From NCBI RefSeq assembly GCF_000422085.1, contig NC_021741.1, positions 496,001 to 560,000 of the forward strand: 64,000 nucleotides of DNA, in the 5' to 3' direction. Source of the stretch: Serratia liquefaciens ATCC 27592 (GTDB lineage Bacteria; Pseudomonadota; Gammaproteobacteria; Enterobacterales; Enterobacteriaceae). Shown piece by piece: positions 1 to 64,000 of the stretch. The notes under the pieces are model-generated. The model searched no databases. It saw only the letters and a program-made list of their open reading frames with translations, and was not told the origin of the DNA. Position 1 is the stretch's first letter; each line of letters begins with the position of its first letter. A program made the translations under genes and the position numbers.

Positions 1-240
1 TGTCCTTAGTTCAAATCTGCAAAATGAGTGAGTTAACCCGCTTATAAGATGTTTCAGGCACGCGGCCCGGTGCGGATAACGTTCGGGTATAGGTTTAGGA
101 ACAGCTCATCATTGCGGGTTGGGGCTGGGGAAGACATGCGAATTTCAGTCAACGGTGCTATAGGGTGCCGAACGGTTGAAATCCCGGGGTGAGCGGTTGG
201 GCGTTGCAGGGGGAGTGGCAACGCCCCACCGAGGGGCGGG
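1..240. other. Non-coding stretch downstream of the OtsA-like gene
   Basis: No convincing gene is seen here. If the OtsA-like protein at 241-951 were simply frameshifted, its missing C-terminal half should be encoded on the minus strand in this stretch, but I see no GT20-like remnant. A hairpin with 8-bp arms GGCGTTGC/GCAACGCC lies at 200-225, and an overlapping smaller one (GCCCC/GGGGC) lies at about 223-237. They could end the minus-strand transcript, but there is no T-run, so this is weak. Confidence 0.4.
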
Positions 241-951
241 TCAGTAAATCTTTCTGGCGTTGATCCCAGCGGGGAAAATGCCGGTGGCGAAGATGTGCCC
301 GTTAACCTGCAACTGGCCGTCGGGCAGAATTTCGACCGGGTATTCGTGGGTCAGATAACTGAGAAAGTTATTGCGGTCGTCGAGCGTCTGAAAGCCGATC
401 AGATCGTAGAAAAACAGCGATTCGATTAAGCCGTGGTGCTCGGGGATCTGTCTGAGCAGCGCCGTCGACGGGAACGGCAAATGGAAGAAGAACGCGCAGG
501 GGTTCAGCAAACCCTGTTCTTTCAGCGCCTGGCCGCAGGGCAACAGCTGGTAATCATCAATACAGATGATGTCGTTCGGGCAAACATACTCGCAGGCGAT
601 ATCGGCGAAATGCCGGTTGAGTTGCCGATAAGCGCGGTAGTTCTCCGGCGTGAAATGCGCCTTCTCCGGGTGGTTATGGAACACTGGCCACAGGCCATCG
701 TGATAGTAGCCCTGATAGTGGAAGTGAAACTCCTCGGTCGATAACGGAAAGGTCACCTGCTCGTAGCCGCTGCGGTGCTGGTAACTGACTGGGCGCAGTG
801 GCGCATCGCCAAAGTTCTGTACGTCACCGTTCCAGCCCAGCCACAACCCGCGATCGTCGTCGCTCTGGCTGTCAGGCGATAGGGCCTGCGTAGCGCAGGC
901 CAGATCCTTGTCGTCACACTGCTTATTCGAGATCAAAACCAAACGAGACAT
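241..951 (-). CDS. N-terminal-half-only OtsA-like (GT20) protein
   Basis: This 236-residue protein aligns by eye with the N-terminal half of trehalose-6-phosphate synthase OtsA (about 470 residues). Recognisable blocks are MSRLVLISN at the start, GLWLGWNGD near residue 36, LWPVFH near 87, DDYQLLP near 132, FFFHLPFP near 153 and DLIGFQT near 184. It then stops at GIFPAGINARKIY, where OtsA continues into its UDP-glucose-binding domain. The early Gly-Gly loop is absent, SNR has become SNK, and the HDYHL motif has become DDYQL, so synthase activity is unlikely. The start is supported by AAGGA upstream. It lies 33 bp behind the puuA homologue and is probably co-transcribed. It could be a decayed gene or a retained non-catalytic domain. 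Confidence 0.75.
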   Translation of the reverse strand: MSRLVLISNKQCDDKDLACATQALSPDSQSDDDRGLWLGWNGDVQNFGDAPLRPVSYQHRSGYEQVTFPLSTEEFHFHYQGYYHDGLWPVFHNHPEKAHFTPENYRAYRQLNRHFADIACEYVCPNDIICIDDYQLLPCGQALKEQGLLNPCAFFFHLPFPSTALLRQIPEHHGLIESLFFYDLIGFQTLDDRNNFLSYLTHEYPVEILPDGQLQVNGHIFATGIFPAGINARKIY

Positions 952-984
952 GCTGCGTTCCTTGTTCAGGTTACGAATGGGGGG

Positions 985-2364
985 TTAAAGCATCCAGCGG
1001 GTTTCCGCTTCGGTGACCTGCGCTTCAAAGCGGCGCAGCTCGGCGCTCTTACAGGTGTGCCACAGCGCGGCAAACGCTGGGCCGAGGCTTTCCTGCAACG
1101 GTAGGGTTTGCCGGAATAACGTCAATGCTTCCTGCTGGCTGAGCGGCAGTGCCACCGCGTCGCCATTTTCATAGCCGTTGCCGCAGGCTGCCGGCGGCAG
1201 GGGTTGCGTGTGCTCCAGCCCATACAGCATGCCGCTCAGCATCGCCGCTACGGCCAGATACGGGTTGGCATCGGCCCCGGCCAGCCGGTATTCGATGCGC
1301 TGGTTGGCATGGTCGGCGCAGGGTAAACGCAGCGCTACCGTGCGGTTATTGTGTCCCCAGGAGGCGCGCAGCGGCACGTGCATACCGGGACGAAAGCGGC
1401 GGAACGCGTTAACGTTGGGCGCGAATATCGCCATCGAGGCTGGCATCAGCGCCAGCATGCCCGCCATCACCTGCGTCATGGTGGCGCTCAACTCGCCCGG
1501 CAGGCTTGCCAGCAGGTTGTTGCCCTGCTCATCCTGCAGGCTGATATGAAAATGCAAACCGCTACCGGCGGCCTGAGCACAAGGCTTGGCCATAAAGCAG
1601 GCGTGCTGGTGGTGTTTCTCGGCGATCTGGCGCGTCAGCCGCTTCAGGGCCAGCACCTGATCGCAGGCCTCCAGTACGCGAGCGCTGTGGTGCAGATTCA
1701 GCTCATACTGGCCGGAGGCGGCTTCGGCGACCACGCCGGTCAGCGGCAAGGCCTGCAGCCGGGCCTGATGTTCGATGTCATTGAGCAACGCCTGGTGGCG
1801 CTCCGGTGCATCGACAGAAAAACTCTGCGTCGGGCACTGTCCGGCCTCAGCCGGTTGCTGCAGCGGATCCTGCAGATAAAACTCCAGCTCTGCCGCCACG
1901 ACCGGGAAGTAACCCTTGGCATGCAGGCGTTTGAGCACCCGTTGCAGCACCACGCGCGGCTCCAGCTCGCAGGCGTCGCCATCGGCATTTTTCATCGTCA
2001 GCAGCAATTGGGCATGGTGCTGCGGATCGCGGGCGCAGGGCCGCAAGGTTCCGGGCACCGGCAGACACAACCTGTCCGGCTCGCCGGCCTGCTGGCCCAG
2101 CCCGCTTTCTTCAATGACCTGGCCGCCAAGATCCATGGCGTAGATCGACAGCGGGAAATAACAGCCTTTATCCAGCGCAAACACCTCGGCGACAGGCAGC
2201 CGTTTCCCGCGGAATTGACCGTTCAGATCGTTGAGATAAATATCGACGTGTTCGGTGTCCGGATAGCGCTGTAAATACTGTTCTACTTCTTTGTAGAATG
2301 AACGCGCCTGCGAAGCAGGAATATCTGCCAGCAGTGGGTTAAAACCAATAACGTTAGCATGCAT
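985..2364 (-). CDS. puuA: Gamma-glutamylputrescine synthetase homologue (glutamine synthetase family)
   Basis: This 459-residue protein matches E. coli PuuA (472 residues) along its length. PuuA ligates glutamate to putrescine with ATP in the cytoplasm, the first step of the Puu pathway. Matching blocks include YPDTEHVDIYLNDLNG with RGKRLPV, PFPLS-like KGCYFPLSIYAMD, ELEFYLQDP, CFMAKPCAQAAGSGLHFHIS, ASWGHNNRTVALRLPC and YRLAGADANPYL, which carry the glutamine synthetase nucleotide- and glutamate-binding residues. It is the first gene of a pair with the OtsA-like stub. No other puu genes adjoin it; a PuuB-like oxidase lies 23 kb away. The exact amine substrate cannot be read from the sequence. 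Confidence 0.85.
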   Translation of the reverse strand: MHANVIGFNPLLADIPASQARSFYKEVEQYLQRYPDTEHVDIYLNDLNGQFRGKRLPVAEVFALDKGCYFPLSIYAMDLGGQVIEESGLGQQAGEPDRLCLPVPGTLRPCARDPQHHAQLLLTMKNADGDACELEPRVVLQRVLKRLHAKGYFPVVAAELEFYLQDPLQQPAEAGQCPTQSFSVDAPERHQALLNDIEHQARLQALPLTGVVAEAASGQYELNLHHSARVLEACDQVLALKRLTRQIAEKHHQHACFMAKPCAQAAGSGLHFHISLQDEQGNNLLASLPGELSATMTQVMAGMLALMPASMAIFAPNVNAFRRFRPGMHVPLRASWGHNNRTVALRLPCADHANQRIEYRLAGADANPYLAVAAMLSGMLYGLEHTQPLPPAACGNGYENGDAVALPLSQQEALTLFRQTLPLQESLGPAFAALWHTCKSAELRRFEAQVTEAETRWML

Positions 2365-2622
2365 GGCAGCCCCCGAAATGAATTAAAGCCGCGGGGGAAA
2401 TTATTATCAGGGCAGGGGATAAACACATGAGGCATCCGTCTCGTAAGGCCATATTGGCGATGTAATGATGTTATCTGCGCCCCTAAAACCTGTCTGTAAA
2501 AACGCCGTAACTTTATTTATAGCCGGAATAAAAAAGGTGTAAATAAGGGGCGTGGCTCTGATGGCCGAAGAATAAATAGCTGCATATACTGCTGAGAGCG
2601 ACGTTATTCAGGAGAGAAAATA

Positions 2623-2937
2623 ATGATCAGAGTTTTTATCGTGTTTGCCGCTGTGATGACGGCGTTCAGCGCCGGGGCCTCCTCTGAAGCGGCATGGGCC
2701 AGCGGCGATAAAGCACTGCAAACCGCCTGCCTGAAAGCCAGCAGTTTGAAAGGGGCCAAAGCCGTCGGCAGCATTATCCATTATGGTGACGACGTCGGTT
2801 ACTCGGCCCTGTTGATCGCTGGGCGCTATCCGCAGGCGTTTATGCATAACAAAGCGGGCAAAGAGCTGTGCCTTTACCAACGAGCCACTAAAAAGGCGGT
2901 GGTTCAGGACGCTGACGGGCTGGCGGGGAAGCCATAG
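2623..2937 (+). CDS. Small secreted protein of unknown function
   Basis: I do not recognise this 104-residue protein. Residues 1-23 look like a Sec signal peptide (MIRVFIVFAAVMTAFSAG, then a small-residue cleavage region), so the mature protein of about 80 residues should be periplasmic. It has two cysteines, at residues 36 and 83, that could form a disulfide. AGGAGAG at 2610-2616 gives a strong ribosome-binding site for the ATG. It is a single-gene unit between divergent puuA and convergent yncE and ends at a strong bidirectional terminator. Confidence 0.7.
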   Translation: MIRVFIVFAAVMTAFSAGASSEAAWASGDKALQTACLKASSLKGAKAVGSIIHYGDDVGYSALLIAGRYPQAFMHNKAGKELCLYQRATKKAVVQDADGLAGKP

Positions 2938-2950
2938 CTGCCGATCAAAA

Positions 2951-2970
2951 AAGGGCGCCGGGGCGCCCTT
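2951..2970. terminator. Bidirectional terminator between convergent genes
   Basis: A perfect hairpin AAGGGCGCC / GGCGCCCTT with a 2-base centre, preceded by an A-run on the plus strand. It lies in the 39-bp gap between the stops of the secreted-protein gene and yncE, so it can serve both, most clearly the minus-strand transcript. Confidence 0.8.
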
Positions 2971-2976
2971 ATGCCG

Positions 2977-4053
2977 TTATTTCAACGCGATACGGATCAC
3001 GTCGTCCGGCGCGGTGGCTTCTTTCTCGCGGCTGGAAGCCTGTTTGACGCTCACGTACAGCGTCTGGCCATCCGGTGACAGCGCCAGGCTGTTCGGGTGG
3101 GTTGGGGTCTTGATGGTTTGCAGCAGCTTGTAGTTCTTGGCGTCGATCACGCTGACCTGGCCTGCCTGACGATGGGTGACATACACCTCATTGCGCGTCG
3201 GGTTGAACAGGACCGCCAGTGATTCCGGCACGTCGATTTTGCTCAGAATCTTGCCGTCGCGGGTATCGACCACCAGCACCTGGGCCTGCTTGGAGTCGGT
3301 GATAAAGGCGCGATGCGTGGCAGGATCCAGGCTGATGTTCAGGAAGAAGTGCTCTTTGGACTCGTCCAATTTCTTGCGGCTGAGCACCTTGTTGGTTTTG
3401 GTGTCGATAGTCACCAGCTCGCCGTCGGCGTTGGTCACGTACAGGCGGCTTGCGGCCGCATCCAGTGCCAGACCGGTACCGTATTTGCCGGTTTCGGTGA
3501 TGGTGGTGCGCAGGGTCAGGTCTTTGCCGTCTACCACCCAAACCACGCTGGATTCACCCAGCCCGGTGATATACAGGGTGTCGGTGGTGGCGTCGGCCAC
3601 CAGCTCACGCGGTGCCAGCGGTTTTACCGTTTCGGAGCGTTTACGCGCATCCAGCACCAGGCGGCCTTTGACCTCACCGGTTTTACCGTCGATGGCAGTG
3701 ACCGAGTTATTGACGGTGTTGCCGAAGAACAGCGTGTCGGTTTTGCTGTTGATGGCCGCGCCGAAAGGTTTGATATCGTTGTGAATGATCTGGGTGATAT
3801 CCAGCGTTTGCGGATCCAAACGATACACCACGCCGCCTTTGTCCAGCTTGCGGCTTTGCGAAGTGGCCAGATACAGCGCGTTCTCGCCCTGGCTGTAGAC
3901 CATCTCGTAAGCGCCTTTGCCGACGGGCTTGCGCAGCAGTTCCGGCTCGCCCTGGGCCAGCAGCGGGGCGGAAAACAGCATTGAAGTCAGCAGCAGCAGT
4001 GGGAAAGCGGCGCGTGCGCCAAAGCGGCGGCTGATCGTTGTTGCAGAGTTCAT
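2977..4053 (-). CDS. yncE: YncE-like periplasmic beta-propeller protein
   Basis: This 358-residue protein is near-colinear with E. coli YncE (353 residues), a secreted seven-bladed beta-propeller of uncertain function that binds DNA in vitro and is induced when Fur is inactive. A signal peptide covers about residues 1-33, ending near LLAQG. Conserved blocks include VGKGAYEMVYSQGENALYLA, SRKLDKGGVVYRLDP, VTAIDGKTGEVKGRLVL, VVDGKDL, FITDSKQAQVLVVDTR and THPNSLALSPDGQTLYVS, the last being typical YVTN-type repeats. AGAGG precedes the ATG. A Fur-like site at 4177-4195 upstream fits iron control. Confidence 0.93.
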   Translation of the reverse strand: MNSATTISRRFGARAAFPLLLLTSMLFSAPLLAQGEPELLRKPVGKGAYEMVYSQGENALYLATSQSRKLDKGGVVYRLDPQTLDITQIIHNDIKPFGAAINSKTDTLFFGNTVNNSVTAIDGKTGEVKGRLVLDARKRSETVKPLAPRELVADATTDTLYITGLGESSVVWVVDGKDLTLRTTITETGKYGTGLALDAAASRLYVTNADGELVTIDTKTNKVLSRKKLDESKEHFFLNISLDPATHRAFITDSKQAQVLVVDTRDGKILSKIDVPESLAVLFNPTRNEVYVTHRQAGQVSVIDAKNYKLLQTIKTPTHPNSLALSPDGQTLYVSVKQASSREKEATAPDDVIRIALK

Positions 4054-4640
4054 AACCTCTCCATGGAGTTAAAGTGCCTGTCGCCGCAGGGCGGTTGCCC
4101 AGAGGCTAAAAAGCTCAACATTGAATTCAAAGCAAAATCCGGCCGGTCGCATCGTGTTGTGCCGGGCCTTCTGTTTGCGAATAATAATCATTATTCATGC
4201 CGGAGGGGAGTGATTTCTACCCAGGCTGGGGTGAAAATCACAATGTGAAGAGTGGGTGGAGGGTGATCGTCGCCGTGTCGCTGCGTGGGTTTCCTGGTTT
4301 TCCCTGCGGGCCGATAACAAATAATTAATTTAGCTGCGTTATTGTTTGGTCGCTGTAATAATATTTATTTGTTATCTCTTATAATAAAAACCCGATAATA
4401 ACGGAGGTTTCTTTGGGTTAAAAACTCCGACTTTGTACGTTATGTGAGCGGTTAATTACATTGTCTTGCATTGAATTACAGTTGAATACTTTTGTGGTGA
4501 AAAAGTCATCCTGTGGTGGATAATCTCAGGTTATGACATGAATTTTTATAACTTGCGTCATTTGCACACATCGGGTAATTGTTTATGCGTGGCTCAAGAC
4601 CACCGTATTTATAACAATAATTTTTCGGGCAGGGGTAATA
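4054..4640. other. AT-rich divergent intergenic region, yncE / porin
   Basis: This gap of nearly 600 bp is markedly AT-rich from about 4310 onward. It contains the Fur-like site at 4177-4195 and must hold the promoters of yncE and the porin. No ORF here has credible coding character. No confident CRP or OmpR site could be assigned by eye. Confidence 0.5.
4177..4195. promoter_or_regulatory. Putative Fur box upstream of yncE
   Basis: GCGAATAATAATCATTATT matches the 19-bp Fur consensus GATAATGATAATCATTATC at 15 of 19 positions, including an unbroken 11-base run ATAATCATTAT. It lies about 125 bp upstream of the yncE ATG and would fit iron repression of that gene. Confidence 0.6.
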
Positions 4641-5777
4641 ATGAGATATATAAAAACGCCAATATTCATTGGCGGCGTTGTGCTGTCGGCGTTATCCGCC
4701 GGCGCCCAGGCAGAAATCACCATTCTGGATAAAAACCCGCAAAGCAATGTGTTGCTGGCACCGCTGAGTTTGAAAGTTGGCGGCAGTATTCGCCCCGAGT
4801 GGATATTTAATAATGGCCCGGAGCCGGGATATTATAAAAATGGTCATGATGGCGGCACGCGCTTTCGCTTCAGCGGCGACTATGCGCTGACGCAGGATAC
4901 CTCGGTTATCGGCTACTACGAGTGGGGCGTCGATCTGGCACACGCGCTGAGCTGGGACGGCCACTACAACGAAGACGGTAAACGCGACTATCAGCGCCAG
5001 CTGTACGGCGGCTTCAAAGATGACCGCTACGGCACCTTAACCTTTGGCCACCAATACGGCATTTATTATTCGGTTGTCGGCATTAAAAGCGACGTCTGGG
5101 ATAACGATGGTCATGCGGGCGGCACCGGCATTGGTATTTCCGGCGACTACGACGGCGGTAATAAACCGAAGAACAGCCTGAAATACACCAATGATTTTGG
5201 GCCGGTTACCTTATACGCCAACTATTTATTACCGGAAGACGATTTGCACACGGCGGATAATCTCATCTATCGCCGTAAAGGCGGCGGCGGGTTGGGGTTT
5301 GATTATAAGGCGACGAAGGAATTAACCTTCAGCGCGGCCTACAGCTACACCGACGCAAAAATCAAAGACAATCAATATAACGAGAAAGAGTATCACCAGC
5401 AGTTGTCCGGCACCGCGCTGACCTGGCAACCGAATAACTGGTATATCGTTGGGACCGCCAGCTATTACAAAGACTATGTGCCGAGCACCCGTGAACGTAC
5501 CTTGTCGCATTATTTCGCCGGGAGCGGTTACGGGGTAGAAGGCTTTGTCGGTTATACCTTTAATATCGACAAGCCTTTCCTGAAATCGATCCAGCCTTAT
5601 GTGGCCGCGGACTCGCTGCAATTGAAGGGCGACGAGGAGTACCACGCCAATCACGTTTACCTTGGGGCGGGTACCACCATCGGCTACGGCCTGTCGGTGT
5701 ATGTGGAACGGACGCTGGCCAACAGCAGCGACAACGAACCGGACTCCACCTGGGTGACGGTGTTCTACGACTTCTGA
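4641..5777 (+). CDS. Outer-membrane porin
   Basis: This 378-residue protein begins with a signal peptide (MRYIKTPIFIGGVVLSALSAGAQA, cleavage about residue 24). It continues with alternating amphipathic strands typical of enterobacterial porins: FRFSGDYALTQDTSVIGYYEWGVD, RQLYGGFKDDRYGTLTFGHQYG (the conserved loop-3 region), SLKYTNDFGPVTLYANY. It ends in aromatic-terminated TVFYDF, the outer-membrane assembly signal. It is related to the OmpC/OmpF superfamily but is not clearly either. A terminator follows directly, so it is probably monocistronic. The substrate is unknown. Confidence 0.85.
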   Translation: MRYIKTPIFIGGVVLSALSAGAQAEITILDKNPQSNVLLAPLSLKVGGSIRPEWIFNNGPEPGYYKNGHDGGTRFRFSGDYALTQDTSVIGYYEWGVDLAHALSWDGHYNEDGKRDYQRQLYGGFKDDRYGTLTFGHQYGIYYSVVGIKSDVWDNDGHAGGTGIGISGDYDGGNKPKNSLKYTNDFGPVTLYANYLLPEDDLHTADNLIYRRKGGGGLGFDYKATKELTFSAAYSYTDAKIKDNQYNEKEYHQQLSGTALTWQPNNWYIVGTASYYKDYVPSTRERTLSHYFAGSGYGVEGFVGYTFNIDKPFLKSIQPYVAADSLQLKGDEEYHANHVYLGAGTTIGYGLSVYVERTLANSSDNEPDSTWVTVFYDF

Positions 5778-5797
5778 TCACTCCTGACAAACTTTCC

Positions 5798-5823
5798 AGG
5801 CCGGCCTCGTTGCCGGCCTTTTT
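5798..5823 (+). terminator. Rho-independent terminator of the porin gene
   Basis: AGGCCGGC / GCCGGCCT stem with a 6-base loop, followed by TTTTT. It lies 20 bp after the porin stop codon and just before the convergent AraC-type regulator. Confidence 0.9.
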
Positions 5824-5834
5824 GTCGGGTTATT

Positions 5835-6653
5835 TCACAGGGTGATCCAACCGCCCTGCGCCCGATCCGCCGCGGTTTTCTCCGCCAGATAGCGTGCCGG
5901 CGGTTTGCCGACGGCTTTGCGAAACATGGTGACGAAGCCACTGGCGCTCTCATAGCCCAAATCCAGCGCCACCCGCTGTACGGTCTCCCCCTTGGTCAGG
6001 CGTTGCAGCGCCAGCATCACGTGCAGTTGCCGTCGCCAGTGGCCAAAGCTCATGCCCATTTGCTGCTGCAGGGTGCGGTTGAGGGTGCGTTCGCTCATGC
6101 CGATGCGCTGAGCCCATTGGCTGAGGGTGGCTTTGTCCGCCGGATCGGCCAGCAGGCGCTCGGTCAGTTGGCGAATGCGTGCGTCATTGGAGACCGGCAA
6201 GTGCAGGTTCTCAATCGGCGCGGCGGCCAATTGATCCAAGAGTACGCCAATCAGCCGCCCTTCAGCGCCTTGCTCGTCATACAGCGGATCAAACCCGCTG
6301 GCCTGCAGCAGCAGTTCGCGCAGCAACGGCGAAACGGCCAACGTACAGCAGCTGGTCGGCAACCCGGCGATGGCAGCCTGATCGACAAACAGCGCGTAAC
6401 ATTCGGTGGCCCCGGTACCCTGAGCGTTGTGCAGCACGTTGCTGGGCATCCAAAGCGCACACTGCGGCGGAACCAGCCACAGGCCGTTTTCCACTTCGCA
6501 CCGGATCATGCCGCGCATCGTATAAATCAGCTGCGCTTTTTGGTGCCGGTGATGGGCGACTTCCCAATCCTTGTTAACGGTGGAACCCTGCACGGCAAAA
6601 ACCGCCCGGGGCACCCGATCGATATCGAAAAGCGGTTGAGTGACAAAAGGCAT
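5835..6653 (-). CDS. AraC-family transcriptional regulator (NimR-like)
   Basis: This 272-residue regulator has an N-terminal cupin-like sensor (HHRHQKAQLIYTMRGMIRCEV, LWLVPPQCALWMP) and a C-terminal AraC double helix-turn-helix (LSQWAQRIGMSERTLNRTL, VQRVALDLGYESASGFVTMFRKAVG). The layout resembles E. coli NimR, which controls an adjacent exporter, but no exporter adjoins here. The frame is open to a TTG at 6707. I chose the ATG at 6653 because a promoter-like pair (-35 TAGACC 6711-6716, -10 CATAAT 6688-6693, 17-bp spacer, minus strand) would start transcription near 6683. A Fur-like palindrome overlaps this ATG. Confidence 0.85.
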   Translation of the reverse strand: MPFVTQPLFDIDRVPRAVFAVQGSTVNKDWEVAHHRHQKAQLIYTMRGMIRCEVENGLWLVPPQCALWMPSNVLHNAQGTGATECYALFVDQAAIAGLPTSCCTLAVSPLLRELLLQASGFDPLYDEQGAEGRLIGVLLDQLAAAPIENLHLPVSNDARIRQLTERLLADPADKATLSQWAQRIGMSERTLNRTLQQQMGMSFGHWRRQLHVMLALQRLTKGETVQRVALDLGYESASGFVTMFRKAVGKPPARYLAEKTAADRAQGGWITL

Positions 6654-6667
6654 GAGAATAATTCTCA
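6653..6667. promoter_or_regulatory. Fur-like 7-1-7 palindrome overlapping the AraC-type start codon
   Basis: TGAGAATAATTCTCA is a perfect 7-1-7 inverted repeat and matches the Fur core TGATAATnATTATCA except at two symmetric positions. It overlaps the ATG of the regulator and lies within the leader of the promoter inferred at 6688-6716, a position suited to repression. Confidence 0.5.
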
Positions 6668-6769
6668 ATTTGGCGCAAATGAAAAACATTATGTCCTGAT
6701 TGTGCAATGTGGTCTAGTGCTTCCGCCGATAAAGTAAGCGCACGTTTCCGAACTCTTAGGAGAAATCTC

Positions 6770-7165
6770 ATGTCATTAGATTCTGCAACCTTCCCACTGG
6801 TCTGGATGCGTCAGCAAGCCGCCGGCGAACCGAAAGATACCCTCGCCGAATTTGCCGAATTCAGCACCTTACTGCAGCGTGAACAGCCGTTTGTGCTGCT
6901 TTGCGATCGTCGTATGGACGAAAGCGGCGAGCAGGATCGCGACGAGCGTACCCAGGTCGCTCTGTGGAAACGCGATCACCGTGAGGCGTTAGCGAAATGG
7001 GTTAAAGGTATGGTGCTGATCGAGCCGGACGACATGCGCCGAAAGGCGGCGGAAGAGTTTGTCGATTTCGCCAGCCGTTTCTGGGGTTATCCGGTGATGG
7101 TGGTGGCCAGTGAGCAACAGGCCCATGAGCTGGCACAACGCCTGCTCGAGCAGCGGGAACAATAA
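6770..7165 (+). CDS. Conserved-looking cytoplasmic protein, unknown function
   Basis: I do not recognise this 131-residue protein. It is soluble and charged, with a hydrophobic strand FVLLCDRRMD followed by helices rich in Arg and Glu (REALAKWVKGMVLI, RRKAAEEFVDFASRFWG) and a second strand VMVVAS. This alternation is reminiscent of SpoIIAA/STAS-like folds, which is only a guess. TTAGGAGA seven bases upstream fixes the ATG at 6770, although the frame stays open further back. It lies 15 bp ahead of the Rob-like regulator and is very likely co-transcribed with it. Confidence 0.7.
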   Translation: MSLDSATFPLVWMRQQAAGEPKDTLAEFAEFSTLLQREQPFVLLCDRRMDESGEQDRDERTQVALWKRDHREALAKWVKGMVLIEPDDMRRKAAEEFVDFASRFWGYPVMVVASEQQAHELAQRLLEQREQ

Positions 7166-7180
7166 TTAAAAGGAAGCGCC

Positions 7181-8059
7181 ATGTATCAGCAACAGGTAAT
7201 TGCGCAACTGCTGGCCTGGATTGAAGCAAACCTCGACCAGCCGCTGACGCTGGACGATATTGCCGCCAAATCCGGCTATTCCAAATGGCATTTGCAGCGG
7301 CTGTTCAAGCAGTTGACCGGCCATATTCTGGGCACTTACGCCCGGCGCAGACGTTTGACCGCCGCCGCGCGTGAGCTGCGGCTCACCCATACCGGCGTGG
7401 CCTGCATTGCCGATAAGTACCAGTTCGATTCCCAGCAGACCTTCACCCGTTGCTTCAAAAAACAGTTCGGTTTGCCGCCGGCCGGCTATCGCCGCAGCGC
7501 GGATTGGTCCAGCCACGGCATGCAGCCGCCGCTGCGGATGGCAGAAGGCCCATTGCCTCAGGGGAGTATTGTCACTCTGCCGGCCATGCAGCTGGTGGGG
7601 CGTACCCAGCGTCGCAGCTGCACTCTGGGGCAAATGCAGCATTCGAAAAATGAGCTGCGCCAGTACGTCTGGAACCAGGTGCTGCAACCCGAAGTCGCGC
7701 CACCGGCGGTAGTCTACGGCCTCACCAGTCTGGAAGCGGACAACCGACAGCTTGATGGTCAACGCATGGCCTATACACTGGCGCTGGCAGATGAACAGGC
7801 CGAAGGGGAGCAGATCCTGATCGAGCAGGGCGATTACGCCAGCTTTACCTATCAGGGGCAGGTCGAAGAGTTGCCAAACTTCGTCGATCGCCTGTACGAC
7901 TCCGCGATGCCCATGATGAAAGCTGTGCGCCGTCCCGGACAGGATATCGAGCGTTTTTACCCGGCACAGGGAGAGGTTTGTAATGCACGCGGTACGGCGA
8001 TCCGCTGTGAATATCTGATCCCGATTCGCCGAACGTCACCGCCGGCCGCTGTGCTTTAA
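7181..8059 (+). CDS. Rob-like AraC/XylS regulator with GyrI-like domain
   Basis: This 292-residue protein resembles E. coli Rob (289 residues). The N-terminal AraC domain (about 1-105) contains LDDIAAKSGYSKWHLQRLFK and the second helix-turn-helix region IADKYQFDSQQTFTRCFKKQFG. The C-terminal half is a GyrI-like small-molecule-binding domain ending GQDIERFYPAQGE and RCEYLIPIRR. Rob and its relatives (MarA, SoxS) activate efflux and stress genes. It may be a paralogue rather than Rob itself, since no creABCD neighbours are present. It shares an operon with the 131-residue protein upstream. Confidence 0.88.
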   Translation: MYQQQVIAQLLAWIEANLDQPLTLDDIAAKSGYSKWHLQRLFKQLTGHILGTYARRRRLTAAARELRLTHTGVACIADKYQFDSQQTFTRCFKKQFGLPPAGYRRSADWSSHGMQPPLRMAEGPLPQGSIVTLPAMQLVGRTQRRSCTLGQMQHSKNELRQYVWNQVLQPEVAPPAVVYGLTSLEADNRQLDGQRMAYTLALADEQAEGEQILIEQGDYASFTYQGQVEELPNFVDRLYDSAMPMMKAVRRPGQDIERFYPAQGEVCNARGTAIRCEYLIPIRRTSPPAAVL

Positions 8060-8230
8060 CGGCAGTTTTCACAGAAAAACCTCTTCGTGCTGCACCAGGT
8101 TACAAAAAAGTTCGATATTGCGCTGGTAATGTTTCACACTTAGGCCGATGTGCACATATAATGCGCATCCGGTCATTTATGGCCGCATAACCTATATTGA
8201 TAACTGCCAGTGGCCACTACCAACACGAAG

Positions 8231-9151
8231 ATGAAAATGAGCATTCGCGCGTTACTAACCCTGTTTACGGCACTGGTGGCTTTCAGCCAGGCTGCCTTCG
8301 CCGTTGTATATCCGTTGCCTGCCAAAGACAGCCGTCTGGTGGGTGAGAACATCCAGATCACCGTACCGGAAGACAGCAAGCTGCCGCTGGAGAGCTTTGC
8401 CGCTCAATACCAGATGGGCCTGAGCAATATGCTGGAAGCCAACCCGGGTGTGGATCCTTTCCTGCCGAAAGCGGGCAGCACTCTGACCATCCCACAGCAG
8501 TTGATCCTGCCGGATGCGCCACGTGAAGGCATCATCATCAACAGCGCCGAGATGCGTCTGTACTACTACCCGAAAGGCACCAACACCGTGATCGTGTTGC
8601 CAATCGGTATCGGCCAGTTGGGCAAAGATACGCCGCTGAACTGGACTACCACCGTGCAGCGCAAGAAAGACGGCCCAACCTGGACGCCAACTGCCAAGAT
8701 GCGTGCGGAATACGCCGCGGACGGCGAGATCCTGCCTGCAGTATTCCCGGCCGGTCCGGACAACCCTATGGGGCTGTACGCGCTGTACGTCGGTCGTCTG
8801 TATGCGATCCACGGTACCAATGCCAACTTCGGTATCGGTCTGCGCGTGAGCCACGGTTGTGTGCGTCTGCGTGCTGACGACATCAAGTTCCTGTTCGAAA
8901 ACGTTCCGGTCGGCACTCGCGTGCAGTTCATCAACGAGCCGATCAAAGCCAGCGTTGAGCCGGACGGTTCTCGTTACATTGAAGTGCACAACCCACTCTC
9001 TGCTAACGAAGAACAGCTGAAGTCCAAAGATCCGGTGCCGTTGACCATCTCTGCGCCAGTGGGCAAAGTGATGATGGACCCGGCGGTTAACCAGAGCGAA
9101 GTGGACGCAGCAATCAAAGCCCGTTCCGGTATGCCGGTTAAAGTGAACTGA
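8231..9151 (+). CDS. ldtB: L,D-transpeptidase LdtB (YbiS/ErfK family)
   Basis: The periplasmic L,D-transpeptidase attaches Braun lipoprotein to meso-diaminopimelate of peptidoglycan. Starting at the ATG at 8231 the protein is 306 residues, exactly the length of E. coli LdtB; an in-frame GTG at 8210 would add seven residues. It has a signal peptide to about residue 24, a LysM-like domain ([20 protein letters not shown]) and the YkuD catalytic domain with [15 protein letters not shown] and SHGCVRLR, whose cysteine (about residue 210) is the nucleophile. It closely matches YbiS, more than ErfK or YcfS. A strong terminator follows. Confidence 0.93.
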
Positions 9152-9171
9152 TTGATTCAGTCGCTGTAGAA

Positions 9172-9197
9172 AAGGCGCCTTAGGGCGCCTTTTTTTA
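9172..9197 (+). terminator. Rho-independent terminator of ldtB
   Basis: AAGGCGCC / GGCGCCTT stem with loop TTAG followed by a run of T residues, 20 bp after the ldtB stop. Confidence 0.93.
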
Positions 9198-9657
9198 TGG
9201 CTAAATAACACCGTTTTGCGCAGGCCTCCGCAGTTCTTTGCTTTTCGTTACCGCTGCCGCTTTAAAGGTCCGGTACTGTTAGCAAAAAACAGATTTTCTC
9301 GTTGCCTTAAACGGGCATCGCGAAGCTGTAGGTGGGCCAAATTGCGACAGGAAACTGTCGGGAGGCCCGTCGCTGAAACTTCTTTCTCTGGTGCAAAAAT
9401 ACGGCCTGAAGATCTTGCTGTAGAGTGTCAGAATAATCACAGCTTATCTGCCTATGCATCACCGCTATAAGTCCTTCCTGATAATTATTCCTCAAAAAAT
9501 CATCGTTAATTAATTGGTTATATATCCCCTCCGACCAGTGATTGCCTGAGAAAAAACTCTCAAAACCTCTGTGTTGTGAAAATAAGATCACACAAACGTA
9601 ACAAAAGATAAACATAGGCTCTCTATATTGGCTGCTTTGCTTTTGGGAGGGAGTGCC
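9198..9657. other. Long intergenic leader ahead of the exbD operon
   Basis: No credible gene is seen in this 460-bp gap. At 9334-9368 there is a two-tier hairpin: outer arms GGGCC/GGCCC, inner arms CGACAG/CTGTCG, closed by a GAAA tetraloop, with no T-run. From about 9420 the sequence becomes AT-rich, as expected for a promoter. A partial Fur-like half-site TGATAATTATT occurs at 9479-9489. An inverted repeat TTGTGA...TCACA at 9574-9592 has the wrong spacing for CRP. Confidence 0.4.
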
Positions 9658-10065
9658 ATGCGTAACTGGAACGAGCCGAAAAAGAACAAAGCGCACATCG
9701 AACTGATCCCGATGATCGACGTGATGATGTTTTTGCTGGTGTTTTTTGTGTTGATTAGCCTGAACGTGATCCCGGCCCTTGGGCTGAAGACTCAGTTGCC
9801 GTCCGCCGGCAGCGCTCAGCAATTGAAGCCGCAGAAGAAGGCGATCATTACCCTGGGCGCTGAGGAACAACTGCAGCTCGACGGCCAGCCGATAGCGCTG
9901 AGCGCGCTGGTCAGCACGCTGAAGCAGCAGCAGCAGGAAAACCAGACCACCACCATTATCGTTAATAGCGACAAAGGCGTTGCGGTAGAGCGCCTGGTCG
10001 CGGTGATGGATAACCTGCGCCAGGGCGGTTTCTTCTCCGTCTCCATCGCCACACGGAAGCTGTGA
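9658..10065 (+). CDS. ExbD/TolR-family inner-membrane protein
   Basis: This 135-residue ExbD-type protein would pair with an ExbB channel to couple proton entry to TonB. It has a short cytoplasmic start, one membrane segment with the conserved aspartate (IELIPMIDVMMFLLVFFVLISL, Asp about residue 21) and a periplasmic domain with VNSDKGVAVERLVAVMDNLRQGGF. The ATG at 9658 is preceded by GGGAGGG, which favours it over an upstream in-frame start. It opens the operon exbD-tonB-receptor-exbB-PLD, with one base between its stop and the tonB start. Confidence 0.9.
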   Translation: MRNWNEPKKNKAHIELIPMIDVMMFLLVFFVLISLNVIPALGLKTQLPSAGSAQQLKPQKKAIITLGAEEQLQLDGQPIALSALVSTLKQQQQENQTTTIIVNSDKGVAVERLVAVMDNLRQGGFFSVSIATRKL

Positions 10066-10066
10066 C

Positions 10067-10819
10067 ATGTATCTGCTCTATCGCTCACGTCACCTTTTCA
10101 GCTGGTTGCCGGCGCTGATCGTCGCGGGCTGCGTGCTGTTCGCCAGCCAACAGGCGGCGCTGAAAATTCAGCCGCGCTATGACGAAACCGCCATGGAGCT
10201 GGCATTGGTCGAGCCGGAACCTCAGCCACAGCCGGAACCGGAGGCGCCGGTGGAAACCCCGCCGCAACCCGAGCCACCGCCGCCGGAACCTGAGCCCCTT
10301 CCTGAACCTGTGGTGCCTGCACCTGAACCGATTGTCGAGGCCAAACCGGTGCCCAAGCCACAGCCGAAACCCAAACCCAAGCCGGTGAAAGAGAAAGCCA
10401 AGCCGGTGGAAAAGGCCAGGCCCGCCGCGGTGCCGGCAGCGCCGAGAACCTTGGTCAGCAAGCCCGCCGCACAGCCCGTTCCGCCGGCTCCAGCGGCACC
10501 GAAGGTGAATGCGCAGGCAATCGAAAACGGTTATCTGCAGGCATTGCGCCATGAGCTGGAGCAGCGCAAGCGCTATCCCAGCGGGCGGCAGGCTTCGCTT
10601 GAACGGCCGCAGGGCAACGTCGAGGTGTGGCTGGAGGTAGATCGCAGCGGTCGGGTGATCTCTTCCGGCATCACCAATAAGGCCTCCAGCATGCTGCTCA
10701 ACCGTGCGGCGCTGAGCAGTTTGCAAAGTATCAGCCAGGTGAAGCCGTTCCCAACTGAGGCTTTCAACGGGCAAACAACCAAAAGATTTTCAGCCACGTT
10801 CAATTATCAGGCGCCTTGA
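10067..10819 (+). CDS. TonB-family energy transducer
   Basis: This 250-residue TonB paralogue has one N-terminal membrane anchor (LFSWLPALIVAGCVLFAS, about 11-28). A long Pro-Glu then Pro-Lys spacer covers roughly residues 48-145, built to span the periplasm. The C-terminal TonB domain is about 155-250 (YLQALRHELEQRKRYPS, GNVEVWLEVDRSGRV). It begins one base after exbD stops and precedes a receptor gene, so it probably serves that receptor rather than replacing the chromosomal tonB. The repetitive Pro-Glu/Pro-Lys stretch generates spurious ORFs on both strands. Confidence 0.9.
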   Translation: MYLLYRSRHLFSWLPALIVAGCVLFASQQAALKIQPRYDETAMELALVEPEPQPQPEPEAPVETPPQPEPPPPEPEPLPEPVVPAPEPIVEAKPVPKPQPKPKPKPVKEKAKPVEKARPAAVPAAPRTLVSKPAAQPVPPAPAAPKVNAQAIENGYLQALRHELEQRKRYPSGRQASLERPQGNVEVWLEVDRSGRVISSGITNKASSMLLNRAALSSLQSISQVKPFPTEAFNGQTTKRFSATFNYQAP

Positions 10820-10858
10820 TGCCTGGCATAACAGTTTGATTTTTATGGGATGGAAACA

Positions 10859-13099
10859 ATGAAATCTTTCAATCGATCTGGGATTTATCTGGCAGTGATG
10901 TCGGCGATGTTACCGGGTGCCGTGCTGGCGGCGGACTCGACCGACGTCGGCACCATCAACGTTAAGGGGCAGTCGCTGGGCGGCGGCATGATGGTGCAGG
11001 AGGACAGCGCCAAGTCGCGTTCCACCATCACCAAAGAGGCGATGGATAAAATGCCAGCGGCGGCCAACGCCATCGACAAGCTGAAATACACGCCGGGCCT
11101 GAACGTCAACAGCGACGATGCCAGCGGTCTGAGCGGCGTTGATTACACCATGCGCGGTATGAGCTCCGATCAAATCGGCCTGTCGATGGACGGGATCCCG
11201 ATCAACGATTCCGGCAACTATGCGGTTTACCCGAACCTGCTGGGTGATTCAGAGAACCTGGGGGAAGTGTTCGTCACCCAGGGATCCTCGGAAGCCGACG
11301 GCCCGCACATCGGCTCCAGCGGCGGCAATATTGGCCTGGTGACGCGGCGTCCGTCTAAAGACTTCGGCGGCTTCGTCAAACAGACGCTGGGCAGCAACAA
11401 CCTGAGCAAAACCTTTGCCCGTCTGGAGACCGGTGAGTACAACGGCTTCAGCAACTGGATTTCCTATTCGCACACCGAGGCCAAAAAGTGGCGCGGGGAA
11501 GGGCGCTTGTACTCCAACAAGTTCGAGATGAACTCGTTGTATGAGGACGGTAACGGCAACAGCAGCAACCTGATCATGAAGTACAACCAGCAAAATAACG
11601 TCAACTACAACACCCGCAGCAAGGCTCAGTTCGCGGAAGACCCCCGTGGCGATTATGACACCACGCCGTCCTACAATAACCGGGGCCAGCTGACTCGCTA
11701 TTACAAGCTCAACCGTAATCCGTTCGAGAATTTCAACCTGACGTTCACCCAGAAGCTGCAGCTGCGCGACAACCTGGCGTTAACCCTGCAACCCTATTAC
11801 TACTGGGGGAACGGCGGCAGCTTCAGCGGCCAGAGCGCGTCGGTACTGTCCAGTACCTCGGATCGGGCCGGTCAGTATGACCTCAGCAACTTGCAGTCCA
11901 ACACCTATTACCGTCCTTCCTGGACCCAGACCTGGCGGCCGGGTATCACCACCAAGCTGAAGTGGGACATCAACGATCAGCACAGCCTGGATATCGGCTA
12001 CTGGTTTGAACGTGCGCGTCAGTCGCAGACCCAGCCGTTTATCGGCATCAAGGACGACGGCAACCCGCAGCAGCTCTCGGGTAAACCGGGCGGTTCCGAT
12101 CAGGTGAAGGACGCCAACGGCAAAACCGTGCAGGGGCGTAACCAGTACACCATTACCCCGGCGCAAAAAGTGTGGCTGCAGGACACCTGGTTCGCGACGC
12201 CGGACTGGACCTTCGTCGGTGGGCTGGCCTATCAGTACGTTGAACGAAAAGGCGATAACAAGGGCAGCCTGTATAACGTGCCGGAAAAGCGTGATGCCAA
12301 ATACCATGAATTTCTGCCGAACTTCAGCGCCAGCTACAAGCTGAACCCGGAAAACCAGGTGTTCTATAACCTGACACGCAACATGCGCACCCCGCCAAAC
12401 TACGTGTTGTACAACGTCGGCGATTCGCTTAGCACCAAGCCTGAACTGAGCTGGAACCATGAGCTGGGCTGGCGTTTCGAGCGTGAAGATATGCTGCTGA
12501 GCGCCTCGCTGTTCTACTTGCGCTACAGCGACCGTCAAATCTCTACCACCAATCCGGACGGTGACTACGAGATGATGAACATCGGCAACGTAGAGAACAA
12601 AGGGCTGGAACTGGAGTGGAGCGGCCAACTGCCGCATAACTTCAACTACTACACCTCGTACACCTATACCGAGTCCAAGCAGAAGAGCGACATTGTCAGC
12701 AACGGCGGCCTGCCGCTGCCGACCAGCGGTAAAGAAGTGCCGAACGTGCCGAAAAACCTGCTTAACGTGACCCTGGGTTATGACGACGGTTTGTATTACA
12801 GCAGCGTGAGCGGCAAGTACGTCAGTTCGTTCTACGGCGACCTGACCAATGACGAGAAGATTGGCGGCCGGACGGTATTCGATCTGGCGGCGGGGGTGCA
12901 TTTGCCGGTGGACAAGAAGATCGTCAAGAGCGCGGCGCTCCGCTTCGGCATCAGCAACCTGTTTGACAAGGAGTACCTGACTTCGGTGCGCTCCACCACC
13001 TTCAACGCCGCACCTTATAACGGCGTAAGGGCCAGCACGCCTTACTACAACGTCGGGGAAGAACGTACCTTCAGCGTATCGCTGGAAGCCACCTTTTAA
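10859..13099 (+). CDS. TonB-dependent outer-membrane receptor
   Basis: This receptor of about 746 residues has a signal peptide ending at AVLAADS, a TonB-box-like stretch after it (STDVGTINVKG), a plug domain (KEAMDKMPAAANAIDKLKYTPGLNV, VDYTMRGMSSDQIGLSMDGIPIND, SSGGNIGLVTRRPS) and a beta-barrel ending VSLEATF. GGGA eight bases upstream favours the ATG at 10859 over the one at 10850. The ligand is unknown: it shows no recognisable siderophore, haem or B12 signature. Its neighbours are a dedicated ExbD, TonB, ExbB and a secreted phospholipase D-like protein. A Fur site was not evident. Confidence 0.9.
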   Translation: MKSFNRSGIYLAVMSAMLPGAVLAADSTDVGTINVKGQSLGGGMMVQEDSAKSRSTITKEAMDKMPAAANAIDKLKYTPGLNVNSDDASGLSGVDYTMRGMSSDQIGLSMDGIPINDSGNYAVYPNLLGDSENLGEVFVTQGSSEADGPHIGSSGGNIGLVTRRPSKDFGGFVKQTLGSNNLSKTFARLETGEYNGFSNWISYSHTEAKKWRGEGRLYSNKFEMNSLYEDGNGNSSNLIMKYNQQNNVNYNTRSKAQFAEDPRGDYDTTPSYNNRGQLTRYYKLNRNPFENFNLTFTQKLQLRDNLALTLQPYYYWGNGGSFSGQSASVLSSTSDRAGQYDLSNLQSNTYYRPSWTQTWRPGITTKLKWDINDQHSLDIGYWFERARQSQTQPFIGIKDDGNPQQLSGKPGGSDQVKDANGKTVQGRNQYTITPAQKVWLQDTWFATPDWTFVGGLAYQYVERKGDNKGSLYNVPEKRDAKYHEFLPNFSASYKLNPENQVFYNLTRNMRTPPNYVLYNVGDSLSTKPELSWNHELGWRFEREDMLLSASLFYLRYSDRQISTTNPDGDYEMMNIGNVENKGLELEWSGQLPHNFNYYTSYTYTESKQKSDIVSNGGLPLPTSGKEVPNVPKNLLNVTLGYDDGLYYSSVSGKYVSSFYGDLTNDEKIGGRTVFDLAAGVHLPVDKKIVKSAALRFGISNLFDKEYLTSVRSTTFNAAPYNGVRASTPYYNVGEERTFSVSLEATF

Positions 13100-13104
13100 C
13101 TATT

Positions 13105-13226
13105 TATACCCTATGGCTTTCAAGTTGCAGCCAGGCGGCCAACTCGCTCATCCCCAGGCGCTTACTTAAGTAACTGGGGTGAGCGAGTGCAGGTAACAAC
13201 GCTGCGGCTTGAAAGACGACGGGTAA
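13105..13226. repeat. ERIC element inside the TonB operon
   Basis: This imperfect palindrome of about 122 bp has ERIC ends (TACCCTATGGCTTTCAAG on the left, CTTGAAAGACGACGGGTA on the right). Its core holds CCCCAG...CTTACTTAAGTAACTGGGG and the GGGGTGAGCG block used in ERIC typing. It fills the gap between the receptor stop and the exbB ribosome-binding region, so it would be transcribed as a stem-loop between the two genes. Confidence 0.9.
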
Positions 13227-13238
13227 GAGGACTGAACG

Positions 13239-13889
13239 ATGAATGCCAATCTGTTACACGACATTATTTTCTACGTGATGTACGCCGCGCTGGCGATTGC
13301 ACTGGTGATCATTATCGAACGTGCGTTGTATTTCGCCTATACCCAACGCCAGGCGCGTCGACTGGAGCAGGCGCTGACGTTGGATGTGCACCGCACGGCC
13401 GATCTGCCGGATGAGTTGACCCAGCGCAACAGCCTGCCGCTGGCGGTGATTTCACCGGTGCTGGAGCAAAAACACCGTGCCGGTGACCGCGAGGCGATCG
13501 GTGATTTGATCGACGCTCAGTATTTGTTGAGCAAGCCGCTGATGGCGCGGGGCCTGTGGTTGCTGGAAACTATCGTTACCGCGGCACCGCTGTTGGGGCT
13601 GCTGGGCACGGTGATGGGGATTATCGAAACCTTTAAGGCACTGGCTGCCTCGGGAGTGTCCGAGCCGAGCCTGGTTTCTGCCGGGATGGGCACCGCGCTG
13701 TACGCTACCGGACTGGGTATCGCCATCGCGCTGCTGTGCCTGGTGGGGAACAACTATCTGCAAAGCCGTATGGAGCGCATTAACGAACTGTTGAAGGTGC
13801 TGCTGATCCGCGCCGGTGCGCCGGGCAGCCGCCCGGAAAACGGCAGCCGCGAGCAACGGGTTGACAGCGAGGTGCCGCGCTATGCCTAA
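13239..13889 (+). CDS. ExbB/MotA/TolQ-family proton channel protein
   Basis: This 216-residue protein shows the three membrane segments of ExbB: about 10-30 (IFYVMYAALAIALVIIIE), about 103-130 (LWLLETIVTAAPLLGLLGTVMGIIETF, the signature helix) and about 145-170 (GMGTALYATGLGIAIALLCLVG). It would form the channel with ExbD encoded 3 kb upstream. Separation of exbB from exbD by tonB, the receptor and an ERIC element is unusual. Its stop overlaps the start of the phospholipase D-like gene by 8 bp, implying translational coupling. Confidence 0.92.
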   Translation: MNANLLHDIIFYVMYAALAIALVIIIERALYFAYTQRQARRLEQALTLDVHRTADLPDELTQRNSLPLAVISPVLEQKHRAGDREAIGDLIDAQYLLSKPLMARGLWLLETIVTAAPLLGLLGTVMGIIETFKALAASGVSEPSLVSAGMGTALYATGLGIAIALLCLVGNNYLQSRMERINELLKVLLIRAGAPGSRPENGSREQRVDSEVPRYA

Positions 13890-15135
13890 TGGCCGTCATT
13901 CACGGTGGCCATTAGGCCGCCTTTACACTGCGTTATGGGGTGGTTGCCTGTTGATGTTGAGCCAGAATGCGGCGGCGCGCTTTGAAATTCCCGGCTACGA
14001 GCTGGTGTATACCGCACCGGTAGAAACCGCGTTGCAGGCGGATGACCTGCGCAACACTGCCGAAGTGTGGCAGCAGATGTTTGATGCGGCGAAAACCCGC
14101 ATCGATCTGGGCCAGTTCTACGTGGCGAACCAACAGGGTTCGCTGCTGGATGGCGTGCTGCAGCATCTTAAAGCGGCGGGGGAACGTGGGGTAAAAATTC
14201 GTTTCCTGATGGAGGAGAAGGGCATCCGCATTTCTACTCCCGAAACGCTGGAACAGCTTAAGGCGATCCCGAATCTGGAGCTGCGTATCATCCCTTACCA
14301 GCGGCTGAGCGGCGGCATTCTGCATGCCAAATACCTGCTGGTGGACGGTGAACAGGCGTTTGTCGGCAGTCAGAACTTTGACTGGCGCGCGCTGGCGCAC
14401 ATCCATGAAACCGGGCTGCGCATCAGCGATGCCAGTGTGGTGCGGCAGATCCAGGCGATCTTCGAACAGGACTGGCAGGCGCAGGCGTTGCTGGCGGCGG
14501 AAAAACCGGTGCCCCAGCTGACGTCCCAACCCACGGTAGAACCGCTGCAGAGCAATTACCTGGTCGCCAGCCCGCGTGCCTACAACCCGGCGGGCGTGAT
14601 TGATTCGCAGCTTGAGCTGCCGCGCCTGTTGGCTTCGGCCAGGCAGCGAGTGCGGGTACAGGTGATGGACTACGCGCCGTTGTCTTTTGGCCCGGACCGC
14701 ACCCGGCCTTACTATGCGGTGATCGATAACGCCCTGCGCAGCGCTGCCGCGCGCGGTGTGCAGATTGAGCTGATGGTCGCTAACTGGAATACCAAAAAGC
14801 CGGATATCGCCTGGCTGAAAAGCCTGGCGCTGGTGCCGAATGTACAGGTGAAAGTGGTCACCATACCGCCGGCAAGCAGCGGGTTTATCCCGTTTGCCCG
14901 GGTGATCCACAGTAAAATCATGACCATCGACGGCGAGATCGCCTGGGTAGGCACCAGCAACTGGACCGGCGGCTATCTGGACAATTCTCGTAATCTGGAG
15001 ATTGTGCTGCACGACGTGAACATGAGCCAGCGGCTGGACAAGCTGTACAGCCAACTGTGGGACAGCCTTTACGCCGAACCGCTGAAACTGGATTACGACT
15101 ACCCGACGCCCAAACCGGGCGGCGAATCTCAATAG
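13882..15135 (+). CDS. Secreted phospholipase D-like protein with two HKD motifs
   Basis: This 417-residue protein has an N-terminal signal-like segment (about 12-32, ending AAARFE) and two PLD catalytic motifs: HAKYLLVDG at 148 and HSKIMTIDG at 343, each followed by GSQNFDW or GTSNWTGG. The layout matches the PLD/cardiolipin-synthase superfamily, whose members cleave or transfer phosphodiester head groups. The signal-like start suggests the periplasm or outside. The ATG lies within the exbB stop region (8-bp overlap), so it belongs to the TonB-system operon. That link suggests release of an uptake substrate from a phosphodiester, but this is inference. Confidence 0.88.
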   Translation: MPNGRHSRWPLGRLYTALWGGCLLMLSQNAAARFEIPGYELVYTAPVETALQADDLRNTAEVWQQMFDAAKTRIDLGQFYVANQQGSLLDGVLQHLKAAGERGVKIRFLMEEKGIRISTPETLEQLKAIPNLELRIIPYQRLSGGILHAKYLLVDGEQAFVGSQNFDWRALAHIHETGLRISDASVVRQIQAIFEQDWQAQALLAAEKPVPQLTSQPTVEPLQSNYLVASPRAYNPAGVIDSQLELPRLLASARQRVRVQVMDYAPLSFGPDRTRPYYAVIDNALRSAAARGVQIELMVANWNTKKPDIAWLKSLALVPNVQVKVVTIPPASSGFIPFARVIHSKIMTIDGEIAWVGTSNWTGGYLDNSRNLEIVLHDVNMSQRLDKLYSQLWDSLYAEPLKLDYDYPTPKPGGESQ

Positions 15136-15156
15136 TGTGAAATAGCGTGGTGGTTA

Positions 15157-16239
15157 TTATTTATCGTTGGATGACGTTTCACATTTCTGCTCTTTAAAGG
15201 AAAGGGTGTTATCGCCAAAATAAGCAACGGAGACCACCCCTTTTTCCAATTCAGCGACTGTCGCTTCAGGGGGAAGATTATTACATTGGTAGTTGGGGTG
15301 ATAATGAAGCTCAACAAGGAATTTTTTTGCGATAAGACTGAGGGTTGGTGAGCTGATGTCATAAGTACTTTGCATGCCTATGACCATTAAAGAAGCCAGT
15401 ATGAGAGGCGCCGCTATGCGCGGCAGCATGATGAGCTTTTTCACTTCTAACTCTTTGTTCGCATCGGGTGAGAGATGTTTCTTCCCGGTAATAAGACGCT
15501 GCGCCGTGCGTTTAATAAAGTTCGGTGCAAATATTTGCAGCGGCATGGTGACGAACATTGGAATGAGAATGGCTAACCATTCCAATACGGCCATTGTGAT
15601 AACGCATAGTAGGATGATGCTCAAGTAAGCGATGGGTGTATACAGGGTCGCGACTATCGTGGTCATTTCCGGGAAAAAACGCGCGTTAGTGTGGGTGAGT
15701 TCTGTTAGCCAACTCTTTGACATGGCAGTTGAAATGTAAAAGGCCAACGTTCCTATACCGGCTAGCAGGACTTTTCCTGCCAATCTTGCCCAGGTTTTTC
15801 TTATCACCCATTCACACCTGGATTTTAAATCTAACAGGGCTGCGAACGCATAGATCCCAATGCTGATCTGTAACATCAGCAGGCTTTGAGCGTTAATCAG
15901 GAAAGCGTAGGGAATTTGCAAGGTAATGAGAAATGTGGCGACATAAAGCAGGAACTCTGTCGCAAGCGATAGCTTATAAAATTGCCGGGTGTTGATCACT
16001 AAACGCCAATAGCGTCTGATTAGCTTTTTTTTGATTGTGGGAAACAGAGCAACGGTTCTAAGCAACAATAAGGTCGGCATCGCCATAAGCAAGCACAGGG
16101 TTATGGCATAAATAATATAATTTTTGTTGTAGAGAAATAGCGCGAAGAAGACCAGTAAAACGCTTACCACAAATTGGATGCGTCGTTTCCCCGGGGGGAT
16201 CCTATTTAATATGGATTTGAGCGAGAGGCGGCTCATCAT
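15157..16239 (-). CDS. AT-rich orphan integral membrane protein
   Basis: I do not recognise this protein of about 360 residues. Hydrophobic segments occur near residues 22-42, 45-65, 95-140 (two), 160-180, 200-235 (two) and 275-295. A polar C-terminal tail of about 60 residues with two cysteines (QCNNLPPE, EQKCETSS) is probably periplasmic. AAGGA lies just before ATGATG at 16239. An in-frame TTG at 16257 is less likely. Base composition is visibly more AT-rich than all neighbours, which suggests horizontal acquisition. It converges on the phospholipase D-like gene and stands alone. Confidence 0.65.
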   Translation of the reverse strand: MMSRLSLKSILNRIPPGKRRIQFVVSVLLVFFALFLYNKNYIIYAITLCLLMAMPTLLLLRTVALFPTIKKKLIRRYWRLVINTRQFYKLSLATEFLLYVATFLITLQIPYAFLINAQSLLMLQISIGIYAFAALLDLKSRCEWVIRKTWARLAGKVLLAGIGTLAFYISTAMSKSWLTELTHTNARFFPEMTTIVATLYTPIAYLSIILLCVITMAVLEWLAILIPMFVTMPLQIFAPNFIKRTAQRLITGKKHLSPDANKELEVKKLIMLPRIAAPLILASLMVIGMQSTYDISSPTLSLIAKKFLVELHYHPNYQCNNLPPEATVAELEKGVVSVAYFGDNTLSFKEQKCETSSNDK

Positions 16240-16321
16240 TAATTCCTTGAGAATCAAAAAATGGACGCCGCCCAGAGTAGCATTTTTTAGTCTGTCCTCA
16301 TAACCAGAGCAGACATTGAAA

Positions 16322-17428
16322 TTATTTCCGCCAGCCGCTTTTTTCCAGTGCCGTCAGCAACTGTTCGGCGCTCAGTCCCTCCGCCCGATGGCCATTACCG
16401 GAAACGGTATTGGCGGCCAGCAGGGCATTGATAATCGCCTCTTCCACCGCTTCTGCCGCTGCGGCAAACAGCTCGGAGATGTAATCGTTGTTCACCATGC
16501 GCAGCGGGGTGGTAAAGGCACCTTTGTTGGCGTAGTCGGCAGGGGGGAGGCCGTCATTGCCGGTGGCGAAGGCGATAAAAATGTCGCCGCTCGAGTCTTC
16601 GGTACCGCCGCCGGTGCGGGCAATGCCGATGCTGGCGCGTTGTGCCAGACGGGCGCATTGGTGCGGCAACAGCGGGGCGTCGGTGGCCAGGGTGACGACG
16701 ATCGACCCCATTCCCGGGTGCGGCAGCTGCGGTGTAAACGGCGAGTGAATATGTGCCAAATGACGGCCCACCGGATAACCGCCCACCAGCAGCGACGCGC
16801 GTTTGCCGTGGTTGGCTTGCACGATGGCACCGACCGTCCAGCCACCGCGATCGGCAGGCAGGCGGCGCGAAGCGGTGCCGATGCCGCCCTTGAACTCATG
16901 GCAGATCATGCCGCTGCCGCCACCGACGGCACCTTCCTGGGGTAATCCTTCGTGTGCCGCCTGCAGTGCTTGCCGCACATGTTCAGGCTTGACGTGAAAA
17001 CCGTTGATGTCGTTGAGCAGGCCATCGAAGGTTTCCATTACCACCGGCATATTCCAGTACACCGCGTCGTCGGCCGGCAGCGCTTCACGTTCCAGCGCGA
17101 TCAGGCTGTCACGTACCACGCCGACGCTGTGGGTGTTGGTGAAGGCGATTGGGCTGGTGAGCAGGCCGGCTTCGCGGATCCACTCCAGCCCGGTGGCGTC
17201 GCCATTGCCGTTAAGCACATGTACGCCGGCAAAGCAGGGGGATTGCCGGGCCTGGCCGGCACGCGGTTCGATCACCGTGACGCCGGTACGCACGCTGCGC
17301 CCGTCGGGCAAATCGGCGTGGATGCTGGCGTGGCCGACGCGAACGCCGGGCACGTCGGTGATGGCGTTCAGCGGGCCGGCAACGCCGTGGCCGATTTTAA
17401 TGCCCAAATCCTGAGCGCGCTGCGACAT
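16322..17428 (-). CDS. P1-family (DmpA/BapA-type) aminopeptidase
   Basis: This 368-residue family S58/P1 hydrolase is made as a precursor that cleaves itself into two subunits. The expected site is Gly241-Ser242 in HPGMGSIVVTLATDAPLL, where the new N-terminal Ser is the nucleophile. Other family marks are TDVPGVRVGHA near residue 24, VLNGNGDATGLEWIREAG and GGGSGMICHEFKGGIGT near 169. Known members release N-terminal D-residues (DmpA) or beta-amino acids such as beta-alanine (BapA). It lies 2 bp behind an APC permease, near an omega-amino-acid aminotransferase and a semialdehyde dehydrogenase, which favours a beta-aminopeptidase role (inference). Confidence 0.9.
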   Translation of the reverse strand: MSQRAQDLGIKIGHGVAGPLNAITDVPGVRVGHASIHADLPDGRSVRTGVTVIEPRAGQARQSPCFAGVHVLNGNGDATGLEWIREAGLLTSPIAFTNTHSVGVVRDSLIALEREALPADDAVYWNMPVVMETFDGLLNDINGFHVKPEHVRQALQAAHEGLPQEGAVGGGSGMICHEFKGGIGTASRRLPADRGGWTVGAIVQANHGKRASLLVGGYPVGRHLAHIHSPFTPQLPHPGMGSIVVTLATDAPLLPHQCARLAQRASIGIARTGGGTEDSSGDIFIAFATGNDGLPPADYANKGAFTTPLRMVNNDYISELFAAAAEAVEEAIINALLAANTVSGNGHRAEGLSAEQLLTALEKSGWRK

Positions 17429-17430
17429 GG

Positions 17431-18807
17431 TTATTCTCCTTCAATTGAGGGTTCAACGTGCGGGATAGCCTGCCGGGTGCGCATATAGCTCAGCAGCAGG
17501 CCAAAGCAGAGGATACCGGCAATGATAATAAAGTCTTTCAGGCTGCTGGCGATCAAAATTGTCCATAACACATACAGGCAGCCGATCAGCGCGATCGCCA
17601 CCGGCAGCGGCCACAGCGGCATCAGATACGGGTGGTGGAAACGTACGCGGCGGCGACTGATCAGCGCGGCGACGGCCATGATGATGTACACCAGCAGCAG
17701 CAGGATCACGGTAAATGAGGTCAGATCGCCGAGGTTGGAGCAAAAGGCCAACAGCGCCGAGGGAATACCGAACAGCAGAGTGGCAATCCACGGCGTGCCG
17801 AAACGCGGATGGATGATTTTCAGCGCCCGGTTCACCTGCGGCAGCCAAAAACCGTCACGCCCGCTGGAGAACATCATGCGGCTAAACTGCGCCACGATGG
17901 CGATAATGGCGTTGAACACCGACAGGTAAATCGCGCCGCTGACCACCCGCGCCAGCGTCGGCCCACCCAGTTGGCTGACCACGTAGCCGACCGGATCGGC
18001 CTGTTTGGCCATTTCCGCCAGGGACGGCGCGCCAATCAGCAAAGCGGTGAAGGGCAGCAGCTCGACCAGTACCACGATCGCCAACGTCAGCATGATGGCG
18101 GTGGCCATGGGTTTGCCCTGCTCGCGCATGTCCTCCGCCATATACACCGCGGCACCGTAGCCGTTATAGGAAAACAGCGCGACGCCGACCATAGCGACGA
18201 TCAGCGGTACGGAAACCGGTGCCAACACACCTTCGGGGTTTAGCATCACCGGCGCGACGAGGATGTCCGCACTTTGGTGCGGGGTGCTAAAGCCCAACCA
18301 GGCGATTAGCCCCAGCACCGCGATTTCAACCACCAAAAAGGTGCCGGTCAGCAGCGCATTGGCCTTGATGTTGAAAATGGCGCAGGCTCCGCCGATCAAG
18401 ATGGTGATCATCCCGGCGGTAGAGGCGTCGAACTGAGTCCCCAGCGCGGTGTTCAAATAAGGCACGGCACCGGTGGCCAGCACCGCCGGTACAAACAGCG
18501 CGGCACTGAGAATAAACAGGTAAGTTTGCAGCCCGCACAGGGTGCCGAACAGGCGTTTGATAATGCTGTATTCGCCCCCGGCGCTGGGATGCGCCGCACC
18601 GAGTTCGGCGTAGCACAGGGCAATAGTGGCGGCGATAAAGGCAGCGATCAGAAATGAGATAAAGGCACCGCTACCGGCGCTGGCGATCGCCAGCGGAGCA
18701 ATAACGAAAATTGAGCTGGCGGGCGTGACGCCGGAGGCGGTAATCATCACCACGTCGAGGACGCTGAGATTACCTTTGAATTTGTGTTCTGGTGTGGGCT
18801 CAGTCAT
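17431..18807 (-). CDS. APC-superfamily amino acid permease
   Basis: This 458-residue protein is predicted to have about 12 membrane segments. The first carries the APC signature (SVLDVVMITASGVTPASSIFVIAPL), and SAGGEYSIIKRLFG and SYNGYGAAVYMAEDM are further landmarks of amino acid/polyamine transporters. GGAG precedes the ATG. It is followed after 2 bp by the P1 peptidase gene, so uptake and hydrolysis or amino acid use are coupled. The hairpin at 18920-18939 separates it partly from the upstream dehydrogenase gene. Confidence 0.88.
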   Translation of the reverse strand: MTEPTPEHKFKGNLSVLDVVMITASGVTPASSIFVIAPLAIASAGSGAFISFLIAAFIAATIALCYAELGAAHPSAGGEYSIIKRLFGTLCGLQTYLFILSAALFVPAVLATGAVPYLNTALGTQFDASTAGMITILIGGACAIFNIKANALLTGTFLVVEIAVLGLIAWLGFSTPHQSADILVAPVMLNPEGVLAPVSVPLIVAMVGVALFSYNGYGAAVYMAEDMREQGKPMATAIMLTLAIVVLVELLPFTALLIGAPSLAEMAKQADPVGYVVSQLGGPTLARVVSGAIYLSVFNAIIAIVAQFSRMMFSSGRDGFWLPQVNRALKIIHPRFGTPWIATLLFGIPSALLAFCSNLGDLTSFTVILLLLVYIIMAVAALISRRRVRFHHPYLMPLWPLPVAIALIGCLYVLWTILIASSLKDFIIIAGILCFGLLLSYMRTRQAIPHVEPSIEGE

Positions 18808-18919
18808 TCAAAACTCCATTAACGCGTTAGTGGGTTATTTTGCGGGCGGCGATCGTGCGGTAGAGCCTTGCGATGGCATGCCGCTGCCCGGGCCTGATTA
18901 AATGGAGCGCGTGGAAAAC

Positions 18920-18939
18920 GAGGCGAATTTCTTCGCCTC
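18920..18939 (-). terminator. Hairpin between dehydrogenase and permease genes
   Basis: GAGGCGAA / TTCGCCTC stem with a 4-base loop. On the minus strand it is followed by GTTTTCC and preceded by a T-run. It lies 28 bp past the dehydrogenase stop and may attenuate rather than fully stop transcription into the permease-peptidase pair. Confidence 0.65.
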
Positions 18940-18966
18940 TAAAAAATCATTATGATTATTATGAAA

Positions 18967-20475
18967 TTACCCTTGCCCGGACGGGAAGTTGAAGGTGGCA
19001 TGCTGGGCATCATGGGAAGAAGGCCAGCGCTGGGTAATGGTTTTGCGCTTGGTGTAGAACCTGACGGCATCCGGGCCGTAGGCGTGCAGGTCGCCAAACA
19101 GCGAGCGTTTCCAGCCGCCGAACGAGTGATAAGCCACCGGAACCGGCAGCGCAACGTTGATCCCCACCATACCGACCTGAATATGACTGGAAAAATAACG
19201 CGCCGCCTCGCCGTCGCGGGTGAACAGGCAGGTTCCGTTGCCGTACTCGTGGGCGTCTATCATCGCCATCGCCTCTTTCAGCGATCCGACCCGAACCACG
19301 CCCAGCACCGGGCCGAAGATCTCCTCCTGATAAATCCGCATGCCCGGTCGCACGTGGTCAAACAGCGTTGGGCCAAGGAAATAACCCTGGCTGATTTGCC
19401 CGCTGTCGTCCCGCACCGCCAGCTCGCGACCGTCGACCACCAGGGTAGCTCCCTCCTCAACACCCTGATTGATATAGCCTTTCACTTTTTCATAATGCTG
19501 TTGGGTGACCAGCGGCCCCATGTCGTTGCGGTTATCGTTACCGGCACCGACCCGCATGGCCGCCATTTGCCGCTGTAACCCGGCAACCAACGCGTCGGCC
19601 GTGCCGTCTCCCACCGCCACCACCAGCGGGATGGCCATGCAGCGTTGTCCGCAGGAGCCGAACGCCGCACCCATCAGCGCACTGACGCTGCCGGCGATGT
19701 CGGCATCCGGCAGCACCACAGCATGGTTCTTCGCGCCGCCCAGCGCCTGCACCCGTTTGTTCTGGCTACAACCGGTGTGATAGATGTGCTCCGCTACCGG
19801 CGTAGAGCCGACAAAGCTGACGGCTTTGACCCGGGGATCGTGCAGCAGGGTGTCCACCGCCTCGCGGTCGCCGTTGACCAGGTTCAGCACTCCCGGCGGC
19901 AGCCCGGCTTCGGACGCCAGTTGAGCGATATACAGCGTGGAGGAAGGGACGCGTTCGGAAGGTTTCAACACAAATGTGTTGCCGCACACCACCGCCATTG
20001 GCCACATCCACAGCGGTACCATCACCGGGAAGTTAAACGGCGTGATGCCTGCCACCACTCCCAGCGGTTGAAACTCGCTCCAGCTGTCGATGCCCGGCCC
20101 GGCATCCTTGCTGTGTTCGCCTTTCAGCAATTCCGGCGCATAGCTGGCGTACTCAATATTCTCGATGCCGCGCTGCAGTTCGCCCATGGCATCGCTGAGC
20201 ACTTTGCCATGTTCGGCGGTGATCAACCGGCAGATGGCATCGGCATGCTGTTCCAGCAGCGTTTTTAGACGCATCATCACCCTGGCCCGCTTTAGCGGTG
20301 GCGTATCGCGCCAGGCTGGGTAGGCTTGCTCGGCGGCGTCGATGGCGCTTTCTACCGTGGCGCGGTCGGCCAGTAACACCCCCTGATGCGACAGCCCGGT
20401 AGCCGGATCGTAAACCGGTTGGCTGCGGGTTCCGCCGGTGGCGGACTGGCCGTTGATCCAATGTGCAATTGGCAT
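18967..20475 (-). CDS. mmsA: CoA-acylating (methyl)malonate-semialdehyde dehydrogenase
   Basis: This 502-residue member of the MmsA/IolA branch of aldehyde dehydrogenases converts malonate or methylmalonate semialdehyde, NAD and CoA to acetyl- or propionyl-CoA and CO2. Marks are GVVAGITPFNFPVMVPLWM, VSFVGSTPVAEHIY, ALGGAKNHAVV and the catalytic cysteine in GSCGQRCMAI. AAGGAG nine bases upstream supports the ATG. It lies 16 bp after the omega-aminotransferase gene. In this context malonate semialdehyde from beta-alanine is the likely substrate. Confidence 0.92.
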   Translation of the reverse strand: MPIAHWINGQSATGGTRSQPVYDPATGLSHQGVLLADRATVESAIDAAEQAYPAWRDTPPLKRARVMMRLKTLLEQHADAICRLITAEHGKVLSDAMGELQRGIENIEYASYAPELLKGEHSKDAGPGIDSWSEFQPLGVVAGITPFNFPVMVPLWMWPMAVVCGNTFVLKPSERVPSSTLYIAQLASEAGLPPGVLNLVNGDREAVDTLLHDPRVKAVSFVGSTPVAEHIYHTGCSQNKRVQALGGAKNHAVVLPDADIAGSVSALMGAAFGSCGQRCMAIPLVVAVGDGTADALVAGLQRQMAAMRVGAGNDNRNDMGPLVTQQHYEKVKGYINQGVEEGATLVVDGRELAVRDDSGQISQGYFLGPTLFDHVRPGMRIYQEEIFGPVLGVVRVGSLKEAMAMIDAHEYGNGTCLFTRDGEAARYFSSHIQVGMVGINVALPVPVAYHSFGGWKRSLFGDLHAYGPDAVRFYTKRKTITQRWPSSHDAQHATFNFPSGQG

Positions 20476-20491
20476 GGCTTGCGCTCCTTTA

Positions 20492-21832
20492 TTATTCGGT
20501 TGCGTTGATAGCGTCGCCGAGGGCGTTGATCAGCGAGTCGATCTGCGCTTCGCTGCTGATAAACGGCGGTGCCAACTGCAGGGTGTCGCCGCCATAGCGG
20601 ACATAAAACCCGCTTTCCCAGCAGCGCATCGCCACTTCATACGGCCTGCGTGCCGCTTCGCCCGGTCGGGCCGCCAGCGTGATACCCGCCGCCAGACCGA
20701 AGTTGCGAATGTCGCTGACGTGGTTGCTGCCCTGTAAGCCGTGCACTGCACGTTCGAAATAGGGGGCCAGCGCCTGCACCCGTTCGATCATTTGTTCGCG
20801 TTCAATGATATCCAGCGTCGCCAGCCCCACCGCACAGCTGACCGGATGGGCGGAGTAGGTGTAGCCGTGCGGGAATTCGAGCAAATATTCCGGTTCATCG
20901 GTGGCCATGAAGGCCTGGTAAATCTCGGGGCGAACTACCACGGTCCCCATCGGCTGTGCGCCGTTGGTGACCTGTTTGGCAATATTCATGATGTCCGGCG
21001 TGACGCCGAATGCCTCGGCGCCGGTCAATGCGCCGCAGCGGCCGAAGGCGGTGATCACTTCGTCAAAAATCAGCAGAATATTGTGTTGAGTGCAGATCTC
21101 GCGGATGCGTTGCAGATAACCGACCGGCGGTACGATCACCCCGGCCGAGCCGGAGAAGGGTTCGACTATCACCGCGGCGATGGTCGAAGCGTCACGCAGT
21201 GTGATGATGCGGTTGAGTTCTTCCGCAAGCTCGGCGCCTTGCTCGGGCATGCCGCGCGAAAAGGCATTTCCCGCCAGTTGGGTATGGGGCAGGTGGTCCG
21301 CTTCGGCGCTGGCGCCAAAGGCTTTACGATTGCCGGCAATGCCGCCCACCGCGATGCCGCCAAAGTTAACGCCGTGGTAGCCCTTCTCGCGACCGATAAA
21401 ACAGGTTTTGCCCGCCTGGCCCTTGGCTCGCCAATAGGCACGCGCCATTTTTAACGAAGTGTCTGCCGCTTCGGAGCCGGAACCGGTGAAAAACACATAG
21501 TCCAGCCCGGCCGGGGTCATGGCCTTGATTTTGTTCGCCAGTTCGAAAGATAAGGCATGGCCGAACTGAAACGCCGGGGAATAATCCAATCGGGAAAGTT
21601 GCCGGTGAGCGGCATCGGCAATTTCCTGGCGGCCATGGCCCAATCCGCAGCACCACAACCCGGATAACCCGTCAAAAATCTTGCGACCGTCCTGGCTGGT
21701 ATAATAAACGCCTTGCGCGTGGCTTATCATTCTCGGGTTGGCTTTAAAATTACGGTTGCCGGTAAAGGGCATCCAATGTGCTTCTAACCATTCACGGTCG
21801 GCTTTATTTTCACGTTGATTTAAATCAGCCAT
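20492..21832 (-). CDS. Omega-amino acid (beta-alanine):pyruvate aminotransferase
   Basis: This 446-residue class III PLP aminotransferase is very close to Pseudomonas omega-amino-acid:pyruvate transaminase, which turns beta-alanine plus pyruvate into malonate semialdehyde plus alanine. Shared blocks are HWMPFTGNRNFKANPR, GRKIFDGLSGLWCCG, LSRLDYSPAFQFGH, LLIFDEVITAFGR, the PLP lysine in NIAKQVTNGAQPMG and EFPHGYTYSAHPVSCA. GGAGGG precedes the ATG. It is first in the operon with the semialdehyde dehydrogenase, and a LysR gene is divergent across an ERIC element. Confidence 0.93.
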   Translation of the reverse strand: MADLNQRENKADREWLEAHWMPFTGNRNFKANPRMISHAQGVYYTSQDGRKIFDGLSGLWCCGLGHGRQEIADAAHRQLSRLDYSPAFQFGHALSFELANKIKAMTPAGLDYVFFTGSGSEAADTSLKMARAYWRAKGQAGKTCFIGREKGYHGVNFGGIAVGGIAGNRKAFGASAEADHLPHTQLAGNAFSRGMPEQGAELAEELNRIITLRDASTIAAVIVEPFSGSAGVIVPPVGYLQRIREICTQHNILLIFDEVITAFGRCGALTGAEAFGVTPDIMNIAKQVTNGAQPMGTVVVRPEIYQAFMATDEPEYLLEFPHGYTYSAHPVSCAVGLATLDIIEREQMIERVQALAPYFERAVHGLQGSNHVSDIRNFGLAAGITLAARPGEAARRPYEVAMRCWESGFYVRYGGDTLQLAPPFISSEAQIDSLINALGDAINATE

Positions 21833-21871
21833 TTTTCCCTCCGAGGGGGAGAATAGGTACGGTTAATTAAC

Positions 21872-21998
21872 TATGCCCGTCATCTTTTAAATTGCAGCGT
21901 TGTTATCTGCACCAGCTCAGCCCAGGTACTTACTTGAGTAAGTACCTGGGCTGAGTGAGCTGGACGCCTGGCCGCAACTATAAAAGCTAGAGGGTATA
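21872..21998. repeat. ERIC element between aminotransferase and LysR genes
   Basis: This 127-bp element, the canonical ERIC length, has ends TGCCCGTCATCTTTTAAATT and TATACCCTCTAGC (reverse complement). The core is a strong palindrome CCCAGGTACTTAC...GTAAGTACCTGGG. It lies in the divergent promoter region, about 40 bp upstream of the aminotransferase start. Confidence 0.88.
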
Positions 21999-22047
21999 AA
22001 TAAACGTGTTAATGAATTGTTGAGTGAAATTGACTATGTTCTGCTTC

Positions 22048-22061
22048 TTCACTAATGTGAA
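22048..22061. promoter_or_regulatory. Possible LysR-type operator
   Basis: TTCACTAATGTGAA has 5-bp inverted arms around a 4-base AT-rich centre and lies 31 bp upstream of the LysR ATG. It fits an autoregulatory LysR site; the evidence is symmetry and position only. Confidence 0.35.
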
Positions 22062-22092
22062 TAATCATATGTCGAAACTTACTTAAGGTTTT

Positions 22093-23022
22093 ATGCAAGT
22101 AAAAAAGCGCGCATTGTTGGGCCAGTTATCGGATATGGATCTGCGGTTGCTGCGGGTATTTAAGGCGGTGGTCGACTGTGGCGGCATGAGCGCCGCCGAG
22201 CTGGAGCTGAATATCAGCCTGTCGACCATCAGCAAGCATATCAAGGATTTGGAACAGCGACTGGGCCTGACGCTGTGCCACCGCGGGCGCGAGGGGTTTG
22301 CGGTTACTGACGAAGGGCTGCTGATTTATCAGGAAACCGTGAATCTGTTGGCGGCGACCGAGGCCTTTCGCCGTGGGGTGGATGATGTGCATCAACGCCT
22401 GGGTGGGCAGCTGCACGTGGCGATATTCGACCATACCGTCAGTAATCCTCAGGCGCATATCGGCCGGGCGATTGCCTTATTCAGCGAGCAGGCGCCGGAT
22501 GTCTCTTTGCAAATGTATGTGGAACCGATAAATACCATTGAACGCGGCGTCATTGACGGCCAATTTCAAATTGGCATTATTCCCATGCACCGCAGTGCGG
22601 AAAGTTTATCTTATAGTTCGTTATTTCATGAGAGGATGTTCTTATATTGTGGCGCGCAACATGAATTATTTTCCGCTAACCATGAAATACTGAATTGGGA
22701 TCTGTTGCACAATTATGCCTTTGCCGGATTAGGCTACCATTCGCCGAATATGGAACTGAGCCTGCAGCAGCATTTACATCGCAAGGCAACGGGGTTTGCC
22801 CAGGAGTCGATCGCGACCCTAATTCTTTCCGGTAAGTACGTCGGCTTTCTTCCCGACCACTATGCGGCGTTTTTTGTCGCGCAAAATATGATGCGCGCCA
22901 TCAAACCGACGCTGTTCCGTTATCACTGCGAATATTCCAGCGTGCTGCGGCGTTCGCCCAGCCCGCAGCGGGTGGTCAAGCTGTTCCACGAATGCCTGCT
23001 GGCGGCTCATGGAACAGCTTAA
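22093..23022 (+). CDS. LysR-family transcriptional regulator
   Basis: This 309-residue regulator has an N-terminal winged helix-turn-helix (DLRLLRVFKAVVDCGGMSAAELELNISLSTISKHIKDLEQRLG, about 15-60) and a periplasmic-binding-protein-like effector domain (GQLHVAIFDHT onward). It is divergent from the aminotransferase-dehydrogenase operon, the usual position of a LysR activator of its neighbours, so beta-alanine or a related omega-amino acid is a plausible effector. The ribosome-binding site is weak (AAGG). An ERIC element separates it from its presumed target. Confidence 0.9.
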   Translation: MQVKKRALLGQLSDMDLRLLRVFKAVVDCGGMSAAELELNISLSTISKHIKDLEQRLGLTLCHRGREGFAVTDEGLLIYQETVNLLAATEAFRRGVDDVHQRLGGQLHVAIFDHTVSNPQAHIGRAIALFSEQAPDVSLQMYVEPINTIERGVIDGQFQIGIIPMHRSAESLSYSSLFHERMFLYCGAQHELFSANHEILNWDLLHNYAFAGLGYHSPNMELSLQQHLHRKATGFAQESIATLILSGKYVGFLPDHYAAFFVAQNMMRAIKPTLFRYHCEYSSVLRRSPSPQRVVKLFHECLLAAHGTA

Positions 23023-23025
23023 TGT

Positions 23026-23118
23026 TTACTGATCTTTCTTCTTGCCAAAAATCTTGATCAGCAAGCCGACCAGGATGCCAATCGCGATGCCGGTGAAAAT
23101 CCAGCTGATGATGCCCAT
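23026..23118 (-). CDS. 30-residue single-pass membrane protein
   Basis: This short ORF reads MGIISWIFTGIAIGILVGLL then IKIFGKKKDQ: one hydrophobic, Gly/Ile-rich helix followed by a basic, cytoplasm-facing tail. GGGAG lies 8 bases before the ATG (minus strand). Its start resembles GlsB/YeaQ-type small membrane proteins but is much shorter. Only 3 bp separate its stop from the stop of the convergent LysR gene, and the iron-type dehydrogenase gene ends 38 bp upstream of its start. Function unknown. Confidence 0.65.
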   Translation of the reverse strand: MGIISWIFTGIAIGILVGLLIKIFGKKKDQ

Positions 23119-23156
23119 GTCCAATCTCCCGCTATTACTTTGATCTGATTATATAA

Positions 23157-24284
23157 TCATTCGATGCGGAATGCGCCTTCGATCATCTGCTGCCGCTGCG
23201 GCGCGCTGTAGTCGATCAGCGAGTTCTTGCTGTTGGATTTTGCCAGCGTCACCGCCAGTTCGTCGGCGGAAATCGGCAGGTCATCCTGCCAGAAACTGGC
23301 GATGGCATTGCGGGTAATAAAGTCGATCAGGTAGCGTTCCGGGCTGTCATGCTGCTCGGGGAACAGGCGGGCGGCAAGCTCAGCCATCAGCGCCCGCTGC
23401 TGCGGTTGTTCGCTTTTCGCCAGCAGTTCGAGGAACGGCAGCAGCAGGCGACCACAGACCTGGCCGTGGTGATAATCGCGCAGGGCGCCAATCTCGCCGG
23501 CGATGCCGTGGATCACTCCCAGCCCAGCGGCGCTCAGCGTCAGGCCGCCAAGGTAAGAGGCTTGCATAATCGCCTCGTGAGCCTCGGCGCTGCGGTTGAG
23601 CGCAGGCCAAGCCTGCAGGAAGTGGCGAATGCCGGTCAGCGACATCTCGCGCGTCATGGTATTGGCGGTTTTGGACAGATAGGCCTCGAACAGGTGGGTA
23701 AAGGCGTCGATGGCGCAGTAGGCCAGCACCTTGTCCGGTGACCCTTGCAGCAGCTGCGGATCCAGGATGGCGGTGTGTGGCACAAAGTTGTTATGGCGCA
23801 GCGAGGCTTTCACCTTGCTCACCTGGGTGTCGGTGATCACCGCATTTTGCGTGACTTCACTGCCGGTACCGGCGGTGGTCGGGATGGCAATGAGCGGCAG
23901 GGTTGCACCGCTGATTTTTGTGTCGCCGATCTTTTCCATATAGCGCAGGGTGGGCAACGGGTGCTCGACCAGCGCGGCAAAGGCCTTGGCAGCATCCAGC
24001 ACGCTACCGCCGCCAATGGCTACCACGCGTCTTACCTTGCCGCGCCAGCGCGCGACCCAGGCGTCTATCTCTTGCGGTGAAGCCTCGTGACTGACGATTT
24101 CGGTGCCGAGCAGCAGTGGCGTCAATCCGTCTGCCAGTGAGGAATACACCGCGCCATTGAGGAATGATCGGCAGCTAAACAGCAGCGTCGGCTGTGGCTC
24201 GGCGGTCAGTAGCGGGATCAGTTGGCTGATGCTGCCGTGGCCGAACCAGGTCTGGCGGTTGGCAATGGTCAGGCTGGTAGTCAT
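23157..24284 (-). CDS. Iron-containing alcohol dehydrogenase
   Basis: This 375-residue family III (Fe-type) dehydrogenase oxidises alcohols or reduces aldehydes with NAD(P). Marks are the nucleotide-binding GGGSVLDAAKAFA, TTAGTGSEVTQNAVI, the metal-binding region CAIDAFTHLFEAYLS and HGIAGEIGAL followed by HHGQVCG. AAGGAGAG six bases upstream fixes the ATG at 24284, although the frame is open to 24341. It is divergent from the LuxR gene at 24551. The substrate is not determinable; neighbours suggest an aldehyde from amine breakdown. Confidence 0.88.
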   Translation of the reverse strand: MTTSLTIANRQTWFGHGSISQLIPLLTAEPQPTLLFSCRSFLNGAVYSSLADGLTPLLLGTEIVSHEASPQEIDAWVARWRGKVRRVVAIGGGSVLDAAKAFAALVEHPLPTLRYMEKIGDTKISGATLPLIAIPTTAGTGSEVTQNAVITDTQVSKVKASLRHNNFVPHTAILDPQLLQGSPDKVLAYCAIDAFTHLFEAYLSKTANTMTREMSLTGIRHFLQAWPALNRSAEAHEAIMQASYLGGLTLSAAGLGVIHGIAGEIGALRDYHHGQVCGRLLLPFLELLAKSEQPQQRALMAELAARLFPEQHDSPERYLIDFITRNAIASFWQDDLPISADELAVTLAKSNSKNSLIDYSAPQRQQMIEGAFRIE

Positions 24285-24369
24285 GTTCTCTCCTTGGCAC
24301 GCGAAAACCACAGCATAAGCCAGCCTCTGCGGCTGAACCACTGCTTTTCGCTGCCTGAAAGGGATTCCG

Positions 24370-24383
24370 TTAATATATTAATC
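24370..24383. promoter_or_regulatory. AT-rich inverted repeat upstream of a LuxR-type gene
   Basis: GTTAATATATTAAT recurs exactly, on the opposite strand, at 31314-31327 upstream of the second LuxR-type gene (30473-31120). In both cases it reads GTTAATATATTAAT in the direction of the regulator gene, 170-195 bp before its start. A looser copy (GTTAATTTATTAAT) is at 24521-24534. It may be a shared regulator site. Confidence 0.35.
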
Positions 24384-24550
24384 CAGCCTCGTTAGGCCAC
24401 GCCGCAATAATCTGGCGAAGGTGTGATTTGTTTAACATGTAAACGATTCTGCTGTTGCATTTGGCGCTATTGAGTGTTTTCTATAACAAACAGGCCACGG
24501 CGTAGCCGGAATAAAGTGATTGTTAATTTATTAATGATGGCGGGGCGAAG

Positions 24551-25309
24551 ATGAATATTCAGGTGGAACGGTTATCCGCAGTGATAGACGCAGTCGCAAC
24601 CCAAGGTTTCTATCCCAACCTGTTGGCCTGGCTGGAAGGGTTCTTCGCCTTTGATAGCGCCATTGTTTACGCGTTTGAACGCGGCCAGGCGCCACGTTGC
24701 CTGATCAAAACCGAGCGAGAAAACAGTGACGCGGTCAATCAACTCTATCAACAGGGCGCTTACCTGCAGGATCCGTTTTACCAGGCGCTGAATGATGGCG
24801 GCGGCGGCGAGGTGCTGACCCTGCGCCAGTTGGCTCCCTGCGGCTTCTACCATACTGATTATTACCGTAACTTTTACCGCAAAACCGGCTGGCATGATGA
24901 AGCCGGGGTGCTGCTGCCCCTGACGCCGGAACGCGGGTTGGGGGTGTTTTTCGGCTCGGCGCGCCAGTCGGTGGGGGTGCGCTATCCGCAGTTGGCTGAG
25001 TTGCGTGATGCGCTGACGCTGCTCAAGAGCGTCGCGCGGCTGCATGGCGAAGTGGTCGTCGCCTCGGCAGAGCCAGAAAGGGTGACGGATCATGCGGTGC
25101 AGGCACGTTATCTGTTGACGCCGCGCGAGCGCGAAATAGTGGATCTGATCCTGGACGGCTGCGGCTCGCAGCAAATCGCCGATCGGCTGTTCATCAGCCT
25201 GGGAACGGTGAAAAACCACCGCAAGAACATCTACAGCAAGCTGGCGATCGGTTCGCAGGCCGAACTGTTCAATCTGCTGTTGGCCACCCCGCTGCGCCGC
25301 AGCGCCTGA
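24551..25309 (+). CDS. LuxR-type transcriptional regulator
   Basis: This 252-residue protein has a LuxR (FixJ-like) DNA-binding domain at about 183-245 (LLTPREREIVDLILDGCGSQQIADRLFISLGTVKNHRKNIYSKL). The N-terminal sensor of about 170 residues does not clearly show the acyl-homoserine-lactone pocket and has no phosphorylation site, so a small-molecule ligand is likely. It lies just upstream of a PuuB-like oxidase and a cupin. The palindrome at 25331-25346 in the gap is a plausible operator. Confidence 0.88.
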   Translation: MNIQVERLSAVIDAVATQGFYPNLLAWLEGFFAFDSAIVYAFERGQAPRCLIKTERENSDAVNQLYQQGAYLQDPFYQALNDGGGGEVLTLRQLAPCGFYHTDYYRNFYRKTGWHDEAGVLLPLTPERGLGVFFGSARQSVGVRYPQLAELRDALTLLKSVARLHGEVVVASAEPERVTDHAVQARYLLTPREREIVDLILDGCGSQQIADRLFISLGTVKNHRKNIYSKLAIGSQAELFNLLLATPLRRSA

Positions 25310-25330
25310 GTGTTAATTATTTGTTGCGAA

Positions 25331-25346
25331 TGTCCCTAAAGGGACA
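25331..25346. promoter_or_regulatory. Palindromic operator ahead of the PuuB-like gene
   Basis: TGTCCCTAAAGGGACA has perfect 7-bp arms around AA. A -10-like GATAAT follows at 25370-25375, so the palindrome centre is about 32 bp upstream of the -10, near position -43. This is the class II activator position typical of LuxR proteins. The LuxR gene ends 21 bp upstream. Confidence 0.55.
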
Positions 25347-25411
25347 TGGCGACGTCGCGCCCACCTCCTGATAATCCGATGTTATGGCATAGGGTCTTCG
25401 GGAGTGCGACA

Positions 25412-26713
25412 GTGAACAATAATATCGAATCGTTAACCTACTACGCGGCAACCAAAAAATACGATCTGCGCTTTCCGACGCTGGAAGAAGATCTGGACGT
25501 TGACGTGGTGATCATCGGCGGTGGTTTCTCCGGCATCAATACCGCCCTGGAGTTGGCTGAGCGCGGCATCACCAATATCGCCATACTCGAAGGGCGCTAC
25601 CTGGGCTACGGCGGCACCGGCCGCAATGGCGGGCAGGTGATGGCCGGTATCGGTCACGATCTGGAAAAAATCAAACGCCACGTCGGCCCCTCCGGGCTGG
25701 AAACCATCTTCAAAATCAGCAACCTCGGCGCCGGGATTATTCGTGAGCGCATCAAGAAGTACGCGATTGATGCCGATTTCTGTTTTGGCTATGGCTACCT
25801 CGGCAGCAATGCACGCCAGGAGAAAACCCTGCGCAGCTGGCTGAAGGAATTCAAGGCGGTATCGCCGGATGAAGAGATTGAACTCTACACCGGCGCAGAG
25901 GTGAAACAGGTCGTGGGGTCAGATGCCTATACCTGCGCATTGAAACACATGGGCGGCGGCCACGTGCATTCGCTCAACCTGCTGTTGGGCGAGGCGAAGG
26001 CGCTCAGCGGCTACGGCGTAAAAATCTTCGAAAACAGCAGCGTGCTGGGCGTGGAATACGGTTCGCGCATCAAAGTGCGCACCGCCATGGGCTCAGTACG
26101 TGCCAACAAGATGCTGTGGGCGTGCAACGGTTTCCTCAACGGCATGGAGCCGTTCATCTACAACAAAACCATCAATACCTACGCGTTCCAACTGGCGACC
26201 GAACCCTTGCCTGAAGAACTGATCCGCCAAATCAGCCCGATCCGCGGTGCCTACAGCGATATCCGCCCGGTGATCGATTATTACCGGGTGACCAATGAAA
26301 ACCGGCTGCTGTTTGGCAGCGCCACCCGCTTGATCGAATACATTCCGTCGGATCTTAAGGCCTGGAACCGCAACCTGATGCTGAAAGTGTTCCCGTACCT
26401 GCATGACGTGAAGATCGACCTGGCCTGGGGCGGGCCGCTGTGTTGCAGCGCCAACCTGTTCCCGCAGATCGGCACCTTGCCGCAGCATGACAACGTGTTT
26501 TATGTGCAGGGCTATTCCGGCTTTGGCGTAACGCCGAGTCATATCGTTTGCAAAGTGTTGGCAGAGGGCATGAGCGAAGGATCGGATCGTTACGATCTGA
26601 TGAGTTCGATTCCGCACGTCAATATCTTCGGTAAAGACAAGCTGCGACGGGTAATGACCACCGCCGGCAAGGTTTGGCACCAGACGTCCGGCTACTGGAA
26701 AGGCCGTCGCTAA
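25412..26713 (+). CDS. PuuB-like FAD-dependent amine oxidoreductase
   Basis: This DAO-superfamily flavoprotein of about 433 residues is similar to PuuB (gamma-glutamylputrescine oxidase). It has a Rossmann dinucleotide motif VVIIGGGFSGINTALELAERG, the family motif GGTGRNGGQVMAG, HVHSLNLLLGEA and a C-terminal VQGYSGFGVTPSH. It probably oxidises an amine or N-substituted amino acid to an aldehyde plus ammonia. I chose the GTG at 25412 because GGGAG precedes it and the likely promoter (GATAAT at 25370) places ATGs at 25346 and 25379 at or before the transcript start. A cupin gene follows 21 bp later. Confidence 0.85.
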   Translation: MNNNIESLTYYAATKKYDLRFPTLEEDLDVDVVIIGGGFSGINTALELAERGITNIAILEGRYLGYGGTGRNGGQVMAGIGHDLEKIKRHVGPSGLETIFKISNLGAGIIRERIKKYAIDADFCFGYGYLGSNARQEKTLRSWLKEFKAVSPDEEIELYTGAEVKQVVGSDAYTCALKHMGGGHVHSLNLLLGEAKALSGYGVKIFENSSVLGVEYGSRIKVRTAMGSVRANKMLWACNGFLNGMEPFIYNKTINTYAFQLATEPLPEELIRQISPIRGAYSDIRPVIDYYRVTNENRLLFGSATRLIEYIPSDLKAWNRNLMLKVFPYLHDVKIDLAWGGPLCCSANLFPQIGTLPQHDNVFYVQGYSGFGVTPSHIVCKVLAEGMSEGSDRYDLMSSIPHVNIFGKDKLRRVMTTAGKVWHQTSGYWKGRR

Positions 26714-26734
26714 TTTTTATCACAGGAGAGAAAC

Positions 26735-27100
26735 ATGAAACCATTACTGCTTAAGCAACCGCTGCCTGAACTGTTGGACATTGGCAGCGTCAGCAACCTG
26801 GGCGCCACGGTGATCGACGGTGAGCCAAACGTCGGGGTGGCGAGCCTTTTCGGTGAGCCGACCGATAACCTGAACTGCGGTATTTTCAGCTGCACGCGCG
26901 GCACCTTTGTAATGGAGTATCCGTTCTCCGAACACGCCACGGTGTGGGAGGGTAGCGCGACGCTGACCGACGAAAAGACCGGTAAATCCGTGCAGTATCA
27001 GGCCGGGGATTCGTGGTTTGTCGAAAAAGGCACCCCGGTACGCTGGGAGATCACCTCGGATCGTTTTGTAAAACATTACCTGGCGATCGTCGAAGGCTGA
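26735..27100 (+). CDS. Cupin-domain protein (DUF861 type)
   Basis: This 121-residue single-cupin protein has the motif region FVMEYPFSEHATVWEGSATLTDEKTG and a second motif YQAGDSWFVEKGTPVRWEI. The pattern fits the EutQ-like cupin_3/DUF861 group, often found beside flavin amine oxidases. CAGGAGAG precedes the ATG. It is the second gene of the LuxR-governed unit; a role as a small metal-dependent enzyme or binding protein is possible but unproven. Confidence 0.82.
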   Translation: MKPLLLKQPLPELLDIGSVSNLGATVIDGEPNVGVASLFGEPTDNLNCGIFSCTRGTFVMEYPFSEHATVWEGSATLTDEKTGKSVQYQAGDSWFVEKGTPVRWEITSDRFVKHYLAIVEG

Positions 27101-27140
27101 TCGTGAACTGGCCCCTCTCCGCCGGGAGGGGGGCATTCAG

Positions 27141-27947
27141 CTATCCCAGCACCCGTTCGATAAAGTCGGTGATCCGCCTTAATATCTGATCCTTGTTGGT
27201 TTCGTTAAAACTCTCGTGTCGCCCGCCTGGATTGACCATCGCTTCGAAATCGCTGCCCTTGAGCAGATCGATCGCGGTTTGCGATTCCGCCATTAACACC
27301 AGCCTGTCGTCATCGCCATGTATCCACAGCGTAGGCAGCGTGCCGAAGCCCGGGCCGGCGTTGATTTTTGCCAGGATCTGCTGCATCGCCCGCAGCGTCG
27401 GGCGTTTGAACGGCCCGTGCCACACCAGCGGGTCGGCCTGATAGGCTTCCCCCACCGACGGATCACGCGACAGGGTGGCAGTATCGAGCGGCGTGTCCGG
27501 GATCTCTGGCAGAGTAAGCAAATCCGAAATCAGGGTTCTTTCGCCAATCAAGGGGCCGGAAAGCACCAGCGCACGCACGTCATCGCCATAACGTTGAACG
27601 TAGCGGGTGGCAATCATCCCGCCCATGGAATGGCCGATAACCACCAGGGGGACGCCAGGATGCAGCCGCTGAAAATGCTCCGTTACGCGTCGAACGTCGT
27701 CGACCACGGCGTCATAATCTTCAATCAATACGCGTTCGCCCTGCGAAAGCCCATGGCCGAGATGATCGGGGCCGAACACCCGCGCACCCTGCGCTTCCAG
27801 CGTACGCGCGACGTACTGATAACGGCCGAGATGCTCGCCGTAACCGTGCACCAGCAGCGCCAGAAAACGCGGTCGGTCATGGCCCCAGTCATGCACGGCA
27901 ATATCGCCATGCCCACCTTTGATAAAGCTGATCTTCTGTTCAGACAT
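27141..27947 (-). CDS. Alpha/beta hydrolase (monoacylglycerol lipase/lysophospholipase-like)
   Basis: This 268-residue serine hydrolase has LALLVHGYGEHLGRYQYVA near residue 30, nucleophile elbow GHSMGG (Ser about 107), acid loop HGDDDRLVL and the C-terminal histidine in GGRHESFNE. This matches the Hydrolase_4 group that cleaves acylglycerols and lysophospholipids. It is cytoplasmic, with no signal peptide. It converges on the cupin gene and is followed upstream by the deacetylase-like gene. The substrate is not shown by the sequence. Confidence 0.87.
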   Translation of the reverse strand: MSEQKISFIKGGHGDIAVHDWGHDRPRFLALLVHGYGEHLGRYQYVARTLEAQGARVFGPDHLGHGLSQGERVLIEDYDAVVDDVRRVTEHFQRLHPGVPLVVIGHSMGGMIATRYVQRYGDDVRALVLSGPLIGERTLISDLLTLPEIPDTPLDTATLSRDPSVGEAYQADPLVWHGPFKRPTLRAMQQILAKINAGPGFGTLPTLWIHGDDDRLVLMAESQTAIDLLKGSDFEAMVNPGGRHESFNETNKDQILRRITDFIERVLG

Positions 27948-28033
27948 CGTATTTTCTCATCGGAAAGGTCATATTCAGCGTAGCGGCAAAGCGGAGAATG
28001 GGTAGGGGCACTGCGTGCGGTGCCCCAGGATAT

Positions 28034-29146
28034 TTAGCGAATGAAGTGCTGTGCCAGCGCATCGATAGCCTGGCGTTGGAACAGATTGAAGGCGTCTCGC
28101 GGCTGCTGTTGGCGGATGAATGCCAACAGCGGATCTTCGACCTCGGTGCGAATACCGCTAAGCTGCTCCATCACCGCCAGCCCGCAGAAGGGCACGTAGG
28201 ACTCGGCATAACCGCCCTCATGCACCATCACCAGCTTTCCATCGCAGAGGCGGTCGGCGGCGTCCTGCACCAGGGCCGTCATGCTGCGGAAACTGTCGCT
28301 GTGCAACTGCATGCGCGCCAGCGGGTCGAGGGCATTGGCATCGTAGCCGCAGGCAACAATGATCAGCTCGGGTTTGAAGCGCTCGAGTGCCGGGATCACT
28401 ATCTGTCGCATGGCATACAGATAGCCGTCGTCACCGGCGCCCGCCAGCAGCGGAATATTGATGTTAAAGCCTTCTCCCGCCCCGGCACCGCGGTCCTGTT
28501 CACCGGAGTAGCCCGCTGGGAAGCAGCCGTCCTGATGCAGCGACATCGTCAGTACGTCGTCACGTTGCCAATAGATATGCTGCGTACCATTACCGTGATG
28601 CACGTCCCAATCGAGCACCGCCACTTTGCCCAAACCGTATTTGGCCCTGGCACGCTCGATGGCGATCGGGATATTGGCCAGAAAGCAGAACCCCATCGAT
28701 TGATCCGGCAGGCAATGGTGGCCCGGTGGGCGCGACAACGCATAGGCGTTATCCAGGTGGCCCTGCAGCACCGCTTCGACCGCCGCGCAGGCCAGCCCGG
28801 CGGACAGTTTGGCTATCTCGTAGCTGCCCGGGCCCAAAGGTGCTTCCTCACCCAGCATGCCGCCGCCGTTATCACTTAGCTGTTTGAAACGTTGCAGATA
28901 GTCGGTCGGATGAATGCGTAACAGGTCTTCTTCCGTCGCCATGTCGGTACTTAGCAGCTGGAGCTGTCGCGACAGGCCGGACACGTCCATCAGGTTTTTC
29001 ATCCGCCGTTTGGTTTCCGGCGATTCGGCATGGCCCGCCCCTGAGGGCGGTTGCACCCAGCCGCCGACCGGCAGCGTGGTGGCATGCAGGCCGGTGCTGT
29101 GCCAGAAACAGCGTTCATCAAACAAGAAACCGGTTTTTCTTTTCAC
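28034..29146 (-). CDS. Class II histone-deacetylase-like amidohydrolase (acetylpolyamine type)
   Basis: This 370-residue zinc hydrolase of the arginase/deacetylase fold has the marks ALSRPPGHHCLPDQSMGFCF, zinc ligands in VAVLDWDVHHGNGTQ, ACGYDANALDPLARM and VMVHEGGYAESY. Bacterial members deacetylate acetylpolyamines or other N-acetylated or amide-linked amines, not histones. The start is a GTG (29146) behind AGGAG. It lies 13 bp after the MFS gene and is in one unit with it and the LuxR-type regulator, suggesting import then deacylation of an amide. Confidence 0.9.
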   Translation of the reverse strand: MKRKTGFLFDERCFWHSTGLHATTLPVGGWVQPPSGAGHAESPETKRRMKNLMDVSGLSRQLQLLSTDMATEEDLLRIHPTDYLQRFKQLSDNGGGMLGEEAPLGPGSYEIAKLSAGLACAAVEAVLQGHLDNAYALSRPPGHHCLPDQSMGFCFLANIPIAIERARAKYGLGKVAVLDWDVHHGNGTQHIYWQRDDVLTMSLHQDGCFPAGYSGEQDRGAGAGEGFNINIPLLAGAGDDGYLYAMRQIVIPALERFKPELIIVACGYDANALDPLARMQLHSDSFRSMTALVQDAADRLCDGKLVMVHEGGYAESYVPFCGLAVMEQLSGIRTEVEDPLLAFIRQQQPRDAFNLFQRQAIDALAQHFIR

Positions 29147-29159
29147 CTTATTACTCCTG

Positions 29160-30332
29160 TTAAATGGCGCGTTGAACGCGCGGTGAAGCCAGCGAAATCA
29201 GCAGCAGCGACAGCAGCGCACTGCCCAGCGCCCCGACCAGCAGCCTGTCGAAACCGCCTGAAGACTCAATCCAATAACCGGCCAGCGATGGGCCGATCGC
29301 CATGCCGCCGCCAATCACCAGATTGATGTTGTTCATCAGCTTGCCGTTGTTATCCAGCCCGGCGACGCGGGCCAGGATAAACGGCAGCACAAAGGTCCAG
29401 GTAAACTTGAACAGCACCGCTGCCAGCGCAAAACGCAGCAGCTGCGGCGTGTGGAACAGCAGCGCAATGCCGGCGAGCAACAAGCCGTAACTTAGCCAGA
29501 TCAGCCCATTGCCGCCTCGCCTGGCGCTGATGAACGCCGCACCACCGGCGCCGACGATGCCAAACAGCGTGGCGGCCGCCAGCACCTGGCCGCTGCTGAC
29601 CGGCGAAAGGCCGGCCGCGTGGGCGATACTGCCGATAAAGGTCCAGACTGCGCTCAGGCTGATATAAAAGGTCAGCACCGCCAGGACGGCGAAGACTTTA
29701 CGCAGCCACGGCGTTGCCGTGGTATGGGCGGTGGATTGCGCAGGGTGAAAGCCGCTGGGAAAGGCGGAAAGCAGCGGCAGGCAGCACAGCATGATGGCCG
29801 CCAGGATCAGGTATACCGCCATCAGGCCAAAATGGGCGAACAGCAAGGGCAGCACCAGCAGCCCAACGGCGCCAAGCACCAACTGGCCCAGCACCCACAA
29901 GGCGTAAACCCGGCTGGGGTTGGCGGTGCCACCGGCACAGGTGATACACAGGATCATCAGTGTGCCGCCCGCCAAAGAGGCGATGAAACGCAGCCCCAGT
30001 AACAGGTGAAAATCACTGACCATTGCCGACGCCAAATTGCCGACGATAAACACCCCCGCAGCCAGGGTTGCCACCCGGCGCCAGTTAACGCGGCTGATCC
30101 ACCACCAGGCAGGCAGGGTGGCGAGGCTCATGGCCCCCAGCTCGGTGGAAAACAGATGGCCGATTTGCGCGGGGGTGAGCGACCATTGGCTGGCCAGTTG
30201 CGCGGCAACCGCCGGGGCGGTCATCAGGATGCCCGGTGCAATGGCGGCAAAGATGATGATGGCGGTCAGCAGCCGCGGCGGGCAGGGGAGAGCCGCCCCG
30301 GCAGCGGGTACAGAAACGGAATCACTGGACAT
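29160..30332 (-). CDS. MFS transporter
   Basis: This 390-residue carrier has about 12 membrane segments and no large soluble domain. The central cytoplasmic loop is about residues 205-220. It lacks a diagnostic substrate motif. It is encoded between a LuxR-type regulator and a deacetylase-like enzyme on the same strand, so it probably imports the enzyme's substrate or exports its product. ATG at 30332; no strong Shine-Dalgarno sequence is seen. Confidence 0.85.
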   Translation of the reverse strand: MSSDSVSVPAAGAALPCPPRLLTAIIIFAAIAPGILMTAPAVAAQLASQWSLTPAQIGHLFSTELGAMSLATLPAWWWISRVNWRRVATLAAGVFIVGNLASAMVSDFHLLLGLRFIASLAGGTLMILCITCAGGTANPSRVYALWVLGQLVLGAVGLLVLPLLFAHFGLMAVYLILAAIMLCCLPLLSAFPSGFHPAQSTAHTTATPWLRKVFAVLAVLTFYISLSAVWTFIGSIAHAAGLSPVSSGQVLAAATLFGIVGAGGAAFISARRGGNGLIWLSYGLLLAGIALLFHTPQLLRFALAAVLFKFTWTFVLPFILARVAGLDNNGKLMNNINLVIGGGMAIGPSLAGYWIESSGGFDRLLVGALGSALLSLLLISLASPRVQRAI

Positions 30333-30472
30333 AATAATTATCCCCGCAGGTTAAGCCTGAGTCAGATATAACCGCGTTGCCGTATTCTGGGCAGGCGGAA
30401 ACCGCGCCATGAATGGCGAATAATTAACGAACTTATTTTCTCCACTATAAGCCGATGTTATGGCTCTATTTA

Positions 30473-31120
30473 TTAACCGTGGGCAATAAAGCTGCTGGCC
30501 ACCAATTCGGTACGGTTGACCACTTCAGTTTTGGCAAAAATATTGCGCATATGGGTTTTTACCGTTGAAAGCGAAATACCCAGCTTCAACGCTATGCGTT
30601 TATTACTGGCGCCTTCACGCACCATATTGACGATCTCCTGCTCTTTGGCGGTCAGCAGGCGGGCTTCCCCGTCGGGCAAAAGGTCGCGGGTCGCCAGTTC
30701 GATCAGCGGCATCACCGCCCGCAGGCGACCGCGTTCCAGTTCGGTAAACGGCGTATCGCGGATCAAGGACACCCCGGCAACGATGCGTTTACGCTGCCGA
30801 ATAAAGATCTCCGTCATGTCGCGCATATCATTGGGCAGCATAAAGTCATGATAGTAATGGCGGTTATTGGCGATTGCCGCCGGGCTCATGCCGACCATAT
30901 TGATGTCCTGCTGGTGAAAGTTGGCAGGCTTGAGCGGATCGATCTGCTGGAAATGGTTCAAGTACTGCTGGTGGGTTTTATCGGAGATGCCGTGCAAAAT
31001 ATAGTGGTCTGGCCGCAGGTCCTGGTTAACCAAATAAAACACCCCTGCGGACACCGGGATCAGGTGCGCAATGGTGGTCAAACAGCTGTTGATAAAGGCA
31101 TCGGACGATGTAATGTGCAT
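30473..31120 (-). CDS. LuxR-type regulator (MoaR-like position)
   Basis: This 215-residue protein has a GAF-like N-terminal sensor (about 1-140) and a C-terminal LuxR helix-turn-helix (LLTAKEQEIVNMVREGASNKRIALKLGISLSTVKTHMRNIFAKT). GGGAGGAAATG-type sequence gives a good ribosome-binding site. It is divergent from the permease-SDR-MoaF operon and lies ahead of the MFS/deacetylase genes. In Klebsiella a positive regulator, MoaR, controls the monoamine genes moaEF; equivalence is suggested by context only. Confidence 0.87.
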   Translation of the reverse strand: MHITSSDAFINSCLTTIAHLIPVSAGVFYLVNQDLRPDHYILHGISDKTHQQYLNHFQQIDPLKPANFHQQDINMVGMSPAAIANNRHYYHDFMLPNDMRDMTEIFIRQRKRIVAGVSLIRDTPFTELERGRLRAVMPLIELATRDLLPDGEARLLTAKEQEIVNMVREGASNKRIALKLGISLSTVKTHMRNIFAKTEVVNRTELVASSFIAHG

Positions 31121-31434
31121 GATTCATTTCCTCCCTTTATCGTTCGGTCTGGAATATTCGGTCAATATGTGAACGATACAAGCATAGTGATAGCAATTGT
31201 GCAACACAATAAATACATATTAACAACGTGAGCCTGATTGCAATAAAACACATAAATAACAAGGCAACGAAGAGGCCTCGGCAGCGACAGTGCCGCACGA
31301 GTGTCGATATTTTATTAATATATTAACGAATTGCCTATGGCCTTCCTGCTGAATTTACAGCAATTTCCCCCTCGGCGTGGTGACCCCCTGCGATATCACC
31401 GGCCAGTCTCACCGCTGATGCCGCTCCCCACGGC

Positions 31435-31450
31435 TCGTTCTTAAGAACGA
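31435..31450. promoter_or_regulatory. Perfect palindromic operator, distal copy
   Basis: TCGTTCTTAAGAACGA is fully symmetric. It is followed by TAGACAGC, and the second copy at 31561 is followed by TAGTCAGC, so a block of about 25 bp is repeated. The centres are 126 bp apart, close to 12 helical turns. Confidence 0.65.
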
Positions 31451-31560
31451 TAGACAGCCTTAATCCCGTTTGTTCTCTCTGTGAAAACCTTTTCCGGCCA
31501 ACGAAAACCATAACGGTTGATTGGGCACCAAAGGTAAGACGAAAAAGCTATGGTTTAGCC

Positions 31561-31606
31561 TCGTCCTTAAGGACGATAGTCAGCATTTTCTTTTCCTCTC
31601 TATAGT
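31561..31606 (+). promoter_or_regulatory. Perfect palindromic operator abutting a promoter
   Basis: TCGTCCTTAAGGACGA (31561-31576) is fully symmetric and ends where the -35 element should be. A -10-like TATAGT follows at 31601-31606. The centre is about 32 bp before the -10, the same geometry as at 25331-25346. This fits class II activation of the operon at 31686 by a LuxR-type protein. Confidence 0.65.
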
Positions 31607-31685
31607 GATATTGCCGCCACTGGCGACGAAACACCTGCAAAAGCACCATCAGGGCCAAACGATAAAACTATAAGAGGACATAACC

Positions 31686-33179
31686 ATGAACCTGTCGTCG
31701 CGGCTTCATGCCCATCTTGAGCGGGGCAAGGTCGGATTCCCCACCACGCTGGCCAGCTCGGTCGGGGTGATTATGGCCAGCCCGGTGATCCTCACCGTGA
31801 CCAGCGGTTTCGGCATCGGCGGCGATACCTTCGCGCTGGCGATGCTGATCGCCTTTATCATGATGCAGGCCCAGCTCACCACCTTCTCGGAAGCGGCGGC
31901 GATCTTGCCGACCTCCGGATCGGTGTATGACTATATCGCCTGTGGTATGGGACGCTTTTTTGCCATTACCGGCGCGCTGTCGGCCTACTTGATCGTGCAT
32001 ATCTTTGCCGGGACCGCCGAAACCATTCTCTCCGGCATTATGGCGCTGGTGAATTTTGAGCACCTTAATACCCTGATGGAAACTCACAATGCTTCCTGGA
32101 TGGTGGGGGTGGGGTTGGTCATCGTGTTCGGTGCACTCAACGCCTTCGGCATCGAGGCCTTCGGTAAAGCGGAGATCGTGCTGACCTTCGCCATGTGGAG
32201 CACCCTGGTGATATTTGGCATTACCGGGCTGCTTTCGCCGCATGCAGTACCGCTGGAAGGCTGGTTCGGCAGCACGCTGAGCCTGAGCGATCCCTTTGCG
32301 GTATTCAGCCTGATCGGTATGGCGATGTTTATGTTCGTCGGTTGTGAGCTGGTCACGCCGATGGCGCCGGAGATCAAAAGCTCCGCCAGTGTTATCCCAC
32401 GGGCGATGTCGCTGGGGCTGTGTGGCGTGGCGGTGTGCATGGCGTTGTACGGTGCGGCGCTCAGCCATCAGGTGGAAAACGTGGTGGTGGATGCCGCCAA
32501 CGGCGTTCATCTGCTGGATACGCCGATGGCGATCCCGGCTTTTGCCGGTCAGGTGATGGGCGAGTTCGGCAAATACTGGTTGGGTATTGGGCTGCTGCTG
32601 GCCGGGGCGGCGACCATCAACACGCTGATGGCGGCGGTGCCGCGTATTCTTTACGGCATGGCGCTGGACGGGGCATTGCCACGTATCTTCGCCTATCTGC
32701 ACCCCCGTTTTAAAACCCCGGTGGTAGGTATTCTGGTCGCGGTATTGATCCCCTGCGTGCATGCCTTTGCCATTCAGGGCAATCTCGACCGTATTATTCC
32801 GCTGGTGCTGGCGGCGGTGTGCGCCTGGGGCGTGGCCTACCTGCTGGTCACCTGCTCGGTGGTGATCCTGCGTATTCGCCGCCCGGATCTGCCACGCGCT
32901 TACAAATCTCCCTGGTTCCCGCTGCCGCAAATTGTCTCCAGCGTGGGCATCGTGCTGGCGATTATCTATATCACCCCGCCGGGCATGGATCCGCGTGCCG
33001 TCTATATCCCGTTCAGCATCATGATTGGCCTGACTGCTGCCTATGCGCTGTTCTGGACCCTGTGCGTGCAAAAGGTCAATCCGTTTAAACCGGTGCCGGT
33101 CGAACAGGTACTGGAAACGGCCTTTGCCAAAGCGGAAAGCGAGGAGGCGCAGTTTGATCGGCTTACTTCCCTCACTTAA
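31686..33179 (+). CDS. APC-superfamily amino acid/amine permease
   Basis: This 497-residue transporter is predicted to have 12 membrane segments. APC landmarks include LASSVGVIMASPVILTVTSGFG in the first segment, PTSGSVYDYIACGMG, VGCELVTPMAPEIKSSASVIPRAM and PRILYGMALDGALPRIF. AAGAGGA precedes the ATG. It is the first gene of a five-gene operon, overlapping the next gene by 26 bp. In context it would import an amine or amino acid processed by the two downstream dehydrogenases. Confidence 0.9.
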   Translation: MNLSSRLHAHLERGKVGFPTTLASSVGVIMASPVILTVTSGFGIGGDTFALAMLIAFIMMQAQLTTFSEAAAILPTSGSVYDYIACGMGRFFAITGALSAYLIVHIFAGTAETILSGIMALVNFEHLNTLMETHNASWMVGVGLVIVFGALNAFGIEAFGKAEIVLTFAMWSTLVIFGITGLLSPHAVPLEGWFGSTLSLSDPFAVFSLIGMAMFMFVGCELVTPMAPEIKSSASVIPRAMSLGLCGVAVCMALYGAALSHQVENVVVDAANGVHLLDTPMAIPAFAGQVMGEFGKYWLGIGLLLAGAATINTLMAAVPRILYGMALDGALPRIFAYLHPRFKTPVVGILVAVLIPCVHAFAIQGNLDRIIPLVLAAVCAWGVAYLLVTCSVVILRIRRPDLPRAYKSPWFPLPQIVSSVGIVLAIIYITPPGMDPRAVYIPFSIMIGLTAAYALFWTLCVQKVNPFKPVPVEQVLETAFAKAESEEAQFDRLTSLT

Positions 33180-33741
33180 TCGCTACTGGCAGCGCTCCCC
33201 GGCGGGCTACCAGCCAGGCGTCACCCTCAGCCGGCTGGCGAACAATCTGCAGCCCTATGCCTGCGAGCGCCTTTCGCCCTGCCTGCTGCGCCTGACCTTG
33301 CCGCAGGGGGCGGTTATCGACATTAGCGAACAGGTCAGCGCGCTGTTTATGGCGCATATCGTTAGTCAGCGTTTCTGCGTGCAGGGGGCGTGCTCGCAGA
33401 AGGAGCCGCTGACGCTACGCATTAACGCCGGCGGTTGGTTGCGGCGACGCGGCGTGGTTTATCGCGCGACCCGGGATGATGCCGTAGCGCAGCGAATGAT
33501 TGCCGCTCTGCGGCGCTATCCGCAGATTGCCGAAACGCTGGAGCAGCTGGATTTTCGGCGTATCCAACTGACGGTCGCGGCCGGTCATTGGCGGCTGGAG
33601 ATCGAACATTTCGCCGCTTCGGAAGTGGTCAGCCGTTTGCCTGCCGGTCGCCGCTATCTGCGGCTGGAACCGGAGCAGCGGCGCTTGCTGCTGAGCAGCC
33701 TGCTGATGATCGGCCAATTGATGGAGAAACTGGATGAGTAG
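33154..33741 (+). CDS. DUF3156-type protein, TTG start inside the permease gene
   Basis: This 195-residue protein has no clear enzymatic motif. It appears to belong to the DUF3156 group found beside amino acid permeases (recognised by context and general sequence, moderate certainty). GAGGAGG at 33141-33147 lies seven bases before the TTG at 33154, a near-perfect ribosome-binding site, while upstream ATGs are embedded in the permease frame. It overlaps the permease by 26 bp and the following SDR by 8 bp, so it is translationally coupled on both sides. It has no signal peptide or membrane helix. Confidence 0.72.
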   Translation: MIGLLPSLNRYWQRSPAGYQPGVTLSRLANNLQPYACERLSPCLLRLTLPQGAVIDISEQVSALFMAHIVSQRFCVQGACSQKEPLTLRINAGGWLRRRGVVYRATRDDAVAQRMIAALRRYPQIAETLEQLDFRRIQLTVAAGHWRLEIEHFAASEVVSRLPAGRRYLRLEPEQRRLLLSSLLMIGQLMEKLDE

Positions 33742-34516
33742 AGTGGTGGTGATTACCGGCGGCGGCACCGGCGTGGGGGCTGCGTGCGCCAGGCTGCTGG
33801 CGAGCAGGGGCGATCGGGTCTTTATCATCGGCCGCCGCCGTGAACCTCTGATGGCGCTGGCGGACGACATTGGCGCGCAGGCATTGGTGGGGGATGCGGC
33901 CAGCGGTGAATGCTGGCAAAGCCAGCTGCTGCCGGCCATTTTGCAGCAGGCCGGGCGCATTGATTGCCTGATCTGCAGCGCCGGCGGGATGGGGCTGGGG
34001 CGCATTACCGAAATGAACGATGACCAGTGGCGTCAGGCGCTGGACAGCAACCTCAACAGTGCTTTTGCCAGCGCCCGCGCCTGCCTGTCGGAGCTGGTGA
34101 AAACCGGCGGCAACCTGCTGTTTGTCGCCTCTATCGCTTCGCTGGCCGCCGGGCCGGAGGTGTGTGGCTACGTGACCGCCAAACATGCGCTGATTGGGCT
34201 GATGCGTTCCATCGCTCGTGACTACGGCCCGCTGGGCGTGCGTGCCAACGCGGTGTGTCCCGGTTGGGTCACTACGCCGATGGCGGATGAAGAGATGCAG
34301 CCGCTGATGGCTGAGTACCACCTTACGCTGGAGCAGGCTTACCAACGGGTATGCCGCGACGTGCCGCTGCGTCGCCCGGCCAGCGCCGAAGAGATCGCCG
34401 CTATCTGCCGTTTTCTCTGTTCGGAGGACGCGTCGATCATTACCGGTGCGGCGCTGGTGGCCGACGGCGGCTCCACCATCGTCGACGTACCGACATTGGC
34501 TTTTACTTCCCTTTAA
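33734..34516 (+). CDS. Short-chain dehydrogenase/reductase
   Basis: This 260-residue classical SDR has the NAD(P) motif GGGTGVGA (residues 9-16), a CSAGG-type core, a catalytic serine near SIASLAA and the YxxxK motif as YVTAK. The ATG lies inside the end of the DUF3156 gene. It is one of two SDRs bracketing a MoaF-like gene, and the substrate is probably an alcohol or aldehyde formed from an imported amine. The exact reaction is not determinable. Confidence 0.9.
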   Translation: MSRVVVITGGGTGVGAACARLLASRGDRVFIIGRRREPLMALADDIGAQALVGDAASGECWQSQLLPAILQQAGRIDCLICSAGGMGLGRITEMNDDQWRQALDSNLNSAFASARACLSELVKTGGNLLFVASIASLAAGPEVCGYVTAKHALIGLMRSIARDYGPLGVRANAVCPGWVTTPMADEEMQPLMAEYHLTLEQAYQRVCRDVPLRRPASAEEIAAICRFLCSEDASIITGAALVADGGSTIVDVPTLAFTSL

Positions 34517-34526
34517 GGAGCATCAA

Positions 34527-35324
34527 ATGAGTACAGAAGCGGTATTTATTCAGGTTGGCGCACTGGCGGAAGGCTTTGCGCCGCACAGCAATACGCTGGA
34601 ACAGCAGCATGGGTTGAGCGGTAACACGCTGACATTACGTTTTGCCGACGGTGAAATGCTGAGTTGTCACTTTGTCGATGAGCAGACGCTGAGTTGGGGG
34701 GAGTACAGGGGCATCGCTTATCGCGCCACCAGCATCCGCCCCGGCATTCTGTTTATCGATTTTCTCGATCCCGCACAGGAGAACGCCAGCATTACGCTGG
34801 TGTGCGATCGCAACCAGGGTAATTTCACGGCGGTGTATGGCCAGTTGCCGGATGAGGAACAAGCCCGTCTGGACGCCTTCAGCCGGGTTGAGCAAGGGTT
34901 GCCGCTGACGGCGGTCAACGTTGAATTCCACTTTGGCACGCTGGATAACGCCGATGTTGCGCCGCCAGAGTTCACCGACGAGCTGATTGGCATGCGTAAC
35001 ATGTATACCTACAGCCCGACCGAGCGTTACGAACACATTTATCTGAACGACAATTTCTACGCCTGGCAGTGCCTGGACGGCGTGGAGAAAGGGCTGGCGG
35101 ATGTCGATCGCTGCCACTACGTGAAGGTGGCCGAACAGCTGTACCTGTTTGTCTGGCGAGAGAAGATTGTGCCGACGCTGGGCGTGGTCATGATCGATCT
35201 GCAAGGCATGCGCACCGACGGCAAGATCCTCGGCTATCAGGGCAGTGATTTCAGCGCGCTGAGCAATTTTGCGGTAGGCGCCCATGCGCAGGTGCTGAAC
35301 ACCACCCACCATCCACGGGGATAG
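34527..35324 (+). CDS. moaF: MoaF-like protein
   Basis: This 265-residue protein resembles MoaF of the Klebsiella monoamine operon moaEF, a protein of two lipocalin-like beta-barrel repeats with no proven activity. The repeat is visible: NTLTLRFADGEMLSCHFVDEQTLSW with RATSIRPGILFIDFLD in the first half, YSPTERYEHIYLNDNFYAWQC with QLYLFVWREKIVPTLGVVMIDL in the second. AAGGAG precedes the ATG. SDR genes flank it on both sides, as with MoaE in Klebsiella. Confidence 0.82.
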   Translation: MSTEAVFIQVGALAEGFAPHSNTLEQQHGLSGNTLTLRFADGEMLSCHFVDEQTLSWGEYRGIAYRATSIRPGILFIDFLDPAQENASITLVCDRNQGNFTAVYGQLPDEEQARLDAFSRVEQGLPLTAVNVEFHFGTLDNADVAPPEFTDELIGMRNMYTYSPTERYEHIYLNDNFYAWQCLDGVEKGLADVDRCHYVKVAEQLYLFVWREKIVPTLGVVMIDLQGMRTDGKILGYQGSDFSALSNFAVGAHAQVLNTTHHPRG

Positions 35325-35328
35325 TCCG

Positions 35329-36120
35329 ATGAATGCAACCTATGCGGCTGATGCGTTCAAGGGGCAGGTGGTGCTGGTGACGGGCGGTGCGCAGGGCATC
35401 GGGCTGGCGATCGTCAGTGCCTTTGCTCAGTTGGGCGCGACGGTGGTGATGGCGGATCTGCAGCTGCAAAAAGCGCAGGATGCCGCCGAGACGCTGCAAC
35501 AGCAGGGCGGGCAGGTCCAGGCGATGGCCTGCGATCTGGCCGATCCGGGGCAGATTGCCGAACTGGTTGCAACGGTGGGGCAGCAGCATCAGCGGCTGGA
35601 CGTGGTGATCCATAACGCGGCTTACTTCCCGCTGACGCCCTTTACCGAGATTGACGCTGTGTTATTGCAACGCACGCTGAGCGTTAATCTGATGGCGCCG
35701 TTCTTTCTGGCGCAGGCGGCTTTACCCTGGATGCAGCGTCAGGGCGGGGGCTGCATTTTGGTGACGTCGTCGGTGACCGGGCCACGGGTCGCCTATCCGG
35801 GGTTGGCGCACTACGCCGCTTCAAAGGCCGGAGTAAACGGGTTTATTCGCGCGGCGGCGCTGGAACTGGCGGCGGCTGGCGTCAGGGTCAACGGTGTGGA
35901 GCCGGGAATGATCCGCACGCCGGCGATGGCCAATCTGGGGGGCGCGGCGGTCAATCAGGCGATTGCGGCCGCAGTGCCGCTCGGGCGATTGGGGGAGCCG
36001 GAAGACATCGCGGCGGCGATGGTGTTTCTCGCCTCACCGGCGGCCGCCTATATGACCGGCCAAACGCTGGTGGTGGACGGCGGCGCGTTACTCCCCGAGG
36101 CTCATCCTGTTCTTTCTTGA
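35329..36120 (+). CDS. Short-chain dehydrogenase/reductase (MoaE-like position)
   Basis: This 263-residue SDR has TGGAQGIG near residue 19, HNAAY in the core, a catalytic serine in VTSSVTG, YAASK and GQTLVVDGG near the end. It starts 4 bp after moaF and ends the operon; a perfect hairpin begins right after its stop. It is a candidate equivalent of Klebsiella MoaE, the SDR that pairs with MoaF. The substrate is not known. Confidence 0.9.
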   Translation: MNATYAADAFKGQVVLVTGGAQGIGLAIVSAFAQLGATVVMADLQLQKAQDAAETLQQQGGQVQAMACDLADPGQIAELVATVGQQHQRLDVVIHNAAYFPLTPFTEIDAVLLQRTLSVNLMAPFFLAQAALPWMQRQGGGCILVTSSVTGPRVAYPGLAHYAASKAGVNGFIRAAALELAAAGVRVNGVEPGMIRTPAMANLGGAAVNQAIAAAVPLGRLGEPEDIAAAMVFLASPAAAYMTGQTLVVDGGALLPEAHPVLS

Positions 36121-36141
36121 CGTTGCAGCCTGGCTGCAACG
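36121..36141 (+). terminator. Hairpin directly after the permease-MoaF operon
   Basis: CGTTGCAGCC / GGCTGCAACG, perfect 10-base arms around one base, beginning at the base after the stop codon. There is no T-run (GCCAATTAAT follows), so it may act with Rho or protect the 3' end. Confidence 0.5.
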
Positions 36142-36172
36142 CCAATTAATCAGAGGATGATAATCGGAAGGA

Positions 36173-36625
36173 TCATTTCTTTGTGGGATGAGCGGTCACG
36201 TTGGCGGGCAGTTTATCCCCCAGGGTGATCAGCTCGTCCAGTAAGGTCATCAACTGGTCCATTTTCTGCTGTGAAAATGCGGCTTCGATTTCAGCGTACC
36301 CCTGTTCTACCTGGTGGCGCGCCACTTCATACAGCTCCTGACCCTGCTGGGTGAGAGACACGTACAGCTTGCGCTGATCGTTAACCGGTTTCAGGCGGAA
36401 AATCAGCTTATCGCGTTCCATGCGCGACAAAATGCCGGTCAGGCTGGGGCGCAGGATGCAGGTTTCTGCTGCCAATTCGTGGAATTCGATCGAACGACTG
36501 TTGGCCAAAACGCGAATGATGCGCCATTGCTGTTCGGTCAGGTTATGGCTTTTCAGGATCGGGCGAAAAAAGCCCATGGCGGTTTCACGCGCTTGCAGCA
36601 GGGCAATGGTTAAGGACTCATGCAT
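36173..36625 (-). CDS. hpaR: MarR-family repressor HpaR
   Basis: This 150-residue regulator is close to E. coli HpaR, which represses the meta-cleavage operon until 4-hydroxyphenylacetate-type ligands bind. Shared blocks are MHESLTIALLQARE, FRPILKSHNLTEQQWRIIRVLA, ACILRPSLTGILSRMERD-like ETCILRPSLTGILSRMERD and LKPVNDQRKLYVSLT. The ATG at 36625 matches the E. coli start; an in-frame ATG at 36658 would add 11 residues. It is divergent from hpaG1 across a control region with a strong palindrome. Confidence 0.93.
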   Translation of the reverse strand: MHESLTIALLQARETAMGFFRPILKSHNLTEQQWRIIRVLANSRSIEFHELAAETCILRPSLTGILSRMERDKLIFRLKPVNDQRKLYVSLTQQGQELYEVARHQVEQGYAEIEAAFSQQKMDQLMTLLDELITLGDKLPANVTAHPTKK

Positions 36626-36863
36626 AGATTTGGCCTTGGCTATAAAGGTGTTCGTCATTCAGGCATTTACCGTTGTGGCTCAGCAGGTGGCCGTGCGGAC
36701 ACTGCAATACCCCTATCGGTAAATCCTGATTTTATTAATAACTTAATAGTAGCCAAGTTTACCCAGATGGATAAAGCGAAAACGCATCCGCAGCGGTAAA
36801 AATCACCTAAAAATGATTAATTCGTTGAATAATCACGCCAATGTTCATGGGTTGTGAATATTT

Positions 36864-36879
36864 TGTTATCACGATCACA
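36864..36879. promoter_or_regulatory. CRP-like site upstream of hpaG1
   Basis: TGTTATCACGATCACA matches TGTGA-N6-TCACA with one mismatch in the left arm. It lies about 38 bp before the TATAAA at 36917. The E. coli hpa meta operon is known to need cAMP-CRP, which supports the call. Confidence 0.6.
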
Positions 36880-36925
36880 AATCAATCCACCGGCGTTGCG
36901 TAAAAGCTGAACAGCGTATAAAAGT

Positions 36926-36947
36926 ATTCATTAACATATTAATGAAT
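36926..36947. promoter_or_regulatory. Putative HpaR operator
   Basis: Perfect 9-bp arms ATTCATTAA / TTAATGAAT around CATA, lying just after the -10-like TATAAA (36917-36922) and 38 bp before the hpaG1 ATG. A MarR repressor bound here would overlap the transcription start. Confidence 0.6.
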
Positions 36948-36984
36948 GCCGAATTGCCCTGTTGTGTCATTGAAAGGAGTTTGC

Positions 36985-37617
36985 ATGAAAGGCACCGTAT
37001 TTTCCGTTGCGTTGAATCACCGCAGCCAGATAGACGCCTGGGATCAGGCGTTTCATCAGCCGCCGTATAAAACCCCGCCGAAGACCCCGGTGTGGTTTAT
37101 CAAACCGCGCAATACCCACCTCGCCAACGGCGGGGCGATCCCGTTTCCTGCCGGTGAGCAAGTGCAAAGCGGCGCCACGCTGGCGGTAGTGATTGGCAAC
37201 ACCGCCCGTAAGGTGCCAGCCGAACGGGTCGCCGACTATCTGGCCGGTTATGCGCTGGCCAACGACATCAGCCTGCCGGAAAGCAGCTTCTACCGCCCGG
37301 CGATCAAAGCGAAATGCCGCGACGGTTTTTGCCCGTTGGGGGAGATCGGTTCATTGGTGACCACCGATGCGGTGGAGATCATCACCGAAATCAACGGGGT
37401 AGAGCAGGATCGCTGGTCGACGGCCGATTTGGTGCGTTCGGTGCCGGAACTGATCGCCGCCATCAGCGATTTTATTACCCTGCAGCCGGGCGACGCAGTG
37501 CTGATCGGTACGCCGCACCAGCGGGTAGAGATCAAACCTGGAGATAAAGTGAGGGTGAGTGCCGCCGGTTTGCCGACCCTGACCAACCGCGTAGTGCAGG
37601 CAGGAGAAATTGCATGA
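36985..37617 (+). CDS. hpaG1: HpaG N-terminal subunit (isomerase/decarboxylase domain 1)
   Basis: This 210-residue fumarylacetoacetate-hydrolase-fold protein corresponds to the N-terminal half of E. coli HpaG, the bifunctional 2-hydroxyhepta-2,4-diene-1,7-dioate isomerase / 5-carboxymethyl-2-oxo-hex-3-ene-1,7-dioate decarboxylase. Marks are FIKPRNTHLANGG, VVIGNTARKV and SDFITLQPGDAVLIGTP. AAAGGAG precedes the ATG. It overlaps hpaG2 by 4 bp (ATGA), so the two halves are made as separate but coupled chains. Confidence 0.93.
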   Translation: MKGTVFSVALNHRSQIDAWDQAFHQPPYKTPPKTPVWFIKPRNTHLANGGAIPFPAGEQVQSGATLAVVIGNTARKVPAERVADYLAGYALANDISLPESSFYRPAIKAKCRDGFCPLGEIGSLVTTDAVEIITEINGVEQDRWSTADLVRSVPELIAAISDFITLQPGDAVLIGTPHQRVEIKPGDKVRVSAAGLPTLTNRVVQAGEIA

Positions 37618-38378
37618 GACACGCCCGTATTCGCCATCATGGCCAAATTGTTAATGTCAGCGTCGACGAGCAACTGCGCGTGACGTTGCCGGACGGCACG
37701 GTGTTGCCAGAGCAGGACGTCGAGTGGTTGCCACCGGCGCAGGGCACGGTGTTTGCCCTGGGGCTGAACTATGCCGATCACGCCAGCGAGCTGGAATTCA
37801 AGGCCCCGGAAGAGCCGCTGGTGTTCCTCAAGGCGCCGAACACCCTGACCGGCCATCGGCAGGTTTCGGTACGTCCGGCCAACGTCGACTATATGCACTA
37901 CGAAGCCGAGCTGGTGGCGGTGATCGGCAAGACGGCGCGTAACGTCAGCCGCGAAGATGCCATGGCATACGTGGCGGGCTACACGCTGTGCAATGACTAC
38001 GCCATTCGCGACTATCTGGAAAACTATTACCGCCCGAATCTGCGGGTGAAAAGCCGCGATACCCTGACGCCGATTGGGCCGTACATCGTCGATCGTGACG
38101 ATATCGCCGATCCGCACCGTCTGGCACTCAGCACCTACGTCAACGGCGAGCTGCGTCAGCGCGGCAGCACCGCCGACATGATTTTCGATATCCCCTACCT
38201 GATCAGTTACCTGAGTGAATTTATGACGCTGCAGCCGGGCGACATGATCGCCACCGGTACGCCGAAAGGGCTGGCCGACGTGCAGCCGGGCGATGAAGTG
38301 GTGGTGGAGATTGAGGGCATCGGCCGTCTGGTTAACCACATCATCAGTGAAAAAGATTACGAGGAAAGCCTGCGATGA
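37614..38378 (+). CDS. hpaG2: HpaG C-terminal subunit (isomerase/decarboxylase domain 2)
   Basis: This 254-residue second FAH-fold half of HpaG has FALGLNYADHASE near residue 55, FLKAPNTLTGH, YEAELVAVIGKTARNVS (metal-binding glutamates) and FMTLQPGDMIATGTPKGL. It works with HpaG1 to decarboxylate and isomerise the ring-cleavage product after HpaF. It overlaps hpaG1 at its start and hpaE at its end by 4 bp each. Confidence 0.94.
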   Translation: MRHARIRHHGQIVNVSVDEQLRVTLPDGTVLPEQDVEWLPPAQGTVFALGLNYADHASELEFKAPEEPLVFLKAPNTLTGHRQVSVRPANVDYMHYEAELVAVIGKTARNVSREDAMAYVAGYTLCNDYAIRDYLENYYRPNLRVKSRDTLTPIGPYIVDRDDIADPHRLALSTYVNGELRQRGSTADMIFDIPYLISYLSEFMTLQPGDMIATGTPKGLADVQPGDEVVVEIEGIGRLVNHIISEKDYEESLR

Positions 38379-39829
38379 AAACCATCAACCATTGGATTAA
38401 CGGTAAAAACGTAGCCAGCAAAGAGTATTTCACTACCACCAACCCGGCCAACGGCGAGGTGCTGGCAGAGGTCGCTTCCGGCGGGCAGTTGGAGATCGAT
38501 CAGGCGGTAGCTGCCGCCAAGGCTGCGTTCCCGAAATGGGCCAATACGCCAATGAAAGAGCGTGCTCGCCTGATGCGTCGTCTGGGCGAGCTGATTGACG
38601 AAAACGTGCCGCAGATTGCCGAGATGGAAACCGCCGACACCGGTCTGCCGATCCACCAAACCAAAAACGTGCTGATCCCGCGCGCTTCTCACAACTTCGA
38701 GTTCTTTGCCGAGATCTGCCAGCAGATGAACGGCCGCACCTATCCGGTGGACGACAAGATGCTCAACTACACGCTGATCCAGCCGGTGGGGGTGTGTGCG
38801 CTGGTGTCACCGTGGAACGTGCCTTTCATGACCGCAACCTGGAAGACCGCGCCTTGCCTGGCGCTGGGCAATACCGCGGTGCTGAAAATGTCCGAGCTGT
38901 CGCCGCTGACCGCCGATCGACTGGGTGAACTGGCGCTGGAAGCCGGCATTCCGGCCGGGGTACTCAACGTGGTGCAGGGTTACGGCGCCACCGCCGGGGA
39001 TGCGCTGGTGCGTCATAAGGACGTGCGTGCGGTGTCCTTTACCGGCGGCACCGCCACCGGACGCCGGATCATTGAAAGCGCGGGCTTGAAGAAGTTTTCC
39101 ATGGAGCTGGGCGGGAAATCGCCGGTACTGATTTTCGAAGATGCCGACATCGAACGTGCGCTGGACGCCGCGCTGTTCACCATTTTCTCGATCAACGGTG
39201 AACGCTGCACCGCGGGTTCGCGCATCTTTATTCAAGAAAGCATTTACCCGGAATTCGTCAAACGTTTTGCCGAGCGCGCCAACCGCCTGCGCGTAGGCGA
39301 TCCGCAGGATCCCAACACGCAGGTTGGGGCGTTGATCAGCCAGCAGCACTGGGAAAAAGTGTCCGGCTATATCCGCCTCGGGCTGGAAGAAGGCGCCACC
39401 CTGTTGGCTGGTGGCCCGGACAAACCGGCAGGTCTGAGCCACGGCAACTTCCTGCGCCCAACGGTGCTGGCGGATGTCGACAATCGGATGCGCATCGCGC
39501 AGGAGGAGATTTTCGGGCCAGTGGCCTGCCTGCTGCCGTTCAAATCGGAAGAAGACGGCCTGCGCATGGCCAACGACGTGGAGTACGGCCTGGCGTCGTA
39601 CATCTGGACGCAGGATGTGAGCAAGGTGCTGCGTCTGGCCCGCAATATTGAAGCGGGGATGGTTTTCGTCAATACCCAAAACGTACGCGATCTGCGCCAG
39701 CCGTTTGGCGGCGTGAAATCTTCCGGCACCGGCCGCGAGGGCGGGGAATACAGTTTTGAAGTGTTCGCCGAGATGAAGAACGTGTGCATTTCCATGGGTG
39801 ACCACCCGATCCCGCGCTGGGGCGTTTAA
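38375..39829 (+). CDS. hpaE: 5-carboxymethyl-2-hydroxymuconate semialdehyde dehydrogenase
   Basis: This 484-residue NAD-dependent aldehyde dehydrogenase oxidises the HpaD ring-cleavage product. Motifs are CALVSPWNVPFMTATWK, SFTGGTATGRRII, the general base in MELGGKSPVLIFEDAD and the catalytic cysteine in NGERCTAGSRIF, then QEEIFGPV. It matches E. coli HpaE (488 residues) in length and order, overlaps hpaG2 by 4 bp and is followed by hpaD. Confidence 0.95.
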   Translation: MKTINHWINGKNVASKEYFTTTNPANGEVLAEVASGGQLEIDQAVAAAKAAFPKWANTPMKERARLMRRLGELIDENVPQIAEMETADTGLPIHQTKNVLIPRASHNFEFFAEICQQMNGRTYPVDDKMLNYTLIQPVGVCALVSPWNVPFMTATWKTAPCLALGNTAVLKMSELSPLTADRLGELALEAGIPAGVLNVVQGYGATAGDALVRHKDVRAVSFTGGTATGRRIIESAGLKKFSMELGGKSPVLIFEDADIERALDAALFTIFSINGERCTAGSRIFIQESIYPEFVKRFAERANRLRVGDPQDPNTQVGALISQQHWEKVSGYIRLGLEEGATLLAGGPDKPAGLSHGNFLRPTVLADVDNRMRIAQEEIFGPVACLLPFKSEEDGLRMANDVEYGLASYIWTQDVSKVLRLARNIEAGMVFVNTQNVRDLRQPFGGVKSSGTGREGGEYSFEVFAEMKNVCISMGDHPIPRWGV

Positions 39830-39866
39830 GCCTCAAACCATAATAAAAAAGAAGGAGATGAGAACA

Positions 39867-40940
39867 ATGACGACCAAACTTACCACCGATGCTGTCCCTG
39901 CTCCCGATGTTGTGCGCTGCGCCTATATGGAAATTCAGGTCACCAACCTTAAAGCCGCGCGCGAATTCTACGTCGATATCCTGGGTCTGGTTGTGACCGC
40001 CGAGGACGAGAAAACCCTCTATCTACGGTCGATGGAGGAGTTTATCCACCATAATCTGGTGCTGCGTGAAGGACCGGTGGCTGCCGTTGCGGCCTTTGCC
40101 TTCCGGGTGCGTACGCCGGAAGACGTCGATCGGGCTGAAGCCTATTTCAAAGCGCTGGGTTGTCGTACCGAGCGTCGGGTGAATGGCTTCGCCAAAGGCA
40201 TTGGCGATTCGGTGCGGGTAGAGGATCCGCTCGGCTTCCCGTACGAATTCTTCTACGACGTGCAGCACGTCGAGCGTCTGGCCTGGCGTTACGATCTCTA
40301 CACGCCAGGGGCGCTGGTACGTCTCGACCACTTTAACCAGATCACGCCCGATGTTCCGCGTGCGGTGGAATACATCCAGGGCCTGGGGTTCCGCGTGACG
40401 GAAGATATCCGGGATGAAAATGGCGTGGTTTACGCCGCCTGGATGCGCCGCAAAGCCACGGTGCACGACACCGCGATGACCGGCGGCGCCGGGCCGCGTA
40501 TGCACCATATTGCGTTCGCCACCCATGAAAAACACAACATTCTGGCCATCTGCGACAAGCTCGGCGCACTGCGTAAATCCGATTTGATCGAACGTGGTCC
40601 AGGCCGCCACGGCGTCTCTAACGCCTTTTATCTCTATCTGCGCGATCCCGATGGCCATCGCGTAGAAATCTATACCCAGGATTACTACACCGGCGATCCT
40701 GACAACCCGACCGTGAGCTGGGATGTGCATGATAACCAGCGCCGCGACTGGTGGGGCAACCCGGTAGTGCCAAGCTGGTACACCGAGGGGTCACTGGTGC
40801 TCGATCTCGATGGCCAGCCGCAGCCGGTTATCGAACGTAACGCGCCAAGCGAAATGGCCGTCACCATTGGCGCGGATGGTTTTTCCTATACCCGTCAAGG
40901 CGATACAGAGAAAGGCTTTAAGCTCGGTAACACCCTGTAG
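39867..40940 (+). CDS. hpaD: 3,4-dihydroxyphenylacetate 2,3-dioxygenase, vicinal-oxygen-chelate type
   Basis: This extradiol ring-cleavage enzyme of 357 residues is built from two glyoxalase/VOC repeats and resembles the homoprotocatechuate dioxygenases of Brevibacterium and Arthrobacter. The expected metal ligands appear in VRLDHFNQI, MHHIAFAT and HRVEIYTQDYY. E. coli HpaD is a 283-residue LigB-type enzyme of unrelated fold, so this is a non-orthologous replacement at the same operon position. GAAGGAG at 39851-39857 places the start at the ATG at 39867 rather than 39858. It cleaves homoprotocatechuate made by HpaBC. Confidence 0.93.
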   Translation: MTTKLTTDAVPAPDVVRCAYMEIQVTNLKAAREFYVDILGLVVTAEDEKTLYLRSMEEFIHHNLVLREGPVAAVAAFAFRVRTPEDVDRAEAYFKALGCRTERRVNGFAKGIGDSVRVEDPLGFPYEFFYDVQHVERLAWRYDLYTPGALVRLDHFNQITPDVPRAVEYIQGLGFRVTEDIRDENGVVYAAWMRRKATVHDTAMTGGAGPRMHHIAFATHEKHNILAICDKLGALRKSDLIERGPGRHGVSNAFYLYLRDPDGHRVEIYTQDYYTGDPDNPTVSWDVHDNQRRDWWGNPVVPSWYTEGSLVLDLDGQPQPVIERNAPSEMAVTIGADGFSYTRQGDTEKGFKLGNTL

Positions 40941-40991
40941 CCCCCAACGCGCGGACAGGCGTTCGCGCAAATTCGTTTCCCGGAGATTGCT

Positions 40992-41378
40992 ATGCCGCAT
41001 TTTTATGCTGAATGCACCAATAACATCCGCGAAGAAGCCGAGCTCCCCGCGTTGTTCGCCAAGGTCAATCAGGCACTGGCGGACACCGGTATTTTTCCTC
41101 TGGCCGGAGTGCGCAGCCGCGCTATCTGGCTGGATACCTGGCAGATGGCCGACGGTAAGCACGATTACGCCTTCGTGCATATGACATTGAAGATTGGTCA
41201 CGGCCGCAGCCTGGAAAGTCGTGAACAGGTGGGCGAGATGCTGTTTGCGCTGATCAAAGAACATTTTGCCGCGCTGATGGCCAGGCGCTATCTGGCGCTG
41301 TCCTTCACGATGGAAGAGCTGGATCCGGTGCTGAACTACAAGCAAAACAATGTCCACGCGCTATTTCGCCAAGGCTAA
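40992..41378 (+). CDS. hpaF: 5-carboxymethyl-2-hydroxymuconate delta-isomerase
   Basis: This 128-residue member of the tautomerase superfamily begins [12 protein letters not shown], with the catalytic N-terminal proline, as in E. coli HpaF (126 residues). It isomerises 5-carboxymethyl-2-hydroxymuconate before HpaG acts. The C-terminus [19 protein letters not shown] is characteristic. It lies between hpaD and hpaH in operon order. Confidence 0.95.
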
Positions 41379-41388
41379 GGGGCCGTCA

Positions 41389-42192
41389 ATGTTGAATAAA
41401 GAGCTGGTTAGTCGTGCCGTGCAGCGCTTGCATCAGGCGGAGCAAAACCGCGAGCAGATCCGCGCGCTGTCGCTGGATCATCCCGAGATCACCATTGAAG
41501 ACGCTTACGCCATTCAGCGCCAGTGGGTAGAGCTGAAGATCGCCGAAGGGCGCAAACTCAAGGGCCATAAAATCGGCTTGACGTCGCGCGCCATGCAGGT
41601 CAGCTCCCAGATCTCCGAGCCGGATTACGGCGCGCTGCTGGACGACATGTTTTTCAACGATGGCAGCGATATTCCCATCGACCGTTTTATCGTGCCGCGC
41701 GTCGAGGTGGAGCTGGCCTTCGTGCTCGCCAAGCCGCTGCGCGGGCCAAACTGCACGCTGTTCGACGTTTATAACGCCACCGATTACATCATTCCGGCCC
41801 TGGAGATCATCGATGCGCGCAGCCATAACGTGGATCCCGAAACTCAGCGCCCGCGCAAGGTGTTCGACACCATTTCCGACAATGCCGCCAACGCCGGGGT
41901 GGTGATGGGAGGGCGGCCGATCAAACCGGACGCGTTGGATCTGCGTTGGATCAGCGCGTTGCTGTACCGCAACGGCGTGATTGAAGAGTCTGGCGTGGCG
42001 GCAGCGGTGCTGAACCATCCGGCCAACGGCGTGGCCTGGCTGGCCAACAAACTTTTCCCGTACGACGTAGAGCTGGAAGCCGGGCAGGTGATCCTCGGCG
42101 GTTCCTTCACCCGACCGGTTGCCGCCCGACGTGGCGACACCTTCCATGCGGATTATGGCCCGATGGGCTGCATCAGCTGTCGCTTTGTCTGA
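41389..42192 (+). CDS. hpaH: 2-oxo-hept-4-ene-1,7-dioate hydratase
   Basis: This 267-residue hydratase is exactly the length of E. coli HpaH. It adds water to 2-oxo-hept-4-ene-1,7-dioate ahead of HpaI. Marks are [29 protein letters not shown] (metal-binding acids) and [21 protein letters not shown]. The ATG at 41389 is chosen over an upstream in-frame ATG that lies inside hpaF. It starts 10 bp after hpaF. Confidence 0.95.
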
Positions 42193-42238
42193 TCGGCCCT
42201 TTCCCTGTGGGAGAGTGGAAAAACCAATGGAGAACACC

Positions 42239-43033
42239 ATGTTAACCAACCCTTTCAAACAGGCGTTGCAGGAAAAACGCCCGCAGATTGGCCTGTGGCT
42301 GGGGCTGTGCAGCAGCTACAGCGCAGAAATGCTGGCCGGGGCCGGTTTCGACTGGCTGCTGATCGACGGCGAACACGCGCCCAACAACGTACAAACGGTA
42401 TTGGGCCAGCTGCAGGCCATCGCGCCTTATCCGAGTCATCCGGTGGTGCGTCCGGCATGGAATGATCCGGTGATGATCAAGCAACTGTTGGACGTCGGTG
42501 CGCAGACGCTGCTGATCCCGATGATCCAGAACGCAGAACAGGCGTGTGACGCGGTGCGAGCCACCCGTTATCCGCCGCATGGCATACGCGGCGTTGGCAG
42601 TGCGCTGGCTCGTGCTTCCCGCTGGAACAGGGTGCCGAATTACCTGCAACAGGCCGACGCGCAGATGTGCGTACTGGTGCAAATAGAAACCCGTGAGGCG
42701 GTGAAAAACCTGGATGCCATCCTGCAGGTGGAGGGGGTCGACGGGGTATTTATCGGCCCGGCGGATCTCAGTGCCGACATGGGTTTTTCCGGCAATCCAC
42801 AGCAGCCGGAAGTGCAGCGCACCATCGACGACGCTATAGCGCGCATCAGCGCCGCCGGTAAGGCAGCAGGCATTCTGACGGCCAACCCGGAACTGGCGCA
42901 GCACTATCTGGCGTCCGGCGCGCTGTTTGTCGCAGTAGGGGTGGATACCACCCTGCTGTCGCGAGCGGCGGAATCTTTGGCCAGCCGCTTTAAACAAGAG
43001 CGGCCGCCCGTACAGTCCCCGAGCGTTTATTAG
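42239..43033 (+). CDS. hpaI: 4-hydroxy-2-oxo-heptane-1,7-dioate aldolase
   Basis: This class II pyruvate aldolase of 264 residues splits HpaH product into pyruvate and succinate semialdehyde. It has [47 protein letters not shown] and the metal/substrate residues in [14 protein letters not shown] and [18 protein letters not shown] six bases before the ATG at 42239 favours that start over the ATG at 42227. It is nearly identical in layout to E. coli HpaI. Confidence 0.95.
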
Positions 43034-43063
43034 GTTGCAGGCCGCCATCTTATTGGAGACACC

Positions 43064-44434
43064 ATGAGCAACGTCGATTCGCTGCCGCCGGTCAACCCGG
43101 CGCAGCAACATAAAGCGTTAACCGCCGCCGAGCAATCGGTGATTAAAAAGTTATTTCGGCGACTGATTATTTTCCTGTTTGTGCTGTTTGTTTTCTCTTT
43201 CCTCGACCGCATCAACATCGGTTTCGCCGGGCTGACGATGGGCAAGGATCTCGGCCTGAGCTCGACCATGTTCGGCCTGGCGGCAACCTTGTTCTACGTC
43301 ACCTATGTGATCTTCGGCATTCCGAGCAATATCATGCTGGGGATCGTCGGCGCGCGCCGCTGGATCGCCACCATCATGGTGCTGTGGGGCATCGCCTCGA
43401 CCTGCACGCTGTTCGCCACCGGGCCGACCAGCCTGTACCTATTGCGGATGATCGTAGGTATTACCGAGGCCGGTTTTCTGCCGGGGATTCTGGTGTATCT
43501 CACCTATTGGTTCCCGGCTTTTTACCGCGCTCGCGCCAACGCGCTGTTTATGATCGCCATGCCGGTAACCATGGCGATTGGCTCGCTGGTGTCCGGCTAT
43601 ATTCTGGCGCTGGACGGGCTGATGAACCTCAAAGGGTGGCAATGGCTGTTCCTGTTGGAGGGCATTCCTTCGGTGCTGTTGGGCGTGGTGGTGTGGTTCT
43701 ACCTCGACGATACTCCAGCCAAGGCCAAATGGCTGACCGACGAGGAAAAGGCCAGTCTGAAGGCGATGATGGAGGCGGACAAACTGCAACTGGTGCAGCC
43801 CAATGGGCCGGGCAGCCATCGGGCATTGCAACAGCGCAGCCTGTGGCGGGAAATTTTCACCCCGATCGTGCTGATGTATACCCTGGCTTATTTCTGTCTG
43901 ACCAACACCCTGAGCGCCATCAATATCTGGACGCCGCAGATCCTGCAGAGCTTCAACCAGAGCAGTAGCAACATTGTGATCGGTATTCTGGCGGCGATCC
44001 CGCAAGTCTGTACCATCGCCGGCATGGTGTGGTGGAGTAAGAGATCGGATCGGCTGCAAGAGCGCAAACACCACACCGCGCTGCCGTACCTGTTTGCCGC
44101 TGCCGGTTGGCTGCTGGCGTCGGCCACCGATCACAGCATGATCCAGCTGCTGGGGATCGTGATGGCGTCGGTGGGGTCGTTCACGGCGATGGCGATCTTC
44201 TGGACTACGCCGGATCAGTCCATCAGCCTCGAGGCGAGGGCGATTGGGATCGCGGTGATCAATGCCACCGGCAATATCGGATCGGCGGTCAGCCCGGTAT
44301 TGATCGGCTGGTTTAAGGATCTGACCGGCAGCTTTAACTCTGGGCTGTATTTCGTTTCGGCGTTGTTGATCATCGGTGCCGTGATCGTGTGGCGGATCCC
44401 GATGCAGGGCTCGCGTCCCCGGGCCACGCCATAA
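43064..44434 (+). CDS. hpaX: 4-hydroxyphenylacetate permease (MFS)
   Basis: This 456-residue major facilitator of the anion:cation symporter group has about 12 membrane segments and the signature FSFLDRINIGFAGLTMGKDLGLS after the first. WKTP-type regions include GFLPGILVYLTYWFPAFYRARANALF. It matches the position and family of E. coli HpaX, which takes up 4-hydroxyphenylacetate. It ends inside a long inverted repeat (44431-44574) that separates it from hpaA. Confidence 0.93.
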   Translation: MSNVDSLPPVNPAQQHKALTAAEQSVIKKLFRRLIIFLFVLFVFSFLDRINIGFAGLTMGKDLGLSSTMFGLAATLFYVTYVIFGIPSNIMLGIVGARRWIATIMVLWGIASTCTLFATGPTSLYLLRMIVGITEAGFLPGILVYLTYWFPAFYRARANALFMIAMPVTMAIGSLVSGYILALDGLMNLKGWQWLFLLEGIPSVLLGVVVWFYLDDTPAKAKWLTDEEKASLKAMMEADKLQLVQPNGPGSHRALQQRSLWREIFTPIVLMYTLAYFCLTNTLSAINIWTPQILQSFNQSSSNIVIGILAAIPQVCTIAGMVWWSKRSDRLQERKHHTALPYLFAAAGWLLASATDHSMIQLLGIVMASVGSFTAMAIFWTTPDQSISLEARAIGIAVINATGNIGSAVSPVLIGWFKDLTGSFNSGLYFVSALLIIGAVIVWRIPMQGSRPRATP

Positions 44435-44574
44435 GCCTGATATTAGGCTATTTTACTTGCCATTTTGGCCTAGGGCAGTGCTCGGACCCCTTACGTACTG
44501 CGTGTACGCTCGGGTTGCTGCGCGCTGTCCATGGCCAAACTGCCTGCGACAATGACGCCTAATAAAAGGCTTAT
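44431..44574. repeat. Long imperfect inverted repeat between hpaX and hpaA
   Basis: The ends ATAAGCC (44431-44437) and GGCTTAT (44568-44574) are complementary, as are ATTAGGC (44442) and GCCTAAT (44557) and, further in, TTTGGCC and GGCCAAA. The centre is CGTAC...GTACG. The whole 144 bp can fold into one interrupted stem, and it contains the hpaX stop codon. It is not ERIC; it may be another dispersed enterobacterial repeat. Confidence 0.7.
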
Positions 44575-44591
44575 CACGGATCTCATCGCTG

Positions 44592-45500
44592 ATGGAGGAT
44601 GATGTGCAGAAAAGTACCGGTTTTATCGCCAATATCGATATCTGCAAAGAGTACGATGCGCGTTACGCCACCGACGAAGTGCACTATGAAACCTTCGCCG
44701 GACTGGCGGCGTTTTTTGGCCGCGATATGCAGGTGCATTGGCACGATCGGTTTTTCCAGATGCATTTTCTGGAGACCGGCAAGATAGAGCTGCAGCTGGA
44801 CAGCCAGCACTATTCGGTGCAGGCACCGCTGTTCATCCTGACGCCGCCCTCGGTACCCCATGCGTTTTTCACCGAACCGGACAGCGACGGCCACGTGCTG
44901 ACGGTACGCCAGGAGCTGATTTGGCCTTTGCTGGAGCGCCTCTACCCTGGCAGCAATCTGGCGTTGGACATGCCGGGCATTTGCCTTTCACTGGCGGATG
45001 CACCGCAGGAATTGACCGCGCTTAGCCATTACTGGGCGCTGATCCGGCGTGAGTTCAGCCAGAGGTTAGTGGGCCGCGAACAGACGCTGGTGCTGTTGGC
45101 GCAGGCGGTGTTTACCCTGCTGTTGCGCAATACCACGCTGGAGGATACCGCCACCAGCGGCGTGCGGGGTGAGCTGAAGCTGTTCCAGCGTTTCAACAAG
45201 ATGGTCGATGAGCGTTTTCGCGATCACCTGGCGGTGCCGGACTATGCTCAGGCGCTCGGCGTCACCGAATCGCGGCTCAACGATTTGTGCCGACGGTTTG
45301 CCAATCAGCCCCCCAAACGTTTGATCTTCGATCGCCTGCTGCGCGAAGCCAAGCGCATGCTGCTATTCAGCGCCTGTACGGTGCATGAAACCGCCTATAG
45401 CCTGGGCTTTAAGGATCCGGCCTATTTCGCGCGTTTCTTCAATCGTCTGGAAGGCTGTTCACCCTCGACCTACCGCGCCGCGCAGCATCCCCTTTCATAA
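44592..45500 (+). CDS. hpaA: AraC-family activator HpaA
   Basis: This 302-residue regulator has a cupin-like sensor (VHWHDRFFQMHFLETGKIELQL, LTPPSVPHAFFTE) and C-terminal AraC domain (DYAQALGVTESRLNDLCRRF, VHETAYSLGFKDPAYFARFF). It corresponds to E. coli HpaA, which activates hpaBC in response to 4-hydroxyphenylacetate. The start is uncertain: ATG at 44592 has little upstream signal, while GGAGG at 44594 could serve the GTG at 44604. It lies directly upstream of hpaB on the same strand. Confidence 0.93.
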   Translation: MEDDVQKSTGFIANIDICKEYDARYATDEVHYETFAGLAAFFGRDMQVHWHDRFFQMHFLETGKIELQLDSQHYSVQAPLFILTPPSVPHAFFTEPDSDGHVLTVRQELIWPLLERLYPGSNLALDMPGICLSLADAPQELTALSHYWALIRREFSQRLVGREQTLVLLAQAVFTLLLRNTTLEDTATSGVRGELKLFQRFNKMVDERFRDHLAVPDYAQALGVTESRLNDLCRRFANQPPKRLIFDRLLREAKRMLLFSACTVHETAYSLGFKDPAYFARFFNRLEGCSPSTYRAAQHPLS

Positions 45501-45692
45501 CGGCGGAACACTGTCTGGATCACAATTCGCGGCGATTGCGGCCAACCCGCCTGAAAAGTACCGGCGTTTGCCGCAAAAGTCTCTTCTCGAAACCGGCCCT
45601 GGAAGCTTCAATTAAGCAACCAAAAGAAAACATTATTTTAACAAGCGACCGAATCCACGGTCTGCACTATGCCGATTACGAGGAAGACTTAA

Positions 45693-47255
45693 ATGAAACC
45701 TGAAGACTTTCGTGCTGACAACAAACGCCCGTTCACCGGTGCCGAATACCTGAAAAGTTTGCAGGACGGCCGTGAGATTTATATCTACGGCGAACGAGTG
45801 AAAGATGTCACCACTCACCCGGCATTCCGTAATGCAGCGGCTTCGGTCGGTCAACTGTACGACGCGCTGCACGATCCGGTCAGCCAGGATCGCCTGTGCT
45901 GGAACACCGATACCGGCAACGGCGGTTACACTCACAAATTCTTCCGCTACGCCCGCAGCCCGGAAGAGATGCGTCAGCAGCGTGATGCTATCGCCGACTG
46001 GTCGCGCCAGAGTTACGGTTGGATGGGGCGCACCCCGGACTACAAAGCAGCCTTCGGGTGTGCGCTGGGGGCTTATCCCGAGTTTTATGGTCAGTTCGCC
46101 GATAACGCGCGCCACTGGTACAAACGCATTCAGGAAACCGGCCTGTACTTTAACCACGCTATCGTTAACCCACCGATTGACCGCCACAAGCCGGTCAACG
46201 AAGTGAAAGACGTTTACATTCAGGTGGAGAAAGAGACCGACGCGGGCATTATCGTCAGCGGGGCCAAGGTGGTGGCAACCAACTCGGCGCTGACCCACTA
46301 TAACTTTATCGGTTTTGGTTCTGCCCAGGTGATGGGGGATAACCCGGACTTCGCGTTGATGTTTGTGGCGCCGATGGATGCCGAAGGGGTGAAGCTGATT
46401 TCTCGCGCCTCTTATGAGCTGGTGGCGGGCGCAACGGGATCCCCGTTCGATTATCCGCTTTCGAGCCGTTTCGATGAGAACGATGCGATCCTGATTATGG
46501 ATCATGTGCTGATCCCGTGGGAAAACGTGCTGATCTACCGCGATTTCGATCGTTGTCGTCGCTGGAGTACGCAAGGGGGCTTCGCTCGTCTGTTCCCGCT
46601 GCAGGCCTGTGTGCGCCTGGCGGTGAAGATGGACTTTATCACCGCGCTGCTGCAAAAAAGCCTGTCCTGTACCGGCGTGCTGGAGTTCCGTGGCGTACAG
46701 GCCGATCTTGGCGAAGTAGTGGCCTGGCGCAATATGTTCTGGTCACTGAGCGATGCGATGTGCGCCGAGGCCACCCAATGGGAAAACGGCGCTTATCTGC
46801 CGGATTCCACCGCGATGCAAACTTACCGCGTGATGGCACCAATGGCCTACACCAAGGTGAAGCACATTATCGAAAAGAACGTCACCAGCGGTTTGATTTA
46901 TCTGCCGTCCAGCGTGCGCGACATGAATAACCCGGAGATCGATAAATACCTGGCGCGTTACGTGCGCGGATCCGACGGTATGGATCACGTTGAACGCATC
47001 AAGATCCTCAAGCTGATGTGGGATGCGATCGGCAGCGAATTCGGCGGTCGCCACGAGCTGTATGAGATCAACTACGCCGGCAGCCAGGATGAGATCCGCC
47101 TGCAGTGTCTGCGCAACGCACAGGGATCCGGCGCCATGAACCAGATGATGGAGATGGTCGACAAATGCCTGTCCGACTACGACCAGCACGGTTGGAAAGT
47201 GCCGCATCTGCATAATAATGGTGACATTAATCAGCTGGATAACTTGCTCAAGTGA
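45693..47255 (+). CDS. hpaB: 4-hydroxyphenylacetate 3-monooxygenase, oxygenase component
   Basis: This 520-residue FADH2-using oxygenase adds an ortho hydroxyl to 4-hydroxyphenylacetate to give homoprotocatechuate. It has the same length and sequence style as E. coli HpaB: MKPEDFRADNKRPFTGAEYL, NGGYTHKFFRYARSPEEM, VSGAKVVATNSALTHYNF and AGATGSPFDYPLSSRFDEND. GAGGAAG precedes the ATG. It forms a pair with hpaC and supplies the substrate of HpaD. Confidence 0.96.
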   Translation: MKPEDFRADNKRPFTGAEYLKSLQDGREIYIYGERVKDVTTHPAFRNAAASVGQLYDALHDPVSQDRLCWNTDTGNGGYTHKFFRYARSPEEMRQQRDAIADWSRQSYGWMGRTPDYKAAFGCALGAYPEFYGQFADNARHWYKRIQETGLYFNHAIVNPPIDRHKPVNEVKDVYIQVEKETDAGIIVSGAKVVATNSALTHYNFIGFGSAQVMGDNPDFALMFVAPMDAEGVKLISRASYELVAGATGSPFDYPLSSRFDENDAILIMDHVLIPWENVLIYRDFDRCRRWSTQGGFARLFPLQACVRLAVKMDFITALLQKSLSCTGVLEFRGVQADLGEVVAWRNMFWSLSDAMCAEATQWENGAYLPDSTAMQTYRVMAPMAYTKVKHIIEKNVTSGLIYLPSSVRDMNNPEIDKYLARYVRGSDGMDHVERIKILKLMWDAIGSEFGGRHELYEINYAGSQDEIRLQCLRNAQGSGAMNQMMEMVDKCLSDYDQHGWKVPHLHNNGDINQLDNLLK

Positions 47256-47272
47256 TCCTGAAGGAGGGGTGT

Positions 47273-47788
47273 ATGTCTCAGGAAAATGAACACCGTTTGC
47301 TGTTTCGCGACGCGATGGCCAGCCTGTCCGCCGCGGTGAATATCGTCACTACCGACGGTCCTGCGGGGCGCTGCGGCATTACCGCCACCGCCGTGTGCTC
47401 GGTGACCGATACGCCGCCGACGCTGCTGGTTTGCATTAACCGCAACAGCGCGATGAACCCAGTTTTCCAGGCGAATCAGCGTCTGTGCGTTAACGTGTTG
47501 AATCATGAGCAGGAGCTGATGGCGCGCCACTTCGCCGGTATGACCGAACTCAGCATGGAGGATCGTTTCCGTCTGGAGGAGTGGCAAAACGGCGCACTGA
47601 ATCAGCCGGTGCTGCGTAACACGCTGGCCAGTCTGGAAGGGGAAATCGAGCAGATCCAGAGCATTGGCACCCATCAGGTTTATCTGGTGCAGATCCGCCA
47701 GATCCGGGTGAGTGCGGGCGGTAACGGCCTGATCTACTTCAAACGCAACTTCCATCCGGTGATGCACAAGATGGCGGCGTTAGTCTGA
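47273..47788 (+). CDS. hpaC: 4-hydroxyphenylacetate 3-monooxygenase, flavin reductase component
   Basis: This 171-residue NADH:flavin reductase supplies FADH2 to HpaB. Family marks are FRDAMASLSAAVNIVTTDGPAGRCGITATAVCSVTDTPP and CINRNSAMNPVF. GAAGGAGG seven bases upstream sets the ATG at 47273. It starts 17 bp after hpaB and is followed by a hairpin. Confidence 0.95.
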   Translation: MSQENEHRLLFRDAMASLSAAVNIVTTDGPAGRCGITATAVCSVTDTPPTLLVCINRNSAMNPVFQANQRLCVNVLNHEQELMARHFAGMTELSMEDRFRLEEWQNGALNQPVLRNTLASLEGEIEQIQSIGTHQVYLVQIRQIRVSAGGNGLIYFKRNFHPVMHKMAALV

Positions 47789-47795
47789 AAACGGC

Positions 47796-47816
47796 GGGGC
47801 GCATGGGCTGCGCCCC
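47796..47816 (+). terminator. Hairpin after hpaC
   Basis: GGGGCGCA / TGCGCCCC stem with a 5-base loop, seven bases after the hpaC stop and ten before the stop of convergent ampH. It is probably bidirectional; there is no long T-run. Confidence 0.7.
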
Positions 47817-47825
47817 GTTACGGCA

Positions 47826-48968
47826 TTAGCTTTTGTTGGTCGCCAACTCGGCGACCAGCCGGTTAACCGGATCGCTCATGTTGGTGAATTTACTCAGTTC
47901 CGAGCGGGTTACCACCACAAATACCCCAACGTTTTTCTGCGGGATCATCGCCATATAGGTGATAAAGCCACCGCCACCGCCGGTTTTCTGAATAATCCCC
48001 GGCAGTTCGCCGTTCGGCGCCATATACACCCATCCCAATCCCAGGGCGCTGGCTTCACCCGGCACATCCATCCCTTTGAGCGAAACCAGATCGTTACGCT
48101 GGAAGTACATGGTCTGCTCGCTGGCCGCGGTTGATTTGCGTGGGCCGGAGACGTTGGAAGTGAGGAACTGTTGCATCCAGCGCTGCATATCGCGTGGGGT
48201 AGAGTAAACGCCGCCGCTGCCGGCCGCGGCCGTGGTATCGCGGCAGGCGCTGGGGCCGGCTGAGGCAACCATCAGCCGTGAGCACTGCTCGGCACTGGGG
48301 GTCAGGGTGGTGTCGACCATACCGAGCGGCGCGGTGATTTTTTCTTTCAGCAGGGCGCTGTAAGGTTTACCCGCCGCTCGTGACAGCGCATCTGCCAGCA
48401 GGTCATACGCCAGGTTGGAATAAGAGGCACGTACGCCCGGCGGTACCGTCACGTTGGCATGCTCCAGCCACTGCCAGCGCTGTGCTTTGGTCGGCCAGGT
48501 GAACACCGGCGTTTTAGGCGGTTTCTTGCCCGGTTGCTCACGCGGCAGTGCGCTGGTGTGGGTGGCCAGGTTCAGCAAGGTGATCGGCTGGCGAGCGTTA
48601 TAAGCCGGTACGTAGGCACCGGACGGGGCGTATTTGCGCAGCGGATCGGTGAGTTTGACCCGGCCTTCCGCCGCCATTTTTACCATCACTTCGCTGGTCA
48701 TCAGCTTGGTGATCGAGGCGATGCGGATCAGGGAATCCGGGCGCGGACGCAGGTTGTTACCGGGTTTGGTGTCGCCAAAACTGCGGTTAACCACCTGATT
48801 GCCGTCGATCACCACCAGCGCCATGCCGGTGGCGCCGCTGTTGTAGAAAATGTGCTCGGCATATTGGTCGACGATTTGCGAAGCCAGCTGCGGGGCGGCG
48901 GCCTGCGCGGCCAGCGGCGCGGCACACAGGCTCAGCGCCAGCAATGAAGCGGAGAAAGAGTTCTTCAA
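47826..48968 (-). CDS. ampH: AmpH-like D,D-carboxypeptidase/endopeptidase (class C beta-lactamase fold)
   Basis: This 380-residue periplasmic peptidoglycan hydrolase is close to E. coli AmpH (385 residues), which trims muropeptides and binds beta-lactams. It has a signal peptide to about residue 24, the serine motif IASITKLMTSE (SxxK), SYSNLAYDLLADA (YxN) and the KTG box IQKTGGGGGFITYMAMIPQKN. The start must be TTG (48968): an in-frame stop lies nine bases upstream and the next Met falls after the signal peptide. An ERIC element lies 40 bp upstream. Confidence 0.92.
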   Translation of the reverse strand: MKNSFSASLLALSLCAAPLAAQAAAPQLASQIVDQYAEHIFYNSGATGMALVVIDGNQVVNRSFGDTKPGNNLRPRPDSLIRIASITKLMTSEVMVKMAAEGRVKLTDPLRKYAPSGAYVPAYNARQPITLLNLATHTSALPREQPGKKPPKTPVFTWPTKAQRWQWLEHANVTVPPGVRASYSNLAYDLLADALSRAAGKPYSALLKEKITAPLGMVDTTLTPSAEQCSRLMVASAGPSACRDTTAAAGSGGVYSTPRDMQRWMQQFLTSNVSGPRKSTAASEQTMYFQRNDLVSLKGMDVPGEASALGLGWVYMAPNGELPGIIQKTGGGGGFITYMAMIPQKNVGVFVVVTRSELSKFTNMSDPVNRLVAELATNKS

Positions 48969-49007
48969 CGATGGTTATCCATTTTAAAAGGCAGCAGTGA
49001 AAGGGCC

Positions 49008-49192
49008 TATACCCGTCGTCTTTCAAGCCGCAGCGTTCAAATCCGTTTCCGACAGATTTGTCACTCATCCCAGTTACTGTAGGGGGCGAATATATTCGCC
49101 CCGATTAATGCGGGCGCAGCATGCGGCGCCTCTACAAAAGCTGGGGATGAGCGATCAGGTCGCCTAGCTGCAACTTGAAAGCCATAGGGTGC
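49008..49192. repeat. ERIC element carrying a nested 59-bp insertion
   Basis: ERIC ends TACCCGTCGTCTTTCAAG (left) and CTTGAAAGCCATAGGGTGCA (right) enclose 185 bp. Removing the 59-bp insertion at 49078-49136 leaves 126 bp, the usual ERIC size. The insertion sits in the central loop, between the two arms of the CCCAG/CTGGG stem. The rest of the gap to 49295 shows nothing else. Confidence 0.88.
49078..49136. mobile_element. 59-bp nested miniature element
   Basis: The ends TGTAG and CTACA are complementary (TGTAGGGGGCG versus TGTAGAGGCGC on the other strand). Inside is a perfect 20-bp palindrome GGGGCGAATATATTCGCCCC (49083-49102), then a GC-rich second hairpin. It is too short to code and looks like a miniature inverted-repeat insertion. 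Confidence 0.6.
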
Positions 49193-49295
49193 AATGCAAT
49201 ATGCTGTCAGTGTAATGTGCCTGAGCCTTGGCTGCATGTGGAAAAAAGGCGGTTTGAGAAAAAATTTCTCACCGCCCTGATGCCGACCAATCGTC

Positions 49296-50054
49296 CTACT
49301 GCGCGCGGGCGAAAATGGCGATCACTTCGTCCAGATGCGCTTTCATCGCCTTGCGTGCGCCACGCACGTCACGCGCCTCGATAGCGGCCAGAATTTCCCG
49401 GTGTTCCTGCTCGGAACGGTGCGGCATGTCATCCGGCGTATAGTGACGTTGAAGTACGCGGAACATGCTGCCGTAGCGGTGGCCGAGCAGGTGGCCGATG
49501 ATAAAGGCATAAGCTGGGTTGCCGCTGGCCTGGGCGATGCGGATATGGAACAGCCGATCGCCGGGATGGGTGGCCGATCCCGCGCGGTTATCACGGCAGT
49601 TTTGCTCGTAGGCCTCACGGATGCCCGCCAGTTCCTGATCGGTGGCGTGCCGTGCCGCCAGTGCCGCCGTTTCGGGTTCGATCAACAGGCGGGTTTGCAG
49701 CAGTGAGAACGGCGGCAGCTCGGCGTTAAAATCCAGCTCGATATTCAATTCATCATCGATTTCCGCCCACTGATCCCGGCCGGCCTGGGCCATCACCGGC
49801 TCTTGCGATGTCATCACCGGCGTTTGCGCCCGGACGATCACCCCGTTGCCGACTTTGACATCCACCAGGCCAATCACTTCCAGCGCGATTAGCGCCTCTC
49901 GAACGGAGGCCCGGCTAACCTGTAACTGCTGGGCCAGATCGCGTTCGGAGGGCAGGCGGCTGCCGGGAGGAAATTCATTGTTATCGATAAGCCGTTTCAA
50001 TTGGTCGGCTATCTGTCTGTAAATACGAGGGTTTTCCAGTCGGGTGATCGGCAT
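49296..50054 (-). CDS. GntR-family (FadR/UxuR-type) regulator
   Basis: This 252-residue repressor-type protein has an N-terminal winged helix (IYRQIADQLKRLIDNNEFPPGSRLPSERDLAQQLQVSRASVREALIALE, about 11-60) and an all-helical FCD effector domain with likely metal ligands (DRLFHIRIAQASGN, SEQEHREILAAI). It is divergent from the L-fucose gene cluster. Paired GGCCTGACC repeats in the gap are plausible operators. A pathway intermediate such as a fuconate-type acid would be the expected effector. Confidence 0.9.
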   Translation of the reverse strand: MPITRLENPRIYRQIADQLKRLIDNNEFPPGSRLPSERDLAQQLQVSRASVREALIALEVIGLVDVKVGNGVIVRAQTPVMTSQEPVMAQAGRDQWAEIDDELNIELDFNAELPPFSLLQTRLLIEPETAALAARHATDQELAGIREAYEQNCRDNRAGSATHPGDRLFHIRIAQASGNPAYAFIIGHLLGHRYGSMFRVLQRHYTPDDMPHRSEQEHREILAAIEARDVRGARKAMKAHLDEVIAIFARAQ

Positions 50055-50222
50055 TTTTTACCTTGGCCTTTTCCGTGTTAAGTGATTCAGCGCACAGTTA
50101 TTAGTCAAACCGCTTGAGTAATCGTTATTCAAGTGTAAAAAATTGGTTAATCAAAAAGCTGTTCCAAGTGTATCTCATAACATTCTCACCAAACCATAAC
50201 GCGTAAAGCGTCTTTTGTCATG

Positions 50223-50261
50223 TTAAAGGCCTGACCTTTAATCGCCCTGAGTGGCCTGACC
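50223..50261. promoter_or_regulatory. Tandem GntR-type operators upstream of the fucose operon
   Basis: TTAAAGGCCTGACCTTTAA (50223-50241) has perfect 7-bp arms around CCTGA. A second GGCCTGACC core lies at 50253-50261 within TGGCCTGACCA. The cores are 25 bp apart. They lie 29-67 bp before the first operon gene and fit repression by the divergent GntR-type protein. Confidence 0.6.
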
Positions 50262-50274
50262 ATTAGACCTTTAA

Positions 50275-51030
<756 letters not shown>

Positions 51031-51068
51031 GGCCAGGCGCTTTGGAACATTTTTAGAGTGAGGACATC

Positions 51069-51914
51069 ATGAAACTTTTACGTTACGGCGCACCGGGACA
51101 GGAACGCCCAGGAATATTGGATCCGCACGGGCAGATCCGCGACCTGTCGCAGCATATTGCCGACCTGAGCGGAGATGCGTTGCTGCCGGCGGCCTTGGAC
51201 AAACTGCGTGCACTGGACATCAACCAACTGCCGCGGGTGGAAGGACAACCGCGACTGGGGCCGTGCGTGGGCCACATCGGCAAATTTATCTGCATCGGCC
51301 TCAATTATGCCGACCATGCGGCGGAAACCGGCGCGGCGATCCCCTCCGAGCCGGTAGTGTTCAACAAATGGACCAGCGCGGTGGTCGGGCCGAACGATGA
51401 GGTACAAATCCCGCGTGACTCGCTTAAAACGGACTGGGAAGTGGAGCTGGGCGTGATTATTGGCCAGGGCGGACGCTACATCAGCGAACAGGACGCGATG
51501 CGCCACGTCGCCGGTTACTGCGTGATTAACGACGTTTCGGAGCGTGAATTCCAGATTGAACGCGGCGGTACCTGGGACAAAGGCAAAGGCTGCGACACCT
51601 TTGGCCCCACCGGCCCCTGGCTGGTGACCGCCGACGAAATTGCCGATCCCCATAGCCTGAACCTGTGGCTGGAGGTGGACGGCAAGCGTTATCAGGACGG
51701 CAACACCAGCACCATGATCTTCCGCATTCCGCAAATTATCAGTTACCTGAGCCGTTTTATGAGCCTGCAACCGGGCGATGTGATCTCGACCGGTACGCCA
51801 CCGGGCGTCGGCATGGGGCAGAAACCCACGCCTCTCTACCTGAAAGCCGGACAGACGATGCGGCTGGGTATCGAGGGATTGGGTGAACAGCGTCAAACAA
51901 CCGTACAGGCCTGA
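51069..51914 (+). CDS. FAH-family hydrolase, probable 2,4-diketo-3-deoxy-L-fuconate hydrolase
   Basis: This 281-residue fumarylacetoacetate-hydrolase-fold protein has FICIGLNYADHAAETG, FNKWTSAVVGPND, metal ligands in DWEVELGVIIGQGGRYIS and FMSLQPGDVISTGTPPGVGMG. In this gene set the expected reaction is hydrolysis of the diketo acid to pyruvate and L-lactate. Ureidoglycolate-lyase-like annotations are common for this family but fit the neighbours less well. It shares its stop region with the dehydratase gene. Confidence 0.87.
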   Translation: MKLLRYGAPGQERPGILDPHGQIRDLSQHIADLSGDALLPAALDKLRALDINQLPRVEGQPRLGPCVGHIGKFICIGLNYADHAAETGAAIPSEPVVFNKWTSAVVGPNDEVQIPRDSLKTDWEVELGVIIGQGGRYISEQDAMRHVAGYCVINDVSEREFQIERGGTWDKGKGCDTFGPTGPWLVTADEIADPHSLNLWLEVDGKRYQDGNTSTMIFRIPQIISYLSRFMSLQPGDVISTGTPPGVGMGQKPTPLYLKAGQTMRLGIEGLGEQRQTTVQA

Positions 51915-51928
51915 TGGGGAGCATTGCC

Positions 51929-53206
51929 ATGACAACGATTACCGCACTGCGGGTGGAAGATATTCGCTTCCCGACTTCACTGGCGCTGGACGGATCCGAT
52001 GCGATGAATCCGGATCCCGACTACTCCGCCGCTTATGTGATCCTTGAGACCGATCGCGCCGATCTGAGCGGCCACGGGCTGACTTTTACCATTGGCCGCG
52101 GCAATGAGATCTGCTGCGCGGCGATCCGCGCGCTGGAGCACCAGATCGTCGGTGTCACTTTGGAAGAGATCGTCGCCGATATGGGGGCCTTTTGGCGTCG
52201 TTTTACCAGCGACAGCCAACTGCGTTGGATCGGGCCGGACAAGGGGGCGATCCACCTGGCGACCGGGGCGGTGATCAACGCGGTTTGGGATCTGTGGGCC
52301 AAAGCCGAGGGGAAGCCGGTGTGGCGGCTGGTGGCGGAGATGACGCCAGAGGAACTGGTGCGCTGCATCGATTTTCGCTACATCACCGACTGCATTACGC
52401 CGCAGGAGGCGCTCACGCTGCTCAAACAGCGGGCGCAGGGTAAAGAGCAGCGTCTGGAACGGCTGCTGGAGGAAGGCTACCCCTGCTACACCACCTCCGC
52501 CGGGTGGCTGGGCTACCCGGACGACAAGCTGCGTCGGCTGTGTCAGGAAGCGGTCGACGCCGGTTTCTCCTACCTGAAGCTGAAGGTGGGGCGCGATCTG
52601 GAAGACGATATCCGCCGCGTGCGCATTGCTCGCGAGGTCATCGGCCCCGATCGTCAACTGATGATCGACGCCAACCAGGTCTGGGAGGTCAACGACGCCA
52701 TCCCTTGGGTGAAACATCTGGCATTCGCCAAGCCCTGGTTTATCGAAGAGCCCACCAGCCCGGATGATGTCGAAGGGCACCGTCGCATTCGCGAAGGGGT
52801 TCATCCGGTCAAGGTTGCCACCGGCGAGATGTGCCAAAACCGCATTATGTTCAAGCAGTTCATCATGCGTGAAGCGATTGACGTGGTGCAGATCGACGCC
52901 TGTCGCCTGGGGGGCGTCAATGAAGTGCTGGCGGTGATGCTGATGGCGGCCAAATACAACCTCCCGGTGTGTCCGCATGCCGGAGGTGTGGGGCTGTGTG
53001 AATACGTTCAGCATCTGTCGATGATCGACTACCTGTGCATTGCCGGTACCCACGAAGGACGGGTGATCGAATACGTGGATCACTTGCATGAACACTTTGT
53101 TCACCCTTGCGACGTCAAGGGGGCGGCCTATATGCCGCCACGTCATCCGGGTTACTCGATCGAGATGCACGCGTCATCGCTCGAACAGTATCGGTTCCGC
53201 GGTTGA
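51929..53206 (+). CDS. L-fuconate dehydratase (enolase superfamily)
   Basis: This 425-residue enzyme has mandelate-racemase-group features: FSYLKLKVG with the catalytic KxK, metal ligands in LMIDANQVWE, FIEEPTSPDD and KVATGEMCQN, the Asp-His dyad region VQIDACRLGG and VCPHAGGVGLCEYVQHLSM. This pattern is characteristic of L-fuconate dehydratase, giving 2-keto-3-deoxy-L-fuconate. GGGGAG six bases upstream favours the ATG at 51929 over 51914. It is followed by the lactonase gene, whose product it uses. Confidence 0.93.
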   Translation: MTTITALRVEDIRFPTSLALDGSDAMNPDPDYSAAYVILETDRADLSGHGLTFTIGRGNEICCAAIRALEHQIVGVTLEEIVADMGAFWRRFTSDSQLRWIGPDKGAIHLATGAVINAVWDLWAKAEGKPVWRLVAEMTPEELVRCIDFRYITDCITPQEALTLLKQRAQGKEQRLERLLEEGYPCYTTSAGWLGYPDDKLRRLCQEAVDAGFSYLKLKVGRDLEDDIRRVRIAREVIGPDRQLMIDANQVWEVNDAIPWVKHLAFAKPWFIEEPTSPDDVEGHRRIREGVHPVKVATGEMCQNRIMFKQFIMREAIDVVQIDACRLGGVNEVLAVMLMAAKYNLPVCPHAGGVGLCEYVQHLSMIDYLCIAGTHEGRVIEYVDHLHEHFVHPCDVKGAAYMPPRHPGYSIEMHASSLEQYRFRG

Positions 53207-53220
53207 ACGGGAAACAGCCC

Positions 53221-55194
<1,974 letters not shown>

Positions 55195-55221
55195 CATCGC
55201 TACCCTACCGAGGATATATCA

Positions 55222-56451
55222 ATGCTTGCTGAAAAAAGTGCGGCCCCGCCACAGCTGGGCGTCAAGTCAACCGCCAACCTGCGCTGGGCTTTTATTCTGG
55301 TCACCAGCCTGTTCTTTATGTGGGGGCTGTCGTATGGCCTGTTGGACGTATTAAACAAACACTTCCAGGAGACATTGCACGTTACCAAGGCGCAGTCGGG
55401 ATTATTGCAGGCGGCATATTTCGGCGCCTACTTCCTGGTGGCGCTGCCCGCCGGCTATTTTATGGATAAGAAAGGGTACAAGGCCGGAATTTTGGTCGGG
55501 CTGTGCCTGTATGCGCTGGGGGCGTTACTGTTTGTGCCGGCAGCATCCGCCAACAGCTTCGCCATGTTCCTGTTCGCGCTGTTTGTCATTGCCTGTGGAC
55601 TGGGCTGCCTGGAAACGGCGGCCAACCCTTATGCCACGGTATTGGGCGACGCGAAGGGGGCCGAACGGCGGCTGAACCTTTCCCAGTCGTTTAACGGTCT
55701 GGGGCAGTTTATCGGCCCGATGATCGGCGGCACGCTGTTTTTCTCTGCCACCCAAGGGGCGAGCAGCGGCGACCAGAGCGCGGTGAAGATGACCTATGTG
55801 GCGATCGCCGTGCTGGTGCTGCTGATTGCCTTTTTGTTCGGCCGCACCCGGCTGCCGGACATTCGTGAGGAAGAGCAACCGGAACACGGTGAAATCGCCC
55901 AGGGGCTATGGCAGCACAAACACTTTGTCGGCGGGGTGATCACCCAGTTCTTCTATGTGGCAGCCCAAGTGGGCGTCGGTGCATTCTTTATCAACTACGC
56001 CACCGAACACTGGAACGAAGTGTCCAATCAAAGTGCGTCCTACTTGCTTTCTATCGCCATGATTTGCTTTATGGTCGGGCGCTTCTTCAGCACCTGGCTG
56101 ATGGGCCGGGTCAAGCCGGCCACGTTGCTGATGATCTACTCGCTGATTAACATTGCGCTGTGTGGCGTGGTGATGCTCAGTCTGGATGGGGTCTCGGTGG
56201 TGGCATTGATCGCGGTGTTCTTCTTTATGTCGATCATGTTCCCGACCATTTTCGCCCTGGGGGTGAAAAACATGGGCAAACACACCAAGCGTGCCAGCTC
56301 CTTTATGATCATGGCGATCGTCGGGGGGGCCATCATGCCTTACTTTATGGGGGCGCTGGCGGACAAATACAGTACGGCACTGTCGTATGTGCTGCCGCTG
56401 TTGTGCTTCGGCGTGGTGTTTGTTTACGGTTTGCAGCAGCGCCGTCGCTAA
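55222..56451 (+). CDS. FucP-like L-fucose:proton symporter
   Basis: This 409-residue MFS carrier of the FucP/GluP branch has FFMWGLSYGLLDVLNKHFQE in the first segment, GYFMDKKGYKAGI, LGCLETAANPYATVLGD and RLNLSQSFNGLGQFIGP, all typical of FucP. It has 12 membrane segments. AGGATAT precedes the ATG. It closes the fucose operon and is followed by a hairpin. Confidence 0.9.
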   Translation: MLAEKSAAPPQLGVKSTANLRWAFILVTSLFFMWGLSYGLLDVLNKHFQETLHVTKAQSGLLQAAYFGAYFLVALPAGYFMDKKGYKAGILVGLCLYALGALLFVPAASANSFAMFLFALFVIACGLGCLETAANPYATVLGDAKGAERRLNLSQSFNGLGQFIGPMIGGTLFFSATQGASSGDQSAVKMTYVAIAVLVLLIAFLFGRTRLPDIREEEQPEHGEIAQGLWQHKHFVGGVITQFFYVAAQVGVGAFFINYATEHWNEVSNQSASYLLSIAMICFMVGRFFSTWLMGRVKPATLLMIYSLINIALCGVVMLSLDGVSVVALIAVFFFMSIMFPTIFALGVKNMGKHTKRASSFMIMAIVGGAIMPYFMGALADKYSTALSYVLPLLCFGVVFVYGLQQRRR

Positions 56452-56458
56452 AAGTCTG

Positions 56459-56484
56459 GCCCGCCGGCTCAGACAGCGGCGGGC
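56459..56484. terminator. Hairpin at the convergent ends of the fucose operon and cyclase gene
   Basis: GCCCGCCG / CGGCGGGC stem with a 10-base loop. It starts eight bases after the permease stop and overlaps the last codons of the diguanylate cyclase gene. No T-run. Confidence 0.55.
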
Positions 56485-57560
56485 TGCACGCTAGGCGCCA
56501 ACTGAATATTATTGCGGCCGTTGTTTTTCGCCTGATACAAGGCGGCATCGGCCGCACGGATCGCCGAGGACACGTCAAGTTTGTCCAAGGCGGAGATCCC
56601 GGCGCTGAGCGTCACAGTGGTGCTTTCCAACTGGTTGAAGCGATGGGGGATTTTTAATCCCTGCACCCGCAGCCGCACCCGTTCGGCCAACTGGGTGGCG
56701 TAATCCTCGCTGACGTTGGTCAGCAGCACCAGAAACTCTTCCCCGCCGTAGCGCACCACAATATCGCGAGAACGCACCGAATCGCGGATGGTGATGGCAA
56801 CCTGCACCAGCGCCTGATCGCCCATGGTATGACCATAGTTATCGTTATAAGCCTTGAAATGGTCGATATCGAGTAACACCACGAAATGACAACCCGACGG
56901 CGGCACCGTCAGCATATTGATTTTATTTTCCAGTCCCCGGCGGTTATAAAGCCCGGTTAAGGGATCGATCATGCTCAAATTGCTGAACCGGTCCCGTTCG
57001 TTATACAGATTGGCTACCAGCGTTTGGGTAAAAAGCTCGCTGCGTTTGAGCATCAGATGATGAATAGAGAATGCGATAATCGGCAATACCGTGGTGAATA
57101 CGATCCTGGTGGTATTGTGCATACCGTCCAGTAATAGAATAACCAGGGCGGAAGGCACGGCGTGCAGGCAAAAAGCGATAAAGTTATCGGTTAAGGCAAT
57201 GGCGCTGATAAAAAACATACTGAACAGACTAATTAATAGAAAACTTTGGTTGTTCGGCGCACAGTACTGACTTTTAACGTAAATATGGGCAGCCCACAGC
57301 AGGCCAAGCACGCAGGAAAATAGATTCAATTTTTTGACGTATAACCGTGGAGACTGCAAGGTAAATAACAGCGCCACCAGACAAAATATCGGTATACCTA
57401 ATAAAGGTAGGGTAAAAGCTGGCTTGTCATTAAATGGGACCAATAATGTAAATATGGAAGAGGCCGCGTTCATTAACAAAAATAAAAATAATGATAAGCG
57501 GTGTTTGCTGTTCAGCAGTTCCTGATAAGAACGCGCGTTCATACGGAGTTCACTCTTCAC
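56469..57560 (-). CDS. Membrane diguanylate cyclase (GGDEF)
   Basis: This 363-residue protein makes cyclic di-GMP from two GTP. The N-terminal 180 residues hold about five to six membrane helices of unknown sensor type. The GGDEF domain (about 200-350) has MIDPLTGLYNRRGLENKI, DIDHFKAYNDNYGHTMGDQAL and the active signature GGEEF, preceded five residues earlier by an RxxD inhibitory site (RSRD). The start could be GTG at 57560 or ATG at 57542; neither has a strong Shine-Dalgarno sequence. It is divergent from yjjZ across a Fur box. Confidence 0.9.
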   Translation of the reverse strand: MKSELRMNARSYQELLNSKHRLSLFLFLLMNAASSIFTLLVPFNDKPAFTLPLLGIPIFCLVALLFTLQSPRLYVKKLNLFSCVLGLLWAAHIYVKSQYCAPNNQSFLLISLFSMFFISAIALTDNFIAFCLHAVPSALVILLLDGMHNTTRIVFTTVLPIIAFSIHHLMLKRSELFTQTLVANLYNERDRFSNLSMIDPLTGLYNRRGLENKINMLTVPPSGCHFVVLLDIDHFKAYNDNYGHTMGDQALVQVAITIRDSVRSRDIVVRYGGEEFLVLLTNVSEDYATQLAERVRLRVQGLKIPHRFNQLESTTVTLSAGISALDKLDVSSAIRAADAALYQAKNNGRNNIQLAPSVQPAAV

Positions 57561-57766
57561 AATATCGATCTGTCGAAAAATTAAGGTGGCGAAAAATTCT
57601 ATCGGCGTGAATTAAACATTCGCATTGTATGGTTGTTGATTGTGATTATTAACATGCGAATAAGACTAAGAATTTTCTTATGGCAAACTATCATTTTTAC
57701 ACCGTTATGTCATCCGCGTTTGGTGGTTGCGGCGAAAATGATGCGCAGTGAAAAAAAGTGTTATAT

Positions 57767-57785
57767 GATATTGGTTATCATTATC
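57767..57785. promoter_or_regulatory. Fur box upstream of yjjZ
   Basis: GATATTGGTTATCATTATC matches the 19-bp Fur consensus at 16 positions. It lies 21 bp before the ATG of the yjjZ-like gene, where it could block transcription or ribosome loading. In E. coli yjjZ follows the Fur-controlled fhuF. Confidence 0.7.
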
Positions 57786-57805
57786 ACTTGAAGGGTAGGG
57801 TTATC

Positions 57806-58090
57806 ATGATTGCAGCCATGATTACCGCGTGTGGGTTGTGGGGCGTCAGCTGGTGCCTGGGCAATCGGCTGGCCAGCGCCTGGGGCGTTTTGTTGCCCTG
57901 CGCTTTAATGCCGTTACTGGCATTGATCAACCTGGATATGATGCAACTGCGTACGCTGATTGTGATCGCCATGCTGGCGACGCTGGTGATGTTGTTCAAC
58001 AGCCGCTGGCGGCATTACCTGCTGCTGCCTTCCTGTATGGCATTGGCTGGGGGATTGGCGGCGATCAGCCTGAATTTCAATCTGGGATAA
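57806..58090 (+). CDS. yjjZ: YjjZ-like DUF1435 small membrane protein
   Basis: This 94-residue, strongly hydrophobic protein has three or four membrane segments (MITACGLWGVSWCLG, WGVLLPCALMPLLALI, LIVIAMLATLVMLF, then HYLLLPSCMALAGGLAAISL). WGVLLPCALMPLL and RHYLLLPSC fit DUF1435. Its place before the leu tRNA cluster and rsmC matches E. coli yjjZ. AAGGGTAGGG precedes the ATG at 57806. Function unknown; a Fur box lies directly upstream. Confidence 0.78.
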   Translation: MIAAMITACGLWGVSWCLGNRLASAWGVLLPCALMPLLALINLDMMQLRTLIVIAMLATLVMLFNSRWRHYLLLPSCMALAGGLAAISLNFNLG

Positions 58091-58177
58091 AAACGCAAAA
58101 ATCACGCTATCGCGTGTTGGTTATCGTTTCGATTGGGAATGGCTTTGGGGGGAGGACTTCCGAAGAGATTTATCGAT

Positions 58178-58264
58178 TGGTGCGAAGAGAGGGACTTGAA
58201 CCCTCACGTCCGTAAGAACACTAACACCTGAAGCTAGCGCGTCTACCAATTCCGCCACCTTCGC
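58178..58264 (-). tRNA. leuQ: tRNA-Leu (CAG anticodon), third in the operon
   Basis: This 87-nt gene starts GCGAAGGTGGCGGAATTGGT and ends with encoded CCA. The anticodon loop reads CTTCAGGTG-type with CAG, and the T-arm GGGTTCAAGTCCC is intact. It has a long class II variable arm with GTTC...GGAC, so one pair is a wobble. It is transcribed last. Confidence 0.95.
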
Positions 58265-58308
58265 ACAGCCGATAATCTTTGTTTTGCTTTCGATTTATAT
58301 CACCAGCT

Positions 58309-58395
58309 TGGTGCGAAGAGAGGGACTTGAACCCTCACGTCCGTAAGAACACTAACACCTGAAGCTAGCGCGTCTACCAATTCCGCCACCTTCGC
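58309..58395 (-). tRNA. leuP: tRNA-Leu (CAG anticodon), second in the operon
   Basis: 87 nt, identical in sequence to the copy at 58178-58264, including the GTTC variable-arm form and encoded CCA. The spacers to its neighbours are 44 and 34 bp. Confidence 0.95.
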
Positions 58396-58429
58396 ATTGA
58401 TGCTGTGCAATATAAATCATGTGGTTATT

Positions 58430-58516
58430 TGGTGCGAAGAGAGGGACTTGAACCCTCACGTCCGTAAGGACACTAACACCTGAAGCTAGCGCGTCTACCA
58501 ATTCCGCCACCTTCGC
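58430..58516 (-). tRNA. leuV: tRNA-Leu (CAG anticodon), first in the operon
   Basis: 87 nt, differing from the other two copies by one base: the variable-arm stem is GTCC/GGAC, fully paired as in E. coli leuV/P/Q, where they have GTTC. It is nearest the promoter. Confidence 0.95.
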
Positions 58517-58557
58517 ATACCAGATACATTACCGGAGTAACGTTACCACGGAGGCGA

Positions 58558-58585
58558 ATTCTAGAGATTTTGGCGGGTACGTCAA
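58558..58585 (-). promoter_or_regulatory. Promoter of the leu tRNA operon
   Basis: On the minus strand, -35 TTGACG (58585-58580) and -10 TAGAAT (58563-58558) are separated by 16 bp and followed by a GC-rich discriminator (TCGCCTCC), a pattern typical of stringently controlled stable-RNA promoters. It lies about 42 bp before the first tRNA and just past the stop of the LysR gene. Confidence 0.85.
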
Positions 58586-58588
58586 TAG

Positions 58589-59533
58589 TTATTTCCCCTG
58601 TTTGCGGGCGTTTGCTGGAAAAACGTCCGTTTTGGGTGACTGATAGCGTTCAAACAGCCAAATCAGCCAGTCAATCAACACCCTGACCCGTGGCGCAAGG
58701 AAACGGCCGGGGGGATACATGACGTAAATGGGCATCGGCGGTGGCGGGGTTTCTGCCAACACTTCGACCAATTCTCCTTTCTGCAGCCAGGGTGCCAGCG
58801 AATAATGCGCTGCCTGTATCAGCCCCATGCCGGCGCGGCAGCCGCTGGTGTAGGCATCAGCCCCGCTGACGCTCAGTTTGGCGGGCAATTCGCGCAATTC
58901 CACTTTGCCGTTGCGGCAAAACTCCAGCGGATAATCCCGGTTGCTGGTGAGGGAAAAATAACCTACCGCCTGGTGATGCTGTAGCCGGTCAATCGACTGC
59001 GGTACGCCGAACGCCGCCAGGTAGGCAGGGGAGGCGCAGGTCAGCTGTGGCAACATGGCAATGCGGCGTGCCACCAGGCTGTCATCTTCGGTTTCCCAGG
59101 CACGCAGCACGCAGTCTACTCCATCACGCAGTAAATCCACGTGGGTGTCGTTGGCACCCAATGCCAGGGTCAGATCCGGGTAACGCCGGTAAAAGTCATC
59201 CAATGCCGGAATAACGATTTCGCGCGCCAGCGAATGGGGCATATCGATACGCACTTTGCCGGAAGGCTGCAGTTTTTGATGGCTGAACAAGGTGTCCGCC
59301 TCTTCCAGTGCGCCCAGCAACTGTACGCAACGCTGGTAATAGAGGGTGCCTTCGCTGGTCACCTGTACCTGACGGGTGGTGCGCAGCAGCAAGCGCACAC
59401 CGAGGCGCTGCTCCAGCCGCTTAACGGCATTGCTGACCGTGGCGCGCGGTAACTGCAGGCGTTCCGCCGCCCGGCTGAAACTGCCCAGTTCGACGATACG
59501 GGTAAAAATGCGCATGGCCTGGATCTGATCCAT
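58589..59533 (-). CDS. LysR-family regulator (aliphatic/aromatic substrate-type, DsdC-unrelated)
   Basis: This 314-residue LysR protein has a helix-turn-helix at about 1-60 (MDQIQAMRIFTRIVELGSFSRAAERLQLPRATVSNAVKRLEQRLG) and a substrate-binding domain (GKVRIDMPHSLAREIVIPAL, DCVLRAW). This QIQAMRIF/SGKVRID style is typical of LysR regulators divergent from oxidoreductases, and here an aldo-keto reductase gene is divergent across 132 bp. GGGGAAG precedes the ATG. Target and ligand are inferred only from position. Confidence 0.9.
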   Translation of the reverse strand: MDQIQAMRIFTRIVELGSFSRAAERLQLPRATVSNAVKRLEQRLGVRLLLRTTRQVQVTSEGTLYYQRCVQLLGALEEADTLFSHQKLQPSGKVRIDMPHSLAREIVIPALDDFYRRYPDLTLALGANDTHVDLLRDGVDCVLRAWETEDDSLVARRIAMLPQLTCASPAYLAAFGVPQSIDRLQHHQAVGYFSLTSNRDYPLEFCRNGKVELRELPAKLSVSGADAYTSGCRAGMGLIQAAHYSLAPWLQKGELVEVLAETPPPPMPIYVMYPPGRFLAPRVRVLIDWLIWLFERYQSPKTDVFPANARKQGK

Positions 59534-59665
59534 CTTCCCCGCTCCGTATTGTTAGTGATTTATGAACAGTGATGAGCAATCTGAATTATTTATCTTTTTA
59601 GGCGAAACAACCAGACTCTGTTGCATCAGCATCTTCGCTGATAAAAACCGCAAGAGGGCAACACA

Positions 59666-60658
59666 ATGCAACAACGCAAATTAGGTCCCACTGGCCCGCT
59701 GGTTTCCGCTCTGGGGTTGGGCTGCATGGGGATGAGTGATTTTTATTCGACCGCTCACGATGAACAAGAAGCTATCGCCACGCTGCACCGTGCGCTGGAG
59801 TTGGGCGTCACTCTGCTGGATACCGCCGACATGTACGGCCCACACACCAATGAACAGCTGATTGGCAAAGCGATCAAGGGCAAGCGGCAGCAGGTCTTTC
59901 TGGCCACCAAGTTTGGCATTGTGCGCGATCCGGCCAACCCTGCAGCGCGGGGCGTCAGCAGCCGACCGGAGTACATCCGCCGATCGGTGGAGGGCAGCCT
60001 GAAGCGTCTCGGGGTCGAGGTGATTGATCTTTATTACCAGCACCGCGTCGATCCTGAGGTGCCGATTGAAGAGGTGGTAGGTACGATGGCGGACCTGATT
60101 AGCGAAGGAAAAATCCGTTATATCGGGCTAAGCGAAGCTTCGGTCGCCACGCTGGAGCGAGCGCATAAAGTCCACCCGATTACGGCGCTGCAAACTGAGT
60201 ATTCATTGTGGACACGCGATGCCGAGCAGGGCGTATTGGCGGCCTGTGAACGCCTGGGCATTGGGTTTGTTCCCTATAGCCCGCTGGGGCGCGGTTTTCT
60301 GACCGGAGCGATCCAACGGCCAGAAGATCTGAACGCTGACGATTTCCGTCGCAGCAACCCGCGTTTTCAGGGGGAAAACTTTGCACGCAATCTGGCGCTG
60401 GTGGAAAAAGTGACCGAGCTGGCTAAGCAGAAAGGCGTTGCGCCGTCGCAGTTGGCGTTAGCCTGGGTGTTGGCGCAGGGTGAGCACATTGTCCCGATCC
60501 CTGGCACCAAACGCCGTCGCTATCTGGAAGAGAATATCGCCGCGGCCGAATTGACGCTCAGCGCCGCCGAACTGGCGGCCATTGAGGCGGTGTTCCCCCT
60601 GCAGGCCGCGGCAGGGGCACGCTACGGTGCAGAGTCGATGACCTATATCAACGGCTAA
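59666..60658 (+). CDS. Aldo/keto reductase
   Basis: This 330-residue NADPH-dependent reductase of the AKR13/YajO-like group has [12 protein letters not shown] near the start, catalytic residues [14 protein letters not shown] (Asp, Tyr), LATKFGIV (Lys) and [14 protein letters not shown] (His), and a cofactor loop [16 protein letters not shown]. It probably reduces aldehydes. GAGGGCAAC precedes the ATG. The divergent LysR gene is its likely regulator. Confidence 0.92.
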
Positions 60659-60664
60659 TAAAAA

Positions 60665-60690
60665 GGGCGCAGCGTGTAAACGCTGCGCCC
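60665..60690 (-). terminator. Terminator after rsmC
   Basis: GGGCGCAGCG / CGCTGCGCCC, perfect 10-bp arms around 6 bases, followed by TTTT on the minus strand. It lies 30 bp beyond the rsmC stop and seven bases after the convergent reductase gene. Confidence 0.85.
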
Positions 60691-60719
60691 TGATACGGAG
60701 ACGCGTTAGCGGGTCGCCG

Positions 60720-61763
60720 TTACTTCTTTTTCTTGGTATCGCGCGGCGCACGGGCTACGGTCGCCTGGTACACCTTGAAGCGGCCGTTTTGTGCCAGCAC
60801 TTCATGGCTGCCGAAGGTGGCGTCCAGGATGTCCGGATACGGCAGGAAGGCGTTGGCCACGATGCGCAGACGGCCGCCGATCGGCAGGTGTTTCAACGCC
60901 CCGCGGATCAGGGTTTCTGCTGCGGTCAGGCTGGTTTGCAGGCCATCATGGAATGGCGGGTTGGAAATGATCAGGTCGAAACGGCCGGTAATGTCGGAAT
61001 AGACGTTACTGACGATCACTTCGCCTTCAATGCCGTTGGCGGCAAGCGTAGCCCGGCTGGACTCCACGGCGGCGGCGTTGACGTCGCTGAGGGTCAGCTT
61101 CATCTTCGGCGACAGTTTGGACAGCACGGAAGCCATCACGCCGGCACCGCAGCCTACGTCCAGCACCTTGCCTTTCATGTGTTTTTCCAGGGTCGACAGC
61201 AGCAGTGAGCTGCCGACGTCCAGCCCGTCGCGGCTGAACACGCCCGGCAGGGTTTTCACTTCCAGATCGTGCAGCTGATAGCTTTCCCACCAGTCTTCCA
61301 GGTTGAATTCGGTCTGCGTATCCAGACGGCCGTGATACAGGCCACAGCGGCGGGCGCTGTCGATTTTCACCAGTGTGGCATAGTCTTCCACCATCTGGTC
61401 GGCACTGCGCACGCCGCTGCGGTTTTCACCGACCACGAACACTTCTGCGCCGACCGGCATCAGCGCCAGAATGTTGCACAGTTGGAATTGCGCTTCCTGT
61501 TTGCTCTTCGGCCAATAGTAGATCAACGTATCGCACTCGGCGACAAACGCAGCGTCCACGGTCAGCCCGAACTGCACGTTTTCGCCCATCGCCCGGTTCA
61601 GTAACTGCCAGTGATGGTACTGCTGGGTATGGACACGCACATCCGCGGCCTCGAATTGGGCCGGCAGGGCGTCCTGCAGGTCACCGGCAAACAGAACGCG
61701 GCGTTCGATAAACTCATCACTGTGGCGCAGCATGACTTCACTGGCGGGGGTTAATGCAGACAT
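60720..61763 (-). CDS. rsmC: 16S rRNA (guanine1207-N2)-methyltransferase RsmC
   Basis: This 347-residue SAM-dependent enzyme methylates G1207 of 16S rRNA in the 30S subunit. The N-terminal half is a degenerate methyltransferase-like domain; the C-terminal half has the SAM motif [15 protein letters not shown] and the catalytic SNPPFHDG. The ATG at 61763 ([18 protein letters not shown]) matches the E. coli start; AGGAG lies about 11 bases upstream. The basic tail (DTKKKK) is as in the family. holD is divergent. Confidence 0.95.
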
Positions 61764-61829
61764 CAGGTTTTGGCTCCTAGAAATTAGACCGGGGATTATA
61801 GAGCTTTGTGGCGATATGTTCGACGGGTT

Positions 61830-61956
61830 TATGCCCAATAGCTTTCTGGCTCCAGCCAGGCGGGGATCGAGAGAGTTCCCGGGAGCTGAGATAACTCAGT
61901 GACTGGGATGAGCGAGGGAAGCCAACGCCGCTGCAGCCTGAAAGATGAAGGGGATG
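61830..61956. repeat. Diverged ERIC element between rsmC and holD
   Basis: A 127-bp span with degenerate ERIC ends (TTATGCCCAATAGCTTTC on the left; CTGAAAGATGAAGGGGA on the right) and a partial core CTCAGTGACTGGGATGAGCG. It is more mutated than the other three copies. It lies between divergent rsmC and holD. Confidence 0.78.
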
Positions 61957-62044
61957 TTGGCGCAGTCCGCGCGGGTTTGTTAGCATAGCGCGGCGCATGG
62001 CAGGCATGGCGCACCACAACGGGTAGATCCTGACAGGAATCGGC

Positions 62045-62482
62045 ATGGCATCAAAACGCGACTGGCTGTTACAACAACTGGGTATTACGCAGTGGACATT
62101 GCGCCGCCCGGGCGTGTTGCAGGGCGAAGTAGCGGTCAGCCTGCCGCCCGAAGTGCGTTTGCTGATCGTGGCGCAGGCACTGCCTGAGCATAACGATCCG
62201 CTGTTTTGCGACGTGTTGCGCAGCCTGGGGTTGACCCCGGCGCAAACCTACGGCCTGACGCCGGATCAGGTGGCGATGCTGCCTGAAGATACCGAATGCA
62301 ACAGTTGGCGGTTGGGCGTTGCGGAGCCGCTCGCGGTGGCCGGCGCACAGCTACACAGCCCGGCGCTGGCCGAGCTTTCTCTCGATGCGGGTGCCAAACG
62401 CGCACTCTGGCAGCAGATTTGTCATCATGAACAGTATTTCTACCCTGACCGCGGCCGATCTGGCCACGGCCTTCAAGATTGA
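62045..62482 (+). CDS. holD: DNA polymerase III psi subunit
   Basis: This 145-residue clamp-loader protein links chi (HolC) and SSB to the DnaX complex. The N-terminal segment RDWLLQQLGITQWTLRRPGVLQGEVAV is the conserved DnaX-binding region, and LPEHNDPLFCDVLRSLGL follows as in E. coli HolD (137 residues). Its 3' end overlaps the start of rimI by 56 bp, as in other enterobacteria. Confidence 0.93.
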   Translation: MASKRDWLLQQLGITQWTLRRPGVLQGEVAVSLPPEVRLLIVAQALPEHNDPLFCDVLRSLGLTPAQTYGLTPDQVAMLPEDTECNSWRLGVAEPLAVAGAQLHSPALAELSLDAGAKRALWQQICHHEQYFYPDRGRSGHGLQD

Positions 62483-62870
62483 GCAAGCCAGTCACGCCTT
62501 TCCCTGGACGCAAGCCACCTTTTCCAGCAATCAGGGCGATCGTTATCTTAACCTGAAACTGGACGCCGACGGGCAGATGGCGGGTTTTGCCATTACCCAG
62601 ATCGTGCTGGATGAGGCCACGCTGTTCAACATCGCCATTCACCCCGACTGGCAGCGTCGCGGCTTTGGCCGTCAATTGCTGGAAGCCTTGATTGCACAGT
62701 TGGAAACCCGCGGTGTGGTTACTTTGTGGCTGGAAGTGCGCGCCTCCAACCGTGCGGCGATTGCGTTGTATGAAGATCTCGGCTTTAACGAAGTGACCGT
62801 CCGCCGTAATTACTATCCGAGCGCCAATGGGCGTGAAGACGCCATCGTCATGGCGCTGCCGCTGGCTTAG
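62427..62870 (+). CDS. rimI: Ribosomal protein S18 N-acetyltransferase
   Basis: This 147-residue GNAT enzyme acetylates the N-terminal alanine of ribosomal protein S18. It matches E. coli RimI (148 residues): HAFPWTQATFSSNQGDRYLN, acetyl-CoA loop PDWQRRGFGRQLLE (Q/RxxGxG/A) and VRASNRAAIALYEDLGFNE with RRNYYP. The ATG at 62427 lies inside holD. No yjjG follows, unlike in E. coli. Confidence 0.96.
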   Translation: MNSISTLTAADLATAFKIEQASHAFPWTQATFSSNQGDRYLNLKLDADGQMAGFAITQIVLDEATLFNIAIHPDWQRRGFGRQLLEALIAQLETRGVVTLWLEVRASNRAAIALYEDLGFNEVTVRRNYYPSANGREDAIVMALPLA

Positions 62871-63040
62871 CCGGTGTCTTGGTTTTAACTTCTTCCCGCC
62901 GGGAAAAGCATTGATTGTCACCGGTTGACAAATCAGCGAAAATGCCCGGCTATTATCTTTTATTTACCGCTTTGCCTGGCGCCGTGCGCGGCGCGTTCTG
63001 ATGCTTTCGCAGGGCGGACTAACTGTAGAATCTGAAAAAC

Positions 63041-64000
63041 ATGTCTCCTAGTGAATTTGCCCGCGAAGTCTCGAAAAGAAGAACTTTCGCCATCATCTCG
63101 CACCCCGATGCCGGTAAAACCACCATTACCGAAAAGGTGTTGCTGTTCGGACAGGCGATCCAAACCGCCGGTACGGTAAAAGGCCGTGGCTCAAACCAGC
63201 ACGCCAAATCCGACTGGATGGAAATGGAAAAGCAACGTGGTATCTCAATCACCACCTCGGTGATGCAGTTCCCGTATCGCGAATGCCTGGTTAACCTGCT
63301 GGATACCCCAGGGCACGAAGACTTCTCCGAAGATACTTATCGTACCCTGACCGCCGTCGACTGCTGCCTGATGGTGATCGACGCCGCGAAAGGGGTTGAA
63401 GATCGTACCCGTAAGCTGATGGAAGTAACCCGTCTGCGCGATACGCCGATCCTGACCTTTATGAACAAATTGGACCGCGATATCCGCGATCCGATGGAAG
63501 TGATGGACGAAGTCGAGCGTGAGTTGAAAATTGCCTGCTCGCCTATCACCTGGCCTATCGGCTGCGGCAAGCTGTTTAAAGGGGTTTATCATCTGTACAA
63601 GGATGAAACCTACCTCTACCAGACCGGTAAAGGCCACACCATTCAGGAAGTACGCATTGTCAAAGGCCTGGATAACCCAGAGCTGGACGCCGCGGTGGGC
63701 GAAGATCTGGCCGCGCAGCTGCGTGAAGAGCTGGAGCTGGTGCAAGGCGCTTCGCACGAGTTCGACCATGAAGCCTTCCTGAGCGGCGATTTGACCCCGG
63801 TCTTCTTCGGTACCGCGCTGGGTAACTTCGGCGTGGATCATATGCTCGACGGTCTGGTCGCCTGGGCGCCGGCGCCGATGCCGCGCGATAGCAACACCCG
63901 TAAAGTGGTGGCTGCGGAAGAGAAATTCACCGGTTTCGTGTTCAAGATCCAGGCCAATATGGATCCAAAACACCGCGACCGCGTGGCCTTTATGCGCGTG
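63041..64000 (+). CDS. prfC: Peptide chain release factor 3, 5' part (runs off the window)
   Basis: The frame stays open from the ATG at 63041 to the window end (320 codons; full RF3 is about 529). RF3 is the GTPase that recycles RF1/RF2 from the ribosome. G-motifs are [19 protein letters not shown] (G1), [12 protein letters not shown] (G2), [17 protein letters not shown] (G3) and TFMNKLDRD (G4). It is nearly identical to E. coli PrfC. No strong Shine-Dalgarno sequence precedes the ATG. Confidence 0.97.

Follow-up and report, generated by a model that had tools for sequence, protein, structure and literature searches.

Gene content and layout of the locus

The window analyzed here comprises 64,000 nucleotides of the Serratia liquefaciens ATCC 27592 genome and harbors five genes that encode ExbD, TonB, a TonB-dependent receptor, ExbB and a phospholipase D (PLD)-like protein with two HKD motifs (Table 1). 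This gene set and its order had been described in a first-pass annotation from the letters alone, and all five genes were recovered as proposed. The domains of ExbB, ExbD, TonB and the receptor exceed the curated Pfam cut-offs, that of TonB_C (PF03544) just barely, and tonB also matches TIGR01352 at 27.7 bits (cut-off 27.1). PLDc_2 (PF13091, 133.4 bits) covers the last protein in two stretches. The genes are tightly packed, with 1 bp between exbD and tonB and 30 bp between tonB and the receptor gene, for which an alternative ATG start is present at 10859. The PLD start codon (ATG, 13882) overlaps the exbB stop codon (13887–13889) by 8 bp, which confirms the overlap noted before. The 139 bp between receptor and exbB contain a repeat-like, ERIC-like hairpin, one arm of which recurs at 49167–49181.

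Table 1. Features of the TonB–PLD operon (positions within the window)
Feature	Position	Strand	Description and basis
Promoter region	9568..9656	+	AT-rich element GTAACAAAAGATAAACA and TATATT -10-like box; upstream regions compared by eye
exbD, first operon gene	9658..10065	+	135 aa; ORF; PF02472, 114.6 bits (cut-off 25.4)
tonB, Pro-rich energy transducer	10067..10819	+	250 aa; ORF; PF03544, 27.2 bits (cut-off 24.6)
TonB-dependent receptor gene	10850..13099	+	749 aa; PF00593, 154.9 bits; PF07715, 48.5 bits
ERIC-like palindromic repeat, receptor–exbB gap	13104..13227	.	RNA fold -67.4 kcal/mol, z -7.14 (on 13100–13238)
exbB, proton channel	13239..13889	+	216 aa; PF01618 (MotA_ExbB), 91.7 bits
PLD3/PLD4-like two-HKD phosphodiesterase gene, product predicted to be exported	13882..15135	+	417 aa; PDB 7E0M match and active-site columns

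The AT-rich element upstream of exbD is kept, with variants, in related Enterobacterales. The reported absence of a Fur box was borne out by a crude consensus scan of 15 Serratia upstream regions, where the mean best mismatch was 7.60 in comparison to 7.85 in shuffled sequences. Fifteen consensus patterns of regulators were moreover compared with five groups of upstream regions. In Serratia, an inverted pair of PhoP-like half-sites (mean mismatches 2.13 versus 3.78) and a PhoB-like site located some 230 bp upstream (3.73 versus 5.20) departed most from the shuffles; the PhoP-like pair gave 2.00 versus 3.38 in Klebsiella/Erwinia. The departures of TyrR, NagC, ArgR and CytR patterns were smaller and confined to single groups. 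Kinship among the sequences inside each group inflates signals of this kind, and we name no regulator.

Conservation and genomic neighborhood in relatives

Of 70 named loci with a PLD relative, 40 exhibit the five genes in this order, and an exbB/PLD overlap of exactly 8 bp recurs in 30 of the 42 loci where both genes could be read. These 30 are the intact Enterobacterales loci, and the other 12 comprise eight from Pseudomonas, three from Burkholderiales and the decayed locus L069. The shared order and the recurrent overlap thus indicate that the arrangement is not due to chance. Close receptor relatives have the PLD gene within 1 kb in five of five cases (> 900 bits) among 398 sampled Pseudomonadota genomes and in three of four among 247 genomes of the order; in the one exception (G095), exbB of the TonB operon adjoins an M1 peptidase gene and the PLD gene is located elsewhere. 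Of the more distant receptors of one Burkholderiales family, only 17 of 41 have a PLD gene at most 3 kb away. In the reverse direction, the PLD gene is located apart from a clade receptor in five of eight PLD-bearing genomes of the order sample and in five of 11 of the phylum sample. The counter-scenario of the first-pass annotation, a PLD gene absent or elsewhere in most genomes with the TonB set, is not clearly borne out by these counts. A plasmid origin was considered and rejected: among 72,556 plasmid records, a PLD relative (E ≤ 1e-40) was present in five, all predicted to be non-mobilizable, and blastn of the receptor gene retrieved no match in the E. coli collection.

Relatives of receptor and PLD adjoin genes for nucleotidases, an S1/P1 nuclease, deaminases and nucleoside transporters. 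Our survey of receptor contexts comprised all 41 receptor genes found in one Burkholderiales family, spread over 37 of the 145 genomes sampled, with Pfam searches on a subset. A 5'-nucleotidase gene is adjacent, or separated solely by exbB, in 25 of them, and some nucleotide or nucleoside gene is located nearby in 31. The six further cases are an S1/P1 nuclease (one), a nucleoside hydrolase with a purine-type permease (two), a Bmp-type ABC transporter (two) and a class-II cAMP phosphodiesterase (one); Pfam assigned the hydrolase–permease type to L198 and the cAMP phosphodiesterase to L206. Eight of the remaining receptor genes have a PLD but no adjoining nucleotide gene, one has neither and one could not be judged. 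Genes of PF02872 are so sparse (zero to three per genome in the eight genomes counted) that the nucleotidase neighborhood is, by informal judgment, far above random placement. Some Burkholderiales relatives even carry their own 5'-nucleotidase within the same operon; the order exbD–tonB–receptor–exbB–5'-nucleotidase–PLD was found in G438, G636 and G698, and partial reads and spacing give the same order in G764, G751, G723 and G738.

As to the PLD side, the gene is flanked by those of a 5'-nucleotidase and an S1/P1 nuclease in all 20 Janthinobacterium loci (Pfam on one), which also harbor adenosine-deaminase- and guanine-deaminase-type genes. The phosphatase gene phoD is located near the PLD gene in all eight Pseudomonas loci (Pfam on L033), and PhoD has been reported under Pi depletion in phosphate-starvation proteomics of Pseudomonas, in studies whose main texts contain no occurrence of TonB (PMC5082522, PMC5438359). 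Other PLD neighbors are an M20 peptidase gene (downstream in Pseudomonas L035 and in G538), a prolyl oligopeptidase gene (Sphingomonas) and a phytase-like esterase gene (downstream in Pectobacterium L026 and in G160). In Serratia, and in most of the Enterobacterales loci examined, the operon showed no adjoining nucleotide gene. The S. liquefaciens genome contains one gene of the PF01223 nuclease family and three PF02872 genes. The three Klebsiella loci exhibit an ushA-type gene two genes away from the operon, which is probably ancestral there in view of the gene order in E. coli.

Phylogeny of the receptor and affiliation of the PLD enzyme

In the receptor tree, whose named references are nine E. 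coli receptors only, the operon receptor belongs to a clade of 24 rows with maximal support (100/100) and a long branch (1.07). The clade excludes FhuA, FepA, CirA, Fiu, FhuE and PqqU. The FecA group, which comes closest as a sister among the named receptors (98/85), is no close relative, and the proposed phylogenetic check hence revealed no grouping with the siderophore receptors tested. Within the clade, the nucleotide-linked betaproteobacterial receptors join the alphaproteobacterial ones (99/91) before the gamma subclade of the window, so that specificity could have changed. The AlphaFold model (pLDDT 83.1) retrieved PqqU as top-ranked fold, but Z scores across the best 50 entries range only from 38.1 to 32.0, with many receptors within 1–3 Z units, and the modeled fold therefore does not single out a ligand.

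The best match of the PLD is PDB 7E0M, the "PLD" of S. plymuthica (798.6 bits over residues 32–416). This near-twin is followed by PLD3 (7.8e-35) and PLD4 (5e-33), which are nearest in sequence among the solved PLD enzymes of other groups, and by weaker matches to a viral nicking-joining enzyme (2e-30) and a poxvirus envelope phospholipase (5e-12). The active-site His, Lys and Asn of both motifs are kept in the alignment of 83 PLD rows; the second HKD motif is intact in all of them and the first in 82, the decayed L069 exhibiting a gap at this position. Tyr411 of PLD3 stacks on the base (PMC10783504), and all 83 rows have Phe or Tyr in its column. The Glu of the HKE variant of the second motif in PLD3/PLD4 is replaced by Asp in 83 of 83 rows, at a position 20 Å away from the active site (PMC10783504). 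The authors of 7E0M saw a likeness to nucleases in its GS motif, in a short loop and in another, positively charged one (PMC8004604). Taken together, the operon PLD looks like a PLD3/PLD4-type nuclease more than a lipid-cutting enzyme. An identity with the anti-phage PLD of DISARM, DrmC, was rejected: NF038319 matches at 96.8 bits (cut-off 133), and the PADLOC DrmC models, which carry no cut-off, at up to 80.8 bits. A role in anti-phage defense was set aside, the matches being below the curated cut-off where one exists.

A signal peptide of 32 residues is predicted in the near-identical S. plymuthica protein, and none of the 80 PLD rows that are long enough to judge (83 in total) exhibits a lipobox-like motif, which together indicate an exported enzyme. 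The former designation as "secreted" is hence retained with regard to predicted export, but the protein may be either periplasmic or released.

A putative uptake system and its place among known systems

On balance, we favor the view that the five genes form a self-contained, TonB-dependent feeding system for nucleic-acid-derived material, with the PLD as an exported 5' exonuclease. The ligand would be oligonucleotides, nucleotides or nucleosides, which the receptor would import with the power of the operon's own ExbB–ExbD–TonB complex. The PLD, most likely located in the periplasm, may act as a PLD3/PLD4-type 5' exonuclease that trims incoming oligonucleotides to mononucleotides, and general cellular nucleotidases and nucleoside carriers would complete breakdown and uptake. 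The combination of a nuclease-like, exported enzyme and relatives located beside nucleotide-breakdown genes makes feeding on nucleic-acid fragments probable. The earlier suggestion of a dedicated energizer coupled to a phosphodiesterase in a scavenging role is supported. Several observations speak against the favored reading, namely that nucleotide genes were not seen next to the operon in Serratia and most Enterobacterales loci examined, that specificity could have changed between the nucleotide-linked betaproteobacterial receptors and the gamma subclade, that G095 combines the four TonB genes with an M1 peptidase gene instead of a PLD gene, and that peptidase, phytase-like esterase or AMP-binding enzyme genes adjoin the PLD in some relatives.

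The first-pass annotation had suggested a nutrient released from a lipid or another phosphodiester, and a lipid as the likeliest substrate found no support. Under the scenario of phospholipid or glycerophosphodiester scavenging, the exported PLD would free headgroups or phosphatidate and the receptor would import the released product. The enzyme has indeed been annotated and crystallized as a phospholipase D, stand-alone PLD genes adjoin an AMP-binding (acyl-CoA-ligase-type) gene in three genomes of one genus (G050, G095, G129), and a gene of PF04185, a family that also includes phospholipases C, is located beside the PLD in L062 and L115. PLD3-type proteins also have lipid-linked roles. However, the nearest characterized relatives are nucleases, the active site conforms to their type, and nucleotide genes adjoin receptor and PLD in relatives; moreover, the 7E0M authors regarded the positively charged loop as unsuited to acyl chains (PMC8004604). 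We thus consider a lipid source rather unlikely.

Uptake of thiamin, thiamin phosphate or another nucleotide-like cofactor, with the PLD opening a phosphodiester, such as that in a dinucleotide cofactor, either ahead of import or afterwards, appears quite unlikely. It is favored by the TPP riboswitch that precedes three of the four alphaproteobacterial receptor genes examined (L118, L119, L121), by an NMT1/THI5-type binding protein gene adjoining two of them (L118, L119), and by the top-ranked fold of the cofactor importer PqqU with the narrow Z spread mentioned above. Nevertheless, no TPP riboswitch was detected at E ≤ 0.1 between positions 7000 and 17500 of the window, L113 and L191 of the Burkholderiales gave none above the gathering score, and genes of nucleotidase and purine-salvage type are present in the Burkholderiales relatives. 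The import of a ferric siderophore or haem, with an incidental PLD, is very improbable. A weak match to the siderophore-receptor model TIGR01783 (141.9 bits, cut-off 223.5), the automatic GO label "siderophore transport" of the Chimaeribacter orthologue, the sister position of FecA and a siderophore-interacting-protein gene beside the distant fourth alphaproteobacterial receptor (L120) point in this direction, but none of 17 NCBIfam matches of the receptor reaches its cut-off, the receptor forms a separate clade outside those of siderophore receptors, and the consensus scan found no Fur-like site. Iron was therefore set aside as the target, in agreement with the previous doubt about it, and the window shows no sign of iron.

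In soil, plants and animals, much phosphorus and nitrogen is stored in nucleic acids, yet there is little to explain how their larger fragments pass the Gram-negative outer membrane. It is conceivable, albeit doubtful, that the operon represents the first recognized family of TonB transporters for nucleic-acid fragments, in which a dedicated TonB–ExbBD complex would pump short oligonucleotides through the outer membrane, a periplasmic PLD3/PLD4 homologue would trim them and different lineages would swap or add a 5'-nucleotidase or an S1/P1 nuclease. In the open-licence PMC literature, covered by titles and abstract starts, neither a nucleotide TonB receptor nor this operon was found. If the favored reading is correct, a receptor family, its energizer and a processing enzyme for the uptake of nucleic-acid fragments would become open to testing, and the annotations "phospholipase D" and "siderophore transport" would have to be corrected in many Enterobacterales and Pseudomonas genomes.

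The orthologous SpPLD of S. plymuthica AS9 (7E0M), with a similar signal peptide and two HKD motifs, was presented on its own as a phospholipase D for which a plant-protection role was proposed, and the Introduction, Results and Discussion of that paper contain no mention of a TonB operon and no activity data (PMC8004604). Our reading would provide this solved but unexplained structure with a physiological setting. With PLD3/PLD4 the operon PLD shares a single chain with two HKD motifs, the GSxN and GxSN motifs and the aromatic residue that precedes the second HKD; the match reaches 123.5 bits across 344 residues. It differs from these lysosomal enzymes as a bacterial protein that is encoded in a TonB operon, harbors HKD instead of HKE and is predicted to be exported via a signal peptide; if our reading is correct, they would have bacterial relatives within a feeding system. 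The main texts of two PLD3 structure papers mention neither Serratia nor 7E0M (PMC10783504, PMC11653685).

PqqU/YncD and FecA exhibit 17–20% identity to the receptor, with many other receptors scoring nearly as high. They rely on the housekeeping TonB and are not known to have a PLD. The riboswitch-linked alphaproteobacterial receptors share the 24-row clade, but they are accompanied by the riboswitch, and in two cases the NMT1 partner, whereas the Serratia operon contains exbBD, tonB and the PLD gene. The clusters for foraging on extracellular DNA, in which nuclease genes are located beside those for digestion to nucleosides, phosphate removal and the transport of nucleobases and phosphate (PMC8289736), resemble our proposal in the co-location of a nuclease with further digestion and transport genes. 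The main text of that study is without TonB or "outer membrane", whereas the outer-membrane step would be the core of the system proposed here.

Conservation of the five-gene unit

The operon is located on the chromosome of the source genome (G000; 5.28 Mb, 2 contigs), and its layout is summarized in the table. The overlap of the PLD start with the exbB stop, already noted in the first-pass annotation, was confirmed; it recurs in 30 of the 42 loci having both genes, and these 30 are the intact Enterobacterales loci. The co-occurrence survey proposed in the same annotation was based on a contig search with the window PLD as query, which yielded 70 named loci. Of these, 40 have the complete five-gene set in identical order, representing Serratia (14), Erwinia, Superficieibacter, Klebsiella, Pantoea, Entomohabitans, Symbiopectobacterium, Chimaeribacter and Pectobacterium, with Pseudomonas, Sapientia, Solimicrobium and Herbaspirillum as the remaining genera. 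The Pandoraea locus L071 contains all five genes with the TonB genes on the opposite strand, the receptor is missing from the PLD locus L033, and 26 of the 70 loci (20 Janthinobacterium and 6 others) harbor PLD without exbB-exbD-tonB in the stretch analysed per locus. Within the genus Serratia a close PLD was found in 26 of 30 genomes (source genome counted), always adjoined by receptor and exbB; the four genomes without it are small (1.5-3.6 Mb).

Coordinates of the operon, its surroundings and related loci
Feature	Source	Position	Strand	Remark
L,D-transpeptidase gene	window	8210-9151		flanks exbD side
promoter region with AT-rich element GTAACAAAAGATAAACA	window	9568-9656		element ahead of TATATT box
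exbD	window	9658-10065	+	first operon gene
tonB	window	10067-10819	+	second operon gene
TonB receptor	window	10850-13099	+	third operon gene
palindromic repeat	window	13104-13227		between receptor and exbB
exbB	window	13239-13889	+	fourth operon gene
PLD	window	13882-15135	+	fifth operon gene; 8-bp overlap with exbB
convergent gene, 366 aa	window	15157-16257		flanks PLD side
4-hydroxyphenylacetate hydroxylase gene	window	45693-47255		near PF00144 gene
serine beta-lactamase-family gene (PF00144)	window	47829-48968	-	
arm of palindromic repeat	window	49167-49181		second occurrence
decayed operon, several broken frames	L069, Symbiopectobacterium endosymbiont	4802-10187		
PLD and operon remnants	L028, Chimaeribacter californicus	8573-10257		
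five-gene operon	L147, Chimaeribacter arupi	3893-9260		on 353-kb plasmid
exbD-tonB-receptor-exbB, then M1 peptidase (leukotriene-A4-hydrolase type)	L105, genome G095	4921-11012		peptidase in PLD's place
second, paralogous receptor with exbD-tonB-exbB	L198, genome G649	5769-10144		
second, paralogous receptor	L207, genome G438	6475-8979		
TPP riboswitch	L118	10548-10645		ahead of receptor
TPP riboswitch	L119	11332-11427		ahead of receptor
TPP riboswitch	L121	8389-8496		ahead of receptor

The AT-rich element is kept with variants upstream in Serratia, Klebsiella, Erwinia and Chimaeribacter, as compared by eye. The palindromic repeat (fold z -7.14), which we take to be ERIC-like, gave only a sub-threshold match in Rfam (V_AS5, 31.5 of 96 bits). 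At E <= 0.001 neither Pfam nor NCBIfam gives a match for the product of the convergent gene, and L016 alone among the other 14 named Serratia loci has a relative at the same place.

Random genome samples provided a second view of the linkage. The receptor (E <= 1e-60) is present in 11 of 398 genomes of the phylum sample: five score above 900 bits, each with PLD within 1 kb, the G438 receptor (362 bits) lies 2.5 kb from PLD, and the other five genomes are of alphaproteobacterial type (6 hits) with no PLD adjoining the receptor. In the order sample (247 genomes) four have the receptor, three of them with an adjacent PLD; the exception is G095, whose PLD is ~2 Mb from its four TonB genes. Close receptors in these samples are mostly PLD-adjacent. 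PLD itself has a receptor near it in six and none in five of 11 phylum-sample genomes, and lies away from any receptor of the window's clade in five of eight order-sample genomes.

Nuclease-like character of PLD

PLD is orthologous to the S. plymuthica AS9 'phospholipase D' solved as PDB 7E0M, and its closest named relative stems from an S. liquefaciens MAG (96%). The structural description of 7E0M likens several features to nucleases and judges the positively charged loop unsuited to acyl chains (PMC8004604). After 7E0M, the nearest solved structures are those of PLD3 and PLD4, both 5'-3' exonucleases. Alignment of 83 distinct bacterial rows shows both HKD motifs, with their Asn residues, conserved apart from a gap in the first motif of the decayed L069. 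The column of PLD3 Tyr411, a residue that stacks on the bound base (PMC10783504), is aromatic in all 83. The second motif differs, with Glu in PLD3 and Asp in the bacterial proteins. Judged from these sequence comparisons, the homology to PLD3/PLD4, the kept motifs, the aromatic position and the nuclease-like features of 7E0M make a nuclease more likely than a phospholipase. The originally proposed substrate, a lipid or other phosphodiester, thereby loses ground in its lipid half.

Gene neighbourhoods in relatives

The neighbours of PLD in relatives offer a clue to its function. All 20 Janthinobacterium loci have PLD flanked by a 5'-nucleotidase and an S1/P1 nuclease and adjoined by adenosine-deaminase-type and guanine-deaminase-type genes and a receptor, which belongs to the window's clade in two (L051, L054) and to another family in 18; ABC-transporter and DeoR-type genes follow downstream in most, not all (calls by phmmer against the genes of L044, on which Pfam was run). 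A PhoD phosphatase gene is located near PLD in 8/8 Pseudomonas loci, with an acetyltransferase-type gene in between in L034. The order exbD-tonB-receptor-exbB-5'-nucleotidase-PLD was found in G438, G636 and G698, and partial reads and spacing agree with it in G764, G751, G723 and G738.

With the G438 receptor as query (E <= 1e-90), 41 receptor genes were retrieved from 37 of 145 genomes of one family, presumed to be Burkholderiales; neighbours were assigned by Pfam on a subset and by phmmer against those proteins for the rest, some genes being partial. A 5'-nucleotidase, directly adjoining the receptor or with just exbB in between, accompanies 25 of the 41. The others have an S1/P1 nuclease (1), a nucleoside hydrolase and purine-type permease (2), a Bmp-type (PnrA-like) ABC transporter past exbB with a GntR-type gene (2), a class-II cAMP phosphodiesterase (1), or PLD with none of these nucleotide or nucleoside genes adjoining (8, among them G690 with a CpdB-like gene farther upstream); G631 shows none before the contig end, and the contig of G707 stops inside exbB. 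Locus L191 additionally harbors a NupC-type nucleoside transporter and a cytidine deaminase. For 17 of the 41 receptors PLD is no more than 3 kb away, and 17 of 18 nucleotidases examined carry a lipobox-like motif (loose pattern). Since genomes contain only 0-3 genes of the nucleotidase family (PF02872; 8 genomes counted), its adjacency to the receptor appears far above random placement. A purine-type permease gene, together with one for a nucleoside hydrolase, adjoins the paralogous receptors of G649 and G438.

Proposed nutrient route, alternatives and known systems

The operon most likely feeds the cell on nucleic-acid fragments or nucleotides; from the observed gene set and contexts we infer ligand, location and activity. 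Extracellular nucleic acid would first be cut by general nucleases (the source genome has one PF01223 nuclease-family gene). Fragments or nucleotides whose size or scarcity puts them beyond the reach of porins would be imported by the receptor, driven by the operon's ExbB-ExbD-TonB. The exported PLD would shorten fragments starting at their 5' ends, and the release of nucleosides and phosphate would fall to nucleotidases. Three PF02872 genes are present in the source genome, and some Burkholderiales operons contain their own nucleotidase copy.

Against this stands the window's own subclade, where no nucleotide gene adjoins the operon except in three Klebsiella loci, with an ushA-type gene two genes off. 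In the receptor tree the nucleotide-linked and TPP-linked receptors unite before the window's subclade (99/91), so the ligand may possibly have changed between this subclade and its nucleotide-linked relatives. The TPP-linked members are alphaproteobacterial receptors of the window's clade preceded by TPP riboswitches, two of the three loci with an NMT1/THI5-type binding protein next door, and likely represent a thiamin or HMP receptor family. A lipid, phytate-like or cofactor substrate is kept alive by other neighbours: an M20 peptidase after PLD (L035, G538), the M1 peptidase in the G095 operon, a prolyl oligopeptidase beside PLD in Sphingomonas, a phytase-like esterase after PLD (L026, G160), and an AMP-binding enzyme gene ahead of a stand-alone PLD in three genomes of one genus. 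The nuclease-like traits of PLD and the nucleotidase-receptor adjacency point to nucleic-acid feeding as the better reading.

TonB systems with their own dedicated energiser are already known, and so is the structure of PLD. Gene clusters for nuclease, nucleotidase and nucleobase transport are known from DNA-degrading bacteria (PMC8289736). The first-pass statement that no characterised system has this exact gene set agrees with the open-licence literature searched, in which we found no report of the five-gene combination or of a nucleotide-linked TonB receptor family.
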